Below, in pieces: positions 1 through 64,000 of a DNA stretch of 64,000 nt. How positions within the stretch are numbered: position 1 is the first letter of the stretch; each line of letters starts with the position of its first letter. This DNA is from Candidatus Cloacimonas acidaminovorans str. Evry (GTDB lineage: Bacteria > Cloacimonadota > Cloacimonadia > Cloacimonadales > Cloacimonadaceae): positions 2,084,654 to 2,148,653 of the forward strand of contig NC_020449.1 in NCBI RefSeq assembly GCF_000146065.2. Reading direction: 5' to 3'. The position numbers were made by a program, and so were the translations under genes. Under the pieces are notes generated by a model. That model saw only the letters and a program-made list of their open reading frames with translations. It ran no database searches and was not told where the DNA came from.

Positions 1-98
1 TTGAGAAGGTTTAGAAGGTTTAGAAGGTTTTGAAGGTTGATAGGGTTTAGATGGTTGAGAGGGTTGATAAGGTTTAGAAGGTTTAGAAGGTTGAGATT
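1..98. repeat. 10-bp iterated G-rich repeat
   Basis: Degenerate tandem copies of a roughly 10-bp unit of the type GAAGGTTTA / GAAGGTTGA fill this stretch. The same iteration, reverse-complemented, is at 38690-38757 and 60957-61040. In all three places it directly abuts the AAGCCC...GGGCGACACAATGATAGCGATGG element, so the two form one composite repeat. No coding potential is visible. Confidence 0.85.
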
Positions 99-103
99 TT
101 TTC

Positions 104-452
104 AAAGCCCAAAGGGCGACACAATGATAGCGATGGGTGCGTAAGCCCCTCGGAAAATGTAAGCCCCGATTTCTTTTTTTTTCTTCTTCCCATTTTCCAA
201 AAGCCCGCAGGGCGACACAATCATAGCGATGGTAGCGTAAACCCCTCGTAAAATGTAAGCCCTGACTTCTTTTTTTTTTTCTTCTTCCCATTTGCCAAAA
301 GCCCGAAGGGCGACACAATGATAGCGATGGTGGCGTTAGCCCCTCGTTAAATGTAAGCCCCGACTTCTTTTTTCTTTTCCTCTTCCCATTTGCCAAAAAG
401 CCCAAAGGGCGACACAATGATAGCGATGGAGGCGTAAGCCCCTCGGAAAAAA
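104..452 (+). repeat. Composite repeat, four ~97-bp units
   Basis: Four head-to-tail units start at about 104, 200, 298 and 397 (spacing 96, 98, 99 bp). Each opens with a small palindrome of the GCCCnnnGGGC type, then CGACACAATGATAGCGATGG, then GGCGTAAGCCCCTCG, followed by a pyrimidine-rich tail. Inverted copies lie at 38534-38690 and 60809-60955, and a single piece lies at 9780-9818. Function unknown; the palindromes suggest a REP-like element. Confidence 0.85.
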
Positions 453-578
453 TTAAGAAACAACCATCTATCTTTTTCCACTGTTCCCCGGTATAAATAT
501 CTTGAAAATACCTTTCATCCTATTCCACCCAGAGCTAATAAATCTTGATAGTTATTTGCTTGATATATAGTAAATTCT
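453..578. other. Intergenic spacer, nothing recognised
   Basis: AT-rich spacer between the composite repeat and the 11-bp phased array. I see no ORF with a ribosome-binding site and no hairpin with a T-run. With its neighbours it makes up the first ~1.4 kb of the window, which carries no credible gene. Confidence 0.5.
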
Positions 579-652
579 GTAACGACTCCGTAACACTTCC
601 GTAACACTTCCGTTGTCTCGTTACGGAGTTGTTACTTGGTTGTTACTTTGTT
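579..652. repeat. 11-bp phased palindromic array, locus 1
   Basis: Three 11-bp units beginning GTAAC (579, 590, 601), an 8-bp centre GTTGTCTC (612-619), then three 11-bp units beginning GTTAC (620, 631, 642). The two sides are inverted with respect to each other: 579-594 (GTAACGACTCCGTAAC) pairs with 620-635 with one mismatch. The array at 23658-23731 has the same plan and a related centre. Confidence 0.85.
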
Positions 653-830
653 ATAAGATGATGAAGCAAGCTGAAAAAGATAATAAATTAAAGGCGAAGC
701 AATTAACAGGAGGGCGGTAAATAATGATGTTCCTCCCTTTTGGCTAATCGGGATTCGGTAACTTCATAACTAAGTACTATTATTATAAGATTTTATTTTC
801 TTATTGAAACGAAAATCTTGGATACCTGTC

Positions 831-1182
831 GTTCCTACGGAACTCTCTCTAAAAGAAGGAGATATGTTGCTTATTTACACTCTTTGCGCCGGGTTGAAAC
901 CCGTCGTTAATACCTGTCGTTCCTACGGAACTCTTTCTGATACAAGGAGATATGTTGCTTATTTGCACTCTTTTCACCGGGTTGAAACCCGTCGTTAGTA
1001 TCTGTCGTTCCTACGGAACTCTCTCTAAAAGAAGGAGATATGTTGTTTTTATCTGCTCTTTGCACCGGGTTAAAACCCGTCGTTATTATCAGTCGTTCCT
1101 ACGGTACTTGTTTTTAAAGAGAAAGGCATATTGTAAGTTCTTTCTCTTTCTTTGGGTTAAGCCCAAATATTAAAATCGGGAT
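831..1182 (+). repeat. 88-bp tandem repeat with two hairpins per unit
   Basis: Units start at 831, 919, 1007 and 1095, exactly 88 bp apart; the fourth is degenerate. Each begins with the hairpin GTTCC-TAC-GGAAC and contains a second, CGGGTTGAAACCCG. In the degenerate unit the second hairpin has become TTTGGGTTAAGCCCAAA (1153-1169), so pairing is kept although bases changed. Reverse-complement copies are at 60633-60766 and a fragment at 37226-37252. ORFs of 64 and 73 codons across this array are by-products of the repeat. Confidence 0.85.
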
Positions 1183-1298
1183 AAATGGGGCAAAAAATTC
1201 TTTATTCACCAGAGCAAATGAATATTTCTAAAGGAATTGATACCTTCAGCATTTACTTAAGTCAGAATTTACAAACCCGTAAGTTGCAACAAAAAAAG

Positions 1299-1366
1299 AT
1301 TTTTACGAAATTACCGCAGTCCAAGAAAAATACTTTTATGCGGTTTTGGATTCCTGGTTGCGCCGA
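1299..1366 (+). repeat. Dispersed repeat, copy 1
   Basis: Resembles 3021-3090: both contain ACGAAAT(T/A)ACCGC, a variable middle, then TTTATGC(G/A)GTTTT(G/A)GATTCCTG. The two flank the outer-membrane protein gene at 1466-2671 in the same orientation. Function unknown. Confidence 0.55.
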
Positions 1367-1410
1367 AATCCAATGCTTAAAAATCTTATCTTTCTTTGAA
1401 ATTAATAGGA

Positions 1411-1452
1411 AGCTGGAGTTCAGAATACCGATTTGGTATTGAACTCCAGCTC
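1411..1452 (-). terminator. Strong hairpin downstream of the 1466-2671 gene
   Basis: AGCTGGAGTTCA at 1411-1422 pairs with TGAACTCCAGCT at 1440-1451, and the inner bases GAATACC/GGTATT extend the stem. It lies 14 bp past the stop codon of the minus-strand gene, which suggests a transcription terminator, although the tract beyond it on that strand is only moderately T-rich. Confidence 0.55.
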
Positions 1453-1465
1453 GTTAAAGGGTTTT

Positions 1466-2671
1466 TTAGTATTGATAAGTTAAAGAAATCATTGAGGCAA
1501 GGCCATTGGTTTTGCCACCAATGAATTCAGGTCCGTGATGCAGAAAATCGTGTTCCAGAACAGCATCTATGCTGAATTTGCCAAAGTTGAAGCCCAAACC
1601 AAGGTTCATTACAAATTCGGACTGATATTCCGAATCTTCGAACTCCCCATCTCCGCTTGGCTCATCTTTTTCGGAATAAAATACATAATTCTGACGAGCT
1701 CCCACGCGTCCAGTCAGCCAACGGGTAATTTTTGATTCCACAGCCAGATTGTATTCCGGAACATAGATAAAACTATGCGACATTTTATGCGAGCCGTTAA
1801 TTCCCTCTTTTGACACTTCTATACTTTCGGAAGCGAAACGAATGGGTTTAAAGCCAAAGATGATAGTATTAGTATCGTTGAGTTTGTAGTTAAGGCCTGC
1901 TCCAACTTCAATCATAAAATTGTTACCATCAGTTGTTTTCTCTACAGGTTTATTTTCCGGGTTTGGAGTATCTATTTTCTTACTATCTATATTAAAATAT
2001 CCCTTACCCAGACACATTACATCAAAATCCTGATTTTGCAGTAAATAATATCTGCCTGCAAGATCAACTCCAAAGCGGTAGAATTCATCATTGAAATCCT
2101 TATAAGTAGTCAGTTCATTCTCTGCTGAACCACCTGCATATTTAACTTGCAATCCCACATCACATTTGTCTGTAGACATACCTCCGCTTAAATCAAAGTA
2201 ATAAGCACTGGACTTTTTATAAATATCAAGAGTATCAGAAAGATCATTTTTGATATTGTCTATAGCCATACCAAAGCCGATACCCCATTTGTCCCAAAAA
2301 CCAAGGTATAATTGAATCTTTTTGCTTAGGTCCAAATCACCGCGGGAATACAAATTTGGAGATTCGGAATCATACAGCATATCATCTACATTAATGCCTG
2401 TGAGGGTATTTAGATAAATTCCCCCCACACATTTCTTGATAGGAAGGTTTGCTCCCAAAGTCCAATCGGGATTTGATCCGGGGGACTTCAATTCTCCAAT
2501 AACTTGAGTTTTATAACGATTAATGGCTCCAGGATAAATTGAAATTTCAGAATTATCCTTAATATAACCATAAGGAAAACCGAGACCTGCCATTCTGCTC
2601 TCGGTAGCAAATAAAGTTCCAGCAACTAAAATAATTGCCGGAATGAAGAGAAAAATAAGGTTGCGTTTCAT
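1466..2671 (-). CDS. Predicted outer-membrane beta-barrel protein
   Basis: 401 residues with an N-terminal signal peptide (basic MKRN, hydrophobic core to about residue 21, cleavage near FATES). The mature part is rich in alternating aromatic and polar strands, with many Tyr/Phe and Gly-turns, and ends in SLTYQY; a terminal aromatic is typical of barrels inserted by BamA. No family could be named. A GAGG ribosome-binding site sits just before the ATG. It is monocistronic: the next gene upstream is divergent and a hairpin follows the stop. Likely an OmpA/porin-like or PorV-like surface protein; the exact role cannot be told. Confidence 0.75.
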   Translation of the reverse strand: MKRNLIFLFIPAIILVAGTLFATESRMAGLGFPYGYIKDNSEISIYPGAINRYKTQVIGELKSPGSNPDWTLGANLPIKKCVGGIYLNTLTGINVDDMLYDSESPNLYSRGDLDLSKKIQLYLGFWDKWGIGFGMAIDNIKNDLSDTLDIYKKSSAYYFDLSGGMSTDKCDVGLQVKYAGGSAENELTTYKDFNDEFYRFGVDLAGRYYLLQNQDFDVMCLGKGYFNIDSKKIDTPNPENKPVEKTTDGNNFMIEVGAGLNYKLNDTNTIIFGFKPIRFASESIEVSKEGINGSHKMSHSFIYVPEYNLAVESKITRWLTGRVGARQNYVFYSEKDEPSGDGEFEDSEYQSEFVMNLGLGFNFGKFSIDAVLEHDFLHHGPEFIGGKTNGLASMISLTYQY

Positions 2672-3154
2672 TTTCTTACCTCACTTTTTTATTTTCTCTG
2701 GCTGATCTAAGCCATAATATTTTTTCAGTGATTAAAAGAGAATTTGGAAAATTTATTACTGCTCCCATCTCCAACTTTGGCAACTTATGCATCACTCCGC
2801 TAATAAAAGAAATATTTCTTTTATTCGGGCACTTCTTGAGTTTTGGAACACCCCAAAGTTTTGTTTCAGTACTCAACTTCTCATAAGACATAATATTATA
2901 TACTCCTAAGCTATTCATTATGAATAATAACAACAACTTAAAACCTCTTTATAATATTTTAATCCATAACTATCATTCTGGCAAGAAATATTTTTAATTT
3001 CCAAGAATTACAGAAAAAATAAGAAAGATGTTGACGAAATAACCGCCATCTACGGAAAATGCATTTATGCAGTTTTAGATTCCTGCTGGTGCAGGAAGGA
3101 TAAAGGTGAAAAGTAATACTAATATATACAGCAGTCCTAAAAAATGGAGAATAA
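2672..3154. other. Intergenic region between divergent genes
   Basis: Holds a doubtful 86-codon minus-strand ORF (2676-2936) with no recognisable family, a TATAAT at 2895-2900 read on the minus strand without a convincing -35, and the dispersed repeat at 3021-3090. mtnA is read rightwards from 3155. Nothing else is supported. Confidence 0.5.
3021..3090 (+). repeat. Dispersed repeat, copy 2
   Basis: Partner of 1299-1366: shares ACGAAATAACCGC and TTTATGCAGTTTTAGATTCCTG. In this copy the end forms a small palindrome, ATTCCTGC-tgg-TGCAGGAA, like the one at 34941-34966. Confidence 0.5.
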
Positions 3155-4189
3155 ATGCAAATAGACGGAAAACAATACCTTTCGGTATGGTTTGAAAACG
3201 AACGGGTTAAAATGATAGACCAGAATAAATTACCCTTTGAATTCCGCATTGCGGAATACAGTAATTATCTGGAAATTTGTGATGCCATCAGAGAAATGAC
3301 CGTTCGCGGAGCTCCTGCAATTGGAGCTGCAGGTGCTTATGCCATTGCCTTGGCAGCTCAAAATGCCCCGGAGGAAAAATTCCGTGCCTATTTACGAACT
3401 GCCAGAGATGAACTTATAGCTACGCGTCCTACAGCCATTGATCTTCGCAATGGGGTTAATTATGTTTATGAACAAACCATCAAGTTTATTCCTGATTATA
3501 GGCATTCGCGTCAGGTAGCTATTTTAGCGGCACGGGAATTTGCCAAAAAAAGCATTGATGACTGCTATCAAATAGGCAAAATAGGCAGTGAAATAGTTCC
3601 TCAGGGAGCTCGTATTCTAACTCACTGTAATGCAGGTGCGTTAGCAACTGTAGATTGGGGAACTGCTTTAGCTGTAATTCGGATTGCCCATCAACAAAAT
3701 AAGGATATATTTGTTTATGTGGATGAAACCCGTCCCCGTTTTCAAGGTGCACGCTTAACTGCCTTTGAACTGGAACAGGAAGGCATTCCGCATACGATAA
3801 TTACAGATAGCGCTAGCGGTTTTTATTTCTGGAAAAAGGAGATTGATTTGGTGATAACCGGTGCCGACAGAATTTGCCTTAATGGTGATATAGCTAATAA
3901 AATAGGCACTTATGAAAAGGCAGTGTTAGCCAAAGAACATAAAGTACCTTTCTATGTAGCGGCACCTTTTAGCACTTTTGATTTAACCACTAAAGAAGGA
4001 GCCGATATTCCTATTGAAATTCGGGATGAAGATGAAATTAAACGCATCAACGGAACCTATCTTGCCAATCCAGGTTCACCGGCATTAAATCCTTCTTTTG
4101 ATATAACTCCTGCCAAACTTATCACTGGAATAATCACTCCCAAAGGTATTTTTAAGCCCAAAGATGCAGCCAGGCAGGTACAGATATGA
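3155..4189 (+). CDS. mtnA: S-methyl-5-thioribose-1-phosphate isomerase
   Basis: Isomerises 5-methylthioribose-1-phosphate to 5-methylthioribulose-1-phosphate in methylthioadenosine salvage. The 344-residue length is normal for MtnA of the eIF2B-alpha-like family. Visible signatures are MTVRGAPAIGAAGAY (48-62), the catalytic cysteine in THCNAGALAT (Cys158) and the catalytic aspartate in ITGADRI (Asp238), followed by NGDIANKIGTY. A start at 3155 preserves the usual N-terminal strand. Its last four bases overlap the start of mtaD (ATGA), so the two are translationally coupled. No mtnK or mtnP lies nearby, so ribose-phosphate substrates fed by another phosphorylase are also possible. Confidence 0.93.
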   Translation: MQIDGKQYLSVWFENERVKMIDQNKLPFEFRIAEYSNYLEICDAIREMTVRGAPAIGAAGAYAIALAAQNAPEEKFRAYLRTARDELIATRPTAIDLRNGVNYVYEQTIKFIPDYRHSRQVAILAAREFAKKSIDDCYQIGKIGSEIVPQGARILTHCNAGALATVDWGTALAVIRIAHQQNKDIFVYVDETRPRFQGARLTAFELEQEGIPHTIITDSASGFYFWKKEIDLVITGADRICLNGDIANKIGTYEKAVLAKEHKVPFYVAAPFSTFDLTTKEGADIPIEIRDEDEIKRINGTYLANPGSPALNPSFDITPAKLITGIITPKGIFKPKDAARQVQI

Positions 4190-5505
4190 TTTTTGACATC
4201 GTTTTGGAAGGTGGCTCTATAATTACTATGGATGACAAAAACAGGATTTTGTCACAATCCTGTATAGCTATCAAAGATGGTAAGATACAGGCTATTTTCC
4301 CTATTGGCAGTTCCTCTTACGAAGCAAAGCAGAAAATAGATACCCGTAATTGTTTTATTATTCCCGGTTTAATCAATATGCATTCCCATTTGCCAATGAC
4401 CTATTTTCGCGGTTTGGCAGATGACCTGCCGTTAAATACTTGGCTGCAGAAATATATTTGGCCCCTGGAAGCAAAACTGATAAAACCACAATTGGTGTAT
4501 GATGCAACTCTTCACGGTGCCAGTGAAATGATTAAAAACGGAATCAGCACTACCAACGATATGTATTTTTGTATGAATTCTATAGCGGATGCCTGTTCCC
4601 AAGTCGGTTTAAGGGTTTTTATCAGTGAAGCGTTGATTGATAATGAATCCCCAAAAGAATATAGAGATAACACTATCGGAAGAAGAATTACTCAGCTGAA
4701 AGAAGAATATAAAGATAATCCGCTTATTGATTTTACTTTAGCTCCTCATTCTATATATGCTTGTAGTGCTCAGACCCTGAAAACCTGTGCTAAGATAGCA
4801 AAGGATAATAACATCCTAATTCATACTCATCTTTCCGAAATTAGGGAAGAAGTAGAGAATTGCCTTAAAATTCATAAATTGAAACCTGTGGAATATTTGA
4901 AAGAATTGGGTCTTTTAGAGGTGCGAGGTATTTTTGCTCATGGAATTTGGATTGAGGAAGAGGAAATGGAACTTTTAGCAGAAAAAGGGCTTAGCAGTAT
5001 TGCTATTTGCACAGAAAGTAACCTGAAACTCAGTTCCGGTTTTGCCCCTATTAAAAAGTATCAGGAAAAAGGCATCAATCTCTGTTTAGGCACCGATGGA
5101 GTTGCCAGTAACAATAATTTGGATTTACTTACAGAAATGTCTGTAACTGCCAAACTGCATAAAGCACTGAATAATGATCCTACAATGCTTCCCGCTCAAG
5201 AGGCATTCGCTTTTGTTACCATCAATGCGGCAAAGGCATTAGGTAAAGAAAAAGAACTTGGCTCACTGGAAACAGGTAAAATTGCCGATATTGCTGTTGT
5301 TTCTTTACAGGAACTGGAAAATAGTCCCGTTTACAATCCTTATTCGCTTTTGGTTTATGCCATAAACAGTCACAGCATTCGCGATATGATTATTCAGGGA
5401 AAAATAGTAATGCAAAACCGCCAACTCTGCAATGTAAATGAACAGCAGATTCTGGATAAGGCAGCTGAGTATAAGGAAATGATTTTACAGGCAACAGAAA
5501 AATGA
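4186..5505 (+). CDS. mtaD: 5-methylthioadenosine/S-adenosylhomocysteine deaminase
   Basis: Amidohydrolase-superfamily (ATZ/TRZ-like) deaminase that would convert MTA or SAH to the inosine derivative plus ammonia. The 439-residue chain has the metal ligands in place: HSH at 66-68 (NMHSHLP), HTH at 213-215, His252 (FAHGIW) and Asp304 ([10 protein letters not shown]). The segment [15 protein letters not shown] is typical of MtaD. It overlaps mtnA by 4 bp and smpB by 4 bp. Pairing with mtnA suggests methylthioadenosine is routed through methylthioinosine. Guanine or adenosine deaminase activity cannot be excluded from sequence. Confidence 0.88.
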
Positions 5506-5930
5506 AAACCATCAAAAATCGCCGTGCTGAGCACGATTACTTTATAATCCAAACCCTGGAAGCAGGTATTGCCCTAAAAGGAACGGAAATAAAATCCATT
5601 CGTGCCGGAAAAGTGAATTTTAAGGATAGCTATGCCAAAATTGAAGATGGAGAATGCTGGCTACATAATTTGCATATCAGTCCCTGGGAAAAAGCTGCCT
5701 ACTTTAATCACGAAGCGGAACGCAAACGGAAACTGCTGTTGCATAAACACGAAATAAGACGCTTAAAAACCAAAGTGGAAGAACAAGGTATGACTCTTAT
5801 TCCTTTGGAGTTATTCATCAATGATGAAGGACTTTGTAAAATAACCCTCGCTTTGGCTAAAGGGAAAAAGGCGTATGATAAAAGAGAAGTTATGCGCAAA
5901 AAAGACCTGGAAAGAGACCAGGAAGGTTGA
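5502..5930 (+). CDS. smpB: SsrA-binding protein SmpB
   Basis: Binds tmRNA and brings it to stalled ribosomes for trans-translation. 142 residues, slightly short of the usual 150-160. Typical features are [11 protein letters not shown] near the N-terminus, [19 protein letters not shown] in the OB-fold, HISPW, and the basic tail [16 protein letters not shown]. It overlaps mtaD by 4 bp, an odd companion for a metabolic gene; the overlap probably only reflects shared transcription. The tmRNA gene itself is not in this window. Confidence 0.95.
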
Positions 5931-6049
5931 TGTCCTCGTCAACTAAAGAAAAATATGTATACCGTAACAGTAGAATTTATCGGAAAAGATATTAACACGG
6001 TTAAAAATGAACGACGAGGATATCGTTCTTCCTAAGAAAAGGAAAGTAT

Positions 6050-7525
6050 ATGGAAAATCAAGTTACCCCATTTGAAACTCACCTAAACCGCATTACTTTT
6101 TTCCTGAACGGAGAAAAGATTACTGCAGATATTCCTGCCGGTCTTTCTACTCTGGATTGGCTGCATACTCAAAAACAGCTCTATGGAACAAAATGTAGTT
6201 GTAATGAAGGTGATTGTGGTGCCTGCACAGTTGTTATTGCCTACCCTTTTGAAGGCATAATTACTTATCAGGCAATAACCTCCTGCCTCTATCCTACAGC
6301 CAAATTACACGGTAAACACTTAATCACCATTGAGGGTTTGGGCACTCCGGAAAAATTGCATCCCATTCAGCAAGCCCTGTTAACAAATCACGCTATTCAA
6401 TGCGGTTATTGCACTCCCGGTTTAGTAATGAGTTTATTTGCTTTGTTTGCTATGCAGCCACACCCCGATAGAGAAATGACCTTATCTGCTCTGGAAGGAA
6501 ATCTTTGCCGTTGTGGCACTTATCAAAGTATATTAAATGCAGTGGATGAACTTGCCGCCAACCAAAGTGTAAAAGATATAGTCCCTGCCTGGTGTAGAGA
6601 AGTAGAAAAGGATTTATTCCGTTTTACCCCAAAAGAGGCAATGTTGGTTACTAAAACAGATATTCCCCAACAGGTTAACTGCTATTTAATCCCAACTACA
6701 ACTAAACAGCTTTTTGACCTTTATGCCGAACATCCGGAAAGTGTTTTTATTGCAGGCGGAACGGATATTATGGTGCAGAAAAATATTAACCGGAAGGAGT
6801 TTCCCTTTTTAATAGACCTTACCCAAATCCCGGAACTCAACCGTCTTTATCTGCAGCAGGATGGTTTGCATATTGGTTCTGCAGTAACCTACAATCAGCT
6901 TTGGGAATCCGGAATCGTAAAGACCGATTTTCCTGTTTTACATAATCTTATTGCCCAAATTGCTTCACGGCAGATACGCAATTTGGGAACTCTGGGAGGC
7001 AATATTGCCAATGCTTCACCTGTGGGGGATACTATACCTCTTTTAATGGTTTTAAATAGCTCTTTGTGGCTGCAATCCAAATTGGAATTGAGGCATTTAC
7101 CCTTAAAAGATTTCTTTTTAGGTTACCACAAAACAGCTCTGCAAAAGGGAGAAATTATCAAGGAAATCATTATTCCTCCGCTAACTGAAGACAATTATGT
7201 AAAAACCATTAAATCAGCCAAACGCAAGAGTGTGGATATTTCTTCCGTGATTACCGCAGTAAATATTGAACATAAAAACGGACGGATTACAAATTCCGCA
7301 TTGGCAATAGGTGGGGTTGCTGCCTTACCGCTCCTTTCCAGAAAATTCCCAAAACTATTGAAAAGTAAACAAATTAAAGCTCTTGATCCAGCTGTTATTA
7401 TAAAAGAAGTGGAAAGTGAATTTGAACCCTTAACCGATATTCGCGGAACTGCCTTATTTCGCAGAGAACTAATCCGCAATCATCTTATTTTATATCTGCA
7501 GGAACTACAGGAGGAAGAAAAATGA
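6050..7525 (+). CDS. Xanthine-dehydrogenase-type FeS/FAD subunit
   Basis: Electron-transfer subunit of a molybdenum hydroxylase. Residues 10-170 carry two [2Fe-2S] clusters: plant-type Cys51, Cys56, Cys59 and Cys79, then the helical-domain cluster Cys118, Cys121, Cys153 and Cys155 (QCGYCTPG, NLCRCGTY). From about residue 200 comes a CO-dehydrogenase-type FAD domain, with IAGGTDIMVQ and RNLGTLGGNIANASPVGD. The FeS and FAD parts are fused (491 residues), as in bacterial XdhA. The stop overlaps the start of the next gene by 4 bp. It probably passes electrons from the purine to NAD or ferredoxin. Confidence 0.9.
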   Translation: MENQVTPFETHLNRITFFLNGEKITADIPAGLSTLDWLHTQKQLYGTKCSCNEGDCGACTVVIAYPFEGIITYQAITSCLYPTAKLHGKHLITIEGLGTPEKLHPIQQALLTNHAIQCGYCTPGLVMSLFALFAMQPHPDREMTLSALEGNLCRCGTYQSILNAVDELAANQSVKDIVPAWCREVEKDLFRFTPKEAMLVTKTDIPQQVNCYLIPTTTKQLFDLYAEHPESVFIAGGTDIMVQKNINRKEFPFLIDLTQIPELNRLYLQQDGLHIGSAVTYNQLWESGIVKTDFPVLHNLIAQIASRQIRNLGTLGGNIANASPVGDTIPLLMVLNSSLWLQSKLELRHLPLKDFFLGYHKTALQKGEIIKEIIIPPLTEDNYVKTIKSAKRKSVDISSVITAVNIEHKNGRITNSALAIGGVAALPLLSRKFPKLLKSKQIKALDPAVIIKEVESEFEPLTDIRGTALFRRELIRNHLILYLQELQEEEK

Positions 7526-9789
7526 ACTCGGAGACATATCATCTTTCAGGAACCTTGCATCTTTGTGGAAAATCCCATTTTATAGCTGATGAACCACCTT
7601 TACAGGGAGAACTTTATGCCAAATTTCTCTTTTCTCCTGTAGCGCATTCCCTTATCACCAAATTAGACATATCTGCCGCTGCAAAAATGCCGGGTGTGGT
7701 GAAAGTTATCACTTCTGCCGATATTCCTGGGATAAATCAAATAGGCACAGTTATTAAGGATGAACCCCTTTTCCCAGAAAAGGAAATTATGTATGTAGGT
7801 CAGCCACTGGCAATGGTGCTGGCAGAAGATGAATATATAGCGGAACTTGCAGTTAAAAAGATTATTCTGAAATTGGAGGAATTACCTGCCATTTTTGCTC
7901 CTGAAGATGCCTACAGTAAAAAACAGGGATATATTCCCGAACGCAAAATAGAAAGCGGAGATATAGAAAATACCTTAAAAAATGCCCCTTACACCTTGAA
8001 AGGCAAAACGGCAACTACAGGTCAGGAACATTTTTATCTGGAAGGTCAACGCTGTTTGGCTATTCCTTTTGAGGGCAATAGAATCACTTTGCAGACAGCT
8101 ACTCAAAGCACAATGGAAGTTCAGGAAGTTGCTTCCCGGGTTTTAGGGATTCCGGCAAATGATGTAATCATAGAAGTTCCCCGTTTAGGGGGTGCCTTTG
8201 GCGGAAAAGAACGCGGAGCTACAATTTGGGCTTGTATGGCTGCCTTGGGTGCTTTTTTAACCCAAAAACCCGTTTTAGTAAAGCTCACTCGGGATGAGGA
8301 TATGCACTACACAGGTAAAAGGCATCCTTTCACTTCTCTGTGGCAAGTTGGCTATGATGAAACAGGCAAAATATTGGCTTACGATTTATTGCTTTTAGCC
8401 AACGGTGGTGCTTATACCGACCTTTCTATAGCCATTTTGGAAAGGGCTATGTTTCATAGCGATAATGCTTATTTTATACCTAATATTCGCATTAGGGGTT
8501 ATGCGTGCAGAACTAATTTACCTCCTAATACGGCTTTTCGTGGTTTTGGAGCTCCTCAGGGCATTTTTGTAATTGAAAACATAATGGATAAAATTGCCGC
8601 TCAGTTAGAGCTTGATCCTTTGGAAATACGCAAAAGGAATGCTTATCAGAATGGACAACTAACTCCTTACGGACAAGAAATAACGCAGAGTCAGTTAAAT
8701 AATATTTTCGCCAAATTGGCAGATAAAGCAAACTACGCTTTACTCCGGAAAGAAGTGGCTGAATTCAATAAACACAATTGTCGTTATAAACGCGGAATTG
8801 GTATTACTCCTGTAAAATTCGGCATTTCTTTCACTACTACCCTGATGAATCAAGGTTCTGCTTTGGTTTGGGTCTATATAGATGGTAGCGTTTCCGTTTC
8901 TACAGGAGGAGTGGAAATGGGTCAGGAACTTTCTACAAAAGTAGCAATCGTCGTTTCCCGGGTTTTGGGAATTCCGGTAAACAAAATTAGAGTGGAAAGC
9001 AGTAATTCTCAAAGAATTGGAAATGCATCACCTACAGCTGCTTCTACAGGAAGCGATATCAATGGCAATGCAGCACGCCTTGCTGCAGAAAAAATTAAAG
9101 ACAATTTAGCTCATTGTGCAGTTCGGCTAATTCAGCAGAAATATAACCAAACAATAGACATTAAAGATATTGTTTTCAAGGACAACAGGGTCTTTGGTAA
9201 AGAATATTCTGAAACCTGCGTAAGTTTTGAAGAATTGGTTCGTTTTGCCCATTCGGAAAGAGTTCCTTTAGCTGCTTACGGTTATTATAAAACTCCCGGG
9301 TTGTGGTTTGATAAAGAAAAGGGCTTGGGGCATCCTTTCCACTATTATGTTTATGGAGCTGGTTTAGCAGAAGTGGAACTGGATACTTTGCTGGGAGAAC
9401 ATAAAGTTCGCAAACTGATTATTGTTCACGAAAACGGAAATTCCTTAAATGAGGCAATTGACCGCGGACAAATTGAGGGAGCTGTTTTACAAGGAATTGG
9501 CTGGTGCACTATGGAAGACCTGAAATATGATGCAAAAGGGGTTTACCTCAGTGCCAATCCTTCTACCTATAAAATTCCCGATATTCGCGATTTACCCGAA
9601 AAATTGGTTATAGAAATAATTCCCTCCCTCACTGAAGAGGCAAGTGTTTTTGGCTCTAAAGGAATTGGTGAGCCACCTTTTATTTATGGACTTTCTGTCT
9701 TTTTTGCTTTGCAGTCCGCATTCAAAGAAGCAAATCCGGAAAAAGAACTTAGCTTTCCTGCCACTCCCGAATCCCTGATACAAAGATAA
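7522..9789 (+). CDS. Xanthine-dehydrogenase-type molybdopterin subunit
   Basis: Catalytic molybdenum-cofactor subunit, 755 residues. Family landmarks are TGQEHFYLEGQ (Gln168), GGAFGGKERGA (Glu230), NTAFRGFGAPQG (Arg340), GVEMGQEL and GSKGIGEPPF (Glu717, the general base). From memory of bovine xanthine oxidoreductase, Glu230 and Arg340 match Glu802 and Arg880, which bind purines, so a purine hydroxylase is more likely than an aldehyde or CO dehydrogenase. It is coupled to the FeS/FAD gene by a 4-bp overlap. The last codons and stop lie inside a copy of the composite intergenic repeat (9780-9818). No xdhC-like maturation factor is in the window. Confidence 0.9.
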   Translation: MNSETYHLSGTLHLCGKSHFIADEPPLQGELYAKFLFSPVAHSLITKLDISAAAKMPGVVKVITSADIPGINQIGTVIKDEPLFPEKEIMYVGQPLAMVLAEDEYIAELAVKKIILKLEELPAIFAPEDAYSKKQGYIPERKIESGDIENTLKNAPYTLKGKTATTGQEHFYLEGQRCLAIPFEGNRITLQTATQSTMEVQEVASRVLGIPANDVIIEVPRLGGAFGGKERGATIWACMAALGAFLTQKPVLVKLTRDEDMHYTGKRHPFTSLWQVGYDETGKILAYDLLLLANGGAYTDLSIAILERAMFHSDNAYFIPNIRIRGYACRTNLPPNTAFRGFGAPQGIFVIENIMDKIAAQLELDPLEIRKRNAYQNGQLTPYGQEITQSQLNNIFAKLADKANYALLRKEVAEFNKHNCRYKRGIGITPVKFGISFTTTLMNQGSALVWVYIDGSVSVSTGGVEMGQELSTKVAIVVSRVLGIPVNKIRVESSNSQRIGNASPTAASTGSDINGNAARLAAEKIKDNLAHCAVRLIQQKYNQTIDIKDIVFKDNRVFGKEYSETCVSFEELVRFAHSERVPLAAYGYYKTPGLWFDKEKGLGHPFHYYVYGAGLAEVELDTLLGEHKVRKLIIVHENGNSLNEAIDRGQIEGAVLQGIGWCTMEDLKYDAKGVYLSANPSTYKIPDIRDLPEKLVIEIIPSLTEEASVFGSKGIGEPPFIYGLSVFFALQSAFKEANPEKELSFPATPESLIQR

Positions 9790-9818
9790 CGATGACGGCG
9801 TAAGCCCCCCGGGAAATG
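9780..9818 (+). repeat. Composite-repeat fragment overlapping a stop codon
   Basis: ACAAAGATAACGATGACGGC and the following GTAAGCCCCCCGGGAAATG match the core of the 104-452 units at about 33 of 39 positions. The fragment supplies the final Gln-Arg codons and the TAA of the molybdoenzyme gene. Confidence 0.75.
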
Positions 9819-9861
9819 AGGAATGACTTTAGTTGCGAGTTCTCTCTTTTGGCCTCATAGC

Positions 9862-12069
9862 TTATTTTACCAGCGCCATTTTTCTAATCTGAACTCTATT
9901 TTGCGTTTTCATTATGCCAAAATAAACTCCCGAAGGTAGTGGCAATCCTTGTTCATTACAGCCATTGAAAACAATTTTGTGTTCTCCGGAAGGAAGGTAA
10001 TTCCAGACGCGAACTTTTTGTCCTTTCACATTAAAAATCTCCAAAGTTCCTTTAGAACCTGCAGGAATTGTGAAGCTTATCGTTGTAGAAGGATTAAAGG
10101 GATTAGGGTAATTGGTTAAAGTAATTGGCTGAACTATTTGATCATCATTTCCCGTAATTATAAATTCCAGGGTTACAGGTAATGATTCACCTGCAACATA
10201 TTGTGCCGTGATACTAACCAAATAAGCAACACCTGTGTCCAATCCGGAAAAGACCCAGATATTTTCAGTTGTGGAACCGCAAAAAACACCATCCAGATAA
10301 ATCTTATAATGCTCAAAGGGAGAAGTACTTCCTATTAGAGGTTCTTCCCAAGTAACAGTAACTTCACCATCTATAATAAAAATTGGGTTTTGGGGAGGAT
10401 TTAAGACAGAACCGGAGTATTTTAAGTTCCGGAAAAATTTGAAAGTGCCATCATAATCGCCTAAAACCAAATCAAAATCACCGTCGTGATCTAAATCCAC
10501 TAAAGCAGGAGCAGCATTTTGGTCGGTTTCAATGCCACTGAATAAAGTTGTATTTTCCACCCAAAGCTGTCTTTGTCGTAAAAAACATTGAACTTCCCCA
10601 AAAAGGTTTCCAGTAACCATATCCAAATCATCGTCTTCATCCACATCTGCAAAGGTGGGAACACAATCGGAGCCCACATCTATTGCTCCAAAAAAGCCAT
10701 TTACCAATTCCCATAAAGGACTATAAGGAGTGCCATTATTCTGATAATAAAACAAATTACCTGCTTCGTTACCAACCACTAAATCCAGGTCACCATCAAA
10801 ATCCATATCTATTAAACGCGGGCAAGACCATCCGCCAACAGAAACAGCAGGCAAAACACCTGACTGTTCAATTAACCCTGTTCCGGTATTATGGTAAAAA
10901 TAAAGTCCCCCATTCAGATCACCCAAAATCACATCAGGTAAACCATCTGCATCTACATCACCAACTGTTACAGCAGAATAAATAGAGTGATGAATATTAG
11001 CAAAATATGAATTATCCTCCTGCCAGGCGGGAGCATAAGCAGTTCCTGTATTCCGATAAAATTTTACATAGCCAAGTTGATTACCGCTGATTAAGTCCAA
11101 GTCACCATCACCGTCAAAATCATAAAAAACAGGATTACTGGCACCTCCAACATCCAAAACACCTCCAAAAAGAGATGTATTTTGTTGCCAGGAAGGGTTT
11201 TCTGCCGTTCCATTATGCACATAATACTGCAAAGGACCTGCCGCAGTTCCATATACAAGATCATATAGTCCATCACCATTTAGATCAACTAAATCAGGTG
11301 AATTCCAGTAAGTAGACATTCCCAAACCGGCAAAAAGAGTATTATTTTCCTCCCAGACAGGGTTTGTAGCAGTTCCTATGTTCTGATAATAAACAAAACC
11401 AAAAGCATCTCTTCCGCATAAAATATCCTGTTTACCATCAGAATCAAAATCACAAAAAACCGGATAAGCATAAAGACCAATATCACCAAGAAGTTGACAG
11501 TTGTTTTCACTAAAATTCCCTGCAGCAGCAGAACCGGTGTTGAAATATATAATTACACTGCCATCTTCACTTAAACCAACCACCAAATCCAGATCACCGT
11601 CATTATCAACATCCGCCACATCAGGAACAGGATTCAAACCCACATTTAAACCAGAAAAATAACCTCCGCTTTCAGTAAAAACAGGGTTAGCATTAGTTCC
11701 GCTATTCAAAAACAAATGTAAACCGGAAAAACCCCCGGTCACTAAATCTAAAATGCCGTCACCATTCATATCTGCCGAAACAGCAATCTCTGAAGCAAGA
11801 TAAGGAATTCCGGATAAAAGGTCAGGTCCTGGCGCAAAAACAGGATTTGTAGCAGTTCCATTATTTTGCAGGTAAAGTGGAGGACGGTTTGTATTTCCCA
11901 GCCAAAAATCAAAATCACCGTCACTATCCAAATCCATAAATCGGGGTTGGGAAAAAGAAAAACTGGGAACTCCACTGGGATTGAAAACGCTGTTATCCAT
12001 TTCCCAGGGCTGAGCATTTAGGCATAAAGCCAGAAAAAGGATACCGATAAATATATAAGTCCTTTTCAT
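9862..12069 (-). CDS. Secreted FG-GAP/VCBS-repeat protein with sorting domain
   Basis: 735 residues with signal peptide (MKRTYIFIGILFLALCLNAQ). About ten repeats follow, each with a calcium-loop motif such as DMNGDGILDLVTG, DVDNDGDLDLVVG or DFDGDGDLDLISG; they are typical of a beta-propeller or VCBS/FG-GAP surface domain. Around residues 560-640 is a fibronectin-III-like module. The C-terminus is the FlgD-Ig / type IX-like sorting module (NYPNPFNPSTTISF, IFNVKGQ, LPSGVYFG, final KMALVK). Probably exported and attached to or released from the cell surface; ligand unknown. A good promoter precedes it and a GGAGG ribosome-binding site is present. Confidence 0.88.
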   Translation of the reverse strand: MKRTYIFIGILFLALCLNAQPWEMDNSVFNPSGVPSFSFSQPRFMDLDSDGDFDFWLGNTNRPPLYLQNNGTATNPVFAPGPDLLSGIPYLASEIAVSADMNGDGILDLVTGGFSGLHLFLNSGTNANPVFTESGGYFSGLNVGLNPVPDVADVDNDGDLDLVVGLSEDGSVIIYFNTGSAAAGNFSENNCQLLGDIGLYAYPVFCDFDSDGKQDILCGRDAFGFVYYQNIGTATNPVWEENNTLFAGLGMSTYWNSPDLVDLNGDGLYDLVYGTAAGPLQYYVHNGTAENPSWQQNTSLFGGVLDVGGASNPVFYDFDGDGDLDLISGNQLGYVKFYRNTGTAYAPAWQEDNSYFANIHHSIYSAVTVGDVDADGLPDVILGDLNGGLYFYHNTGTGLIEQSGVLPAVSVGGWSCPRLIDMDFDGDLDLVVGNEAGNLFYYQNNGTPYSPLWELVNGFFGAIDVGSDCVPTFADVDEDDDLDMVTGNLFGEVQCFLRQRQLWVENTTLFSGIETDQNAAPALVDLDHDGDFDLVLGDYDGTFKFFRNLKYSGSVLNPPQNPIFIIDGEVTVTWEEPLIGSTSPFEHYKIYLDGVFCGSTTENIWVFSGLDTGVAYLVSITAQYVAGESLPVTLEFIITGNDDQIVQPITLTNYPNPFNPSTTISFTIPAGSKGTLEIFNVKGQKVRVWNYLPSGEHKIVFNGCNEQGLPLPSGVYFGIMKTQNRVQIRKMALVK

Positions 12070-12098
12070 TTTTTTCCTCCTGAAGAGAGTATTAAACT

Positions 12099-12127
12099 AT
12101 TATTTTTTATCCCTATTTTACTGTCAA
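12099..12127 (-). promoter_or_regulatory. Sigma70-like promoter for the 9862-12069 gene
   Basis: Read on the minus strand: TTGACA (12122-12127), a 17-bp spacer, then AATAAT (12099-12104), about 30 bp before the start codon. A perfect -35, five of six bases at -10 and ideal spacing make this one of the clearest promoters here. Confidence 0.6.
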
Positions 12128-12206
12128 TCATTTGCTTAATATTGAATTGCGGATATATATATAAAGTAGATAAGGAAAATAGGTCTGGGTGAAACAATCT
12201 TTTTCC

Positions 12207-12235
12207 TTGACTTTGTCACATTCCGCTTTTTTTAT
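12207..12235 (+). promoter_or_regulatory. Candidate promoter for the YifB/ComM gene
   Basis: TTGACT (12207-12212), 17-bp spacer, TTTTAT (12230-12235), 30 bp before the ATG at 12265. The -10 matches only four of six consensus bases. It is divergent from the promoter at 12099-12127. Confidence 0.4.
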
Positions 12236-12264
12236 GGTTTTTGTAAAATATTAAGGAAAAGGAT

Positions 12265-13806
12265 ATGGTTGGAATTGTTCTTTCGTACACTACTCTCGGA
12301 ATAGATGCCTATCAGATTTCGGTAGAAGCAGATATTGGAACCGGTTTTAATCCGATGAACATTGTAGGGATGGCTTCCAATGCTGTTAAAGAAAGCAAGG
12401 ACAGAGTTATTGCTGCCATCAAGAATTCCGGTTATCAAATTAGTACCCAACATTATACAATAAACCTTGCTCCAGCGGATTTGAAAAAGGATAGCGCAGC
12501 TTTGGATTTGCCTATTGCTTTAGCCATTTTGCAATGCAACGAGATTTTTAGAATTATTGACTACGATACAATTGCGATGATTGGCGAGCTCTCTTTGGAT
12601 GGATTTGTTCGTCCTGTAGCAGGTGTTTTGCCAATTGCTCTGGCAGCCAAAAAAGAAGGTATAGATACTCTTATTGTTCCTCTGGAAAATGCCGAAGAAG
12701 CAGCCATTATTGAAGGTCTGAATGTTATTCCTGTTACCTCTTTAAGAGAATGTGTCAGTTGGCTTTGTAAAGAAACAGAGATTATGGCTGCTAATGTAGA
12801 CCGGGAGAAGATTTTTCAGGTATTAAACGATTTTCCCGTGGATATGAGTGATGTGAAAGGTCAATTTCAAGTGAAACGTGCTTTGGAAGTTGCTGCAGCA
12901 GGAGGTCATAATGTTTTGATGATTGGTCCTCCGGGAAGTGGAAAAACAATGTTAGCCCGCAGAGTTCCGACAATTTTGCCGGAATTGAATCTGGAAGAAG
13001 CATTGGAAGCAACTAAAATTCATTCCGTAGCCGGCTATTCCAAAAATTTTCGCAATGGTATTTTAACCACCAGACCTTTTCGCTCGCCTCATCATACGAT
13101 TAGTGATGTTGCCTTAATTGGAGGAGGTGCTTTTCCTAAACCGGGAGAGGTTTCTCTTTCGCATAGGGGAGTTTTATTTTTGGATGAGCTTCCGGAATTC
13201 AAAAGAGTGGTTTTGGAAGTTTTGCGTCAACCGCTTGAAGATGGGGTAGTTACAATTTCCCGAGCAGCATCCAGTTTAACTTTTCCAGCGGAATTTATGT
13301 TGATTGCCAGTATGAATCCTTGTCCTTGCGGATATTTTGGTTCCAATATTCCCAATCATCAATGCAACTGTGAATGGGGTTCAATTTTGCGTTATCGGAG
13401 CAGAATTTCCGGACCACTTTTAGATAGAATAGATATCCATGTGGAAGTTCCTTCTGTCAGCTATGCGGATTTGGCTTCTTTGCCTACAGGAGATAAGTCA
13501 GTTGATATCAGAGCCAGAGTAAATAAAGCCAGAGCCATTCAACATGACCGTTTTAAGGGGACAGGAATTTTTAATAACAGCCAGATGAATTCTAAGCAGT
13601 TACGCAAGTTTTGCATTTTAGATGATGCAAGTAATGCACTGCTGCAAAATGCGATAGATAAAATGGGCTATTCGGCAAGGGTCTTTGATAGAATACTAAA
13701 GGTTTCCAGAACTATTGCAGACCTGGAAGGACGCAAAGATATAATCTCTGACGATATCAGCGAAGCAATTCAATATCGCACTCTGGATAGAAAATACTGG
13801 AGCTGA
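12265..13806 (+). CDS. comM: YifB/ComM-family magnesium-chelatase-like AAA+ ATPase
   Basis: Members of this family act as hexameric helicases; ComM drives branch migration during natural transformation, and elsewhere the role is unclear. 513 residues, a normal length. The N-terminal domain (1-180) carries the typical GIDAYQISVEADIGTG and NLAPADLKKD. The ATPase has Walker A GPPGSGKT (221-228), Walker B LFLDELPEF and a zinc-binding-looking insert with four Cys (NPCPCGYFG, HQCNCEW). It stands alone between a divergent gene and the 14-kb cassette, so no partner can be read from context. Confidence 0.93.
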   Translation: MVGIVLSYTTLGIDAYQISVEADIGTGFNPMNIVGMASNAVKESKDRVIAAIKNSGYQISTQHYTINLAPADLKKDSAALDLPIALAILQCNEIFRIIDYDTIAMIGELSLDGFVRPVAGVLPIALAAKKEGIDTLIVPLENAEEAAIIEGLNVIPVTSLRECVSWLCKETEIMAANVDREKIFQVLNDFPVDMSDVKGQFQVKRALEVAAAGGHNVLMIGPPGSGKTMLARRVPTILPELNLEEALEATKIHSVAGYSKNFRNGILTTRPFRSPHHTISDVALIGGGAFPKPGEVSLSHRGVLFLDELPEFKRVVLEVLRQPLEDGVVTISRAASSLTFPAEFMLIASMNPCPCGYFGSNIPNHQCNCEWGSILRYRSRISGPLLDRIDIHVEVPSVSYADLASLPTGDKSVDIRARVNKARAIQHDRFKGTGIFNNSQMNSKQLRKFCILDDASNALLQNAIDKMGYSARVFDRILKVSRTIADLEGRKDIISDDISEAIQYRTLDRKYWS

Positions 13807-14154
13807 ATTGATGAGATAGAAAACGCATTAGACAGATTTTAACGGATGAACAGATTATTATAGCAGAGGGCAGAGGACAGAGAGAAAAAAAACTATGATT
13901 TTCTGTAGGGTGAATCCATAATTGGGATAGTAAACAATTTTGGCATTAGCTTTATGAGCTATAAAAAAAATTATTCACAATATATAGGTAAGATAGGAGC
14001 TTTTGTAACTCCCCTTTATAACTTGCTAATTACGATATTTCCTTAAAGTTATCCTTTTTTTTCCGATCAAATTGGCTTGATATTTGCATAATATACATAC
14101 TAAATAAGCGGGATACAAATTATCATATCCTAAAAATAAACTGCTGAGGGAAAA
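13807..14154. other. Spacer upstream of the seven-gene cassette
   Basis: 348 bp, AT-rich, without an ORF worth calling. It must hold the cassette's promoter. CATAAT at 14087-14092 is the best -10, but no good -35 lies at the right distance. No riboswitch-like or tRNA-like structure was recognised. Confidence 0.45.
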
Positions 14155-14403
14155 ATGAACACAGACCAACTAATGACCCTTGCTGTAAACAAAAATGGCT
14201 TTGTTTTTGATCCTGAAAACGGGATAAGCTACACTGTAAACGAAACAGGCCTCTTTGTCTTACAGCAATTGCAATCAGGAGCTACCCAAGACGAAATTAT
14301 AAAATGTTTAACAGAAGAGTATGAGGTAACTGAAAAAAATGCTATTAGTGATGTAGATCATTTTATGGCAATGCTCAAAGCGTTGAATTTGATAGAGGAC
14401 TAA
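14155..14403 (+). CDS. PqqD-like (RRE-fold) small protein
   Basis: 82 residues. The pattern of a winged-helix PqqD-like protein is visible: an N-terminal strand (FVFDPENGISYTVNETGLFVLQ), then GATQDEIIKCLTEEYEV and a C-terminal helix with LIED. PqqD-type domains (RiPP recognition elements) usually hold a peptide substrate for modifying enzymes; some stand-alone versions have unknown roles. Here it opens a seven-gene run and is followed after 4 bp by an ATP-grasp ligase, which suggests it serves that enzyme. No short precursor peptide gene is evident next to it, so the protein could itself be a carrier or regulator. Confidence 0.7.
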   Translation: MNTDQLMTLAVNKNGFVFDPENGISYTVNETGLFVLQQLQSGATQDEIIKCLTEEYEVTEKNAISDVDHFMAMLKALNLIED

Positions 14404-14407
14404 TAGT

Positions 14408-15475
14408 ATGCTGCAATTAAATGATTTACAGATCAGCATTGCTGTATCTGGTCTTAAAACAGGTGATAATCCTCAACCCGGAATTCCGGTAATTCGTTCT
14501 CTTAGAGCCGCTGGTTTTAAAGGTAAAATAATCGGCTTTGTTTATGATGCAATGGAATCTGGAATATATTTAGATGATATAGCAGACGAGATTTATCAAA
14601 TGCCTTATCCTTCTACCGGTGCAGAATCATTTTTAACACGCTTGAATTATATCCATTCCAAAAGTAAAATTGATGTGATTATTCCAACTTTGGATTCTGA
14701 GATTCCGCTTTATATCCGCTTACACAAGGAGCTTAATGCACTTGGTATTCATACATTTATCTGCACAGAAAAGCAATTTAACCTGCGTGATAAGAGCAAA
14801 CTATTTCAATATTTTACTTCCAAAGATGTTGCTGTTCCTAAGACCGTCCTTTTAAATAGTGTTGCAGAAATAAACAAAGCAATTCAAGACATAGAGTTTC
14901 CGGTTTTTATTAAGGGTCGTCTCTACGAAGCATATAGAGCCAATAATATTATAGAAGCGCAAAAGTATTTTTGGGAACTGCAGGCAAAATGGGGCTTACC
15001 GGTTATTATGCAAGAACTTATGGAAGGTGATGAATTTAATGTTGTTATTGTAGGGGATGGCAAAGGAAACTGCCTGGGGATGGTTCCACAGCGTAAACTG
15101 GTTATAACAGATAAGGGTAAAGGTTTTGGAGGGGTAGTAGTAAACAATCCTGCTCTGGAAAAGTTTGCTCGTAAAATAATCCAGATTCTTTCTTGGCGTG
15201 GGCCCTGCGAACTGGAAATTATCAAGGATAAAGAGGGTGCTTTTCATTTACTGGAAATTAATCCTCGTTTTCCTGCCTGGGTTCGTTTAGCGGAAGGTAG
15301 TGGCCAAAATCAACCTGCGGCAACAGTTTTACTTGCTTTGGGTGAAATAATTGAGGAATTGCCTCCTTTTAAACCTGGAGTTCTTTTTATCCGTCATTCA
15401 GAAGATATAATTAGTGACATAAACCTTCTGGGTGAGATTTCAGTTAATGGCGAACTGATAAGAATGCATAAATAA
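14408..15475 (+). CDS. ATP-grasp amide/peptide ligase (CarB/biotin-carboxylase-like)
   Basis: 355 residues. The N-terminal part is a Rossmann-like pre-ATP-grasp domain (ISIAVSGLKTGDNPQPGIPV, then DVIIPTLDSEIPLYIRLH). The ATP-binding half includes FPVFIKGRLYEA, the QELMEGDEFNVVIVGDGKG segment and the magnesium site CELEIIKD...LLEINPRFPAW. Such enzymes join a carboxylate to an amine through an acyl-phosphate. The substrate is unknown; the position between a PqqD-like protein and an amino-acid decarboxylase suggests an amino-acid-derived product. An upstream GAGG precedes the ATG. It is not a full carbamoyl-phosphate synthase because only one ATP-grasp unit is present. Confidence 0.82.
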   Translation: MLQLNDLQISIAVSGLKTGDNPQPGIPVIRSLRAAGFKGKIIGFVYDAMESGIYLDDIADEIYQMPYPSTGAESFLTRLNYIHSKSKIDVIIPTLDSEIPLYIRLHKELNALGIHTFICTEKQFNLRDKSKLFQYFTSKDVAVPKTVLLNSVAEINKAIQDIEFPVFIKGRLYEAYRANNIIEAQKYFWELQAKWGLPVIMQELMEGDEFNVVIVGDGKGNCLGMVPQRKLVITDKGKGFGGVVVNNPALEKFARKIIQILSWRGPCELEIIKDKEGAFHLLEINPRFPAWVRLAEGSGQNQPAATVLLALGEIIEELPPFKPGVLFIRHSEDIISDINLLGEISVNGELIRMHK

Positions 15476-15488
15476 AAGAGGAAATAAA

Positions 15489-16838
15489 ATGAAAAAACAT
15501 TATACTGCTCCCTACATTGAACGTAATAGCTCTGGAAATCTTAATAAATATGCCCACACAACGGTTGTCCGACATCAAGATAACATAGATGGAGTTCCGA
15601 TTAAGACCTTAGTACAGAAGTATGGAACACCCTTGTTTGTTTTTTCCGAAAAACAGATTAGACGAACCTACCGGCGTTTGCTGGAAACAATCCGTATTCA
15701 TTATCCTAAAGTAGATATTGTTTGGAGCTATAAAACTAATTATTTGGCTGCTATCTGTAATATTTTTCATCAGGAAGGTGCCCCGGCAGAAGTAGTTAGT
15801 AGAATGGAATATGAAAAAGCCAGGAGTAATGGCATTCCTGGAAACAGGATATATTTTAATGGCCCTTCTAAACGCAAGCAAGATTTGCAAATAGCTATTA
15901 AGGAAGGTGCCTATATACATATTGATCACTTAGAAGAACTGTATCAAATTGAAAATATTGCCGAAGAGCTTGCCATAAAACCCAAAGTTGCTATTCGCGT
16001 AAATATGGATACAGGGATTAGTCCAATGTGGACTCGTTTTGGCTTTAATTATGAAAATGGGGAAGCGTATCGAACAGTGCAGCGTCTTATTTCCGGAAAC
16101 AAAGTTCAGCTGGTTGGTTTGCATACCCATATTGGCACTTTTATTTTAGATCCCAATGCTTATTATTGGGCAGCTACCAAACTTCTAAATTTCGCTCAAA
16201 CTATTAAGGATAATTTTGGTATTGTATTGGATTATATAGATATGGGAGGAGGTTTTGCTTCGAATAATACTCTAATTGATCAATACACTCCGGGAGAATT
16301 GGCTTCACCATCTTTTGAACAGTATGCTGAGGCAATAGGAACTGCTTTTAATGCTTCTCATTATGTGAAAGAATATCACCCCCGTTTAATTTTGGAAACT
16401 GGAAGGGTGTTAATTGATGAATCGGGTTATCTTATTGCCAGTGTTCTTGGCAAAAAGAATCTTCCCACAGGTGAGCGAGCTGTAATTTTGGATGCAGGAG
16501 TGAATATAAACATCACTGCCTGGTGGTATAAACAACGCGTTTTACCTACCAAACCATTTCCAGGAACCTATCAAAACACCGTTTTCTATGGTCCTCTGTG
16601 TATGAATATTGATGTAATTAGAAGTGCAATGCCTTTTCCTGATCTTTATTATGGCGATACAGTTATTATTTCACCTGTTGGTGCTTATAATGTAACTCAG
16701 TGGATGCAGTTTATAGAATATCGTCCCAATGTCTGCCTAATAAACGAAACCGGTGAAGTAGATGTTATTCGTTCCCAAGAAGATCTTTCAGATCTAACTT
16801 CCCGAGAATATATTCCAGATCACTTACGGCAAATATGA
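15489..16838 (+). CDS. Fold-III PLP-dependent decarboxylase (LysA-like)
   Basis: 449 residues of the alanine-racemase / diaminopimelate-decarboxylase fold. The PLP lysine is in WSYKTNY (Lys82). Also seen are HTHIG (212-216), the phosphate-binding DMGGGFAS (251-258), ETGR (303-306) and the catalytic Cys-x3-Asp of GPLCMNID (Cys371, Asp375), which marks decarboxylases rather than racemases. An N-terminal extension of about 30 residues precedes the barrel. It probably decarboxylates a basic or acidic D/L-amino acid, but its place between an ATP-grasp ligase and an envelope protein argues against plain lysine biosynthesis. It overlaps the next gene by 4 bp. Confidence 0.82.
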   Translation: MKKHYTAPYIERNSSGNLNKYAHTTVVRHQDNIDGVPIKTLVQKYGTPLFVFSEKQIRRTYRRLLETIRIHYPKVDIVWSYKTNYLAAICNIFHQEGAPAEVVSRMEYEKARSNGIPGNRIYFNGPSKRKQDLQIAIKEGAYIHIDHLEELYQIENIAEELAIKPKVAIRVNMDTGISPMWTRFGFNYENGEAYRTVQRLISGNKVQLVGLHTHIGTFILDPNAYYWAATKLLNFAQTIKDNFGIVLDYIDMGGGFASNNTLIDQYTPGELASPSFEQYAEAIGTAFNASHYVKEYHPRLILETGRVLIDESGYLIASVLGKKNLPTGERAVILDAGVNINITAWWYKQRVLPTKPFPGTYQNTVFYGPLCMNIDVIRSAMPFPDLYYGDTVIISPVGAYNVTQWMQFIEYRPNVCLINETGEVDVIRSQEDLSDLTSREYIPDHLRQI

Positions 16839-19021
16839 ACTGGTCACGATTTTTCCGGTCTGTGGGGTCTGTGTTTTTAGCTATTCCAGATAGCTATGCC
16901 ACAATTTTGTTTTCGGATTCAGTGCTTTTAGGATTGATGTTGCTTACGATTACTTTACTATCTCCTGTTGTAGGTTTATCTGGTTTATTTTCTTTAATTG
17001 TGGCAATTTTGGCAGCAAGAATTTTGGGCTTTGAGCATTGGGAATCAAGTAGTGGGATAACTGCTTTCAATTCACTTTTAGCAGGTATGATGGTTGGTTA
17101 TTACTATCCGATGCAAATTATCAGCAGTTCATCTATAAATTATCTTTGTTTTCTGCTGTTAGTTTCTCTTTTCACTCTTTTACTATACTTGTTTAGCAGC
17201 TATCTTTTTCAACAATTCTTCCGTTTACCTTCAATGAGCTTATCTTTTTCCATAGTAGCTATACTTTTATGGTATTATTTTGCTCGCAAAGGGTATTTAT
17301 CCAATTATCCATTTGATAAAATACTGCTTTTCAGTCCGACACTCAAGTTACCTGAATTTTGGCGTTTATTCTTTATTTCTTTGGGTTCTATCTTTTTTAC
17401 TCCGGAAGTTTCTGCAGGCATCTTAGTTTCTATAGCTTTACTAATAATTACGCGCATCGGATTTGGCTTAGCACTTTTAGGATGGACGCTAAATTATATA
17501 TTAATGCGTTTGGCGGGTGTGCAACCAGGAAGCGGAGTTTTCTATTCAGGTTTTAATGCTATTTTAATTATGTATGCCGTTGCGGGAATATATCTTTTGC
17601 CAGGTAAAAGTTCCATTTTGATTGGGTTAATTGCAACCGGAATTGGCTTTTTATTTACTGCCTTATTCAATGTTGTATATTATTACTACAATGCTTTTAC
17701 TGGCTTATATACCCCTCTGGCGGTTCCAGTTTTTGCTTTTCCGTTCAATATAGTTGTTTTACTAGTAATTTTCAGTTTGCGTTTACGGCTGAAAGTGGAT
17801 AAACCTGTAATGAATGATTATGGTGTTTTCAATCCCGAATTGGCTTTGCAGACCTATCAGGAACGCTATAAAAGGTTTAGCCATTTAGGTATCCCTCAAT
17901 TTGCTATGCCTCTAAATGGTTTGTGGACTATCACTCAAGGAAACAATGGGATCTATACTCATAAATTGGATTGGGCTTATGCTTGGGATTTTGAAATGCT
18001 GAATAGTGAAGGGAGAAACTACGATAAAGAAAACAATAATTTAAATGACTATTTTTCTTTCGGTAAACCGGTTCTTGCTTCAGCGGCAGGTTCTGTAGTT
18101 AAAATTTGTGAAGGAGTAGCGGATAATCCTATTGGCCAGGTTAATACTAAGGAGAATTGGGGTAATTATGTTTGCCTTTCTCACAGCTACGGACTTTACT
18201 CTTTTTATGCACATCTCAAACAGGGTAGCATCAGAGTTAAAGTTGGCGATTATATTCAAAAAGGGGATTGTATTGCTCAATTAGGAAATTCAGGACGCTC
18301 AGCAGTTCCGCATTTACATTTTCAAGTTCAATTGGGAATTGAACCCGGCAGTCCAACCCGTCTATCACATTTAATTAACTACAAACTTATCAAGGAAGAT
18401 AAAACCCTTGAATTTATCGGTAGTGGTATTCCCAAGGAAAAAGAAACTCTTTCTGCATTAGTAGCAGAACCCCATTTACAAAGTATTTTAGCTTTACAAC
18501 AGCAAAACGAACAGCAGCTAAAAGTTACCCGCGGTAAAAAACAAAGCACCGAATTATGGAAAGTACATCTTGATCTTTGGGGCAATTTCACCATTAAATC
18601 TACTAAACATACCGACCTGAGCTTCAGCGTTTATGATGGAATTTATAATGCTCTTTCTTTAAAAGGAAATCGTAAAAGTGCTCTTACAGCTTTTGCTTTG
18701 TTAATTTCCCGTCTACCATACAGTGAAAAACAGGAAATCTACTTATCTGATGAACCGGCTCTTTCTGTAATTATCAGTCCTGCGTTACGGCATATAGTAT
18801 TACTTTTCAGCCCCTTATTTCCTCTTTTTTCTGCTTGTGTACACAGTAAAATAAAGGTCAATTCAGATTTTATTGAAGTAGAAAGCGATATCACATACCG
18901 TATTTTGGGTATTCCATATAGAAACAGAACAGGAAATGTAAGTATAGAAAAATATAAGGGATTAGCGGCTTTGGAACTAAAGAAGGGTAAAAAAACCTTA
19001 CTAAAAGCCGAAACAATTTAA
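16835..19021 (+). CDS. Urea-transporter-like membrane domain fused to M23 peptidase
   Basis: 728 residues in two halves. Residues 1-320 are strongly hydrophobic, about ten membrane spans, with the internal duplication of urea transporters: GITAFNSLLAGMMVG (74-88) and SGFNAILIMYAVAG (238-251), followed by LAVPVFAFPFN. Residues about 350-515 are a LytM/M23 metallopeptidase: zinc-ligand candidates His376 and Asp385 (YAWDF), then FYAHL (His460) and HLHF (His493, His495). The remainder (520-728) is unassigned. The fusion joins a channel fold to a cell-wall or peptide endopeptidase. Whether urea is carried is unknown; another small amide or amine made by the upstream enzymes is an alternative. Confidence 0.82.
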   Translation: MNWSRFFRSVGSVFLAIPDSYATILFSDSVLLGLMLLTITLLSPVVGLSGLFSLIVAILAARILGFEHWESSSGITAFNSLLAGMMVGYYYPMQIISSSSINYLCFLLLVSLFTLLLYLFSSYLFQQFFRLPSMSLSFSIVAILLWYYFARKGYLSNYPFDKILLFSPTLKLPEFWRLFFISLGSIFFTPEVSAGILVSIALLIITRIGFGLALLGWTLNYILMRLAGVQPGSGVFYSGFNAILIMYAVAGIYLLPGKSSILIGLIATGIGFLFTALFNVVYYYYNAFTGLYTPLAVPVFAFPFNIVVLLVIFSLRLRLKVDKPVMNDYGVFNPELALQTYQERYKRFSHLGIPQFAMPLNGLWTITQGNNGIYTHKLDWAYAWDFEMLNSEGRNYDKENNNLNDYFSFGKPVLASAAGSVVKICEGVADNPIGQVNTKENWGNYVCLSHSYGLYSFYAHLKQGSIRVKVGDYIQKGDCIAQLGNSGRSAVPHLHFQVQLGIEPGSPTRLSHLINYKLIKEDKTLEFIGSGIPKEKETLSALVAEPHLQSILALQQQNEQQLKVTRGKKQSTELWKVHLDLWGNFTIKSTKHTDLSFSVYDGIYNALSLKGNRKSALTAFALLISRLPYSEKQEIYLSDEPALSVIISPALRHIVLLFSPLFPLFSACVHSKIKVNSDFIEVESDITYRILGIPYRNRTGNVSIEKYKGLAALELKKGKKTLLKAETI

Positions 19022-19039
19022 TAAATAAGGAGTTATATC

Positions 19040-19642
19040 ATGAAACGAATTATTCTACCCTGTCTCCTTATCTTGGCTGCAGGGTTTCTTCTGGGGCAGG
19101 GTAAGGCATCTATTACTGATTCTTATAATGCTGAGACCGCCAGAAATTATACGCGTGCACTACAAATTATGGAAGACCTAAGTGCAAACGATCCCAATGA
19201 CGAATTTTACATTTTACGCATTGCCTGGTTGCAGTATCTCTTAGGGAGTTATAATGAATCAATGAAAAACTATCAGAAATCCAATAACCTATATCCTTCC
19301 TTGGATGCACAAACTGGTATTCTGAATTGTCAATTAGCTTTAGGGATGTGGAATGAAGCCCATAATCAAGCAGAGCATATTCTGCAGAATTTTCCTCAGA
19401 ATATAGCTGTTCTCAGTAAAGCTGCTTATTCCACCTATATGCTTCAAAATTATAGAGCTACAGCAGATTATTATCAAAGAATTGTTAATATATTCCCTTG
19501 GGATATGGAATCGCGTGGTTATCTGGTAAACAATCTGTACCTTTCCAAGGATATAGAAAATGCTCGCCAGCATTATCAAATCTTAAAGAAATATGCTCCC
19601 GATTCTGCTATGGCAAAGGAATATTCTAAGATATTCAAATAA
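19040..19642 (+). CDS. Secreted tetratricopeptide-repeat protein
   Basis: 200 residues with a signal peptide (MKRIILPCLLILAAGFLLGQ). The mature part is made of about four TPR-like helical pairs, for example ARNYTRALQIMEDLSANDP, YNESMKNYQKSNNLYPS and YRATADYYQRIVNIFPWDM. A clear GGAG lies 9 bp before the ATG, and the stop is 4 bp from the next gene. TPRs mediate protein contacts; in this cassette it probably scaffolds periplasmic or outer-membrane partners. No enzymatic motif seen. Confidence 0.75.
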   Translation: MKRIILPCLLILAAGFLLGQGKASITDSYNAETARNYTRALQIMEDLSANDPNDEFYILRIAWLQYLLGSYNESMKNYQKSNNLYPSLDAQTGILNCQLALGMWNEAHNQAEHILQNFPQNIAVLSKAAYSTYMLQNYRATADYYQRIVNIFPWDMESRGYLVNNLYLSKDIENARQHYQILKKYAPDSAMAKEYSKIFK

Positions 19643-19646
19643 CTAA

Positions 19647-20849
19647 ATGCGTTATTTTTGGCTGATTCTTCTTATTATCCCCTGTCTGCTTTTTTCAGAA
19701 GATATTGTTACCTTGCCATTTAACCTTATTTCCACTGCCTATAATAATATGCTTACCGGAAACTATGAAATAGCCGAAAAACAATATCAACAATTAACCA
19801 TTTTATATCCACAAGAAAGAAGCGGTTGGGAAGGATTACTTTGGTCTCAAAATGCTCAGGGCAAATTTCATAAATCTCTGAAAACCTTTTCAAATGCCAA
19901 AACAAAACTGCCGGAATTAGATGGAATTTATAACTATTATGCCTTTGCCTTATATCAGCAAAACCGTTTGCCTGAAGCAAGGTATTATTATAAACAAGCT
20001 TTAGATAATATGCCTGCAAATCCTTTGGCGAATCAAGTTTCCTGTGAAGGTTTAGCTTACACCTATCTGGCTTTGGATAATTATCCTAAAGCACAAAAAT
20101 ATTTTTCTAAGGCAGCTTTTATTAGCGGCAGGCAAATGTCCGCTATAAAACCGTCTTTTAATAGTACTGTCTATTACAAAGTTCCAGGAACAGAAAAAAA
20201 TGCCTATGGTTTTAGGCAATCTGCCAAATATAAATGTGCAGAGCTTAAGCTAAATTATGAATATTTTCAATTGGATAATGCCTTTTTCCGGGATCTATAT
20301 AAAGCAGATTTTACTTACCAATTCATTCCTTTGGAAGTAGGCATCAATGGATCTTATCTTTCTGGAGAAGATGCCAGAGTTTATCCTGCCTGGCAGTTAG
20401 GAATGGAATTATGTCCAAAACTGTATCCGGGAAAAATTGTTTTGAACCCAGAGCTTTTTGTCTCTTTCAGTCATTATCCACGTTTTGATGTTCAGCAGAT
20501 AAGTTTGCAGCCTCAAGTTCTTTGGCGTGATTTTTATTTTTCTTATGCTTTGCATAGTGCGTTTATGGATAATGAACCCGCAGAAACGGATAGCGTTCAT
20601 TTTGCTCAACAGTTTTGCCTAACAAAATCTCTTCCGTATAGTTTTGAGCTTGGTTTTCATTATGGAGCAGGAAACGATACTTGGATAATAGATAATTCTG
20701 GAGTGATTATAGATACCTTCAATCAAAATGGTTCTTATTATGGAATCTCCTTAGGTAAGGAATTTTTCAAGCATCTCTATTTATATGGTTATTATCAAAA
20801 GTGGGATAGCGAAGACCTTTTCTATTTTTCGCTTTCAGGTTATTATTAA
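19647..20849 (+). CDS. TPR protein with C-terminal outer-membrane barrel
   Basis: 400 residues. A signal peptide (MRYFWLILLIIPCLLFS) is followed to about residue 165 by TPR units (NYEIAEKQYQQLTILYPQE, NRLPEARYYYKQALDNMP, YPKAQKYFSKAAF). From about 180 onwards the sequence changes to alternating aromatic strands (KLNYEYFQLDNAFF, LYLYGYYQKW) and ends FYFSLSGYY, as in outer-membrane barrels. The architecture is reminiscent of TPR-porin export proteins (PelB/PgaA/BcsC-like), although much smaller. Export of the cassette's product or anchoring of the neighbouring lipoprotein is a reasonable guess. Confidence 0.7.
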   Translation: MRYFWLILLIIPCLLFSEDIVTLPFNLISTAYNNMLTGNYEIAEKQYQQLTILYPQERSGWEGLLWSQNAQGKFHKSLKTFSNAKTKLPELDGIYNYYAFALYQQNRLPEARYYYKQALDNMPANPLANQVSCEGLAYTYLALDNYPKAQKYFSKAAFISGRQMSAIKPSFNSTVYYKVPGTEKNAYGFRQSAKYKCAELKLNYEYFQLDNAFFRDLYKADFTYQFIPLEVGINGSYLSGEDARVYPAWQLGMELCPKLYPGKIVLNPELFVSFSHYPRFDVQQISLQPQVLWRDFYFSYALHSAFMDNEPAETDSVHFAQQFCLTKSLPYSFELGFHYGAGNDTWIIDNSGVIIDTFNQNGSYYGISLGKEFFKHLYLYGYYQKWDSEDLFYFSLSGYY

Positions 20850-23563
20850 TGCGTCGTATCTTTTTTTTCTTGTTATTAATTGTTTTGCTTGCTTCCTGTA
20901 ACTTACGGGAAAATTTATTGTTACCCCCAGAAATTTCTGCAGCAGATTATCAAACGGGGAACACTATCAAGGTCTATTCCGATTATTTAATTAAAGCCGC
21001 AAATGACGATTCCTATTTAATGCTACACAAAGAATCCATTGCCGATGAATTAATTCACTTAGGTGACGAAATTGTTTTTCGTAAAGTGAAAACATTTGTT
21101 ATGCGAGATTCCTTGGGCTTTCAAAATAATGCCGAAGCAAAAAGTAATACCTATCAATTTGGCGTTATACGTTCCGGTACTATAATAGACCTTATTGCTT
21201 CTATCAATATGGCCGAAATATACACTGAAATAAAACCGAGTTCAGATCCATTTTATTTAGTTAGTTTCAATTATTATCTGCAAGCCAATCCTATAAATCC
21301 TACATATTATAATAAGCGCAGAGCTTATTTTCCTATATCGGCTACAGGTGAATATGCTCTATTGTCTATACCTGAAGAGGATAATCCTACCCTGCAACAT
21401 AACGGTAGGGATAATTTCTATGCTGTTTTGCTTAATAACACGGGAGCCCAGGTAGCGGTAAATTTTCCTGCTGCATACACATCTATGGCTGGAAATATAA
21501 CTATTAGGTTGAAAGATAATTTAACCGATTACAATAAATTAACTGCCTACTACCCCAATGCGGCTATATCTTATCCTGTTGTAGAGTTACAAACTGAAAA
21601 AGCAATCGGCAACTGCCTTGCTTACTTAAGAATATTAAATGCAGGAAAGGGATTTTTTAGCAGACAGTGGATTCATCTATCAGAAAATTCTGTATACAGC
21701 TGGTCTGAAAACGATCCTGTGTCCGGAACTTCCAACTGGTGGATAGATGAAACAGGTCTATACAGTTTTTTAAAAGGCAGCGGTGAATATTTCCTGTTAA
21801 GCCCTTTGGAAAATCAACAGGAAATATCCGTCCCCTTAGATGGAAGCGTTAATAGTGTATTTTTACAACAGGTCTGGTTCGATTTACGCTCAATTTCTTT
21901 ACCGGAAACCCAGATGAAAGTTAATATCGCTCCCGATATTTCTTCCATACTGGCCGATTACTTTCAAAATAATCCCTATTCTTTCAATTCCCCTGTGCAG
22001 GCATTCGTAATCAATTTTTATAAAGATTCTGAACTTATAGCTACCCTACCTGAAAATAACTGGATCGAATTTGGCTTTTTCACCAACCAAACAGAGAATA
22101 ATAAAAACCGCCTATTTAGTGTTTGTCGTAATAACCTTCAGGATATTATTACTTATAAAAGCCCAGGAACAAGCTATGATGCCAATCATTATATCCAAGT
22201 TAATTCCTATATCTATTCTGGGATAACATCTTCTGCAGCATATCTTTATGGCTGTTTACAAACAGCTCCCTCGCAGTTGAAAGTTCCTTATTATAAAAAT
22301 CGCCAATACCTGCAAACCGAAAATGCCATTATTAGTTGGTGGAATGCCGATAAAACTGATTATGATTATCTTATTCTAAATTTAAAACCTGCTTTTCCCA
22401 ATCATCCTTGGCTGAAAGGAGAACCGTTTTATATCAGCGCAGCGAGTTCATTAGCCGATTTTTGTTTCTATACGCATAATGAAAAGCAAAGCTCTTTGCC
22501 TTCGGGTTTTTATCTTGCTTTACCTGTTTTCAACCCGCAAGAAAATTATCTTCTATTTTCCACTTTTCCTTATTCGCGCCTAAAAAATTATCTGCAGGGA
22601 ACAGCAAATTGTTATGTCCAAAAGAACTGGCTGAATATCTATCCCGAATTTCCCGGGATGATTATTAATTGCAAAATAAACTATACCAATCCGTTTAAAC
22701 TGAGAACTTATTCCACAATGAACTTCTTCTGGAATGATCTCATTTTTTATACTTATGGCAATGCCCCTCAAGAAACAAACACAATTTTCAGCTTTTATAA
22801 AACTAATACACTTGCAGATCCCTATCGCATTCTTTCCAATCAATATAACCTCAGTTACTCTTCTGCTGTATATCAGGTAAGTTCAGATTCCGAAGAAAAT
22901 TTTGCTCTCTTTCAGCCAGTGCTCTTTTTCCCACGCACTGCAAAAGGACAGAATCTGCTCTTTTATGAAAAAACAGAACCCTTCTATCGACTTTATGCTT
23001 TTTATGAAAGCGCTTCTTACGATCCCTGGTATTTTTATATTGATAATGGATTTAATGGTATTGCTTTAGCTAATAGCGGTTCCTATGCCTCCTTTGTAGA
23101 TAATAACCCTCATAATAGTGTAAGCGTTTCTGTTAGAAACTCCACTCAAGATGAAATCGTCTCACTCTATCAGGTACAGTTTGTGCTACCAAACTATTTT
23201 ATTAATAAGGGTGTGCCTTCAGGGTCAATTCTCAATTTGAGCAAATTGAATTATGTTTCTGGAGTTGATAATCTCTTGGCAGCTTATCAGCTTAGTGTGT
23301 CAACTCCCACGGGAGAGCCAATTAATCCAGATTTTTACAATATTATCGGAGCACAACAAGAACCCTATATTTATCTCCCTATTACAGAAGTAGCTACTAT
23401 TAAAACTGCTCATTTGTTTTACCGCGATCAATTAGGAAATGTAACAGAACTAAACCGAGTGGATAGTTTTAGCGCTAATTATGCGAATGAATATATTGTT
23501 GTAGGAAATTGCTTTATCTGTACTGTTCCCAATCCGGGGATTTTTTATATCACCAAATTCTAA
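20849..23563 (+). CDS. Large lipoprotein of unknown function
   Basis: 904 residues with a lipoprotein signal (MRRIFFFLLLIVLLASCN; lipobox LASC, Cys about residue 17). The rest is rich in beta-strands, Asn, Tyr and Ser, with recurring short motifs such as GEYALLS, GLYSFL, GSYASF and PGIFYI that suggest several beta-sandwich modules. No known domain was recognised. The start shares one base with the stop of the previous gene (TAATG). As the last member of the cassette it probably sits on the outer membrane with the TPR/barrel protein. Confidence 0.72.
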   Translation: MRRIFFFLLLIVLLASCNLRENLLLPPEISAADYQTGNTIKVYSDYLIKAANDDSYLMLHKESIADELIHLGDEIVFRKVKTFVMRDSLGFQNNAEAKSNTYQFGVIRSGTIIDLIASINMAEIYTEIKPSSDPFYLVSFNYYLQANPINPTYYNKRRAYFPISATGEYALLSIPEEDNPTLQHNGRDNFYAVLLNNTGAQVAVNFPAAYTSMAGNITIRLKDNLTDYNKLTAYYPNAAISYPVVELQTEKAIGNCLAYLRILNAGKGFFSRQWIHLSENSVYSWSENDPVSGTSNWWIDETGLYSFLKGSGEYFLLSPLENQQEISVPLDGSVNSVFLQQVWFDLRSISLPETQMKVNIAPDISSILADYFQNNPYSFNSPVQAFVINFYKDSELIATLPENNWIEFGFFTNQTENNKNRLFSVCRNNLQDIITYKSPGTSYDANHYIQVNSYIYSGITSSAAYLYGCLQTAPSQLKVPYYKNRQYLQTENAIISWWNADKTDYDYLILNLKPAFPNHPWLKGEPFYISAASSLADFCFYTHNEKQSSLPSGFYLALPVFNPQENYLLFSTFPYSRLKNYLQGTANCYVQKNWLNIYPEFPGMIINCKINYTNPFKLRTYSTMNFFWNDLIFYTYGNAPQETNTIFSFYKTNTLADPYRILSNQYNLSYSSAVYQVSSDSEENFALFQPVLFFPRTAKGQNLLFYEKTEPFYRLYAFYESASYDPWYFYIDNGFNGIALANSGSYASFVDNNPHNSVSVSVRNSTQDEIVSLYQVQFVLPNYFINKGVPSGSILNLSKLNYVSGVDNLLAAYQLSVSTPTGEPINPDFYNIIGAQQEPYIYLPITEVATIKTAHLFYRDQLGNVTELNRVDSFSANYANEYIVVGNCFICTVPNPGIFYITKF

Positions 23564-23911
23564 ATGTAGTTCCCTGAGTGAGGAATCAGCTGTAGTTATT
23601 AGTTGAAAGTGTATTTAATTTGGCTATTTTTTATTCTTATACTGGCTTAAAAATTCTCTAACGATTCCCTTATCTCGTTAAGGAAGTGTTAGAGGATCGT
23701 TAGAGGATCGTTAGAGAATCGTTAGAGGATCGCCTAAGAAGATGTGAGGCGTCCTCAAAAGATTAACAACGAAACAGAGGTAAATAAACCTCACGCAGAT
23801 TTCGCAGATATATTTTTTAGCCACCGAAAACACCGAAATAATAGATAATCCTCCAAATTAGATAGGGCCTGGGAATTATCATTCGGGGAAAATGCTATCA
23901 ATTTCTAATAT
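23564..23911. other. Intergenic spacer with phased array
   Basis: No gene. Contains the 11-bp phased array at 23658-23731 and short dispersed phrases such as CACGCAGATTTCGCAGAT and GCCACCGAAAACACCGAAA that recur, varied, at 46190-46320. The two flanking genes converge here. Confidence 0.6.
23658..23731. repeat. 11-bp phased palindromic array, locus 2
   Basis: One left unit CTAACGATTCC (23658-23668), an 8-bp centre CTTATCTC (23669-23676), then five right units: GTTAAGGAAGT, GTTAGAGGATC twice, GTTAGAGAATC, GTTAGAGGATC, each exactly 11 bp. Left and right units are inverted relative to each other (CTCTAACGATTC pairs with GAATCGTTAGAG at 23716-23727). The centre resembles GTTGTCTC of locus 1 and both arrays follow AAATTCT. 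Confidence 0.85.
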
Positions 23912-23950
23912 AAAAAAGAACCCCCGAGCTGTAAAAGTTCAGGGGGTTCC
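23912..23950 (-). terminator. Rho-independent terminator of the 24002-30067 gene
   Basis: On the minus strand GGAACCCCCTGAACTTTTAC leads into AGCTCGGGGGTTC followed by TTTTTTA. The GAACCCCC/GGGGGTTC stem with a T-run sits about 50 bp beyond the stop codon. Confidence 0.85.
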
Positions 23951-24001
23951 AATTTGACTATTTACTTCCAAGCAAAGCTGGAAGAGCTTTAGCTGCAGAA
24001 G

Positions 24002-27000
24002 TTATTTCATCATTATCATTTTCTTGGTGCTGCTGTATTTTCCAGCTTGCATCTTATAGTAATAGATACCACTGGAAACAGAACGACCATTATCATCGGT
24101 TCCGTTCCAGACGATAGTATGATTTCCGGGTTCCTGAATACCTTTCACTACGGTCTTCACTAATTGACCTTTAACATTATAGATTTCAATAGTTACAGGT
24201 CCTTTTTCTTTAACACTGTAAGAAATGGTAGTTTCCGGATTGAAGGGGTTAGGATAGTTGTTGTGCAAAGCGGTAACAACTACAGGAAGTTCAGGATCAT
24301 TAACATCGTTCCCCATAATTGAAACATCATCAACACAGAAGAAGAAGGCATCATTGGAAAGGCATTGAATACCAATGTAAAGAGGTCCTGGCTGTGTAAT
24401 TTGATAGGTGTATTCAGTCCATTCCACCGGTGCTTGAATATAATTTGGACCGCTAATGATAGTGAAGCTACTGGGAGTAGTATTATTAGAAATACCTACT
24501 TTGAATCTTTCCAATCCATAGTCATCTACATAACTTCTTGCCCAGAATTTGATGGAACTTGCTCCTGACAATTGCGGAGTAATCATCCAGTCATTATTAG
24601 GAGGAGTGGTTGAGGCAAAACTGCAAGCCATTTTGTTTCCTCCGTGAGCTGTAAGAGAAGTAAGAGGTGGAGTTGTAGTAGTAGGATTGAAGATTATAAA
24701 TGCCATCGGACTATAGGCATTTTCCCAGGCATAACCTTGAATACCATAAGTTCCGCTTAGGTCCACATCAACCAGTGTCCAAGGAGCAAAAGTTAAAGTG
24801 AAATCAGGATAGGTTTCAAAGCCATCACTAAACAAATCTGAGGTTGGAGGCAACTGGAAGTTTACAGTAGTGGTTTGACCGGTTACAACTATGATACCAG
24901 AATGCGTAACGGAAGCATAATTGGGATGGCTAGCAGTTACACTATGAACTCCAGAAAGCACTGTCATACTATATGCACCGCTGGCATTGGTTGTAGCAGT
25001 AACATCTTCGCAGGTAACAGTAGCTCCAGAAATTGGTTGATTTTGCATATTGCGAACAATACCGGCAATAGTTCCAATTTCATGATACAAAGGCAACGCA
25101 TTAGACAAAGCGGCAACGGAATAAGCTCCACCTGTGTAAACTGCCTTTACTGCCCATTTATAAGTTCCATCCGGTAATGAAGCCCAACCTTCATCTGCAA
25201 AGCTTAAAGCAGTAATAGGAGTGCCGGTTAAAGAAGTCCAGGCACTTTCATTGGTTTCCTGACCTTGCAGTAAACGCCATACCTGATAACCAACCAGAAC
25301 TCTGTCATCGGTAGATTTTATAGATTGAACAGTTTCATTATTATGGGAGATAGATTTAGCCATACCTTGAGGTAAGGATTTAGTTCTCTGTAGAACTGTT
25401 CTAATCCCTTCAAAAGAGGGTGCAGCTGTAGGTGCTGCCCAACCAACGAAACCTTGGATATTCCAGTTGTAATCCAGATCAGGATTCTGCTCAATTAGAG
25501 TGGTCCAGGAACCACCAAAATACATCATATTGCCAAAACCATTAACAGCAGGACCGGCATCACAACCGGCAGGATAACCGCTTGTTACAACATTACGGTA
25601 ACCAAACCATAGTTCTTCATTACCTGTAACGAGAACAGGATTATTCAAGGTAACAGTATTATATGTGTCAAGAACTGGCGTAAAACCTTGATCTACAACC
25701 ATATTAGCTGGAGCAGCAGCAGTTCCTCCAGTCCAAACGCGAACGGAGAAGGTTCCTGCCTGGGCAGGCCATACTTTGAGTGTATATAAGCTCATTCCGG
25801 CATAATCAGCAAGAGCGGATGCAGGGTAGCGAATGTATACATCAAAGTCATTTGCACTACCAGTACCTATGCTATCATTATTTTCACCACTGTCATAGTG
25901 CAGCCATTCACCTCCCGCAGATCCAGGTGCCATCCAAGTAATATTGGCAATAGCTCCATTATCTGTTGCTTGAACATTTACAGGAGGTAAAGTGATTTCG
26001 GTAAGCACGAAGTTTTGAGTTGTGGTCTGCATACCTGTAATTACTACACCTGCCTGTGAACCGGATTGATAACCTTGCTTGGTACAAGTTACAGTATATG
26101 TTCCAGCATAAACGCCAAAACTGTAATGTCCGGTAGCATCGCTTTGACCGCTATATTCACCAGCGGTAATAGTGGCACCTTGAATAGGAAGATTTGTTCC
26201 GAATTCAGTAACTGTTCCGGTTAAGGTTCCCATCATACCTTTGTGAATTTCATTGGAGAATGCGGCATTGGAAAATACATTATTAGTATAAACAGCTTTC
26301 ACAGCAAATTTATAAACACCGGAAGGTAAGGGCTGCCAGGCATTATCTACATAAGTAGTAGGAGTAATAGTAGAAGGAGTTAGAGTTGTCCAGTTTGCCT
26401 CATTACCTTGATCAGCAGCTAAAAGACGATATACTCTATAGCCAAGCAAAACTCTGTTATTTTCAGTAGGCCTTTCTACGCTTAGAACGGGCTCACTGAT
26501 TGCAGGATTCTTTATCCTGTCACGACTGATAGGCAAAGAAGGATAAACCATTTTGGGTGTTGAATTATTTACTTTGGAAGCTGCTAATAGTTCCTCTGTG
26601 CTGAATTTCAGAACATTATCGGGCGTACCGATAAGGATATCATCCACGAACCAAACATACCACATTCCATCAGCGGAAGGCGGATCATCGGCATGCCAGG
26701 CAAGCTTAATTTGCTGTCCGGTATAGGAAGAAAGATCAATAGTAATTGGAGTGGCATAATAATTCCATCCGCCTGTTAAAGCAGTTGCATCCCAAAGAAC
26801 AGTCCAAGTATTGCCATTATCTGTAGAGACCTTAATATAATAGTGGTCATTATTAGTTGAACCAAGATAGACATAGCTCCAGAATTGTAAAACAGCATTT
26901 CCGGGGCAAGAGAATTGAGGTGTAATCAACCATTCATCCTGATGGTTATAACTCCACCACATAGCTGCTTGATAAGATCCACCATGAGGTGGAACTGCAG

Positions 27001-30000
27001 GAGTAAGAGCTATAGTTCCTACCTGACACCAGGTTGGATAGACGCCTGTAGTTCCAGGAGCACTTGTATCTGTGATAATTTGACTCCAGTCAGTAGGCGG
27101 AAAGGTTGTGCCTTCAAAACCCTCTGTAATTGTTTGAGCATTAGGATTGGGTGGTTGCCAGGTAACGGTTACATTAGTGAAATTAGCAGCTTCTTCAGCA
27201 ACTACTCCATAAGGAGGAAACGCCAATTCGTTAACCGTAATATCACCCATATTCACATTTGTTGTTCCAACTACAACCTGACCCGTTGCCGGTTGATAAC
27301 CAGTAGCAGTAGCAACATAGTTATAGGTCTGATTGGCAAAAACATTGGGAATAGTGAAGTTTCCGGTTGCATTGGTAGTTGCCTGATAGGGTTCATAACC
27401 ACTTAAGGCAATTGTAGCACCAGCCAAACCAACCGTGGGTTGATCGCTTCCTACAATACGTCCACTAACCGTAACTTGAGGTAATAGGGTAAGCTCAAAG
27501 TTTTGGGTTGTGGTTTGATCTTCCACGATAGTTACAGTATGCGTAACTTCATTATAGCCATGTTTGGTAGCCATAACCTGTTGTGTTCCTACAGGCACAT
27601 ATGGTAAATTATAAGAACCGTCGGCAGCAGTAACTGTATGGAAAACTGTTCCGATAACGGTAACAGAAGCACCTTGTAAAGGAGCTGCAGCAGAAGTAAC
27701 TACACCGGTAAGAGAACCCATATCTGAAATGGTCATATACAATCTGGCATTAGCTCTATTGGTAGAAGTGGTTCCAGTTGTTGCAGCAGAGGCAGGTGAG
27801 CTATCACTTTGGAACCGTAAGCAGCTGGAGTAAGCAGTAAGAGTGTAAGGAACAGAAGCATTTTGAGTATAATTACCAGGAATTAAATCGGTGCAGATAT
27901 CTATTAGGAGATTAGAAGCACCATTCCAGAAGAAAGGAGTAGTGAAAGTATGAATGTTCCAACCCGTGGTAGGCAGGAAGCTGGCACTATTCCATACGGT
28001 AGTATATTCCCCTACTTCAAAAGTTGTGGTTAGTTCGGTCTGGTCTGTATGCTTTACTTTAATAGTATAGTTCGGCATAGCGGAACAGGTATTCAATGAG
28101 GTTACATTAAATGCCAAAGAAGTAATCAAACCAGGTGCGCCACCCGCGGCATAGATATCAGCTGCAGTGTATAAATATTGCTGACGGAAATTTTTATAGT
28201 ATGTTCCGTAAGGTGTGGGAGCACCAGTAGTGCTATTTGTGGCAGTTCCCTGACCGATTTGCACCACAGTTTGTCCTGCTTCCATTACTTGCACAGTAAA
28301 GTTTGCTGTTTGATTATTGGTAGCAATTTCATCCCCAGCAAGTTCTACTACACCATATAAATAGGTAGTTCCCACAGCAGTGGGATTCCAACTAAGGTCA
28401 AAGGTAGCTGTCTGCAAAGTAGCAATTGAGGTTCCGGGAACACTGGCAATTTGCACTCCGCCTTCTTTCATCAGTTTTACGGTGTAGTTGGTCTGCGTAG
28501 CAGTTCCATTATTTTTCACAGTGATCGTGTAGGTTGCAGGTGAACCAACATTGGGTGTTGAACTTCCAGTAATGCTAAGGCAAGCCAAATCATTTACAAT
28601 CTGCTGTCCGGTATAGAAAATAGTGGTTTTGGGAACCTGTCCAACAGGAGTAGTTCCGGCAGGTGGATTGGCAGGATCGTAAGGAGTGCTATCACTTTGA
28701 ACTTTTAAAGTGCGATTGGTACCAATGGTTAAGCCGTAAAAATTATCAGAAGATGAATAATAGTCATTATCCATTGGACGTTGAACCATCATTACCAAGT
28801 TTCCGGGAGTATGCATATAGGGTGTTTGCAAAGGAATGGTAATGGTGTTTATTCCGGAAGGATAAGTGATGTTGCCATCAAACACCAAAGTCATTTGAGT
28901 AGAAGGAATCCAGCCACCACTTAAATCTTGCACATTAGTGGAACCCAACCAAATTTTTGTCGCTCCGTTGGAAGGAGAATCAAAGAAGTTATTGTAAAAA
29001 GCCAAAGAAGTAATAGTTCCACTTACAAAGCCAAGTTCATCGGACAAGTAAATGGTCTCGGAGAGCGAGTTCTTCCAGAAGAAATCCATCGGAATTCGCA
29101 TTGTCTCCGTTCCATCCGCAATTGTAACTGCTTGAATACCTGCCGGTTGAACAGCAATGCTCAAAGCAGGACTTTGGTTGTTGGAAGGTATTTCATCAGT
29201 TGCTAAAACAACTTTTCCATAAAGAGTAGTAGGACCTGCAACGCTGGGGGTCCAGTTAAAAGTGTAAGTAAGGGTTTGAGCTTCATTAATAGGCAAGCCG
29301 GGAAGAGAAGCAAGTTCTACATCACCTGTTTGCATCAGCTTAACAGTGTAAGTGTTTTGTGCATTCTGACCGTTGTTTTTAACGGTTACAACATACTGAT
29401 AAGATTGGCCAACACTGGGAGTAGTATTTCCGGTAATGCTTAAGCAAGCTAAGTCATTACCGATACCTTGACCAGTGTAGAAGAAAGTGGTTTTGGGGAA
29501 TTTACCGCTTGCGGTTGTTCCAGTGGGAGGATTGGCAGGATCATAGTCAACACTGTCACTGTAGATATTCAACGCGCGGTTTGTTCCAATTGTCTGACAG
29601 GCAAATAGATCAGATGAGGAATAGTATTCGGTATCCATAACCCGTTCCACCATCATCACTAAAACACCACCACTATATTGGAAGGGGGTAGTGAAAGTGA
29701 TATTAATAGTGTTAGTTCCAGAAGGGAAATCCACATTGCCTGTGAAAACCTGAGTTAGTTGAGTGGAAGGTATCCATCCACCGCTCAAATCTGTTTGGGT
29801 AGTAATACCCAGCCAAATATTGATAGGCATACCTGGAAGATTAGAGGAGAAATTGTTATAAAAAGCAACTCCAGTAATACTTCCATTCACAATTAACAGC
29901 TCGTCCTGGTAGTATAAGCATTCAAAAAGTGAATTTTTGTAATACATATCTACCGGGATACGACCTGTCTGGTCTCCTGCGCCAATGGTTACTTCGCTGG

Positions 30001-30067
30001 CATTCAGCATAGGAACCATTAAGCCCAGAATGAATATCATCACGAGGAGTAATGATAGTCGTTTCAT
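24002..30067 (-). CDS. Giant secreted multidomain adhesin-like protein
   Basis: 2,021 residues from the ATG at 30067, which has GGAGAT just upstream; an in-frame ATG 18 bp earlier lacks one. After a signal peptide (MKRLSLLLVMIFILGLMV) come two near-duplicate blocks of about 300 residues, each with a GxGTETMRIPMDF-like start and a CARDB-type module (NDLACLSITG, YTVKLM), then a partial third. Next are carboxypeptidase-regulatory-like beta-sandwiches (LQGASVTVIG, AGATIALSG, IQGATITAG, ISGATVTCED), MAM/cleaved-adhesin-like jelly rolls (DEWLITPQFS, NDWMITPQLSG) and Fn3-like parts. It ends in the PNPFNPETTISYS sorting domain (final KMIMMK). Likely a surface adhesin or matrix protein; no catalytic residues seen. 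Confidence 0.85.
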   Translation of the reverse strand: MKRLSLLLVMIFILGLMVPMLNASEVTIGAGDQTGRIPVDMYYKNSLFECLYYQDELLIVNGSITGVAFYNNFSSNLPGMPINIWLGITTQTDLSGGWIPSTQLTQVFTGNVDFPSGTNTINITFTTPFQYSGGVLVMMVERVMDTEYYSSSDLFACQTIGTNRALNIYSDSVDYDPANPPTGTTASGKFPKTTFFYTGQGIGNDLACLSITGNTTPSVGQSYQYVVTVKNNGQNAQNTYTVKLMQTGDVELASLPGLPINEAQTLTYTFNWTPSVAGPTTLYGKVVLATDEIPSNNQSPALSIAVQPAGIQAVTIADGTETMRIPMDFFWKNSLSETIYLSDELGFVSGTITSLAFYNNFFDSPSNGATKIWLGSTNVQDLSGGWIPSTQMTLVFDGNITYPSGINTITIPLQTPYMHTPGNLVMMVQRPMDNDYYSSSDNFYGLTIGTNRTLKVQSDSTPYDPANPPAGTTPVGQVPKTTIFYTGQQIVNDLACLSITGSSTPNVGSPATYTITVKNNGTATQTNYTVKLMKEGGVQIASVPGTSIATLQTATFDLSWNPTAVGTTYLYGVVELAGDEIATNNQTANFTVQVMEAGQTVVQIGQGTATNSTTGAPTPYGTYYKNFRQQYLYTAADIYAAGGAPGLITSLAFNVTSLNTCSAMPNYTIKVKHTDQTELTTTFEVGEYTTVWNSASFLPTTGWNIHTFTTPFFWNGASNLLIDICTDLIPGNYTQNASVPYTLTAYSSCLRFQSDSSPASAATTGTTSTNRANARLYMTISDMGSLTGVVTSAAAPLQGASVTVIGTVFHTVTAADGSYNLPYVPVGTQQVMATKHGYNEVTHTVTIVEDQTTTQNFELTLLPQVTVSGRIVGSDQPTVGLAGATIALSGYEPYQATTNATGNFTIPNVFANQTYNYVATATGYQPATGQVVVGTTNVNMGDITVNELAFPPYGVVAEEAANFTNVTVTWQPPNPNAQTITEGFEGTTFPPTDWSQIITDTSAPGTTGVYPTWCQVGTIALTPAVPPHGGSYQAAMWWSYNHQDEWLITPQFSCPGNAVLQFWSYVYLGSTNNDHYYIKVSTDNGNTWTVLWDATALTGGWNYYATPITIDLSSYTGQQIKLAWHADDPPSADGMWYVWFVDDILIGTPDNVLKFSTEELLAASKVNNSTPKMVYPSLPISRDRIKNPAISEPVLSVERPTENNRVLLGYRVYRLLAADQGNEANWTTLTPSTITPTTYVDNAWQPLPSGVYKFAVKAVYTNNVFSNAAFSNEIHKGMMGTLTGTVTEFGTNLPIQGATITAGEYSGQSDATGHYSFGVYAGTYTVTCTKQGYQSGSQAGVVITGMQTTTQNFVLTEITLPPVNVQATDNGAIANITWMAPGSAGGEWLHYDSGENNDSIGTGSANDFDVYIRYPASALADYAGMSLYTLKVWPAQAGTFSVRVWTGGTAAAPANMVVDQGFTPVLDTYNTVTLNNPVLVTGNEELWFGYRNVVTSGYPAGCDAGPAVNGFGNMMYFGGSWTTLIEQNPDLDYNWNIQGFVGWAAPTAAPSFEGIRTVLQRTKSLPQGMAKSISHNNETVQSIKSTDDRVLVGYQVWRLLQGQETNESAWTSLTGTPITALSFADEGWASLPDGTYKWAVKAVYTGGAYSVAALSNALPLYHEIGTIAGIVRNMQNQPISGATVTCEDVTATTNASGAYSMTVLSGVHSVTASHPNYASVTHSGIIVVTGQTTTVNFQLPPTSDLFSDGFETYPDFTLTFAPWTLVDVDLSGTYGIQGYAWENAYSPMAFIIFNPTTTTPPLTSLTAHGGNKMACSFASTTPPNNDWMITPQLSGASSIKFWARSYVDDYGLERFKVGISNNTTPSSFTIISGPNYIQAPVEWTEYTYQITQPGPLYIGIQCLSNDAFFFCVDDVSIMGNDVNDPELPVVVTALHNNYPNPFNPETTISYSVKEKGPVTIEIYNVKGQLVKTVVKGIQEPGNHTIVWNGTDDNGRSVSSGIYYYKMQAGKYSSTKKMIMMK

Positions 30068-30409
30068 AGTTATCTCCTTTCCCATTTTTTTATTATTTTT
30101 GGGGTTATTTTTTTGTTCAGTTCCGAAATTACAGAACTCATACTGCCCTCGGAAACTGTTTCTTTAATTTTACTTTGGACATTATCATCCCGCCTTCTAA
30201 AAATAGCAGGAAACTACACACTATCTGCATAAGAATATATAATTCTCATTGGATACACTGATAAATTAATTCAAGAATTCTGTCAAGCAAGTTTTTTCCG
30301 GTTTGGAGTTTTAGACCCTATAAACAATCCGAACTTGGACTTTTTGCTTGCCACAAAAACAAAGTAAAAAAAAATGGCAGAACAAAATAGATATAGGAAG
30401 GAGGTTATT
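30068..30409. other. Divergent intergenic region
   Basis: 342 bp between the divergent adhesin and corA genes; both promoters should lie here. I could not pick a convincing -35/-10 pair. The upstream ATG at 30374 in frame with corA lacks a ribosome-binding site. Confidence 0.4.
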
Positions 30410-31342
30410 ATGATCCACATTTTCAAAGTAAGCGGTCAGCGTTTTGTTCCGGCTTTAACTATGGAGGAAGCATTTTGGATACATCTGGAGAACCCCTCTC
30501 CGGAAGAAATTGAGCGAATTGTTAAAAAATATAATCTGGAAGAGGATTTTATAACCGACCTTCAGGATGCGGATGAAAATGCCCGTTTGGAATGGGATGA
30601 GGGAGCGTTGTTAACCATTTTACGAGTGCCTATTTATTATAAGCATCGTTCTGCCAAGATCTCTTTTGCTACAGCACCGATGGGGATAATTTCCACAGAA
30701 GATAAGTTGATTACAGTTTCTTTTTATGATAATGAAATCCTCACCCAATATCTGGAAGGCAAGCATCGTCCTTTTAATATCACACAGCAGAGTTTTTTAC
30801 TGAATATAAACTTAAGGACAGCCATCTATTTTTTGAAGTTCTTAAAAGAAATCAACCGGCGTACTACTTTAATTGAAGATGAGTTGCATCAGTCAATGAA
30901 GAATAAAGAACTGATCCGTTTATTGCGTATGGAAAAATCCCTTGTTTATTTCAATACAGCGTTAAAATCCAACGAAATTATTTTGGAGCGTTTGCAAAGA
31001 ACCCGCTGGTTATTGAACGATCCCGATGCTGAGGATATGATTGAGGATGTAATCATTGAAAACAAGCAGGCAATAGAGATGGCAAATATTTACAGCAGCA
31101 TTTTAAGCGGAATGATGGATGCCTTTGCTTCTATCATTTCCAACAATTTGAATGTAGTAATGAAGTTCTTAACTTCTATAACAATCATCATTTCAGTACC
31201 GACTCTTATTGTAAGCATCTATGGAATGAATGTTCCTTTGCCTTTTCAGGAAAGCAACTTTGCCTTTGCCCTAATAATGGGAATTTCTGTTTTAATTTCC
31301 CTTATTTTGGTGCTGGTTTTCATTCACAAAAAATACTTTTAG
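30410..31342 (+). CDS. corA: CorA-family divalent-cation transporter
   Basis: Pentameric inner-membrane channel for Mg2+ (or Co2+/Ni2+). 310 residues from the ATG at 30410, chosen because AAGGAGG lies directly before it; an earlier in-frame ATG at 30374 has none. The cytoplasmic domain holds the acidic/helical stretch, and the C-terminus has two membrane helices with the selectivity signature YGMN before the second (YGMNVPLPFQ), ending in the basic HKKYF tail. First gene of a rightward group; queD follows after 22 bp. Confidence 0.92.
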   Translation: MIHIFKVSGQRFVPALTMEEAFWIHLENPSPEEIERIVKKYNLEEDFITDLQDADENARLEWDEGALLTILRVPIYYKHRSAKISFATAPMGIISTEDKLITVSFYDNEILTQYLEGKHRPFNITQQSFLLNINLRTAIYFLKFLKEINRRTTLIEDELHQSMKNKELIRLLRMEKSLVYFNTALKSNEIILERLQRTRWLLNDPDAEDMIEDVIIENKQAIEMANIYSSILSGMMDAFASIISNNLNVVMKFLTSITIIISVPTLIVSIYGMNVPLPFQESNFAFALIMGISVLISLILVLVFIHKKYF

Positions 31343-31364
31343 CCACTTAAAAAAGGAGTCAACA

Positions 31365-31745
31365 TTGTTTTACTTAAATGTAATAGAAACCTTTTCCGCA
31401 GCTCATTTATTGCGTGGTTATGAAGGTGCCTGCAGTAAACTGCACGGTCACAACTGGAAGGTGAGGGTTTGTGTGAAGACAAAAGAGCAGGATGAAATCG
31501 GAATGGCAATGGATTTCGGTGTTCTCAAAACTATTCTGTCTAACATACTAAATAACCTGGATCATTCTTATTTGAATGAGATTGTTCCGTTTACGGAAAG
31601 AAATCCCACTTCCGAAAATCTGGCTAAATACATTTATGAATGTATGGAAAAAGAGCTTCAGGATAAGCCCGTAGCCATCTCTGAAGTAGAGGTTTACGAA
31701 TCCGAAAAAAGCAGTGTGATTTATAAAAATGATCAGATTTGTTGA
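31365..31745 (+). CDS. queD: 6-carboxy-tetrahydropterin synthase (QueD)
   Basis: Converts dihydroneopterin triphosphate to 6-carboxytetrahydropterin, the second step of queuosine/preQ0 synthesis. 126 residues of the PTPS fold. Zinc ligands are His14 (FSAAHLL), His27 and His29 (KLHGHNW), the catalytic cysteine is Cys23, and the C-terminal catalytic Glu is in EVEVYESEKS. The start is TTG, with AAGGAG 8 bp upstream; no ATG fits. It overlaps engB by 17 bp. Other queuosine genes are not in the window; mnmG two genes on also works on tRNA wobble bases. Confidence 0.9.
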   Translation: MFYLNVIETFSAAHLLRGYEGACSKLHGHNWKVRVCVKTKEQDEIGMAMDFGVLKTILSNILNNLDHSYLNEIVPFTERNPTSENLAKYIYECMEKELQDKPVAISEVEVYESEKSSVIYKNDQIC

Positions 31746-32340
31746 GTCCTTTTTTGTTAAAAGTGCTATTGAACCGAGTGATTATCCGGCTTCTGCTTAT
31801 CCCGAATTTGCTTTTGCGGGTAGAAGCAATGTAGGTAAATCCACACTTATCAATTTATTAACCAATCATAAAGGGCTTGCTAAAACATCATCCACTCCTG
31901 GAAAGACACGCTTATTGAATTTCTTTTTAATTCGTTATAAGATAGACGATAATGATAGTTCCGGCTTTTTGCAATTTACCGATTTACCGGGTTATGGCTA
32001 TGCCGAAGTAAGCCAAGCAGAACAGGAAAAATGGCGGCGGATGATCAATAAATATTTTGAACAGCGCAAGCAATTGCGTTCTCTAATTGTTATTGTAGAT
32101 ATTCGTCATCCGGCAGACAGCAAAGATATTATGCTACTGGAAATGTTACGCTTAAGAGGTATTGACTATTGTATCGTAGCTACCAAGGCAGATAAAATTC
32201 CCAAAACCAAAGTAGCCAAGACGGTGAAAGACCTGGCAAAGGGTTTGGGCTTGAAGGAAGAGCCAATTTTTCCTGTTTCGGCACTTAATAATACAGGTCT
32301 TGAGCCACTTTATAACTGGTTTCAAAATAAATTAAGCTAA
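31729..32340 (+). CDS. engB: Ribosome-biogenesis GTPase EngB (YsxC/YihA)
   Basis: Small GTPase needed for large-subunit assembly. 203 residues with all G motifs: G1 GRSNVGKST, the G2 threonine region SSTPGKT, G3 [10 protein letters not shown]4 TKADK and G5 SALNNTG. The N-terminal [12 protein letters not shown] is typical. It overlaps queD by 17 bp and ends one base before mnmG. Confidence 0.95.
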
Positions 32341-32341
32341 A

Positions 32342-34189
32342 ATGCATACAGATAACAAATTTGATCTCATCGTTGTGGGAGCAGGTCATTCCGGAATTGA
32401 AGCATCCCTGGCGGCAGCTAAAAGAGGGTTGAAAGTTGCTCTCTTTACCATTAAAATTGAAGCTATAGGCAGAATGAGCTGTAATCCATCCATCGGAGGT
32501 CCTGCCAAAGGTCATCTGGCAAGAGAAATAGATGCCTTAGGTGGTGAACTGGCAAAAAGTGCCGACCTTTCCGGAATTCATTTTCGGATGCTGAATAGAA
32601 GTAAAGGTCCGGCTGTTTGGGCTCCGCGTTCTCAAAATGATCGTCAAAAATACCATCTGCTGATGCGAGAAGCAGTAGAAAAACAGGAAAATATCCATTT
32701 AATTGAAGCAACCATAGAAGAAATAATTGTAGAAAATGGTTGTGTTAAAGGGGTAATAAGCCAAATCGGACATTGCTATTATGCTCCTAAAATTATTTTG
32801 GCAACCGGCACTTTTTTGCAGGGAAAAATCCACATTGGCAAAATAAGTTATGCCGGAGGACGCAGTGGAGAGCCATCTGTAGAATATCTTTCCCGTTCTT
32901 TATCTGCTTGGGGATTAAAAGTTCGCAGGTTTAAAACGGGAACTCCACCTAGAGTGGACTTGCGTTCTGTGAATTATAACAAACTGGAAGAACAAAAAGG
33001 GGATGAAAATCCTCAGGGCTTTTCTTTTTACCGGGATATTGAAATTAAGAATCTGGTTTCTTGTTATATAACACACACTACGGAAGAAACGCATCAAATT
33101 ATTAGAGCCAATTTAACTGAATCCGCTCTTTACTCCGGAATAATTAAAGGCATCGGACCGCGTTACTGTCCTTCTATTGAGGATAAAATAGTGAAATTTC
33201 CCCAAAGGGAAAGTCATCACATTTTTATTGAACCGGAAGGGCTGAATACCTTTGAAGGTTATGTAAACGGCATTTCTACTTCGCTTCCAGCAGAAATTCA
33301 GGAAAAAATTGTGCATAGTATTCCGGGTTTAGAGGAGGCACGTATTTTACGCTATGCCTATGCTATAGAGTATGATTTTATTGATCCGGAAGAAATAGAT
33401 AGTTCTCTGCAGTGCAAAAAAATAAAGGGCTTATACCTGGCAGGACAGATAAATGGCACTTCCGGTTATGAAGAGGCAGCAGCACAAGGTCTTTTAGCAG
33501 GTATAAATGCTTCTCTGGCTTTGGAAAATAAAGAACCCCTTATTCTAAAACGCAGTGAGGCATACATCGGAGTTCTAATTGACGATCTTGTAACCAGGGG
33601 AACAAATGAGCCCTATAGAATGTTTACTTCGCGTGCGGAATACCGTTTACTTTTACGTCAGGATAATGCCGATGAGCGTTTAATGCCGGTTGGTTACAAA
33701 TTGGGATTGGTAGAAGAAAGTCGTTGGCAAAGGTTTTTGCAGATGCAAGAAATTTTACGGCGGGAACTGAAATACCTGAAACAGCATAACTGCCTGCCAA
33801 ATGGAGAAATAAAAGAGCCCATCCGTTTTGCTCAATTATTGAAAAGACCCGAAATTTCTTTTAATGACCTCCAAAATTACGGTTACAAAATTCCGGCGGA
33901 TGTTAATAGTGATATTCAAAATCGCCTTGAACTGGAAATTAAATATTCCGGCTATTTAAACCGAATGGAAGAAGAAATTCAAAAGTTCCAAAATGCTGAA
34001 ACAATTGCCATTCCTGAAGAGATGGACTATTTTAGCATTCCCTCTCTGGCTTATGAAGCACGCGAAAAACTTAGTAAAATCCGTCCTAAAAATATAGGGC
34101 AGGCAATGCGAATTCCGGGAATAAATTATAGTGATAGCGTTGCCCTAATGATTTGGTTGCGCAAAAATGCCAAAAAGGAAGCCAAATGA
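32342..34189 (+). CDS. mnmG: tRNA uridine-5-carboxymethylaminomethyl enzyme MnmG
   Basis: With MnmE (not in window) installs the cmnm5 group on wobble uridine U34. 615 residues, normal length. The FAD-binding GxGxxG is in [12 protein letters not shown] near the N-terminus. [17 protein letters not shown], the [11 protein letters not shown] strand and [15 protein letters not shown] in the C-terminal part are diagnostic. Its stop overlaps the kdsB start (ATGA). Confidence 0.96.
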
Positions 34190-34914
34190 ATATTATTGCC
34201 TTAATTCCAGCTCGTTATAATTCAACGCGTTTTCCCGGAAAACCCTTGGCATTGCTGAAAGGAAAACCGATTATCCAGTATGTATATGAACGCGCTGCAA
34301 ATTCCGGTTTATTTAATACTGTGTGTGTAGCAACGGATAATATCTCCATTTTAGAAACAGTTAAGTCATTCGGAGGCAAAGCGGTTTTAACAAAAGAAAG
34401 TCATCCCAGCGGTTCAGACCGCATAGCTGAAGCGCTACAATATTTTCCGCAAGCAGAATTGGTTTTTAATGTTCAGGGAGATGAACCGCTTATTGAAAAA
34501 GAACCCTTACAAAAGCTTATTTCCGCTTTTGAAGATAGAAAAGTGCAGATGGCAAGTTTAATGACCGTGATTGAAGACCGGGAAATGATATACAATCCAA
34601 ACATTGTAAAAGTTGTAACTGATACGCAAAATTATGCTTTGTATTTTTCCCGTTCCGTTATTCCTTTTCAGCGAGACAGTCAAATAGACCTTAAATATTA
34701 TCGTCACATTGGTGTTTATGCCTATTCTCCGGAATGTTTGCACCGATTTGTATATTTGTCACCCTCTATATTAGAGAGGACAGAAAAATTGGAACAGCTA
34801 AGAGCTCTGGAAAACGGAATTCCTATTAAAATGGTAGAAACCAGTTATCAAGGCATCGGAATTGATACACCACAAGACCTGAAAACAATAGAGAAACTGC
34901 TTTCTGTTACTTGA
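34186..34914 (+). CDS. kdsB: 3-deoxy-manno-octulosonate cytidylyltransferase
   Basis: Activates Kdo to CMP-Kdo for the lipopolysaccharide inner core; direct evidence for a Gram-negative envelope. 242 residues from ATG 34186, which overlaps the mnmG stop; an upstream in-frame start would add 11 non-homologous residues. Signatures are [15 protein letters not shown] at the N-terminus, NVQGDEPLI and [10 protein letters not shown] near the end. It is the last of the overlapping group before a palindromic spacer. Confidence 0.95.
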
Positions 34915-34940
34915 TATTAGTTTTTGAATGAAAGTTTTTT

Positions 34941-34966
34941 GTCATTCCTGCGCAAGCAGGAATCCA
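34941..34966. repeat. Short dispersed palindrome (CATTCCTGCG type)
   Basis: ATTCCTGC-GCAA-GCAGGAAT, a perfect 8-bp stem between kdsB and the next gene. Related copies: 53473-53495 (one arm decayed), 57150-57172 and the end of 3021-3090. It resembles the widespread CATTCCxGCG...GGAATCC intergenic palindrome of many bacteria. Confidence 0.7.
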
Positions 34967-34981
34967 GAGAAGAGAAGAATT

Positions 34982-36454
34982 ATGAATAAGAACAAAAGCA
35001 AAGTCCTAACTATCATCTTTTTAGCTGCCAGTGTTTTTGTCACTGCAGTTCCTGTAACTATTTTGCATACTAACGACACCCATGGTACCTATCTACCTCA
35101 AAATTCAAGGTTTGGCAAAATTGGCGGTTATGCTGTTCTGGAATATTATTTGAATGCAGAAAGGGAAAAGACATCAGCAGCGCTTTATCTGGATGCCGGA
35201 GATCAACAAACGGGCAGCATATTTGCTTCGCAAAATTATGATAATGCAATTGGTGGAGCTGTTATAAAGGTCTTTAATTATCTAAAATTAGATGCTACAA
35301 CTTACGGTAATCACGAGTTTGATTATTCGCAAGACAACACAATCAAACTTAGGGAACTGGCAAATTATCCTTTTCTCAGCACTAATATTCTGGATAAGAA
35401 TAATCAACCCTTTGGCGGAATTCCCTATAAAATATTTTCCTTGGATTCCTTGCAAATTGGTGTAATGGGATTAACTTTAACCGAACTGCCGGAAAAAGTG
35501 AAAAGGGAAAATATTGCCGGATTAACCATTCTGCCTTATAAAGAGGCAATAGATAAGTATATTGAAGAAGTAGACAAACAGAGCGATCTGATAATACTGC
35601 TTACCCATAACGGCTTTGAAGCGGATTCCTTATTGGCAACCGTTTTGGATAACCGGGTGGATTTAATTATTGGAGGTCATTCCCATACCGTTATTTCTGA
35701 GCCCTGTCAAGTGAATGGAATTTATATTGCCTCCACCGGAAGTTATCTAAACTATTTGGGTGCCATCAATTTAGAAGTGCAAAACGACCGCATTATAGCT
35801 TATGCAAGCAAACTTATTCCCTTGCTGGAACCGGAAAATTTACCTATAACACCCTTAAATCAATTTGTGCAAACAATGGCAGACAGCATAGAAAAAGAAA
35901 CGGGAAAAGTTATTGCCCATATTCCAGTGGACTGGATTCCCGATAAATTTAAGGAAACAGCAGTTTCCCGATGGGCTGCTGAGGCATTAAAACAGGAATA
36001 TTATGAATCCTGTAAACCCGATTTGGCTATTATTAATAACGGAGGCATCAGAAAAGTTATTCCGGCAGGACCTGTTACCCTCAAAGATATGTATGAACTA
36101 TTTCCCTTCAATAATTACATTGTCCTGTTTTCCTGTTATGGAAGAGATTTATTGACTATGGAAGCACTTAATAAAGAAATCGCTAAAAACAAACCCTACG
36201 ATATTGTGCAAACAAGTTCAACGGAATGGAAAAAGAAAAAGCGTCTGTTCGGTTTGCTGAAACCCAAAGAGGTCTATTATATCAATGGAAAACCGGTTGA
36301 TCCGAATAAAATATACCGCGTTGTTAGCTTTGACTATGTTTTGGGTCAGTGGGATAAATATTTGGGTTTTAAGCCCTTTGATGTCCAGGAAACAGGTGAA
36401 CTCTTTACCGAAGTGATGATTAGACAAGTAAAAAAAATGATAAATGAAGAATGA
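34982..36454 (+). CDS. Secreted 5'-nucleotidase / UDP-sugar hydrolase family enzyme
   Basis: 490 residues from ATG 34982; an earlier in-frame start would put a palindromic repeat inside the protein. A signal peptide (KVLTIIFLAASVFVTAVP) leads into the metallophosphatase domain with its dimetal motifs: LHTNDTHG, YLDAGDQQTG, YGNHEFD, LLTHNG and GGHSHT. The C-terminal substrate domain shows NNGGIR and YELFPFNN. Expected to dephosphorylate nucleotides in the periplasm, feeding nucleosides to purine salvage. It may also act on other phosphoesters, as family members are promiscuous. Confidence 0.9.
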   Translation: MNKNKSKVLTIIFLAASVFVTAVPVTILHTNDTHGTYLPQNSRFGKIGGYAVLEYYLNAEREKTSAALYLDAGDQQTGSIFASQNYDNAIGGAVIKVFNYLKLDATTYGNHEFDYSQDNTIKLRELANYPFLSTNILDKNNQPFGGIPYKIFSLDSLQIGVMGLTLTELPEKVKRENIAGLTILPYKEAIDKYIEEVDKQSDLIILLTHNGFEADSLLATVLDNRVDLIIGGHSHTVISEPCQVNGIYIASTGSYLNYLGAINLEVQNDRIIAYASKLIPLLEPENLPITPLNQFVQTMADSIEKETGKVIAHIPVDWIPDKFKETAVSRWAAEALKQEYYESCKPDLAIINNGGIRKVIPAGPVTLKDMYELFPFNNYIVLFSCYGRDLLTMEALNKEIAKNKPYDIVQTSSTEWKKKKRLFGLLKPKEVYYINGKPVDPNKIYRVVSFDYVLGQWDKYLGFKPFDVQETGELFTEVMIRQVKKMINEE

Positions 36455-36489
36455 AATTAACAAGGAAAACCTATTAGAATTGAGAATTG

Positions 36490-37225
36490 GGGGGGAGTTT
36501 TGACTCTAAACCGACCCTTTTGTGTTTGCAACTATATTCTGAGGTAACAGGAAATTTTCTTCGTTGCCTTCTACTTTCAAAGCTGAAGCTCGGTTTAGAG
36601 TTAAAACGAAAGTATTCCCCGAAGTCACAAATTCTGAACAATTCCTACCCCACATTTCTGGAGCGGCTGAATATATATTTTTTCCGTGACCGTGGAATTC
36701 GTGAGTTTGTTGTAGCTCGGTTGCAAGTGTGCAGTTTTTTGTTTTAACTCACAATTTTTTAACTCGTAAACAAGTTATAACTCGGTTGCAAATGAAGATG
36801 TTTGTGGGATGTGTGTACCTGGAGGGCAAGTGAAAATTGTGAGTCAAAACAAGTAGAGGGGGGAGTTTTGACTCTAAACCGACCCTTTTGTGTTTGCAAC
36901 TATATTCTGAGGTAACAGGAAATTTTCTTCGTTGCCTTCTACTTTCAAAGCTGAAGCTCGGTTTAGAGTTAAAACGAAAGTATTCCCCGAAGTCACCAAT
37001 TCTGAACAATTCCTACCCCACATTTCTGGAGCGGCTGAATATATATTTTTTCCGTGACCGTGGAATTTGAGGGAATGCTGTAGCTCGGTTGATAGTGTGC
37101 AGGGTTCTTGTTTTAACTCACAATTTTTTAATTCGTAAACAAGTTATAACTCGGTTGCAAATGAAGATGTTTGTGGGATGTGTGTACCTGGAGGGCAAGT
37201 GAAAATTGTGAGTTAAAATAGAATA
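36490..37225 (+). repeat. 368-bp tandem direct repeat, two copies
   Basis: Copy 1 starts about 36490 and copy 2 about 36858; matching bases are exactly 368 bp apart and nearly identical except for about 40 bp around 36700 / 37065. Each copy contains nested inverted repeats: GTTTTGACTCTAAACCGA pairs with the TCGGTTTAGAGTTAAAAC found about 90 bp later, and TTTTAACTCACAATTTT pairs with AAAATTGTGAGT near the end. A fragment lies at 38479-38530. It could be a non-autonomous mobile element or a structured RNA; no ORF of note. Confidence 0.85.
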
Positions 37226-37252
37226 TGCACCGGGGTTAAAACCCGTTGTTAT
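37226..37252 (-). repeat. Fragment of the 88-bp hairpin repeat
   Basis: GCACCGGGGTTAAAACCCGT followed by TGTTATC matches the second hairpin of the repeat units at 831-1182 and 60633-60766. Confidence 0.55.
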
Positions 37253-37395
37253 CCAACTGCCATCACTACAGGATTTATCTTATTATATAAAGTTTATGAA
37301 TATTAAAACTATATAAAATATGGAGTTACAGATATAATATTTTCTTCTTCCCCCTAAATTTTCCTAACTCCTATTAACTAAATATAATTCCATTT

Positions 37396-37475
37396 TCTTC
37401 CTTAATAGCATTGCTTACTCATTGCTTACCCATTGCTAATCCCATCCGTAATGGGTAAGCAATGCTTCAGCAATT
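37396..37475. repeat. 11-bp phased palindromic array, locus 3
   Basis: Left 11-bp units ATTGCTTACTC (37411), ATTGCTTACCC (37422) and ATTGCTAATCC (37433), a short centre, then right-side GCAAT units 11 bp apart (37460, 37471). ATTGCTTACCCATT (37422-37435) and AATGGGTAAGCAAT (37451-37464) form a perfect 14-bp inverted repeat around the 15-bp loop GCTAATCCCATCCGT. The 40-bp left flank is shared with locus 4 (one mismatch). Confidence 0.85.
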
Positions 37476-37587
37476 CAAGCTGGGAAAAGCTCTGAAAACA
37501 ATGGACTTTACTTAACCCCCAAACATCAACCCAACCTTTAGGATGGGTGGATGATGGGTAACAATTAAGAACGGTGTAATAAATTGT

Positions 37588-37652
37588 GTAGCCGGAGCTC
37601 CGCAAAATCAAAAACTTTTTTTCTTGCGGAAGAACTGCGTCCTCCGGCTACA
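37588..37652 (-). repeat. GTAGCCGGAG hairpin downstream of the nitrilase gene
   Basis: TGTAGCCGGAG (37588-37598) pairs perfectly with CTCCGGCTACA (37642-37652); inner CTCCGCAA/TTGCGGAA adds a second stem. Read on the minus strand the right half, GTAGCCGGAGGAC...GTTC(T)TCC, recurs just upstream of the gene at 38436-38468. It lies 10 bp past the nitrilase stop and may also act as a terminator. Confidence 0.7.
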
Positions 37653-37662
37653 TTTTTGCGGT

Positions 37663-38421
37663 TTATTCAGACAATAATTCTACATTTAAAAGCCCGGTTT
37701 GTAACAGAGGCATCCTGTTAATAATCCGATTTCCTTTAATAAACCAGGCGCCTCCACAGTATCTTTCTTCTTCTATGGCATTTTCCTCAACGCAATTGCA
37801 GACCATTATCGGTTTACCAAGTTTTTGATATTCATTTAGATAGAAGGGAAATTCTTCTTCGTCCCAATTTTTCTGAAAGTCATCCCTGCAGGGAAAACTC
37901 CTTGCCATAATATGTAAATAAAAATCCGGTTCTGCCTGGATAAGACAATTAAGTATTTCCGGTTCAAACAAATCCCCGCAGATTAAAACTCCGATTTTAC
38001 CGTAAATAGTATCTGCAATCCCCGGAGTATTTCCGCAGGCATAGTCGTTTGAGGTAACTTCTGAAGGTAGCCAACCCCTGGATATTCTGTGATAATGAAC
38101 AGCAATCTGCCCAAATTTGTCAAACAAGACAAAGCTGTCATAAATACAGCCCTTTTCTTTTTCCAAAAAGCCAAAACCGATTCCTATGGAGTATTGTATC
38201 GCTTTTTGCTGTAAGGATTTTACTTCAGAAGAATCCATTGCAAGGCAATTTTGGCTATCCTGAGTGTAGATTCCTGTAATGTTCAAACCCCCTAAAGCGG
38301 CTTCAGGAAAAATTATCAGGTCGCTTTTTTGCGCACCTGCTTCTTCTATATAGCGATGCATTGATGCAATTGCCTGGTCTATTTTTTCTAGGACAGGAAA
38401 AACACAAGCGGATATTTTCAT
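37663..38421 (-). CDS. Nitrilase/carbon-nitrogen hydrolase family protein
   Basis: 252 residues of the alpha-beta-beta-alpha nitrilase fold, which hydrolyses amides or nitriles. The catalytic Glu is Glu40 (IIFPEAALGG) and the nucleophile Cys148 (GVLICGDLFEPE). The usual catalytic Lys in YRKxHL appears changed: the segment reads AVHYHRISRGW, placing Arg112 (or His111) there. This is either an altered active site or a shifted Lys. It is monocistronic inside a repeat island and bracketed by copies of one short repeat. Substrate unknown; omega-amidase or carbamoyl-putrescine-type activity are only guesses. Confidence 0.78.
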   Translation of the reverse strand: MKISACVFPVLEKIDQAIASMHRYIEEAGAQKSDLIIFPEAALGGLNITGIYTQDSQNCLAMDSSEVKSLQQKAIQYSIGIGFGFLEKEKGCIYDSFVLFDKFGQIAVHYHRISRGWLPSEVTSNDYACGNTPGIADTIYGKIGVLICGDLFEPEILNCLIQAEPDFYLHIMARSFPCRDDFQKNWDEEEFPFYLNEYQKLGKPIMVCNCVEENAIEEERYCGGAWFIKGNRIINRMPLLQTGLLNVELLSE

Positions 38422-38435
38422 TTTGTTGTTCTCCT

Positions 38436-38468
38436 TTTTTGTGGAGGAACGGTGTCCTCCGGCTACAC
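38436..38468 (-). repeat. GTAGCCGGAGGAC repeat upstream of the nitrilase gene
   Basis: On the minus strand GTGTAGCCGGAGGACACCGT followed by TCCTCCACAAAAAAGG matches 37612-37652 (also minus strand). The two copies are in direct orientation and frame the nitrilase gene. It also overlaps the region where that gene's ribosome-binding site lies. Confidence 0.65.
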
Positions 38469-38478
38469 TTTGTTTTTG

Positions 38479-38530
38479 TTTTAGCTCACAATTTTTTAAT
38501 CAGGAAATCAGTGCAAGCTCGATTGTAAAA
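38479..38530 (+). repeat. Fragment of the 368-bp repeat
   Basis: GTTTTAGCTCACAATTTTTT, then a region ending in GCTCGATTGTAAAA, parallels the end of each 368-bp unit (GTTTTAACTCACAATTTTTT ... CTCGGTTGCAAA). Confidence 0.6.
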
Positions 38531-38533
38531 TTT

Positions 38534-38760
38534 CCCGAGGGGCTTACGCCACCTTCTACATCGTTGTTTCGCCCTGACGGGCTTTTGGTGAAAAAGAAAG
38601 GTAAAAAGAATAGAACTTCAGGGGCTTTCATTTTACGAGGGGCTAACGCCACCATCGCTATCATTGTGTCGCCCTTTGGGCTTTTAATGTATCTCAACCG
38701 TCTAAACCTTTTCAACTGTCTAAACCCTCTCAACCGTCTAAACTTTCTCAACCTTTTTTA
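38534..38760 (-). repeat. Composite repeat, two units plus 10-bp iterations
   Basis: Two reverse-complement copies of the AAGCCC...GTAAGCCCCTCG element (38534-38588 and 38634-38686), followed by the ten-base iteration CTCAACCGTCTAAAC... up to the poly-T at 38755. This is the same order as at 60809-61040 and the mirror of 1-452. Confidence 0.8.
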
Positions 38761-38849
38761 ATTTTCAATTCTCAATTTTAACCTATTTTCCTTGTAAATT
38801 TCATTTTTCCTTCTGTTCTTCATTCTCTTTTCTCTTTGTGAAAAAAACC

Positions 38850-39287
38850 TCAGAATTCAAGGTTGATAGTAACCGGACCTTCATTTACAAGTTCTATCTG
38901 CATTTTTGCGGCAAAAATACCTGTTTGGACATTAATATTGTTCTGTTTAAACAGATGCACAAATTCCTCATAGAGTTCTTTTGCTTTTTCCGGAGAAGCA
39001 GATTGGGTAAAATCGGGTCTGCGTCCCCTTTTACAATTGGCATAGAGGGTAAATTGAGAAATAACTAAAACCGAACCCTGAATATCTAAAACACTTTTAT
39101 TCATTTTGTCATTTTCATCATTAAATATACGCAGTTCCAAACATTTCCGCACAGCAAGAGGTAAAATTTCAAAGGCATCGTTAGTAGCAAAACCGACAAA
39201 AATTAGAAGACCGTTCTCTATTTTGCCGACAATTTCGTTATCTACATAGCAGATTGCTTTACTAACTCTTTGCAGGGTAATACGCAT
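38850..39287 (-). CDS. dtd: D-aminoacyl-tRNA deacylase
   Basis: Removes D-amino acids mischarged on tRNA. 145 residues, standard Dtd length. Diagnostic motifs are MRITLQRVSKA at the start, SQFTLYANCKRGRRPDF in the middle (the SQFTL active site) and the cross-subunit NEGPVTINLEF at the C-terminus. It shares one base with the upstream lipoprotein gene and is the last gene of the mre operon. Confidence 0.96.
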   Translation of the reverse strand: MRITLQRVSKAICYVDNEIVGKIENGLLIFVGFATNDAFEILPLAVRKCLELRIFNDENDKMNKSVLDIQGSVLVISQFTLYANCKRGRRPDFTQSASPEKAKELYEEFVHLFKQNNINVQTGIFAAKMQIELVNEGPVTINLEF

Positions 39288-39895
39288 CAGTCAATTTTAA
39301 AGCCATGCACTTCAAAGCAGCCGGTATCGTCAATCCAGATAGACCCTTCTTTAAAAGGAGGAATATAAATTCCAAGGCGTCCAAAACGGGCACCTGGTTT
39401 AATAAAACCGGCACTAATTGTAGCGCGTTCCCAGTCCTCGTTTACTTTGGCTTTTATTTTGAAACGATTGACAATTTTGCCATTTTCTTTAAAGACAATA
39501 AAGCGTAACTGTGGTCGTGGCGGATGAGGAGAATTAGTTTTAAAATAACATCTTAAATAATAACCCCCATAGCGACGCACATTAAATGGCTCACTTAAAA
39601 TCAAAACAGAATTATCAGAAGCATCAATCCGCAGAGATGTTTTCCCTTCCAAAGTCACTTCCGGATCAATAACTACAGGGCTTTCCCTGGTCTCCTTGGG
39701 ATTAAGAATAACCATCCAACCCTTTAAAGCTTCTTCTCCAATAGTGGAATAGGGACTGAAACTATTATTCTTAATCAGGTTTGGGCTATCTTTCACATCC
39801 CGTTCGGTGAAACTTAAAGTAGTAACTGTAGAACAGGAGCCGATAAAAATTAACAGCAAGACCAATAAGCAAGGACCAAATAAACGCTTAGTCAT
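39287..39895 (-). CDS. Lipoprotein with jelly-roll-like carbohydrate-binding module
   Basis: 202 residues. Lipoprotein signal MTKRLFGPCLLVLLLIFIGSC (lipobox IGSC). The mature part (LIKNNSF, GWMVILNP, YYLRCYFKT, FGRLGIYIPP, IWIDDTGCFEV) has the strand order and FxWxDD-type ending of CBM4/9-like or discoidin-like jelly rolls. It overlaps rodA by 4 bp, so it is made with the cell-elongation machinery; it may bind glycan at the outer membrane. Function is an inference. Confidence 0.7.
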   Translation of the reverse strand: MTKRLFGPCLLVLLLIFIGSCSTVTTLSFTERDVKDSPNLIKNNSFSPYSTIGEEALKGWMVILNPKETRESPVVIDPEVTLEGKTSLRIDASDNSVLILSEPFNVRRYGGYYLRCYFKTNSPHPPRPQLRFIVFKENGKIVNRFKIKAKVNEDWERATISAGFIKPGARFGRLGIYIPPFKEGSIWIDDTGCFEVHGFKID

Positions 39896-41112
39896 TTAAT
39901 AAAACCCCTTTCGTTTAAATATTTTAGAACAACTCCCACGGCAATAGAATTTACTAATAAATTAGAACCTCCATAACTTATAAACGGTAACGGAATCCCC
40001 GTGGCTGGAACCAGACCAATATTCATTCCAATATTGATGAAGGTCTGAAACATAAGATAAGCCGAAATACCTGCCGTGGCAACTTTTCTTTCGCGCACCT
40101 TCAATTCTCCGAGATTATGAATAAGACGCAAGAAAAAAGCCACAAACAACAACAGTAAAAGCATACAACCGATAAAACCGAATTCTTCCCCCAACACGGA
40201 AAAAATAAAATCCGTATGATGTTCCGGTAAAAATTTCATATTCTTTTGCGTTCCTTTCAGCCAACCTTTGCCAAAAACAGAACCGCTACCAATAGCAATT
40301 TTGGCTTGAATAATTTGATAACCCGCTCCTAAAGGATCGCGAGTGGGGTCCATAAAAGTTAAAATCCGATTTTGTTGATAATCCTTCAATCCAATCCAAA
40401 ACACAGGTGTTATCAAAGCTATAAAAACATTGATGATGCCCGAAACAGTAATCGCTACCCAGGAAAGATGGGATTTTAACAATAAAATAACCAAAATCGC
40501 AATCCAAAAAGGAATGGCAGGCAACCAAACAGAACTGATTACACTTATAACCGGACTGATTATCAAGAGAATAAAATATAGCGGAACATCCGCTGCAATC
40601 AACATTGCAATTAGCGCTGCCCAAAAAACAAGAGTTGTGCCAAAATCAGGTTCAAGAATAATAAGCAAAGCAGGCAATAGAGTTAACAAAAAGCCATAAA
40701 GTATCTGCTTGTATTCATTTAAATTCTCTTTGGAAATAACTTTGGCTACTAATAAAATGGTAAGTAATTTGGCACTTTCCGAGGGCTGAAGATTTATTCC
40801 TCCTAAAGAAAACCAACGGTGAGCTCCACTCACTGCAGGCGTGAAAAACACTAAAATTAAAGCCAGGATATTAAGAATATAAAGCGGTAAAATTAGAAGG
40901 TCAAAAATAGGCATCGGAAGGCGTAACAGCAAAAGAATTACTCCTAAAGAAAGGAATGCAAAGATAATTTGTTTCCACCAGTTGTTTTCTGTGTGTATCT
41001 GACCCCCGATAACCGTTGTAGAAGCACTGAAAATAATTAAACAGCCAAAAATAATCAACAGCAGTAAAAGAGTAAAAAGCACAAAATCAAACTTTTTTCG
41101 GTTAATGAACAT
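39892..41112 (-). CDS. rodA: Peptidoglycan glycosyltransferase RodA (SEDS family)
   Basis: Polymerises lipid II during elongation together with PBP2. 406 residues, about ten membrane helices. Typical SEDS motifs are HRWFSLGGINLQPSE, EPDFGTTLVF, FLPEHHTDFIFSVLGEE and the C-terminal PLPFISYGGSNLL. It overlaps mrdA by 11 bp. The presence of elongasome genes indicates a rod-shaped cell. Confidence 0.96.
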   Translation of the reverse strand: MFINRKKFDFVLFTLLLLLIIFGCLIIFSASTTVIGGQIHTENNWWKQIIFAFLSLGVILLLLRLPMPIFDLLILPLYILNILALILVFFTPAVSGAHRWFSLGGINLQPSESAKLLTILLVAKVISKENLNEYKQILYGFLLTLLPALLIILEPDFGTTLVFWAALIAMLIAADVPLYFILLIISPVISVISSVWLPAIPFWIAILVILLLKSHLSWVAITVSGIINVFIALITPVFWIGLKDYQQNRILTFMDPTRDPLGAGYQIIQAKIAIGSGSVFGKGWLKGTQKNMKFLPEHHTDFIFSVLGEEFGFIGCMLLLLLFVAFFLRLIHNLGELKVRERKVATAGISAYLMFQTFINIGMNIGLVPATGIPLPFISYGGSNLLVNSIAVGVVLKYLNERGFIK

Positions 41113-43009
41113 TACTCTCTTCCTGGGGTTGGCTTACAGAAGGTTCCGTTTCCGGTGTTAAAAATCCGCTATCCTCTATTCCCTGTTCCTGTTCTTCTTC
41201 CTCAATTCCTTCGGCAGTTCTGAATTGAGGAGGCAAAGGTGCAACCTGTTTAATAATTTCCAGATTACCCATATAATAGTTAAAAATCTTAGCTGTTAGA
41301 GGAGCAGCCATAGCTCCGCCGCCACCTGCATTTTCCAAAAAAACGGTAACTACAATTTCCGGTTTATTTGTAACCAGATAGCCACAAAACCAGGCATGTG
41401 TTTTTCTGCCCATCACATTTTCTGCGGAACCGGTTTTACCGTATATTGTGGCTCCGTTAATTCTGGCATTAGCTCCTGTTCCACCTGGAGCATTTACAAC
41501 AGACCATAAACCCTGTTGAATTGTTTTCAGGGTTTCCGGTTTCATAGGTAACTTCTTTTTTGTTAAAGGCATAACCTGTTCGCGGGTAAGGCGCCCCCTG
41601 CCTACAGTTTGTTTTAATAAATGTGGCTGAACCCATAAACCATTATTGGCTATAGCTCCATAAAAGGCATTTATCTGTAAAGGTGTTGTTAGCACTTCTC
41701 CCTGGCCAATTGCCAAATTAACTTTGTGTCCTATAATACCTTCCTGTTTGCCAAAGGTCTTTCTGTACCATTCGGTATTGGGAAAAAAACCCTGCCTTTC
41801 ATTAGGCAAATCAATCCCTGTTCTTCCATACAAATGTGAATCGCGCACATAGTTATAAAAATCGTCCAAATTTATCTTCAACGACAAATCGTAAAAATAT
41901 GTATCACAGGATACCCTTAAAGCGTCAACAATACTGGTACTACCATGCCCACTGCTATACCAACAACGGAAAAAACGGTTGCCAACTTTAAGTCCTCCAG
42001 CACAAAAAGCCAAACGCGTTTCCGGTGTAACCAAACCCCTGTCCAAACCGATTCCTGCGGTTACAGGTTTAAAAACGGAACCCGGAGGATAAGTTCCGTA
42101 GATGATTCTATCCATCATTGGCTTTTCTGCACGATTCAGATACTCCCAGGTTTCGGGCGAAATTTTTTGCATAAAGAGATTAGGATCATAATCCGGCTTG
42201 CTAACATAAGCAAGAATACCTCCGCTGCGAATGTCACTTACAACAATTGCTCCTTTCATTCCTTCGGGAAAAATACCGGCAACAAATTCCTGCAGATCAT
42301 TATCAATAGTCAACACAAGAGAAAGCCCATTCAAGGGTTCTATATATCCCCCTTCTTCAAAAAGCTGTAAACTATGTCCTTGAGCATCTACCTGAACAAT
42401 TTCCCTGCCGTCTTTTCCGCGTAAAAGAACTTCGTAATAGCGTTCCAGACCTGTTTTTCCGATATAGCTATTGAGGGAATAATCCTCTTTCTGATAAAGT
42501 TCATATTCTTGCTCGTTAATCCTTCCTACATAACCGGTAAAGTGATTAGGATAAAGATAATTGCGGGTGGAGCCAATGCGAAAGGAAAGCTCCGGATAAT
42601 AATTCAGTTCTTCACTTAAAGTCAGCACCGTTTCATAAGGGATATTATCTGCCAGCAAGATTTCTTCGTAGGTCTTAAACCTCTGTTTAAAGATGAGGTC
42701 TTTCAATTCACTTTCAGAAATGCCGAAATTGCGTTCCAGAAATTTGCTTAAATCAGGTAAATTCTTTATCTTGCCGCTTGTTAAATAGAGATTTTGAGAA
42801 GGCACATTTTGCACTATAGGTCTATATTTATGGTCATAAATTTCTCCCCGGGTGGCAGTTATTCTTCTAATACGGACAAAGTTGCTTTCCGCAATGCGTT
42901 GATATTTAGCTCCTTCAACAACCTGCAAACGAAAAAGAGATATAGCCAAAAGAAGAAAAAGAATTGCCAGAACAAGGGAAAAGGTTACAGTCGTTTGATT
43001 TTTAATCAT
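41102..43009 (-). CDS. mrdA: Penicillin-binding protein 2
   Basis: Class-B transpeptidase of the elongasome. 635 residues: an N-terminal membrane anchor (SLVLAILFLLLAISLF), the pedestal dimerisation domain with ATRGEIYD, then the transpeptidase with catalytic Ser311-x-x-Lys314 (YPPGSVFKP), the second motif SCD (SCDTYFYD, as the SSD of E. coli PBP2) and KTGSAE. The last ~45 residues are an acidic Glu/Gln-rich tail, likely disordered. It overlaps mreD by 8 bp and rodA by 11 bp. Confidence 0.95.
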   Translation of the reverse strand: MIKNQTTVTFSLVLAILFLLLAISLFRLQVVEGAKYQRIAESNFVRIRRITATRGEIYDHKYRPIVQNVPSQNLYLTSGKIKNLPDLSKFLERNFGISESELKDLIFKQRFKTYEEILLADNIPYETVLTLSEELNYYPELSFRIGSTRNYLYPNHFTGYVGRINEQEYELYQKEDYSLNSYIGKTGLERYYEVLLRGKDGREIVQVDAQGHSLQLFEEGGYIEPLNGLSLVLTIDNDLQEFVAGIFPEGMKGAIVVSDIRSGGILAYVSKPDYDPNLFMQKISPETWEYLNRAEKPMMDRIIYGTYPPGSVFKPVTAGIGLDRGLVTPETRLAFCAGGLKVGNRFFRCWYSSGHGSTSIVDALRVSCDTYFYDLSLKINLDDFYNYVRDSHLYGRTGIDLPNERQGFFPNTEWYRKTFGKQEGIIGHKVNLAIGQGEVLTTPLQINAFYGAIANNGLWVQPHLLKQTVGRGRLTREQVMPLTKKKLPMKPETLKTIQQGLWSVVNAPGGTGANARINGATIYGKTGSAENVMGRKTHAWFCGYLVTNKPEIVVTVFLENAGGGGAMAAPLTAKIFNYYMGNLEIIKQVAPLPPQFRTAEGIEEEEQEQGIEDSGFLTPETEPSVSQPQEESNVH

Positions 43010-43496
43010 TGCTGATGTTTAAACGGACTTTGCTTAAAAGCTGCAAACCCCAAAAAACAATTAAAGATAACAAAACATTATAGCCAAAACCAAGCAGTGA
43101 TTTTGTTAAAAGCGGACTGGCAAAACTGAAAGTTACCCCGAAAACAAGCAATTGAATAATAGAGAAAAGCAGATTGACAATTCCAATAGTGAGCATCTTG
43201 GCTACAAAACTTTCCATCTCAAAGGGCTTGCGAAATTCATTGATGGCTAAAGCCAACAGACAAAATACAAAGGCATACAAGCCAAAAGTCATCGGATTTA
43301 CCGAATCAAACATCAGTCCAATAATAAAAACCACAATCAAAGCAAGGTCTCGCGGACGAGTCCAAACCGTATAAATCAACCAAGGTAAAAGAATATTAGG
43401 AATAACATTCCAGATAGCTAAAGCAGGCATCACCAGAATTTGGAGATACAAAAAGAACAAACCCAGAATAAAACTCCAAATTCCTTTCCAAACCAT
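43002..43496 (-). CDS. mreD: Rod-shape-determining membrane protein MreD
   Basis: 164 residues, five or six membrane helices, with the MreD-typical NVIPNILLPWLIYTVW opening and DSVNPMTFGLYAFVFCLLA. The gene order MreC-[CofE-like]-MreD-PBP2-RodA supports the call despite low sequence conservation in the family. One-base overlap with the preceding gene. Confidence 0.85.
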   Translation of the reverse strand: MVWKGIWSFILGLFFLYLQILVMPALAIWNVIPNILLPWLIYTVWTRPRDLALIVVFIIGLMFDSVNPMTFGLYAFVFCLLALAINEFRKPFEMESFVAKMLTIGIVNLLFSIIQLLVFGVTFSFASPLLTKSLLGFGYNVLLSLIVFWGLQLLSKVRLNISND

Positions 43497-44188
43497 TAGT
43501 TATCCACTCTACGCACGATGCAAAAAGGAGTTAATTCGTCACCCTGACCTTGAGGATTATCTTTCATTACTTTTTCCATAAAGTGTTTACTGACATTTGG
43601 GCTACTGCCAATCATCCAACAACCGCCAATATCATTAATGTCCATAACGGCAAATTCATAACCAAAACGGGAATGTAAGTCCTCACAGACCTCTTTGGGA
43701 TGCAAAGGACCTTTAATCACCATATCCGTGTAAGGTGGAACAGGAGAAGTAGTTGCAGCATCAATTAAAGCGGCTTGCATACCTGCCACTCTGTAAAAAT
43801 CACCCTTCCTACCCAAAAGTTTACCTATTGCTCCAATAAAAGCTGCCAAAAGAATTCTGAGAACACCTGTTTCTTCAATAGCGCATTGCATACTGGTTGG
43901 AGCTCCTAAACCAATGCCATAAGGAACCTTGGCAACAAAGCGACTAAGCAATTTTGCCAAAAGAGAAACTTTTATTTCCGCAACTGGAATAGCACGTCCC
44001 TGAGTAATAGCCAAAGGGCTTTCACTGATAGTTAAAATATCTCCTGGTTGCATTAAAGGCAAGGCATACTCTTTAATAACTTCACCAATATCATCCTGAG
44101 GAGTTAGGATTTTGGTTTTAACAGGAATGCGTTCAAACTTCACTCCTCCAATTGTGATAATGGGCTCTGTTTGTTTACTTTTACTCAT
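43496..44188 (-). CDS. F420-0:gamma-glutamyl-ligase-like (CofE-family) protein
   Basis: 230 residues. The segment MQPGDILTISESPLAITQGR matches the GDVLVIAxKxxSxxEGR core of CofE-type ligases, and the remainder (IGLGAPTSMQCAIEETG, GDFYRVAGMQAALIDA, FAVMDINDIGG) follows the stand-alone COG1478-like group. True CofE joins glutamate to coenzyme F420 using GTP. No other F420 gene is here, so an amide-bond activity on a different acceptor is as likely. It sits inside the cell-shape operon, overlapping mreC by 8 bp and mreD by 1 bp. Confidence 0.75.
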   Translation of the reverse strand: MSKSKQTEPIITIGGVKFERIPVKTKILTPQDDIGEVIKEYALPLMQPGDILTISESPLAITQGRAIPVAEIKVSLLAKLLSRFVAKVPYGIGLGAPTSMQCAIEETGVLRILLAAFIGAIGKLLGRKGDFYRVAGMQAALIDAATTSPVPPYTDMVIKGPLHPKEVCEDLHSRFGYEFAVMDINDIGGCWMIGSSPNVSKHFMEKVMKDNPQGQGDELTPFCIVRRVDN

Positions 44189-44945
44189 TTTTAACTGCCT
44201 TTTTCAAGATAAAGATATGTTCCAGGTTTTCCACCAAAGTAAAGGGATTGATATCTGCACTGATAAATAAATTATCCTGCGATTCCCGAATGCGTTTTAT
44301 TGTTCCAACGGGATAGGATTTGGGAAAAAGACGCGAAAGATTGGAAGTTACAATTGTATCACCAACTGCAATATCCGAACCAAGCTTAATTAAATTCATA
44401 GCAATTGAGCCACTAATATCCGCCTGTAAAATTCCCTGGACGGAAGTGCGGGAATCCATTACAGGCAATTGAAAACGGGGATTGGAAAAAGGCAGAACAA
44501 TAGAATGGTCTGCCGAAACCTGAATTATTTTACCCACAATACCATTAGCAGAAATAACCGGATCATCAATTTGAATTCTGGAGCCAATTCCTTTATCCAC
44601 AATCAGATTAAGTTCCTGATATTGACCGGAAATGCCGATAATTTCTGCCTGCACCAAATCCGCTTCACCAATATCAAAAGCTATGGAAAAAGCACTTGTA
44701 TACTGCTTCAATTCATTTTGCAGAGCTAAATTTTCCAGAGTGGTTTCTGCTAATCTTTTACGCAGAGAAAAGACCTCCTGTTTCAATTCCTGCCTGGTTT
44801 CCACTGCTTTCAAAGACCTTACAAACGGAAAGAAAACCGTATTACCCATCCAGCCGGCTTTTTTAAGGCGACTTTCATTGCTGCCAATTAGCATTAACAG
44901 CGAAAGGACTATTAAAATTAGGGGAACAAGGTTCTTCTTCAGCAT
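44181..44945 (-). CDS. mreC: Rod-shape-determining protein MreC
   Basis: Periplasmic scaffold of the elongasome. 254 residues: one N-terminal membrane helix (LVPLILIVLSLLMLIG), a coiled coil (TRQELKQEVFSLRKRLAETT...ELKQY) and the MreC beta-domain with IVDKGIGSRIQIDDPVISAN, GIVGKI and VSADHSIVLP. Separated from mreB by 67 bp. Confidence 0.93.
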   Translation of the reverse strand: MLKKNLVPLILIVLSLLMLIGSNESRLKKAGWMGNTVFFPFVRSLKAVETRQELKQEVFSLRKRLAETTLENLALQNELKQYTSAFSIAFDIGEADLVQAEIIGISGQYQELNLIVDKGIGSRIQIDDPVISANGIVGKIIQVSADHSIVLPFSNPRFQLPVMDSRTSVQGILQADISGSIAMNLIKLGSDIAVGDTIVTSNLSRLFPKSYPVGTIKRIRESQDNLFISADINPFTLVENLEHIFILKKAVKNE

Positions 44946-45012
44946 CTTATATCCCTATTAAAAAAGGGTATTATATTTTTACTAAGCTTATCCTGAAGAG
45001 GAAAATTCGGGT

Positions 45013-46050
45013 TCAATCCTCAATTCTTTTAATAAGCACTTGACGGTAACGGTCTATATCATCCAAAACCTTTCCAGCACCTTTAACAACGCATTCTAAT
45101 GCATCAGGAACAACATGGACAGGTAAATCAACTGTCTTGCGTATCTTTTCATCCAGTCCTTTTAACAGAGCACCTCCACCGGTTAAAAATATTCCCCGTT
45201 CAGCAATATCGGCAGAAAGCTCGGGAGCAGTTCTTTCAAAGAGGCGTTTTATGGCATCAATAATTGTAGCTACTGTTTCAGAGATTGCTTCCCGAATTTC
45301 TTCAGAAGTTATCTTAATCGTTACGGGGTAACCGGATACAATATCTCTTCCGCGCACATCCATTGTTAATTCCTGTTTCAAAGGATTGGCACTGCCAATT
45401 GTGGTCTTGATTTTTTCTGCGGTCTGCACACCTACATAAAGATTACTTTTTTTCCGAAGATAGTTTATGATATCGGTATCTATTTTATCTCCGCCTACCC
45501 GGATAGAATTTTGAACAACTATATGCGATAAGGAAATAACGGCAATTTCACTTGTGCCACCTCCAATATCCATAATCATATTTCCGCAAGCCATATCTAT
45601 AGGTAAGTCAGCACCAATAGCTGCAGCAATGGGTTCTGCAATTAAATGAACTTCACGCGAACCAGCATGCAAAGCACTATCGCGCACAGCTCTTTTTTCT
45701 ACTTCCGTTATTCCTGAAGGAACACAAACAATTACTCGGGGACGGACTAAAAGGCGTTTCTTTTGTGCCCTTAAAATAAGATTGCGTAACATCAGTTCTG
45801 TCACTTGAAAATCGGCAATTACACCATCTTTCAAAGGTTTGATAACTCTCACCTCATCCGGATTTTTACCCAACATAAGTTTTGCCGGATTGCCTATAGC
45901 AATAATCTTTTTGTTGTCAGTTGAAACAGCAACTACCGAGGGTTCATTGATCACAATTCCACCATTTTTTTTATAGACCAAAGTATTGGCTGTTCCCAAA
46001 TCAATTGCAATGTCATTAGCCATCATTCCAAAAAAATCAAATACGGACAT
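45013..46050 (-). CDS. mreB: Rod-shape-determining actin homologue MreB
   Basis: 345 residues. Actin-fold ATPase that organises wall synthesis along the cell. Motifs are the phosphate-1 loop AIDLGTANTLVY, phosphate-2 MIMDIGGGTSEIAV and adenosine motif FLTGGGALLKGLDE. Conserved IAEPIAAAIGADLP. First gene of the eight-gene operon, with a promoter candidate about 60-100 bp upstream. Confidence 0.97.
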   Translation of the reverse strand: MSVFDFFGMMANDIAIDLGTANTLVYKKNGGIVINEPSVVAVSTDNKKIIAIGNPAKLMLGKNPDEVRVIKPLKDGVIADFQVTELMLRNLILRAQKKRLLVRPRVIVCVPSGITEVEKRAVRDSALHAGSREVHLIAEPIAAAIGADLPIDMACGNMIMDIGGGTSEIAVISLSHIVVQNSIRVGGDKIDTDIINYLRKKSNLYVGVQTAEKIKTTIGSANPLKQELTMDVRGRDIVSGYPVTIKITSEEIREAISETVATIIDAIKRLFERTAPELSADIAERGIFLTGGGALLKGLDEKIRKTVDLPVHVVPDALECVVKGAGKVLDDIDRYRQVLIKRIED

Positions 46051-46455
46051 TCAAGACCTCTCTATTATCTGCTGGCAAGCAGGATGAATTTTAATAATAA
46101 CAATTTTGCTATCTTATACCTTATTTTTTATTTAGTTGGCTATGTCAAGTAAAAACGGTTTGTTACCTCTCATAGATTTTACAGAAGTGGAATCTCACAG
46201 ATTTCACAGATTTCACAGATTGGAAAGAAGAGCATACAGATTTTGCCGATTTAAGCAGATTTTTTTACAAAGAGAAAAGAGAATTTTTTTGTAGCACCGA
46301 AAACACCTAAAACATAGTGAAAATTTCCAATATTACTTTCAGATTGAAAATGCATAAATATTTCTTATCTTCTCTGGATGCAGGAATGACAAAGAACTCT
46401 TCCTTCAAAATATGATATAATTTGCACTCAAACTTCTTGACCTCCAGATGCTCTT
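46051..46455. other. Intergenic region with short iterated phrases
   Basis: 405 bp without a gene. Holds the mreB promoter candidate, a run of CACAGATTT-type iterations (46197-46260, for example TCACAGATTTCACAGATTTC) and ACAAAGAGAAAAGAGAA (46267-46283), whose reverse complement recurs at 38825-38841 and 49138-49154. Confidence 0.6.
46113..46148 (-). promoter_or_regulatory. Candidate promoter of the mreB operon
   Basis: On the minus strand a perfect TTGACA (46143-46148) is followed at 17 bp by AATAAG and at 24 bp by TATAAG (46113-46118). The -35 is convincing; which -10 is used is unclear. Confidence 0.35.
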
Positions 46456-48981
46456 TTACTTCTCTCCACTAATTTTAGAATTCTTCCCCCATTTGCAATC
46501 GGTTTCATTCAAATAGATCGTTCCCCCTTTGTGGACTTGAATTTGGACATTATCTCCAATTTCAACTTCACCGAAGATATTCAGTTTGGCACCTTTTTTA
46601 ACCGTTATTTTGCTATTATCTTTAATGATCAATTTGCAGTCCGATTTAACGGTTACATCCGCTTTTTTCTCCAGGGTTATATTTCCTTGTAAGATAGCCA
46701 GATGGTTCATTTCTGCTTTCCCTTCTACTTTTTTGGGCAGGGTTGCGCACATTTGCAGTAGGCGTCCATCACCAGGATCAATACTAATTTCTGGTGTATT
46801 GGAATCCGAATAAAACAGCTCCTTAGAAAATGGGTCGTAAAGAGCTACATATTTTCCCAAAATTTCTTTAGCGCTGTTATCTATATTAAACTTAACAGTT
46901 TGAGGTGGTGCTGGCAGAAAATGGTCATCCAGTTTATCGGGAGGAACATTCAGCAAGCTATCGGAGCGAGTTGGGTTATTGACCATAGAAATATATTCCG
47001 TTCTGCGGTTGACCAACATAAAATAGGGATATTTTCCTTCTGCTTTAAAGAGACCGCATTGCACATAGCCATCGTAAAGATCAACATCATTTTGCACAAG
47101 TTTTTGAGGTAGAACTTCAATTGCCTTTACCATCACAGGTTTCAGTTGTTCAGGATTTTTATATCCGGTAGTTAGAATGGCATCTGCATCAAGCCATTCC
47201 CGGGGTTCAAGGTAATCAGCATAAAAAATTATTTTTTGATTTGCTTCTTTTAAGCCCTCCCAACCTGGGCGGAAGGTTACTTTTCCCGAGGGCGAAACAT
47301 CTATGGTAGTGAATTCCTGGAAACCGAGTTTCATTACATTTTCTTCATAAATCCGGTTATAAATTCTGTAGGTTAAAATTCCATCTGCTCCATAGCATAG
47401 AGGCAAAAGCTGTAAACATTTCTGCATATATTTGGGAGGACGAAGTAAAGCCCAATAACCATTTTCGGCATCCGTATAATTCCATTCTCCGTATGACTGT
47501 GGACAGGGCATATATTTAGCTCCTGTCTTCATACAGAGTTCTTTATAATGTTTATAGTGGTCTAACATATCATAATCCAGCCGTCTTTGAACCCCTCTTC
47601 TTTCTGTAGGGTTATTCCATTGCATCCATCCCCAGAGAGGATATATATCAAAAGCAATCAATTCGGGCTCCACTATTTTAGAATACAAACCGATATGATC
47701 ATACATCATATTGTTCGGTTTAATAACATTTTTCCGGTGCAAAATGGAGCAGGTATAAAAGCCCGAACAATTGGGAGCAAAGGTTTTCAGGTCTTTGAAT
47801 ATATCTTTTTCCAGTCGGCGGAAAGAACTGAATTGTCCTTGAGTGGGTTCATCGGTTAAATAGAAATACTTTATATTGTCATAGCGCGAACAAAGATTAT
47901 ACATTCTGTTTCTGACAGCTTCAATCAGTTCCGTATCTGTCTTCTGGCGTTTATACATTGTATCTTCAAACTCCACATAATCAAGTTCTAATACGCCTTT
48001 CCCGTTCCAATAAATCTGAGGATTGAGGTTAATCAGCAAATATTTCCATATTATATTGCTATCTAAAAGCCCTGCATAATAAAGGTCTTGCAGAGATATT
48101 TTAAGCACAATTTCCTTATGTTGCCAAACAGAATTGCCTTCCTGATCTTTAGTGATTAAGGGAAGTTTATTATATTCGCCTACAGTAAGATAAGAAACCG
48201 TGCCATACCTGGAATTATAAGTATTAAAATGGCGAACCTGACATTCTTTATTTGCCTTATCAAAGCCGTTGAAAGAAAACCGCATCAGTTCCGTATTAGG
48301 ATCGTCAGGTATATTTGAACATTTAAATGCAATGGTAATATATAAAGTATCATCGCCTGCAGGATTATCTTTAATATCCCCTTTCCTGCCATCAATCATT
48401 TCACGCTGTATGAATCTGAATTCATTACCTATATTATATTTTGTATAACCCTTTTCCTGCCACCGGAATTCCAGTTTGTTAAAGGCATAACCTGGCTGTC
48501 CGTTTTTTAATTGCAAAAGGTATTTTCCGGAAGCAAGCTCATTAAAAACAGGAGTGCCTGTAGTGTAAGAATTGTTATAAAAATACATATCATCCAGCAG
48601 ATTTTCTGTAAAAGTAGAATCATATTCTGCTTCAAAACGCCAGTAATTAGCTATGGAAAATGCTTCTGAACCGTATTCCGGATTTTTACTTCCTTCCGTA
48701 AATGCCATATCATAAAGCAAAACATCCAACTTATGTTTATCCATTGCCTTTAGTAAAAGGTCAGACCTTTGAGGAAAATCACCCGGCAAAAAAGTTATCA
48801 CAGAAGCATTATAATATGCCGTTTGCATTGAATCAAGCAAAGTATAATAGAAATCGGGAATATTCTGAAAGCATCTAAAATAGGAATAATTCGCCAGTAA
48901 ATACTTATCGGAATGCTTACCGTAAATCGGACTGAGCATTATTAACACAAGGGCAAAAATCAAAAATCTTATGCGTCGCAT
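46456..48981 (-). CDS. Secreted protein, possible glycoside-hydrolase-like barrel
   Basis: 841 residues, signal peptide MRRIRFLIFALVLIMLSPIYG. I recognise no named family. The centre (residues about 350-560) has features of a TIM-barrel hydrolase: YFYLTDEPTQGQF with an Asp-Glu-Pro, ELIAFDIYPLWGWMQW, MPCPQSYGEW and GADGILTYRIYN. The last ~90 residues are regular short strands (ITLEKKADVTVKSDCKLIIK, KGAKLNIFGEVEIGDNVQIQ) like a bactofilin or beta-helix cap. Probably exported and acting on a polysaccharide. Monocistronic with spacers on both sides. Confidence 0.7.
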   Translation of the reverse strand: MRRIRFLIFALVLIMLSPIYGKHSDKYLLANYSYFRCFQNIPDFYYTLLDSMQTAYYNASVITFLPGDFPQRSDLLLKAMDKHKLDVLLYDMAFTEGSKNPEYGSEAFSIANYWRFEAEYDSTFTENLLDDMYFYNNSYTTGTPVFNELASGKYLLQLKNGQPGYAFNKLEFRWQEKGYTKYNIGNEFRFIQREMIDGRKGDIKDNPAGDDTLYITIAFKCSNIPDDPNTELMRFSFNGFDKANKECQVRHFNTYNSRYGTVSYLTVGEYNKLPLITKDQEGNSVWQHKEIVLKISLQDLYYAGLLDSNIIWKYLLINLNPQIYWNGKGVLELDYVEFEDTMYKRQKTDTELIEAVRNRMYNLCSRYDNIKYFYLTDEPTQGQFSSFRRLEKDIFKDLKTFAPNCSGFYTCSILHRKNVIKPNNMMYDHIGLYSKIVEPELIAFDIYPLWGWMQWNNPTERRGVQRRLDYDMLDHYKHYKELCMKTGAKYMPCPQSYGEWNYTDAENGYWALLRPPKYMQKCLQLLPLCYGADGILTYRIYNRIYEENVMKLGFQEFTTIDVSPSGKVTFRPGWEGLKEANQKIIFYADYLEPREWLDADAILTTGYKNPEQLKPVMVKAIEVLPQKLVQNDVDLYDGYVQCGLFKAEGKYPYFMLVNRRTEYISMVNNPTRSDSLLNVPPDKLDDHFLPAPPQTVKFNIDNSAKEILGKYVALYDPFSKELFYSDSNTPEISIDPGDGRLLQMCATLPKKVEGKAEMNHLAILQGNITLEKKADVTVKSDCKLIIKDNSKITVKKGAKLNIFGEVEIGDNVQIQVHKGGTIYLNETDCKWGKNSKISGEK

Positions 48982-49169
48982 TTCAACCTCGCTAATAGCT
49001 TATTATTTATCTGTTTTTCAAACACATAAACATCTTATACAGGATACATATTTAAGGAATAACTGTCAAGAGATTATTCTGCGTTCTATTATTCTCGTTC
49101 GGAATCTCTCCTTCTCATTCTTAATTCTGAATTATTTCTCTTTTCTCTTTGTGAAACCAATTCTCTTTT

Positions 49170-50066
49170 TTAGGCAGGATATCCAAGTTTGCGGAAAAGT
49201 TGGGAAACGCTTATCAGTTCAATTCCCATATTATCTATCTGTTTCAGGAATTTTTGTAAAGCGTTTAGTTTATCGCGATTATGGCAATGGGTAATAATTA
49301 CAACCGGCTCATTTCTACCCTTGTATTTTGCTAAGCCCTCAATTTTATTGATAATTGTAGCATCACTATTATCCGGAACATCCAGAAAGATATCTCTTTT
49401 GGCAATTTTCAATCCCAGGTTCTTGCCAGCGGTAAAAGCTGCGCTTTTATTGGTTGTAGCGCTATCCAGAAAATATAAACCAAGATTATCCAGTTCTTCC
49501 AAAATAATATTCATTGTAGCAAGATCGGAAGTAACCTCACTGCCCATATGATTATTGGCGGCAATAGCATTAGGAATTTGAGCATAAAAATCCTGTAATA
49601 AATCGGAAATAGCATATTTATCCATCCCTGTCCGGATATATCTTTTCCCAGGATTAGCTTGATGATCAAGTGCCTGCATTGGAATATGAATCAATGTTTC
49701 GTGATTTGTTTTCTCTGCTAAACGAGCAACTGTTTGCGTATAAGGCAAATCCGGAAGAATAGAAAAGGCAATTTCTTTCGGGAGAGCTGAAAAATCATCC
49801 AATAACTGACCTGCGTTTTGGCCAAAATCATCAATAATAATGACAACTGGAGGCATAGCATCTGTATTATTAGACCAGGTATATTTATAGGACTCTATAG
49901 CTGTCATATCCGGGGTGGAAACGGATTTGCTCTCTGTTTTTTCTTCTGTTTTTTCCATCTGTTCAGGTTCAACTTTATCTTCCGGAATTTCTGTATCCGT
50001 TTTTTTTGTGCAACTGAACAAAAGTAAGCCCAAGAGCAAATATATGATTAGGATTGTCTTTTCCAC
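49170..50066 (-). CDS. Divergent polysaccharide deacetylase lipoprotein (YibQ family)
   Basis: 298 residues. The N-terminus is a lipoprotein signal (LLLGLLLFSC), followed by an acidic Glu/Lys linker. The catalytic-like domain begins PPVVIIIDDFGQN, with ILPDLPYTQTVA, HETLIHIPMQA, NNHMGSEVTSD, YFLDSATTNKSAA and VVIITHCHNRDK, the order seen in YibQ/DUF610 'divergent polysaccharide deacetylase' proteins. The function of that group is unsettled. It overlaps the DUF192 lipoprotein gene by 19 bp. Confidence 0.85.
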   Translation of the reverse strand: MEKTILIIYLLLGLLLFSCTKKTDTEIPEDKVEPEQMEKTEEKTESKSVSTPDMTAIESYKYTWSNNTDAMPPVVIIIDDFGQNAGQLLDDFSALPKEIAFSILPDLPYTQTVARLAEKTNHETLIHIPMQALDHQANPGKRYIRTGMDKYAISDLLQDFYAQIPNAIAANNHMGSEVTSDLATMNIILEELDNLGLYFLDSATTNKSAAFTAGKNLGLKIAKRDIFLDVPDNSDATIINKIEGLAKYKGRNEPVVIITHCHNRDKLNALQKFLKQIDNMGIELISVSQLFRKLGYPA

Positions 50067-50539
50067 TTTATTTTATCTCCGGTTTTAATATTAAATTTCT
50101 TCACTGTTCCGGTGTTCACTTCCAAAACATACTTATGCAGAGAACTGGGTGTGATTCTATTTTCACTGAAAGGAATTGCCTTTTCATAGATATAATTGAT
50201 AGTGCCATCGGAAGCTATAAACAGGATATCTAAAGGCAGATAAGTATCCTGCATCCAAAAATCATAGATATCAGGAAATTCAAAAATAAACAGCATAGCT
50301 TGATTTTCAGCCATTGTTTCACGATATTTTAAGCCCCGCATCAGTTCTTCTTCTTTTTCGGCAATTTCTATGGCAAAAGTGGCTTTTGTAATTCCTTCGG
50401 GAGAAATTATTTCCAGAGTTCCATCCTGCCGAAATTCATATTTGGGTGTTGGCTCAGGAGTTGGTGATGCAGTTTTTTTACAGCTGAACAGAAAACAAAT
50501 CCCGATCAGCCCTAAAATTATAAGAATTCGCTTGGGCAT
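50048..50539 (-). CDS. DUF192-family lipoprotein
   Basis: 163 residues with lipobox (LIGICFLFSC) and a short Pro-rich linker. The domain matches DUF192: EKEEELMRGLKYRETM, AMLFIFEFPDIYDFWMQDTY, LPLDILFIASDGTI and VLEVNTGTVKKFNIKTGDKI. Its biochemical role is unknown. The gene lies 11 bp after the carboxypeptidase gene and overlaps the YibQ-like gene, so the three are probably one transcript. Confidence 0.88.
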   Translation of the reverse strand: MPKRILIILGLIGICFLFSCKKTASPTPEPTPKYEFRQDGTLEIISPEGITKATFAIEIAEKEEELMRGLKYRETMAENQAMLFIFEFPDIYDFWMQDTYLPLDILFIASDGTINYIYEKAIPFSENRITPSSLHKYVLEVNTGTVKKFNIKTGDKIKWKRQS

Positions 50540-50550
50540 AAATACCTTTC

Positions 50551-53430
50551 TTATTTGGCAAGCAACATTTTACGGGTTTGCTGATAATCGGGAGTACTTA
50601 AACGATATAAATATACTCCAGAGCTAACTTCTTTTCCTGTATCATCCAAGCCGTTCCAGACAAAACTGTGTTTTCCTGAAGGCAAAATACAGGAAACCAA
50701 ATGACGCACAAGCTGTCCTTTAAGATTATAAATATTCAACGCGACCGGGGTATTATTTTTTGCCAGCATAAAGGACAAAGTCGTTTCCGGATTGAAAGGA
50801 TTGGGACTATTGGACAAAAGATAAGTTACTGTTTCAGGAGCATTAGGATCATCTGCAGCATTACCGATATTTACAAATTGCGAACCTGGCACTCCGTTTA
50901 CCGTATAATAGAGAGTAAAATCCTGGGGATTAGGTTCTAAAGTTATAGATATTGATTGCTGTTCAATTTCATAACCTGCATAACCATAAGTGCCTGTTTC
51001 ATAATTTATTGCCTGCACAAATGGCTGGTTGGTGTAAATTCCCAAATGAAGAACCTGATTGATAGAATTGGGTGCTACAGAAACAGTTAGGGACTTCAGT
51101 TCATCTATATTGCTGAAATTCAGGTTTAGGTTATTATTGTAGCTTGCTGTTAAAACAGGAACAGGCACTTCTTCCGGAATTCCTGTTTGCACAGGTAAAG
51201 AATAATCAGGGACATAAATATATTTACAGAGCAGATAGCTGTCAAAAGCATCAATTGTGCCATTGCCATCTACATCGGCATTCGTTATCCGATATGCTTC
51301 CCATGGTCTTAAATCAATTTCTGGAATAGGATCAAGACCAATGGCATATTGATTGATAAAGGCAATATCCTGCATATTGATTATACCCTCTGAAGTTACA
51401 TCTCCATAAAGGACAATATTATTATTAATCCCTATAATATAAACATCATCAATATAAATCCCATCGGCAGTTTGACTCCAATCAGTTTTTATTCTGAATC
51501 TAAGGTATAATTGCCCTCCTGCAAAAGAAGCAAGAGAATAGCTTTGATTTATCCAAGAATTTACGGTTCCCGTAAAACTATCTAAAATAATCCAGTTGCT
51601 TCCATTAGCAGATGCTTCTACATATACAAAATCGTAGCTATTCTCCAGCACATATTTACACTTGAAAGACAAATAAGGATTAGACACTCTTATAAGCGAT
51701 ATCGGATTTGTAAGAGTTATGCTATTGTTTTGCATATTACCATAATTTCCCGTTGGAGAATCGGTTAATACATTAGAATCATTGTAAGTTACAATTCCCC
51801 AAGTTCCTGTTGCAGTCCAGTTTCCCAGTCCGTTTTCAAAGTTATCAGAGAAGAGCGAATTCTGCATAATAAAGATATTGCGTTTGTCATTTTGCCTAAT
51901 TTGGACAGGATAAGTGTATGTAGCATTATCCAAGGCAGAAATATCAATTTGATAGTCACCTTCATACACATTAAAGGAAAATAATCCTTCAGCATCGGAC
52001 TGGACAGTAATTGGTGGATTGGTTTTTAAAGTAATACTTGCTCCATATAATGTATTTCCTGCCGGAGTGCGAATCTGTCCCTCAAAAGTTGTTAGCATAG
52101 CTGGTTGCAAAGTAAAGTTTTGCGTAATATAACCAGTTGTGGGAACTGTAATATTTACTGTTTGAGGTATATAACCATCAGCAGAAGCAGTTATTTGATA
52201 GGTTCCTGGCAGCAGTAAACGATGATAATCTCCTATTGGCAGGTCTGTATGTTCCAGTTTGGAATTTCCTGCTACAGTAATGGTAGCTGAAATTGGAGTT
52301 CCTGAAGAGTTGGTTACAATTCCTTTAACACCGTTTTGGGCAAACTCAATGTATTTTAACATTGCTTCTCTGTTTTCATTCCAATAAGTATCCAGTGTAG
52401 AAGCAGGAGGCCATTTATTATTGCTAATTTCAGCAGTCATTTCAATACAATCCGTATAGTGATAATTCCAATCCTGCATACTGCCCGTAACAATATACCA
52501 GGCAGCTCCATTAACTATTCCGTGTAAAAACTCGGTGCTGTTATACATTGGCAGATTTTCCCGGGAATAGGTTAAAGCCATTTCTATGAGCAAATCATTA
52601 TCCGGAGTTAAAGTAGTAGTGTAATCCCAGGGATAGTTTATAACAAGGGAACCTCCATGAAAATTGAGAGCCAAATCAAAATCGTGAGCGTTACTGAAAT
52701 CCATTACTGCAATTGTTTCAGCAGCCCAGGGTCCTCCATCCGGATGTTGAACTCCCGTAGGCATAGGAAAATTTCTGTTCAAATCAATTCCATTAGCATT
52801 ATAACGTATTCCTGCTGCATAGCCATCTGGATTGAGCATCGGATTTATCCAAATCTCTGTGTTATTTACCATATTGGTTATCCGCGGGTCAATTCCATAT
52901 TGAGTTGTAAGTAATTGAATTAAACGGATAAGCATATCGTAGCCGACAACTTCATCTCCATGAATACTGCCGAAATATTTAAGCTCCGGTTCGTTTTCTT
53001 CAATCGTTACATTATCACTTATTTTCAGCATTAGTAAAGGTCTGTTTTGAACACTGGTGCCAAATTGAACCAGTTGACAGATATTGGGATACTGATCTGC
53101 CGTCTGTTGCATAAAATTCTGGTATTCGGTTAAGGTATAATAACTTCTACCATCTTTAATACCTTCTGCCAAAGAAGCAAAATATTCTTCTGCCGGATTG
53201 GGTAAAAGCTCTGTAAGCATTCCTGCACTATGAATTTTATCCCTTTCCGCATCATTACGCACCTCTATGTGAATAATACCTGTTTGCAGGTTTACATAAT
53301 CAATGCTGACCCTTAGTTCATTAAGCTTTTTAATATCCTCTTGCAAGTTCCAGCTCTGAATGCGTAAAGGATATGCCAAAACAGCCGTGGCTAAAATTAG
53401 CAGGCATAAAGTAAATAATACTCTTTTCAT
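50551..53430 (-). CDS. Secreted M14 zinc carboxypeptidase with dockerin-like and sorting domains
   Basis: 959 residues, signal peptide to about residue 19. The peptidase (100-360) has the M14 zinc ligands His157 and Glu160 (GSIHGDEVVG) and the third His in LNFHGGS, plus DLNRNFP and the catalytic Glu in CIEMTAEIS. Then come two carboxypeptidase-regulatory-like beta-sandwiches, a jelly-roll domain (ISLIRVSNPYLSFKCKY), a dockerin-like pair of calcium loops (YGDVTSEGIINMQDIAF, NADVDGNGTIDAFDSYLL) and the PNPFNPETTLSFM sorting domain (final KMLLAK). Likely digests extracellular peptides, consistent with amino-acid fermentation. Cohesin partners are not seen. Confidence 0.92.
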   Translation of the reverse strand: MKRVLFTLCLLILATAVLAYPLRIQSWNLQEDIKKLNELRVSIDYVNLQTGIIHIEVRNDAERDKIHSAGMLTELLPNPAEEYFASLAEGIKDGRSYYTLTEYQNFMQQTADQYPNICQLVQFGTSVQNRPLLMLKISDNVTIEENEPELKYFGSIHGDEVVGYDMLIRLIQLLTTQYGIDPRITNMVNNTEIWINPMLNPDGYAAGIRYNANGIDLNRNFPMPTGVQHPDGGPWAAETIAVMDFSNAHDFDLALNFHGGSLVINYPWDYTTTLTPDNDLLIEMALTYSRENLPMYNSTEFLHGIVNGAAWYIVTGSMQDWNYHYTDCIEMTAEISNNKWPPASTLDTYWNENREAMLKYIEFAQNGVKGIVTNSSGTPISATITVAGNSKLEHTDLPIGDYHRLLLPGTYQITASADGYIPQTVNITVPTTGYITQNFTLQPAMLTTFEGQIRTPAGNTLYGASITLKTNPPITVQSDAEGLFSFNVYEGDYQIDISALDNATYTYPVQIRQNDKRNIFIMQNSLFSDNFENGLGNWTATGTWGIVTYNDSNVLTDSPTGNYGNMQNNSITLTNPISLIRVSNPYLSFKCKYVLENSYDFVYVEASANGSNWIILDSFTGTVNSWINQSYSLASFAGGQLYLRFRIKTDWSQTADGIYIDDVYIIGINNNIVLYGDVTSEGIINMQDIAFINQYAIGLDPIPEIDLRPWEAYRITNADVDGNGTIDAFDSYLLCKYIYVPDYSLPVQTGIPEEVPVPVLTASYNNNLNLNFSNIDELKSLTVSVAPNSINQVLHLGIYTNQPFVQAINYETGTYGYAGYEIEQQSISITLEPNPQDFTLYYTVNGVPGSQFVNIGNAADDPNAPETVTYLLSNSPNPFNPETTLSFMLAKNNTPVALNIYNLKGQLVRHLVSCILPSGKHSFVWNGLDDTGKEVSSGVYLYRLSTPDYQQTRKMLLAK

Positions 53431-53472
53431 TTTCTTATCCTTATAACTTCATTGGGGAAAAATAATTCCTTT

Positions 53473-53495
53473 GTCATTCCTGCGCAAGCAAGTAG
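53473..53495. repeat. Decayed copy of the CATTCCTGCG palindrome
   Basis: GTCATTCCTGCGCAAGCAAG keeps the left arm and loop of the element at 34941-34966 but has lost the right arm. Confidence 0.5.
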
Positions 53496-53522
53496 TAATC
53501 TATATCTTACTAATAAGCATAA

Positions 53523-53531
53523 ATTATACCA
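53523..53531 (-). promoter_or_regulatory. Extended -10 promoter candidate for the M14 gene
   Basis: On the minus strand TGGTATAAT gives a perfect -10 with the TGn extension, about 90 bp before the start codon. No clear -35, as is usual for extended -10 promoters. Confidence 0.4.
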
Positions 53532-53684
53532 TTTTTGTTTCAATATAGAGAAAAAGCCAGGCAAACAATGTCACATAACTGGTAAAGCTTAATGCTGCTT
53601 CATTCCTGATCTGACATAGTTCACTTGCAGTTATTGCATTGCGCCTGGCAAATTCAGAGATTTTTCTCTCGCTTATTTTGTCAA

Positions 53685-55553
53685 TCAAAAACGCAATTTC
53701 AGGGTAGTGGACAAACGCCAGTCCGCTGATTCAGAACATTGTTTAACACATCTAAAAAACTTATTGATGCTGAAGTTATGTAAACTTAGGGACTCAATCT
53801 CTTCAAAGTCGTCAATAAACGGAGAAAGCTTGAATTCCAACAACGAATTATTATTAAAAAGCCAGGCGGAATTAAGATTAAAAGTCAATTCCTGCCAGGT
53901 TCCCCAAGAATATTGAGGTGAAAAACTAAAGTAAAAAGTCCGAATGTCATAACGGAAATCAATATTGGCAGTCCAGCGTCTGTTTTTGGTTTGCAATTCA
54001 TAAAATTCCTTTCTCTTTTGAGCATATTGATTTTCTTCGTAGGCAAAACCAAGATCAATCATAAAGGCATTATCGGGACTATTCCGAAAAGGCAGTTTTA
54101 GCCAACGCGGGTCTAAAGAACGAGCTATTAAAGGATAAGTATCAAAAACCAGGTCATATTGATAACTCAACTGACGATAAAGAGTATTGTTTTTACCCGT
54201 TTTATAGATGTAATCACTATAATCCGCTCTTATTTTATATACCTGAAAAAAAGCTAAACGGTCTCCCAGCAAAATGTTACATTCGGGAGATAGCGTCCAG
54301 CTGTTAATCCTTTTATTATTTGCAGAAAGCAGGGAATCCAAATATACATCTTTGCTGAAGCCATAACCAAACCAGTTTTCCAAAAGAATTCGTTCGTGCC
54401 AATAATGTTTCCATCCCCAAAGCAAGTTATGAGATAGCAAGTCATTATCCCATTGATTGTTGTCTTCCGGAAACTTAATTATTTGCAAATCAATAGCATA
54501 ATCAACAATTAAAGAATCACCGTCACTATATTCCCAATTAACACGACTGCCAAAATGCCTGTTTTCCGTATGCCTTGTATTGAGGCCATAATAATAGTCC
54601 TTAATCGCGTAAGTATGCCTTAAATTATTTTGCCAAACCAAACTTGGAAACAGCTGATAGTCAAATTGCAGTTGAGCCAGATTATAATAATCTGTGCTAT
54701 TACGAATTTCATTTTGGCTGTAGCTGGTTTTTCTTTGACTATAGTCATCTCTTAATTGAATTTGAACATTGTCATCAGGATAATATTGAACTGATCCTGC
54801 AAAGGTTAAATTTCTGCGTAACTGATTATCCGACAGCGAATAATTGCTCCTATTCTCATTTTGTCTCGGAGCAGTTAAAATGTAAATATCTTCGCTTCGG
54901 TAGCTGTAATTGGCAAGGCAATCCACATTCAAATAATTACCGTAAAAATTGTAGTTAGCATTCACTTGGGCAAAATCAAAGGACTCCCAATCCATTTTTT
55001 TGCGTTCGCCAGTTGTTCCTATACTGGCTATGGAATTGGAAAAATAAGTGGCATAATGAATATCGGAGCCAATCCAATAACCCTCACTGGAAAGCAGATT
55101 TCCGCTAACATAGCGATCTTGTTCATTGCGGAATATGCCTTTGCTGAAAATACCTATATTTAAACTCTCCACCGGCGTATAGTTTATCTGATAACCCAAA
55201 GTGGCAGTTTTATTTACATAAGCAGAGGGCTCAAGATCACTGGCATCATAAAAGGTTAAATATCCCGAGCTGAGAGTGTGCAAAAACTTCTTCCGTGCTA
55301 TTTGAAAACCGACATTCAAATCCGCATTTTTGGCTTCCTGATTGAAATTCAGCCGGTTTTCAAGATTACTTTTACTGCTGATTATTAAGTTTGTGCCGGC
55401 AGTAGGAAAATATTTGTATTGCATATAATTTTCAATACTTAATGCCTGCTGACTGGAATATATTGTCCAATCCAGTCCCTGAGTTTGAGCTGCTAAAAAA
55501 GGACTATAAATCAGCCAAACAATCACTAAGCAGAATAAAATCCTCTTCTGCAA
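53685..55553 (-). CDS. Predicted large outer-membrane beta-barrel
   Basis: 622 residues from a TTG start at 55553, chosen because GAGGAG lies 6 bp upstream; an in-frame start 21 bp earlier lacks a spaced site. Signal peptide FCLVIVWLIYSPFLAAQ. The rest is a long series of alternating aromatic strands (YQINYTPVESLNIGIFSKG, NYNFYGNYLNVDCLANYSY, FYFSFSPQYSWG) ending in LKLRF, a classic barrel C-terminus. No known transporter family recognised. The start lies within the end of rsmA (50-bp overlap), suggesting coupled translation. Confidence 0.75.
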   Translation of the reverse strand: MQKRILFCLVIVWLIYSPFLAAQTQGLDWTIYSSQQALSIENYMQYKYFPTAGTNLIISSKSNLENRLNFNQEAKNADLNVGFQIARKKFLHTLSSGYLTFYDASDLEPSAYVNKTATLGYQINYTPVESLNIGIFSKGIFRNEQDRYVSGNLLSSEGYWIGSDIHYATYFSNSIASIGTTGERKKMDWESFDFAQVNANYNFYGNYLNVDCLANYSYRSEDIYILTAPRQNENRSNYSLSDNQLRRNLTFAGSVQYYPDDNVQIQLRDDYSQRKTSYSQNEIRNSTDYYNLAQLQFDYQLFPSLVWQNNLRHTYAIKDYYYGLNTRHTENRHFGSRVNWEYSDGDSLIVDYAIDLQIIKFPEDNNQWDNDLLSHNLLWGWKHYWHERILLENWFGYGFSKDVYLDSLLSANNKRINSWTLSPECNILLGDRLAFFQVYKIRADYSDYIYKTGKNNTLYRQLSYQYDLVFDTYPLIARSLDPRWLKLPFRNSPDNAFMIDLGFAYEENQYAQKRKEFYELQTKNRRWTANIDFRYDIRTFYFSFSPQYSWGTWQELTFNLNSAWLFNNNSLLEFKLSPFIDDFEEIESLSLHNFSINKFFRCVKQCSESADWRLSTTLKLRF

Positions 55554-56286
55554 GTTCTTCTCCTCTTTTGCCAAAATCTATATGCGAAAGCTTTGCCAAT
55601 TCCTCTGTTTTTTCTTTTCCTAAAACAGGAATCAAATTATTAGCCAGTGTTTTTCTCCGATGAACAAAAGCCGCGTGCAAAAGTTTATGAAAATGTTCAG
55701 GATGCTTAATAACCGGTTTATTTTCTCGCGGAAGCAGCAAAATAACCGCAGAATCCACTTTGGGCATTGGGCTAAACTTTTCTCTGCTAACCTGTATTTT
55801 GCTGGAAATATCAAAAACCAAACGCAGACGGATAGTTAAGGGAGCATAATTTTTATTTCCAGGTTTGGCGCTAAGCCGTTCTGCAACTTCTTTTTGCACC
55901 ATCAATACAATCCGGGAAAAGAACCGGGAATATTCTTCCAAAAGAGCTAAAAGCGGACTGGTTATCTGATAGGGAATATTGGCTATTAATTTGAGCGGAG
56001 TTCCATCTTTCCGTATAAGAGAATTCCAGTCCACTTGCAGAATATCCGTTTGTTCCAATATTATTCTGTTTTCATAGCGTGCGGAAAGGTATTTATACAA
56101 TCGCCTGTCCAGTTCAAAAGCTCTTAACTGAACATTGTTTTTGATAATTTCGTCAGTTAAAATACCTGTTCCGGGACCTATTTCCCAAACGCTATCTTCC
56201 GGTTGTAATTCACCCAAGGCAACAATCTTTTCCGCTATAGATTTATCGGTAAGAAAATTCTGCCCGAGTGCTTTCAGGGCTTTCAT
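55504..56286 (-). CDS. rsmA: 16S rRNA dimethyladenosine transferase
   Basis: Dimethylates A1518/A1519 of 16S rRNA. 260 residues from ATG 56286; a TTG 21 bp upstream is possible but adds non-homologous residues. SAM motif I is EIGPGTGILT, motif IV NIPYQITSPLL; LGQNFLTD at the N-terminus and REKFSPMPKVDSAVI are typical. Its 3' end overlaps the following barrel gene. Confidence 0.95.
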   Translation of the reverse strand: MKALKALGQNFLTDKSIAEKIVALGELQPEDSVWEIGPGTGILTDEIIKNNVQLRAFELDRRLYKYLSARYENRIILEQTDILQVDWNSLIRKDGTPLKLIANIPYQITSPLLALLEEYSRFFSRIVLMVQKEVAERLSAKPGNKNYAPLTIRLRLVFDISSKIQVSREKFSPMPKVDSAVILLLPRENKPVIKHPEHFHKLLHAAFVHRRKTLANNLIPVLGKEKTEELAKLSHIDFGKRGEELAEEDFILLSDCLADL

Positions 56287-56346
56287 ACAAAAGAGTGCTT
56301 TCGGCAAATAAAAGGTATTTTTCCCGCGAGAGCAGAATTTAATTAT

Positions 56347-56523
56347 TTAACCAGCTAATTTTTCAGCAGCTATGCCTTTACAGCTTTTGCAGACCTTGTA
56401 GGTTTTTTCCCCAACTTTAACCTCATAGAGAAGTTTTATACCCGTTCTATGGCAGACAGGACATTCTCCTCTGCTATGATTAGGAACTTTTTTCAGTCCT
56501 TTTCCGCGATTATTTTTTGCCAT
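56347..56523 (-). CDS. Small zinc-ribbon protein, 58 residues
   Basis: Reading the minus strand from 56523: a basic N-terminus (MAKNNRGKGLKKVPNHSRGE), then CPVC and, after about 22 residues (including LLYEVKVGEKTYKV), CKSC, ending AAEKLAG. Two Cys-x2-Cys knuckles make a zinc ribbon. AAAAGGAGAAAACA precedes the ATG. The basic arm and zinc ribbon look like a small ribosome-associated or nucleic-acid-binding protein; no specific family is named. Located between rsmA and a cupin gene. Confidence 0.75.
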   Translation of the reverse strand: MAKNNRGKGLKKVPNHSRGECPVCHRTGIKLLYEVKVGEKTYKVCKSCKGIAAEKLAG

Positions 56524-56695
56524 TGTTTTCTCCTTTTTCTGTTTATTATTTTATAATTCTATACTTTTCACCTTTCACCAAAGTCGTCATGAGTCCTTAC
56601 TGCCAAATAAAATTGAGGGATGTGTGAAATTATTAAAGGCAGTGACACTCCTGACTTTTTAAGTGGTTAACGAAGTCCATCAACCTTCCGTTTTT

Positions 56696-57091
56696 TTAAC
56701 AGTTATTTGCTTCCTCATCGGCAAAGGGATTTAGCGCTTTTTTGATTATCGGTTTTTCATGGGGAATCAAACAGAGAAACTTCAATGTTTCATTTCCTGT
56801 ATTTTTGAATGAATGTAAAATATCAGGGTCAACGAAAATTGCGTCATCAGCTCCAAAAGCCATTTCTCCCCGGTCTGTAACTAAGGCACCTTTTCCGGAA
56901 AGACAGTAAACTTCATGTTCCCACTTATGTTGATGGTGGGGAGTATGCCCACCAGGTTCAATTTCAAACATCCGCATTGCAAAAGTTGGAGCACCATCTT
57001 TTTGGGCAATCAGCCAGCGGATTTGTGCTTTTTCAGCACCTTCCGCAGTTACGGGTTCCAATTCTACTTCATCGTAATGGATAATTTTCAT
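56696..57091 (-). CDS. Cupin-domain protein
   Basis: 131 residues, single small beta-barrel. Metal-site motif 1 is HTPHHQHKWEHEVYCLSGKG (His-x-His...Glu) and motif 2 is DPDILHSFKNTGNE with the last His. Such stand-alone cupins bind Zn, Mn or Fe and may be isomerases, dioxygenases or sensors. Position gives no clue; the gene has spacers on both sides. GGAGG lies before the start. Confidence 0.85.
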   Translation of the reverse strand: MKIIHYDEVELEPVTAEGAEKAQIRWLIAQKDGAPTFAMRMFEIEPGGHTPHHQHKWEHEVYCLSGKGALVTDRGEMAFGADDAIFVDPDILHSFKNTGNETLKFLCLIPHEKPIIKKALNPFADEEANNC

Positions 57092-57149
57092 TGTTTCCTC
57101 CTTCTCGGAATTTATTTTGTAATATCATTTTTGCCTTAAAAGTCCTTTG

Positions 57150-57172
57150 GCATTCCTGCAAAAGCGGGAATC
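57150..57172. repeat. CATTCCTGC palindrome copy
   Basis: ATTCCTGC-AAAA-GCGGGAAT (57152-57171), a relative of 34941-34966 with one G-T-type stem change. Confidence 0.6.
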
Positions 57173-57259
57173 AAAATAAAATTTATCATCCTAACTGCAT
57201 TTCCATTATAAAAATTATACAATAGATAAACTAAAGCGCCAAGAACTAAAGACAAATTC

Positions 57260-58366
57260 TTAAATATGATAGACAGGGTAAGCAGTAACTACAACATCGT
57301 TTTCAATTTTCCGGCAGCTTGTTTTCCATATATACAATGCTTTATAGATACTTTCAATGCCCAAATTGGGCAAAGGACTTTTAGTTCCACCTAAAATTTT
57401 GGCTCCATAGATAAAGATAATTTTATCTATCAATTCCTCTTTGAGAAATGCTTCCGCTATTCCGCTGCCTGTTTCCAGCAGAACGCTGTAATAATTCATT
57501 TTATATAATAAATTTAAGACCTCGTGTAAGTTAAAGTGTCCGTCTTTAGTTTCCAGAGCTTCAATTTTTACCCCTTTTTGTCTTAAAATATCGGCTTTAT
57601 CTGTTTGCAGATTATCAGGGGAGGTAATAACCATTCCGGGAAATTTAGCAGAGATACTTACAAAATAGGAAAGCACAGGTATTTTAAGATAAGGGTCTAA
57701 AACAACTCTCAGTGGTTGTTTGTAATTTCCCGGGAGCCGCACATTCAGTCGTGGATCATCAAAAAGGATGGTCATTATTCCGGTTAAAACCACATCGTTT
57801 TCACTGCGTAATTGATGGGCATATTCCCGGGCTTTTTTTCCAGTTATCCAGTGTGCCGTGCCATCTTCAGCGGCATATTTTCCATCCAGAGTAAGGGCTG
57901 TTTTCAAGGTTACGAAGGGTCTTTCTTTCTGTATATAACAAAGGTAACATTCCAGCTGGGTTCTTATTTTTTCTTCCAAAAAGCCGTAATGAACATCAAT
58001 TCCCGCCTCTTTCAACATCGCAATCCCTTTGCCTTTAACCAAAGGATTGGGATCATAAATTCCAATATAGACCTCTTTAATTCCGGCATCAATTATGGCT
58101 TGAGCGCAGGGTGGTGTTTTACCGTAATGAGAACAGGGTTCTAAAGTTACAAATAAAGTAGCGTCTTTGGCTTTCTTGCCCGCTTTTTTAAGTGCCTGAA
58201 TTTCTGAATGATCGCTTCCATATTCCAAAGTCCAGCCCTCACTTATCACCTGATTATTTTTCACGATAACAGAACCGACAAAGGGATTGGGAGAACATTT
58301 ACCTCTGGCTTTTTCTGCAACTTTAATTGCTCGTTGCATATATTGTTTGATTTGGGCATCGGTCAT
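57260..58366 (-). CDS. ribD: Bifunctional riboflavin deaminase/reductase RibD
   Basis: Deaminates and then reduces the pyrimidine intermediate of riboflavin synthesis. 368 residues, standard. The deaminase half has zinc ligands His53 with Glu55 (HSE in place of the usual HAE), Cys78 and Cys87 (LEPCSHYGKTPPCAQAI). The reductase half shows KTALTLDGKYA, HWITGK and DPRLNVRLPG. Other rib genes and an FMN riboswitch are not seen here. It overlaps the TPR gene upstream by 4 bp. Confidence 0.95.
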   Translation of the reverse strand: MTDAQIKQYMQRAIKVAEKARGKCSPNPFVGSVIVKNNQVISEGWTLEYGSDHSEIQALKKAGKKAKDATLFVTLEPCSHYGKTPPCAQAIIDAGIKEVYIGIYDPNPLVKGKGIAMLKEAGIDVHYGFLEEKIRTQLECYLCYIQKERPFVTLKTALTLDGKYAAEDGTAHWITGKKAREYAHQLRSENDVVLTGIMTILFDDPRLNVRLPGNYKQPLRVVLDPYLKIPVLSYFVSISAKFPGMVITSPDNLQTDKADILRQKGVKIEALETKDGHFNLHEVLNLLYKMNYYSVLLETGSGIAEAFLKEELIDKIIFIYGAKILGGTKSPLPNLGIESIYKALYIWKTSCRKIENDVVVTAYPVYHI

Positions 58367-59538
58367 TGCAGTTTCTCCAAATTTTTCCTGGCATATTCAA
58401 AAGCGGGATATTTTTGCACAATTTCCTGCCAAAGTTCTTTTGCTTTTTCCGTTTCTCCGTTTCCGGCATAAGCAGCGGCAAGGTTATTCAGCACATTGGG
58501 GTCATCCGGTTGTAAAATCTTCAGTTCTTCCAGCCAGATTTTTGCCTGTTCATAATCCTCTTTCACAAAATAATGGGCGCTTAAATGCAAATAGGGCTCG
58601 GTCCAACTATTATCAAGAGCAATGGCATTAAAGAAATCCACCGCCGCTTGCTCTCTTTGTTTTACCAATTGCCAGTATAAAGCGCGATAGTAATAGAGAT
58701 CGGGACTATCGGGATAAATTTTCAAGCTGCTGTTTATCAGTTCCCAAACTTTAGCGTCATCAGCTTTGCCAAGTGCTTCTGCTATAGCTGTATAGACCTG
58801 ATTTTGTTTAAAATATGCCTGCGGACTGCCTGCTATATTTTGTCTGATTTTCCAGCTGCCAGTTATATTACTCAGCACCAAAGTCCAGTCAATTTTATGA
58901 TTTAATTCCATATAAACGAGAGCGCTTATTCCATCCTCACCCAATCCGCTGTATAAAATACTGTAAGTAGAAACCTTACCCAGCTGAGGAATGGCTTGAA
59001 TCAGTTCTGTATAGCGTTCTGCCAAATCCTCCATAGAGCTCTGATTGATACTATATTGTCGTAATTCATTCCATTTCAGTTGAATAAGGGTTTTCATCCA
59101 TTTTTCTACACAGTTCTCAGGGTCTTCTTTTTTCTCGGCAGGGGTGAAAGGCAAATCTAACTTTTTCAGCAGATAATCCATTGGAAAATATACCGGATAC
59201 TGAAATCCACTCAGCCAGGCAAACATTTCTTGCGGGTTTTCACTGGCTTCTTTGGCGGGAGTTTTATTTTTCAGGAAAGGATTTTCTCTACCCGTCCAAA
59301 GGTCTATATGGCGTTTTATAGCATTTTCTGCTTCGGCGCGTGAATCGGCTTTAAATGAAGGAAACGGTTTTGTTTCTTCTTTTTTAGGAGCATAATCACA
59401 ATTTTCCGGACAGCGTGTATCACAGCGTGTTTCATTACAGCATTGCCAGCAAATGTTTTTTCTTTTGCGGGGACATACTCTGATTGCCCGTTCCGTATAA
59501 CAGGATTGACAACGCGAGCTTTTGAATAATTTAAGCAT
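58363..59538 (-). CDS. Cysteine-rich zinc-binding and TPR protein
   Basis: 391 residues. The first 50 residues carry about ten cysteines in Cys-x2-Cys pairs (CQSCYTERA, CWQCCNETRCDTRCPENC), a multi-zinc knuckle, followed by a charged linker and a middle region without a named fold. The last ~130 residues are TPRs (YYYRALYWQLVKQREQAAVD, YEQAKIWLEELKILQPDDP, AAAYAGNGETEKAKELWQEI). No signal peptide, so cytoplasmic. Transcribed between nadE (1-bp junction) and ribD (4-bp overlap). Possibly an adaptor; function unknown. Confidence 0.75.
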   Translation of the reverse strand: MLKLFKSSRCQSCYTERAIRVCPRKRKNICWQCCNETRCDTRCPENCDYAPKKEETKPFPSFKADSRAEAENAIKRHIDLWTGRENPFLKNKTPAKEASENPQEMFAWLSGFQYPVYFPMDYLLKKLDLPFTPAEKKEDPENCVEKWMKTLIQLKWNELRQYSINQSSMEDLAERYTELIQAIPQLGKVSTYSILYSGLGEDGISALVYMELNHKIDWTLVLSNITGSWKIRQNIAGSPQAYFKQNQVYTAIAEALGKADDAKVWELINSSLKIYPDSPDLYYYRALYWQLVKQREQAAVDFFNAIALDNSWTEPYLHLSAHYFVKEDYEQAKIWLEELKILQPDDPNVLNNLAAAYAGNGETEKAKELWQEIVQKYPAFEYARKNLEKLQ

Positions 59539-60282
59539 TTACTGCCTCTCTAAAAAAGGAGGCATTTTACGCTTGAAACTTGAATTGTCCATCATTTTCT
59601 GCACTTTAACGATTATTTCTTCCGCCACTTCCGGTTTTCTTTCTCCTTCCGTTAAATATTTCAGGACGCTATCTAAAATAGGATAACTGATCCCCAGCTC
59701 GGATTCATCGCTTTGACCTGACCATAAATCGGCTGTAGGTGTTTTATTGATAACCTTTTCGGGCAAGCATAATTCCCTTGCCAGTTCCCAAACCTCAGTT
59801 TTATAAAGATGTGCCATTGGTTCAAAAGCACAGGCAGAATCTCCGAATTGAGTGAAATAACCGACTAAAAGTTCACTTCTATTGCTCGTTCCGATTACTA
59901 AAGCGTTGTGTTTTGCCGCCTGGTCATAAAGGATATTCATTCGGATTCGTGCCATCCAATTCCCTTTGCGTAAAGGAATTGCCTCCGGAGCATATTTTTT
60001 AAAATAACTCTCCGTAAGTTCATCTATATTTATGGTTTGCATAAATAGACCTAAGCATTCTGCCACTAAAAAAGCATCTTTAACACTATCCGGATTGCTT
60101 TCCCGGGAAGGTAAACAAAAGGCATATAAATGCTCTCTGCCAATTGCTTGAACAGCTAAAGCGGATACCACAGCTGAATCCACACCACCGGAAAGACCTA
60201 TCACGAGATTTTCAAATCTGCTTTTCTGGCAGTAATCCTGAATAAAATTGCTTATTCTCTCTCTTTCTTTTTTATAATTCAT
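59539..60282 (-). CDS. nadE: NH3-dependent NAD synthetase
   Basis: Amidates nicotinic-acid adenine dinucleotide to NAD. 247 residues from ATG 60282; upstream in-frame starts would add a Lys-rich unconserved stretch. The P-loop is GLSGGVDSAV. The rest follows NadE (GTSNRSELLVGYFTQFGD, ADLWSGQSDESELGISY). No glutaminase domain, so ammonia is the nitrogen donor, in keeping with an amino-acid fermenter. Confidence 0.94.
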   Translation of the reverse strand: MNYKKERERISNFIQDYCQKSRFENLVIGLSGGVDSAVVSALAVQAIGREHLYAFCLPSRESNPDSVKDAFLVAECLGLFMQTINIDELTESYFKKYAPEAIPLRKGNWMARIRMNILYDQAAKHNALVIGTSNRSELLVGYFTQFGDSACAFEPMAHLYKTEVWELARELCLPEKVINKTPTADLWSGQSDESELGISYPILDSVLKYLTEGERKPEVAEEIIVKVQKMMDNSSFKRKMPPFLERQ

Positions 60283-60419
60283 TATGATTTTCGCTTCCTT
60301 CCATTTATCTATTACCTTTGTTTCATTATCTTTTTTCCTCTTTTTTCCGTCAAGCAAATTCTCTTTTGAGGTTATTTCTCTAAATTAACATAACAAATTG
60401 CCTTACAAATAATTGCTAC

Positions 60420-60503
60420 TTCTTCCTTAATAGCATTGCTTACCCATTGCTTACCCATTACGGATGGCATTAGCAATGAGTCCGTATTGCTAAGACAATG
60501 CTA
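60420..60503. repeat. 11-bp phased palindromic array, locus 4
   Basis: Left units ATTGCTTACCC at 60435 and 60446; the 40-bp flank 60420-60459 equals 37396-37435 with one mismatch. The following 15 bp, ACGGATGGCATTAGC (60460-60474), is the reverse complement (one mismatch) of the locus-3 loop. Outer arms TAGCATTG (60431-60438) and CAATGCTA (60496-60503) pair perfectly; TTAGCAAT and ATTGCTAA form a further stem. Confidence 0.85.
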
Positions 60504-60632
60504 TTGGGAAAGGGAAAAATGAAAAAAGAATGATGTGAGAGCAGAAGCAGTAAGATTATCAAAGTGATTATTTTTAAAATAAGATTGTTAAAAAAGTCAA
60601 TTAAAACATCTTATCTCTTTTGTTAAGAATGA

Positions 60633-60766
60633 GTTCCGTAGGAACGACAGATACTAACAACGGGTTTTAACCCGGTGAAAAGAAAAGAACTTACAAAACT
60701 ATATTTAATCGGGAAAAAGTTCCGTAGGAACGACAGATATTAACAACGGGTTTCAACCCGGTGAAA
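60633..60766 (-). repeat. 88-bp-family hairpin repeat, two units
   Basis: Reverse-complement copies of the units at 831-1182. GTTCCGTAGGAACGACAG starts at 60633 and 60719 (86 bp apart), each followed by AACAACGGGTTTYAACCCGG. In front of the first copy is a short AT-rich stretch without features. Confidence 0.8.
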
Positions 60767-60808
60767 AAGAATAAAGGAATTAAAATTGTAAACCTTCTTT
60801 TACCATAA

Positions 60809-61040
60809 AACTTACGCTACCATCGCTATCATTGTGTCGCCCTTAGGGTTTTTTTTTAAGACCAGGTAAGGAAAAAAGAAAAAATCGGGGCTTTCATTTT
60901 TCGAGGGGCTTACGCCACCATCGCTATCATTGTGTCGCCCTTTGGGCTTTTAAGGTATCTCAACCCTCTAAACCTTCTCAACCTTCTAAACCTTCTCAAC
61001 CCTCTAAACCATCTAAACCTTCTCAACCCTCTCAACCTTA
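60809..61040 (-). repeat. Composite repeat, two units plus 10-bp iterations
   Basis: Two reverse-complement copies of the AAGCCC...GTAAGCCCCTCG element (60809-60852, 60902-60952) followed by CTCAACCCTCTAAACCTT-type iterations to 61040. Mirror image of 1-452 and the same orientation as 38534-38760. Confidence 0.8.
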
Positions 61041-61100
61041 TCATTTTGCTCATCCCAGACCTTTTACCAAATGAAATCCGTGAGAGTTTATTTTTCTCCC

Positions 61101-61129
61101 TTGACAGCATAACAACATTTAAAAATATG
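61101..61129 (+). promoter_or_regulatory. Promoter candidate for rpsU
   Basis: Perfect TTGACA (61101-61106), 17-bp spacer, then AATATG (61124-61129), about 40 bp before the start. The -10 is weak, the -35 ideal. Confidence 0.45.
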
Positions 61130-61166
61130 GCATTAGAAAAAATATAAAATAAAGGTGGTGATTTAT

Positions 61167-61373
61167 TTGCCTACAGTTGTAGCAAAAGAAAATGAAAGCT
61201 TCGATCTTTTATTAAAACGATTTAAGAAAAAATGCGAAAAAGCAGCTATTCTTTCCGAGATAAAAAAGAATCAGGCATACGAAAAACCAAGCGTTCGTAA
61301 GAAACGCGAGGCAAATGTTGCCCGACGCAAAATGCTCAAAATGCAACGTCGGATGCAACGCTATCTGAAATAG
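61167..61373 (+). CDS. rpsU: 30S ribosomal protein S21
   Basis: 68 residues from a TTG start at 61167, placed by the strong AAAGGTGGTG site just upstream and by the S21-typical beginning PTVVAKENESFDLLLKRFKK. GTG codons at 61155 and 61158 lie inside that site and are not starts. A very basic C-terminus (VRKKREANVARRKMLKMQRR) is characteristic. S21 helps mRNA base-pairing to the 16S anti-SD. Followed by a terminator. Confidence 0.93.
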   Translation: MPTVVAKENESFDLLLKRFKKKCEKAAILSEIKKNQAYEKPSVRKKREANVARRKMLKMQRRMQRYLK

Positions 61374-61410
61374 GACTCCTCTTAACGAAGAGAATTCATC
61401 TAATTACAAG

Positions 61411-61452
61411 AATATAAGCTACAGGGAAGATTATTCCCTGTAAGCTTTTTTA
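61411..61452 (+). terminator. Rho-independent terminator after rpsU
   Basis: AAGCTACAGGGAA-GATTA-TTCCCTGTAAGCTT with a run of six T (61446-61451). One bulged base in the stem. Lies 40 bp after the stop and just before cvpA. Confidence 0.85.
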
Positions 61453-61464
61453 AGCGGGGAAAAA

Positions 61465-62019
61465 ATGGGATTTATTGACTGGATCATCCTGGCAGTCCTG
61501 ATCTTATTCACTTTTTTGGGTTGGCGTAAAGGTCTGCTGGCAAGTTTAGTTCAGCTTGGAGGGTATATTCTCACTTTCTTTCTGGTGGGTCATTACTATC
61601 CTCTGGTGCAACGCAATTTAATGCAAAAATTTCACTTTGCCAAATGGCTGGCAACTGTTATTTCCGTTGTTTTAATCATAGTTTTAATTGTGGTGATTGT
61701 GCGACTTGTTATTTACATCCTGGAAAGGTTTTTACGCGCCTTAAAACTCTCTGCTGTTAACCACACTCTGGGTGCCGTTTTAGGAATTATCAACGGTTTG
61801 CTGGTAGTTATTATTTTAACCGTTGTTCTGGATTTTATACCCAAACTTTCTACCCCTTTGAAAAATGGAGAAAAACATCGCGTTTATGCTGGTGTAGACC
61901 TTGTTAAAGAAGAAATATTTACCAAACTGAAACTGACAGAAAGAACAAAATTGATTAAAATGCCGAAATTGCCTTTTGCAGAGAAGTTAAACGGGGAAAA
62001 GGTAAAAAGTGAAAAGTGA
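61465..62019 (+). CDS. cvpA: CvpA-family membrane protein
   Basis: 184 residues, four membrane helices. The opening GFIDWIILAVLILFTFLGWR, followed by KGLLASLVQLGGYI, is the CvpA signature (DxxILxxxxxFxxxGWRKGL). The third and fourth helices follow, then a basic tail. CvpA is linked to colicin V production and to envelope stress in E. coli; here it stands before mutS2, as it does in many genomes. A GGGG-A ribosome-binding site is present. Confidence 0.88.
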   Translation: MGFIDWIILAVLILFTFLGWRKGLLASLVQLGGYILTFFLVGHYYPLVQRNLMQKFHFAKWLATVISVVLIIVLIVVIVRLVIYILERFLRALKLSAVNHTLGAVLGIINGLLVVIILTVVLDFIPKLSTPLKNGEKHRVYAGVDLVKEEIFTKLKLTERTKLIKMPKLPFAEKLNGEKVKSEK

Positions 62020-62180
62020 AAGGTGAAAAAGTGAAACAAAGTGATAATTTTCGGTGCAAAATTAAGTCAGGAGTCGTGGCTGCCAAAATAACTTTTACCC
62101 ATTCCCCAAATTCCTCTCACTGTTTTAACTCTCATTGGACAAAGTCCTCTCACTTCTCCATCTCGCTATCTATCTAATTT

Positions 62181-64000
62181 ATGACTTATCATAATCCCGA
62201 CCTGGAATTTGAAACTCTCGTTGCTCAAATCGGCAAACGCTGTCATAGTGATTTAGGTAAAGAACAGGCATCTTTATTACAGCCCCTCTCCGATTTGGGG
62301 GAAATAATCAAATCCCAGAAATTGGTAGCCGAAATCCAGGAACAACTTTTGCGGGGTAGAGATTATGATTTTAGTGGTTTAACTAATCTGCAACCTCTTT
62401 TTGAAGACAGCCGAAACACTCTTTTTGCGTTTGAGGAATTTTCTGCTGTTTATGCCAATAACCTCATTGCCGAAGAAATTTTGGCTCAGCTAAAGCTTTG
62501 GGAGGAATTTCCGGAAATTACTCTTTACCTAAAGAAATTAACCTCCTTTTCCTTTCTCAATTCCAGGTTTTTGGAGATTTTTGATAAAGACGGTGAAATT
62601 TTGGATACCGCTTCCAAAGAACTGGCAACTATCCGCAAAAGAGCTAATTCCTTAAGAATGCAGATTCAGAAAACAATGCAAGCATTACTTTCCGACAGTA
62701 GTTTAGAACACTACTTGCAAGATAAATATGTAACTCAAAGGGAAGACCGTTATGTTCTGCCCGTTAAAGAAAGTGCGGTTCCTTTCGTAAATGGCATCGT
62801 TCAAAGCCATTCCGGCAGTAAATCCACTGTTTTTATAGAACCAATGTCTGTTGTGCCTCTCAATAATGAACTCCAGCTTATTTTTCAGCAGGAAAAGCAG
62901 GAAATTTATCGTATTTTCAGTGCCTATACTTCAGCTATCAAAGCAGAAAAGAAAGGACTTTTACGCAATCAGAAAATTCTGGCTTGGCTGGATTTTCGTT
63001 TTGCTTGTGGACGGCTTTGTAATACAATAAAGGCAAAAACCCCGATAATGCTATCCCGTCCTTGTTTGAATCTAAAATCGGCAAGGCATCCTCTGCTGAT
63101 TTTACGCCTGGGAAATTGCCGCAAAGTTATTCCCTTTGATTTGGAACTGGGCGAAGAGAAAAAAATTATTATTTTAAGCGGACCCAATACCGGGGGAAAA
63201 ACAGTTCTGCTAAAGGCAGTCGGTTTGATTACTCTGATGGCTCTTTCAGGACTTCCCGTTCCTGCTGATGCTGATAGTGAAATTGGCTTTTTTAGCAATG
63301 TTTTTGCCGATATTGGAGATGACCAGTCCATAGAAAATGCTCTTTCCACTTTTTCCGCTCACCTGGAAAAAATAGGTAAAATGCTCAATAAGGCAAAACC
63401 GGATACCCTGGTTTTAGTAGATGAAATAGGTGCTGCAACTGATCCTCAACAGGGTTCCGCTTTGGCACAGGCAATTCTGGAAAAGTTTTTGGCTTTAGGT
63501 TGCCCGGCAATTGTTACAACTCATTACACAGCCCTGAAAATCTTTGCTGAACAGCATCCCAGGTGTCTGAATGCCTCAATGCAATTTGATACCAAAAACC
63601 TCCAGCCAACCTATAAATTTATTGCTGGTTTCCCAGGTGACAGCTTTGCTATTGAAGTTGCTGCCTCTCTGGGGATTGACCCTGCCCTAATTGAAAGAGC
63701 TAAAGAACTTGCCGGCAACCAAAATGTCCAATTTACCGAACTGCTGAAAAAAATGCAGGACGAAAAAAAGAAATACAGCGTTTCCTGCTATCAAAATGAA
63801 CTGAAAACACACCTGCTGGAAACCAAACTGCAAGAACTGGCAAAAAAAGAAGAGGAATGGGAAAAAGAAGTGAAAATACGCCGCCAAAATCACTTAAAGG
63901 AATTGCAACAAGAACTGATCGCCCAACAAAAAATATATCAGAATGACCTCGCAGAATTGAAAACCCTTTCCAAACAGGAACGTAAAACATTTTTAGAATA
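62181..64000 (+). CDS. mutS2: Endonuclease MutS2, 5' part (runs off window)
   Basis: 606 complete codons, open at the right edge with no stop. MutS2 suppresses recombination or rescues collided ribosomes, depending on species. Clear landmarks are LPVKESAVPFVNGIVQSHS (clamp/core), FIEPMSVVPLNNEL, the Walker A GPNTGGKTVLLKAVG and Walker B LVLVDEIGAATDPQQGSALA, then the coiled coil (LKKMQDEKKKY...). The KOW/Smr nuclease part would be beyond 64000. The mutS-type mismatch-recognition domain is absent, as expected. No clear ribosome-binding site before the ATG at 62181; the N-terminal alignment nevertheless supports it. Confidence 0.93.
   Translation, partial: MTYHNPDLEFETLVAQIGKRCHSDLGKEQASLLQPLSDLGEIIKSQKLVAEIQEQLLRGRDYDFSGLTNLQPLFEDSRNTLFAFEEFSAVYANNLIAEEILAQLKLWEEFPEITLYLKKLTSFSFLNSRFLEIFDKDGEILDTASKELATIRKRANSLRMQIQKTMQALLSDSSLEHYLQDKYVTQREDRYVLPVKESAVPFVNGIVQSHSGSKSTVFIEPMSVVPLNNELQLIFQQEKQEIYRIFSAYTSAIKAEKKGLLRNQKILAWLDFRFACGRLCNTIKAKTPIMLSRPCLNLKSARHPLLILRLGNCRKVIPFDLELGEEKKIIILSGPNTGGKTVLLKAVGLITLMALSGLPVPADADSEIGFFSNVFADIGDDQSIENALSTFSAHLEKIGKMLNKAKPDTLVLVDEIGAATDPQQGSALAQAILEKFLALGCPAIVTTHYTALKIFAEQHPRCLNASMQFDTKNLQPTYKFIAGFPGDSFAIEVAASLGIDPALIERAKELAGNQNVQFTELLKKMQDEKKKYSVSCYQNELKTHLLETKLQELAKKEEEWEKEVKIRRQNHLKELQQELIAQQKIYQNDLAELKTLSKQERKTFLE

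Follow-up and report, generated by a model that had tools for sequence, protein, structure and literature searches.

A gene cassette of Candidatus Cloacimonas acidaminovorans str. Evry is, in a reading that we favour by a modest preponderance, one module with a biosynthetic half in the cytosol and another half in the membrane and envelope, in which a PqqD-fold protein would dock a fold-III PLP decarboxylase (DeC) and a conjugate would be decarboxylated. The element new here is a leader-like conserved tail on DeC which, as far as its sequence tells, matches the YxxPxL motif bound by lasso B1 proteins. A search of open PMC papers for the family combinations found no paper describing this gene set, and no curated family covers it. 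That six mutually dependent genes persist in at least six phyla, among whose carriers are cultivated thermophiles from vents and a bacterium from a digester, implies an undescribed metabolite or envelope function.

In this module one enzyme seemingly conjugates an amino acid and a second one then decarboxylates it. The ATP-grasp ligase would couple the amino acid to a partner via its side chain (the partner could, for instance, be an amine linked to the gamma-carboxyl of glutamate, or a carboxylic acid linked to the side-chain amine of ornithine, lysine or a homologue), and DeC would then strip the alpha-carboxylate of the conjugated residue, so that the product is a mono-acylated diamine or a gamma-aminobutyryl amide. 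As an RRE with DeC as its client, the PqqD protein would grip the YxxPxI tail and thereby couple DeC and the ligase, while the UT channel and the probably cytoplasmic M23 domain, together with the barrel in the outer membrane and the TPR protein of the periplasm, would move or process the product or a substrate. The gene set, its order, the dependence at genome level, the intact active sites, the lost diaminopimelate-reading residues and the conserved disordered tail are seen directly in the data. Of the proposed steps we infer the docking of the tail, the side-chain conjugation and the order of the reactions; the cargo of the UT channel and the target of M23 are a guess.

Gene layout, spread and co-occurrence

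The window, i.e., the whole stretch of DNA analysed (64,000 nucleotides), carries at 14155-23563 seven open reading frames on the + strand, spaced by 4, 13, -4, 18, 4 and -1 bp. Their common strand and their families, as named in the preliminary description, were borne out by the open reading frames and by Pfam:

14155..14403, + strand: PqqD-fold RRE-like protein of lasso-B1 type, 82 aa (Pfam PqqD, 58 bits)
14408..15475, + strand: ATP-grasp ligase, PRK12767-like, 355 aa (ATPgrasp_Ter, 42.7 bits)
15489..16838, + strand: fold-III PLP decarboxylase (DeC), 449 aa (Orn/DAP/Arg decarboxylase N-terminal part 117 bits, C-terminal part 40 bits)
15489..15563, + strand: leader-like N-terminal tail of DeC, YxxPxI.....GxxNK(F/Y)G (conservation among 25 non-redundant members)
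16835..19021, + strand: UT-fold/M23 fusion carrying an additional beta domain at the C-terminus, 728 aa (Pfam UT and Peptidase_M23)
16880..17773, + strand: UT domain, residues 16-313 (Pfam UT, 150.6 bits; dvUT alignment)
18062..18334, + strand: M23 domain, residues 410-500 by Pfam (Peptidase_M23, 65.8 bits)
19040..19642, + strand: secreted TPR protein, a core member found in nearly all intact loci (Pfam TPR)
19647..20849, + strand: TPR protein with a C-terminal barrel-like part, the Cloacimonadota form (Pfam TPR)
20849..23563, + strand: lipoprotein, 904 aa (LPAM_1 lipobox)

All seven genes previously described as the cassette are thus present here, but the module has a conserved core of six genes. 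The fusion of TPR and barrel and the lipoprotein of 904 aa are limited to some Cloacimonadota families; no homologues of the lipoprotein were detected outside Cloacimonadota. The order PqqD - ATP-grasp - DeC - UT/M23 - (outer-membrane barrel) - TPR recurs patchily in Cloacimonadota, where about 20 loci retain it between differing flanks, and also in at least five phyla beyond, including Desulfurobacterium and Thermovibrio, in agreement with the conservation across phyla proposed earlier. A scan of contigs with one protein returned Cloacimonadota only, and the wider spread came from the search of a genome collection.

The module genes stay together per genome in at least six phyla even where they are scattered. 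Outside Cloacimonadota, a full UT domain and DeC occur in the same 14 of about 262 genomes, with DeC found in 14/14 genomes having a full UT, a count that includes G220, whose DeC is mostly masked. In the Aquificota genome G502 the PqqD, ATP-grasp, DeC and UT-M23 genes lie on separate contigs (C8, C20, C12 and C7, respectively), and the presence of all four there argues for a functional tie beyond mere adjacency. UT-M23 is split off from the PqqD/ATP-grasp/DeC triad in G517-G519, with all genes in the genome, and lies on a different contig from the triad in G131. The objection that the preliminary description raised against itself, homologues scattered without linkage, is answered in that the genes still co-occur where linkage is lost (G502, G517-G519). 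Deviating cases, which like G131 count against the favoured reading, are G255, with a UT lacking M23 and a second, degenerate copy of ATP-grasp; the incomplete genomes G333 and G379, with UT fragments at contig ends and DeC absent; and G076, with UT at the edge of a contig and DeC not found. The pairwise distances of the four core proteins correlate (r 0.72-0.95).

The search for plasmid copies of the cassette found only stray relatives of single proteins. A mobile or phage origin was rejected, PHROGs matches being confined to generic M23 domains, as was a role in anti-phage defence, for which PADLOC gave no match. A riboswitch naming the product was sought with Rfam, which had no match near the cassette in the window and none in nine other loci.

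The DeC tail and the PqqD protein

Conservation of the tail among the 25 members is 100% for P, 96% for Y, G and N, 92% for K and 88% for I. The segment is predicted to be disordered (pLDDT 42-57, secondary structure absent) and is missing from DeC paralogues. The full motif was found in 28/458 open reading frames, and bare YxxPx[IL] in three non-DeC ones. Lasso leaders have a G about four residues after L, whereas in the DeC tail G comes six residues after I. The spacing of Y5, P8 and I10 in the tail equals that of Tyr, Pro and Leu in lasso leaders (YxxPxL), and lasso B1 proteins require leader Tyr-17, Pro-14 and Leu-12 (PMC10368454). The cassette PqqD has invariant G15, F16, F18, D19, G23, N29 and D66, and the PDB matches of its profile were confined to TfuB1, TbiB1 and two entries for PqqD-family/lasso chaperones. 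A LysW-type carrier end on the PqqD C-terminus was considered and rejected, this end not being conserved.

Judging from these sequence relations, the likeliest role of PqqD is to dock DeC by gripping its tail; the tail could alternatively be a substrate segment or a binder of ATP-grasp. The relation between tail and RRE, if true, would mean that the role of RREs reaches beyond peptide natural products to the organisation of enzyme complexes. A bolder version, to which we would give little weight, treats the tail as leader and core at once, with an RRE repurposed from peptide-antibiotic biosynthesis to a general role in a trans-envelope module, its leader now a lasting part of an enzyme: PqqD would present the tail, which would serve both as docking handle and as attachment 'core', ATP-grasp would add a residue (e.g., on the conserved Asn-Lys), DeC or a partner subunit would decarboxylate it, and M23 would free the product at the channel mouth, much as carrier-protein pathways do. 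Like precursors, the tail does combine YxxPxI for recognition with GxxNKFG, which is conserved on its own; the ligase and, by topology, the peptidase would both be cytosolic, and BtrK sets a precedent with its substrate, a glutamylated carrier protein (PMC7857480). Against this, L097 has V in place of K20, and the segment is gone in L100.

A RiPP pathway seems equally doubtful, in which a precursor encoded elsewhere would be bound by PqqD, modified by ATP-grasp and DeC, cut by M23 and exported by UT. The PqqD is of lasso-B1 type, and peptide pathways use ATP-grasp enzymes and MccE-type decarboxylases; yet no precursor-like small open reading frame with the leader motif was present in the fetched cassette loci (L065-L105), the motif sitting on DeC instead, and no RiPP enzymes occurred among the annotated neighbours scanned (some flanks only). 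The suggestion of the preliminary description that PqqD holds a precursor peptide loses ground accordingly. Neither a B2 protease nor a lasso cyclase was seen among the cassette genes and the flanking proteins scanned.

Membrane and envelope half

The UT domain has the UT fold and is alignable with dvUT over its full length. By homology the C-terminus of this fold, and M23 with it, is expected on the cytoplasmic side; the action on peptidoglycan and the periplasmic delivery proposed earlier are therefore doubtful. In dvUT, Gln24 and Glu187 line the urea slot; the equivalents in UT-M23 are T/S/A/G/E/D for Gln24 and, among 30 aligned proteins, S/A/V/T/G for Glu187, and with the Glu187 equivalent not retained the passage of small amides is doubtful as well. 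A free alpha-amine would make the product cationic and therefore a poor fit to the UT channel, which counts against the module as we favour it.

Should the UT instead lie upside down, with M23 periplasmic, a decarboxylated amine could be attached to or trimmed on peptidoglycan stems, i.e., the module would modify the envelope. UT folds are pseudo-symmetric, the M23 metal-site residues H376, D385, H460, H493 and H495 are all invariant in 30 proteins, and the barrel and TPR partners are exported. Nevertheless, we consider this arrangement improbable: the N- and C-terminal ends are positive (2.0/2.9 K+R vs 0.3/0.8 D+E) and the mid loop neutral, an extra helix before M23 is absent, M23 itself is lacking in G255, and relatives of the cassette M23 type are found in haloarchaea, organisms without peptidoglycan. 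The predicted outer-membrane barrel partners have a signal peptide and a C-terminal aromatic residue (...GYRF, ...SYSF, ...TTF; judged by eye). In Aquificota, a barrel-like protein of about 290 aa stands between UT-M23 and TPR, and its comparison with the TPR-barrel protein of Cloacimonadota by hhalign (probability 23%) did not show homology.

Enzyme active sites and known systems

The best curated model for DeC is the N-citrylornithine decarboxylase FslC (225.8 bits, below the cut-off of 500), ahead of lysA (214.9 bits, below the cut-off of 297.9), and its nearest solved and curated relative is FslC/FigC (30% identity, TM 0.79-0.86); members score above 560 bits and paralogues below 245, leaving a clear gap. 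K82, R306, W346, C371-M372, D375 and Q404 are invariant in 17 homologues, and GGG253-255 of the Gly-rich PLP-phosphate site across homologues. On its PLP lysine, Gly-rich site, catalytic Cys and top match to FigC, DeC can be assigned to the conjugate-decarboxylating clade-2 fold-III group, and the expectation that the set differs from known biosynthetic enzymes held. This clade (FigC, SbnH, AcsE, MccE, BtrK) acts mostly on conjugated amino acids and stands outside polyamine metabolism (PMC7857480).

The equivalent of DAPDC Arg343 in DeC is T343 (T/S in 17 homologues), Met (M372) follows the catalytic Cys in 17/17 where the acidic diaminopimelate-reading residue would stand, and the citrate-contacting H357, R387 and N389 of FigC correspond to I374, Q404 and M406. 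The pocket thus has no acidic, Arg or citrate-reading residue, narrowing the predicted substrate to amino-acid conjugates whose far end bears no charge. With these losses and the higher FslC score the earlier label 'LysA-like' falls; of the idea that DeC is the only LysA this much stands, that no gene of the genome reaches the lysA cut-off, the sole other homologue resembling an ornithine-type decarboxylase. That DeC, despite its lysA score and that vacancy, is merely the lysine-pathway diaminopimelate decarboxylase beside unrelated genes is very improbable given the replaced residues, a second decarboxylase of LysA type in the cassette genomes G320 and G381, and a co-occurrence with UT-M23 that has no place in lysine synthesis.

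In the ligase, the Mg/ATP-site residues E283, N285 and R287 are nearly invariant, the family signature in the alignment is RFPAW, and E268, E283, N285 and R287 are retained everywhere except in the second G255 copy. At one locus only (L126), a gamma-glutamyl cyclotransferase adjoins the cassette, a hint of gamma-glutamyl chemistry.

Among known systems, dvUT and UT-B have the same fold across the whole UT domain, and the cassette differs from these urea transporters in the fusion to M23 and the replaced Glu187 equivalent. Lasso B1 proteins (TfuB1, TbiB1, PadeB1) are of the same RRE type, with the same motif spacing in their leaders, but the cassette carries the motif on an enzyme N-terminus, with no precursor nearby and no protease or cyclase among its genes. 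The rhizoferrin enzymes FslC/FigC and DeC have in common the Cys-Met loop (C354-M355 vs C371-M372) and a Thr on the specificity helix; the cassette differs in having no NIS synthetase, in the N-terminal tail added to DeC and in the replaced citrate-reading residues. The logic of butirosin BtrI-BtrJ-BtrK is the same, i.e., a small protein, an ATP-grasp enzyme (BtrJ, which we take to be the ligase of that pathway) and a fold-III decarboxylase acting on conjugated glutamate, although the small protein there is an acyl carrier and in the cassette a PqqD, to which the cassette adds membrane and envelope partners.

Composition and distribution of the cassette

All seven open reading frames of the cassette were found on the plus strand where the preliminary description had placed them, with gaps of 4, 13, -4, 18, 4 and -1 bp. 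Its family names agreed with Pfam for PqqD, ATP-grasp, the urea transporter (UT) and M23 domains, TPR and the lipoprotein; the decarboxylase (DeC) proved to be a two-domain, fold-III enzyme, and both UT and M23 were present in the fusion protein (UT-M23). The genome is a single contig of 2,246,820 bp. Other features recorded in the window are:
4186-9789, amidohydrolase adjoining a two-gene xanthine-dehydrogenase-like molybdenum enzyme
39287-46050, minus strand, cell-shape cluster mreB-mreC-(unassigned ORF)-mreD-PBP2-rodA
53552-53650, minus strand, bacterial small SRP RNA (74.8 bits)

Among Cloacimonadota, the UT domain scored above the cut-off in 37 of 125 genomes, in nearly all cases within frames of ~690-780 aa, matching the fusion in length. 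The loci, read out to 10 kb, follow the order PqqD, ATP-grasp, DeC, UT-M23, TPR, the TPR-barrel and lipoprotein genes being additions in some families. Flanks differ from locus to locus (the Pfam scan covered part of the flanking genes), and the cassette is patchily present within the family, as expected of a unit lost or moved whole.

A sample of 387 genomes that extended into other phyla contained 14 genomes outside this phylum with a full UT domain. In the same sample the DeC profile separated members (>560 bits) from paralogues (<245 bits), the gap being empty apart from fragments, and the member genomes outside the phylum were the same 14, including one (G220) in which most of DeC is masked. 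In its locus, 9,000 N bases lie immediately upstream of UT-M23 and mask most of the cassette. The loci of the 14 share the order PqqD, ATP-grasp, DeC, UT-M23, usually with TPR. The co-occurrence and conserved order across phyla, proposed earlier as a check, are borne out. DeC was found in 42 of 136 genomes of the phylum of G134 (taken as Desulfurobacterium thermolithotrophum; G526 was taken as Thermovibrio ammonificans), and in 3/52, 1/7 and 4/5 genomes of the phyla of G204, G381 and G317, respectively. The latter three are distinct phyla, and the other positive genomes fall outside all of them, so that the cassette occurs in at least six phyla.

The preliminary description held that scattered, unlinked homologues would speak against a functional set; unlinked genes do occur in genera g313 and g316, and there they co-occur. 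In g313 (Aquificota) the cassette is split up, PqqD, ATP-grasp, DeC and UT-M23 of G502 lying on contigs C8, C20, C12 and C7, and in g316 (G517-G519) UT-M23 is away from the PqqD/ATP-grasp/DeC triad. All four core genes are present in these genomes despite the broken linkage, which excludes simple hitch-hiking. Pairwise distances of the four proteins correlate, with r of 0.72-0.95 overall.

Decarboxylase pocket, substrate and tail

Among solved structures, N-citrylornithine decarboxylase is the nearest to DeC in both sequence and predicted fold. The FigC substrate pocket is lined by T327, T330, Y331, M355, H357 and R387, and the equivalent pocket of DAP decarboxylase has Arg343 and the acidic residue following the catalytic cysteine (PMC7857480). 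The DeC equivalents of the FigC residues are T343, W346, Y347, M372, I374 and Q404; three of them (W346, M372, Q404) do not vary among 17 homologues. Judging by these residues, the pocket has no group to grip a side chain that is basic or that of DAP or citrate, and a substrate with an uncharged far end is expected. FigC, SbnH, AcsE, MccE and BtrK form one clade, which, DAP and D-ornithine decarboxylases excepted, acts on conjugated amino acids outside polyamine metabolism (PMC7857480). As PLP chemistry requires a free alpha-amine, we infer that the ATP-grasp enzyme should join the amino acid via its side chain. No gene of the window's genome exceeded the lysA cut-off; its sole other LysA-type homologue (G000:C1:1354281-1355393, L103) has an ornithine-decarboxylase-like GPTCDSMD loop.

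All DeC members start with a leader-like tail, YxxPxI.....GxxNK(F/Y)G; paralogues are without it, their profile matches beginning no earlier than position 19. Across 25 non-redundant members, conservation is 100% for P8, 96% for Y5, G16 and N19, 92% for K20 and 88% for I10. Residues 1-30 are disordered in AlphaFold2 (pLDDT 42-57), most of the core exceeding 80. The only PDB matches of the cassette PqqD profile were TfuB1, TbiB1 and two PqqD-family/lasso chaperone entries, and a small ORF bearing the tail motif, looked for in the cassette loci, was not there. PqqD is predicted, as its most likely role, to dock the decarboxylase itself.

Individual loci showed further features. L107 (G320) carries at 4789-7411 a second ATP-grasp gene adjoining a LysA-like decarboxylase without the tail, possibly another ligase-decarboxylase pair. 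L100 (G255) has a tandem pair of ATP-grasp genes (5332-7468), the second having lost its metal-site residues (ITDLKTQF in place of IEINPRF), and its UT protein is without M23. In L126 only, a gamma-glutamyl cyclotransferase-like gene (12571-12915; PF06094, which we take to be the superfamily of butirosin BtrG) overlaps the TPR gene end.

Membrane components and known systems

The UT-M23 model (pLDDT 89) matches urea transporters and LytM/M23 domains in its respective parts, and the metal-site residues H376, D385, H460, H493 and H495 are invariant. UT and dvUT can be aligned over the full length of the domain, with no extra helix; the C-terminus of known urea transporters being cytoplasmic, M23 should lie on the cytoplasmic side. 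Such a placement agrees with the charge distribution, the N-terminal end having 2.0 K+R versus 0.3 D+E, the C-terminal end 2.9 versus 0.8, and the middle loop being neutral. The position of dvUT Glu187 is occupied by S, A, V, T or G in 30 proteins, which makes urea doubtful as the cargo. In Aquificota, an exported protein of ~290 aa, ending in the C-terminal aromatic residue typical of outer-membrane barrels, sits between UT-M23 and TPR. An M23 protein close to the cassette domain is encoded on a Halocatena marina plasmid (L108, 2572-3645); haloarchaea are without peptidoglycan.

The cassette as a set is not represented by any curated family of NCBIfam, PHROGs or PADLOC, and no paper on this gene set was found in the open literature. 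In their logic, BtrI/J/K of butirosin and FslC of rhizoferrin come closest; both are without the membrane partners that the cassette has.
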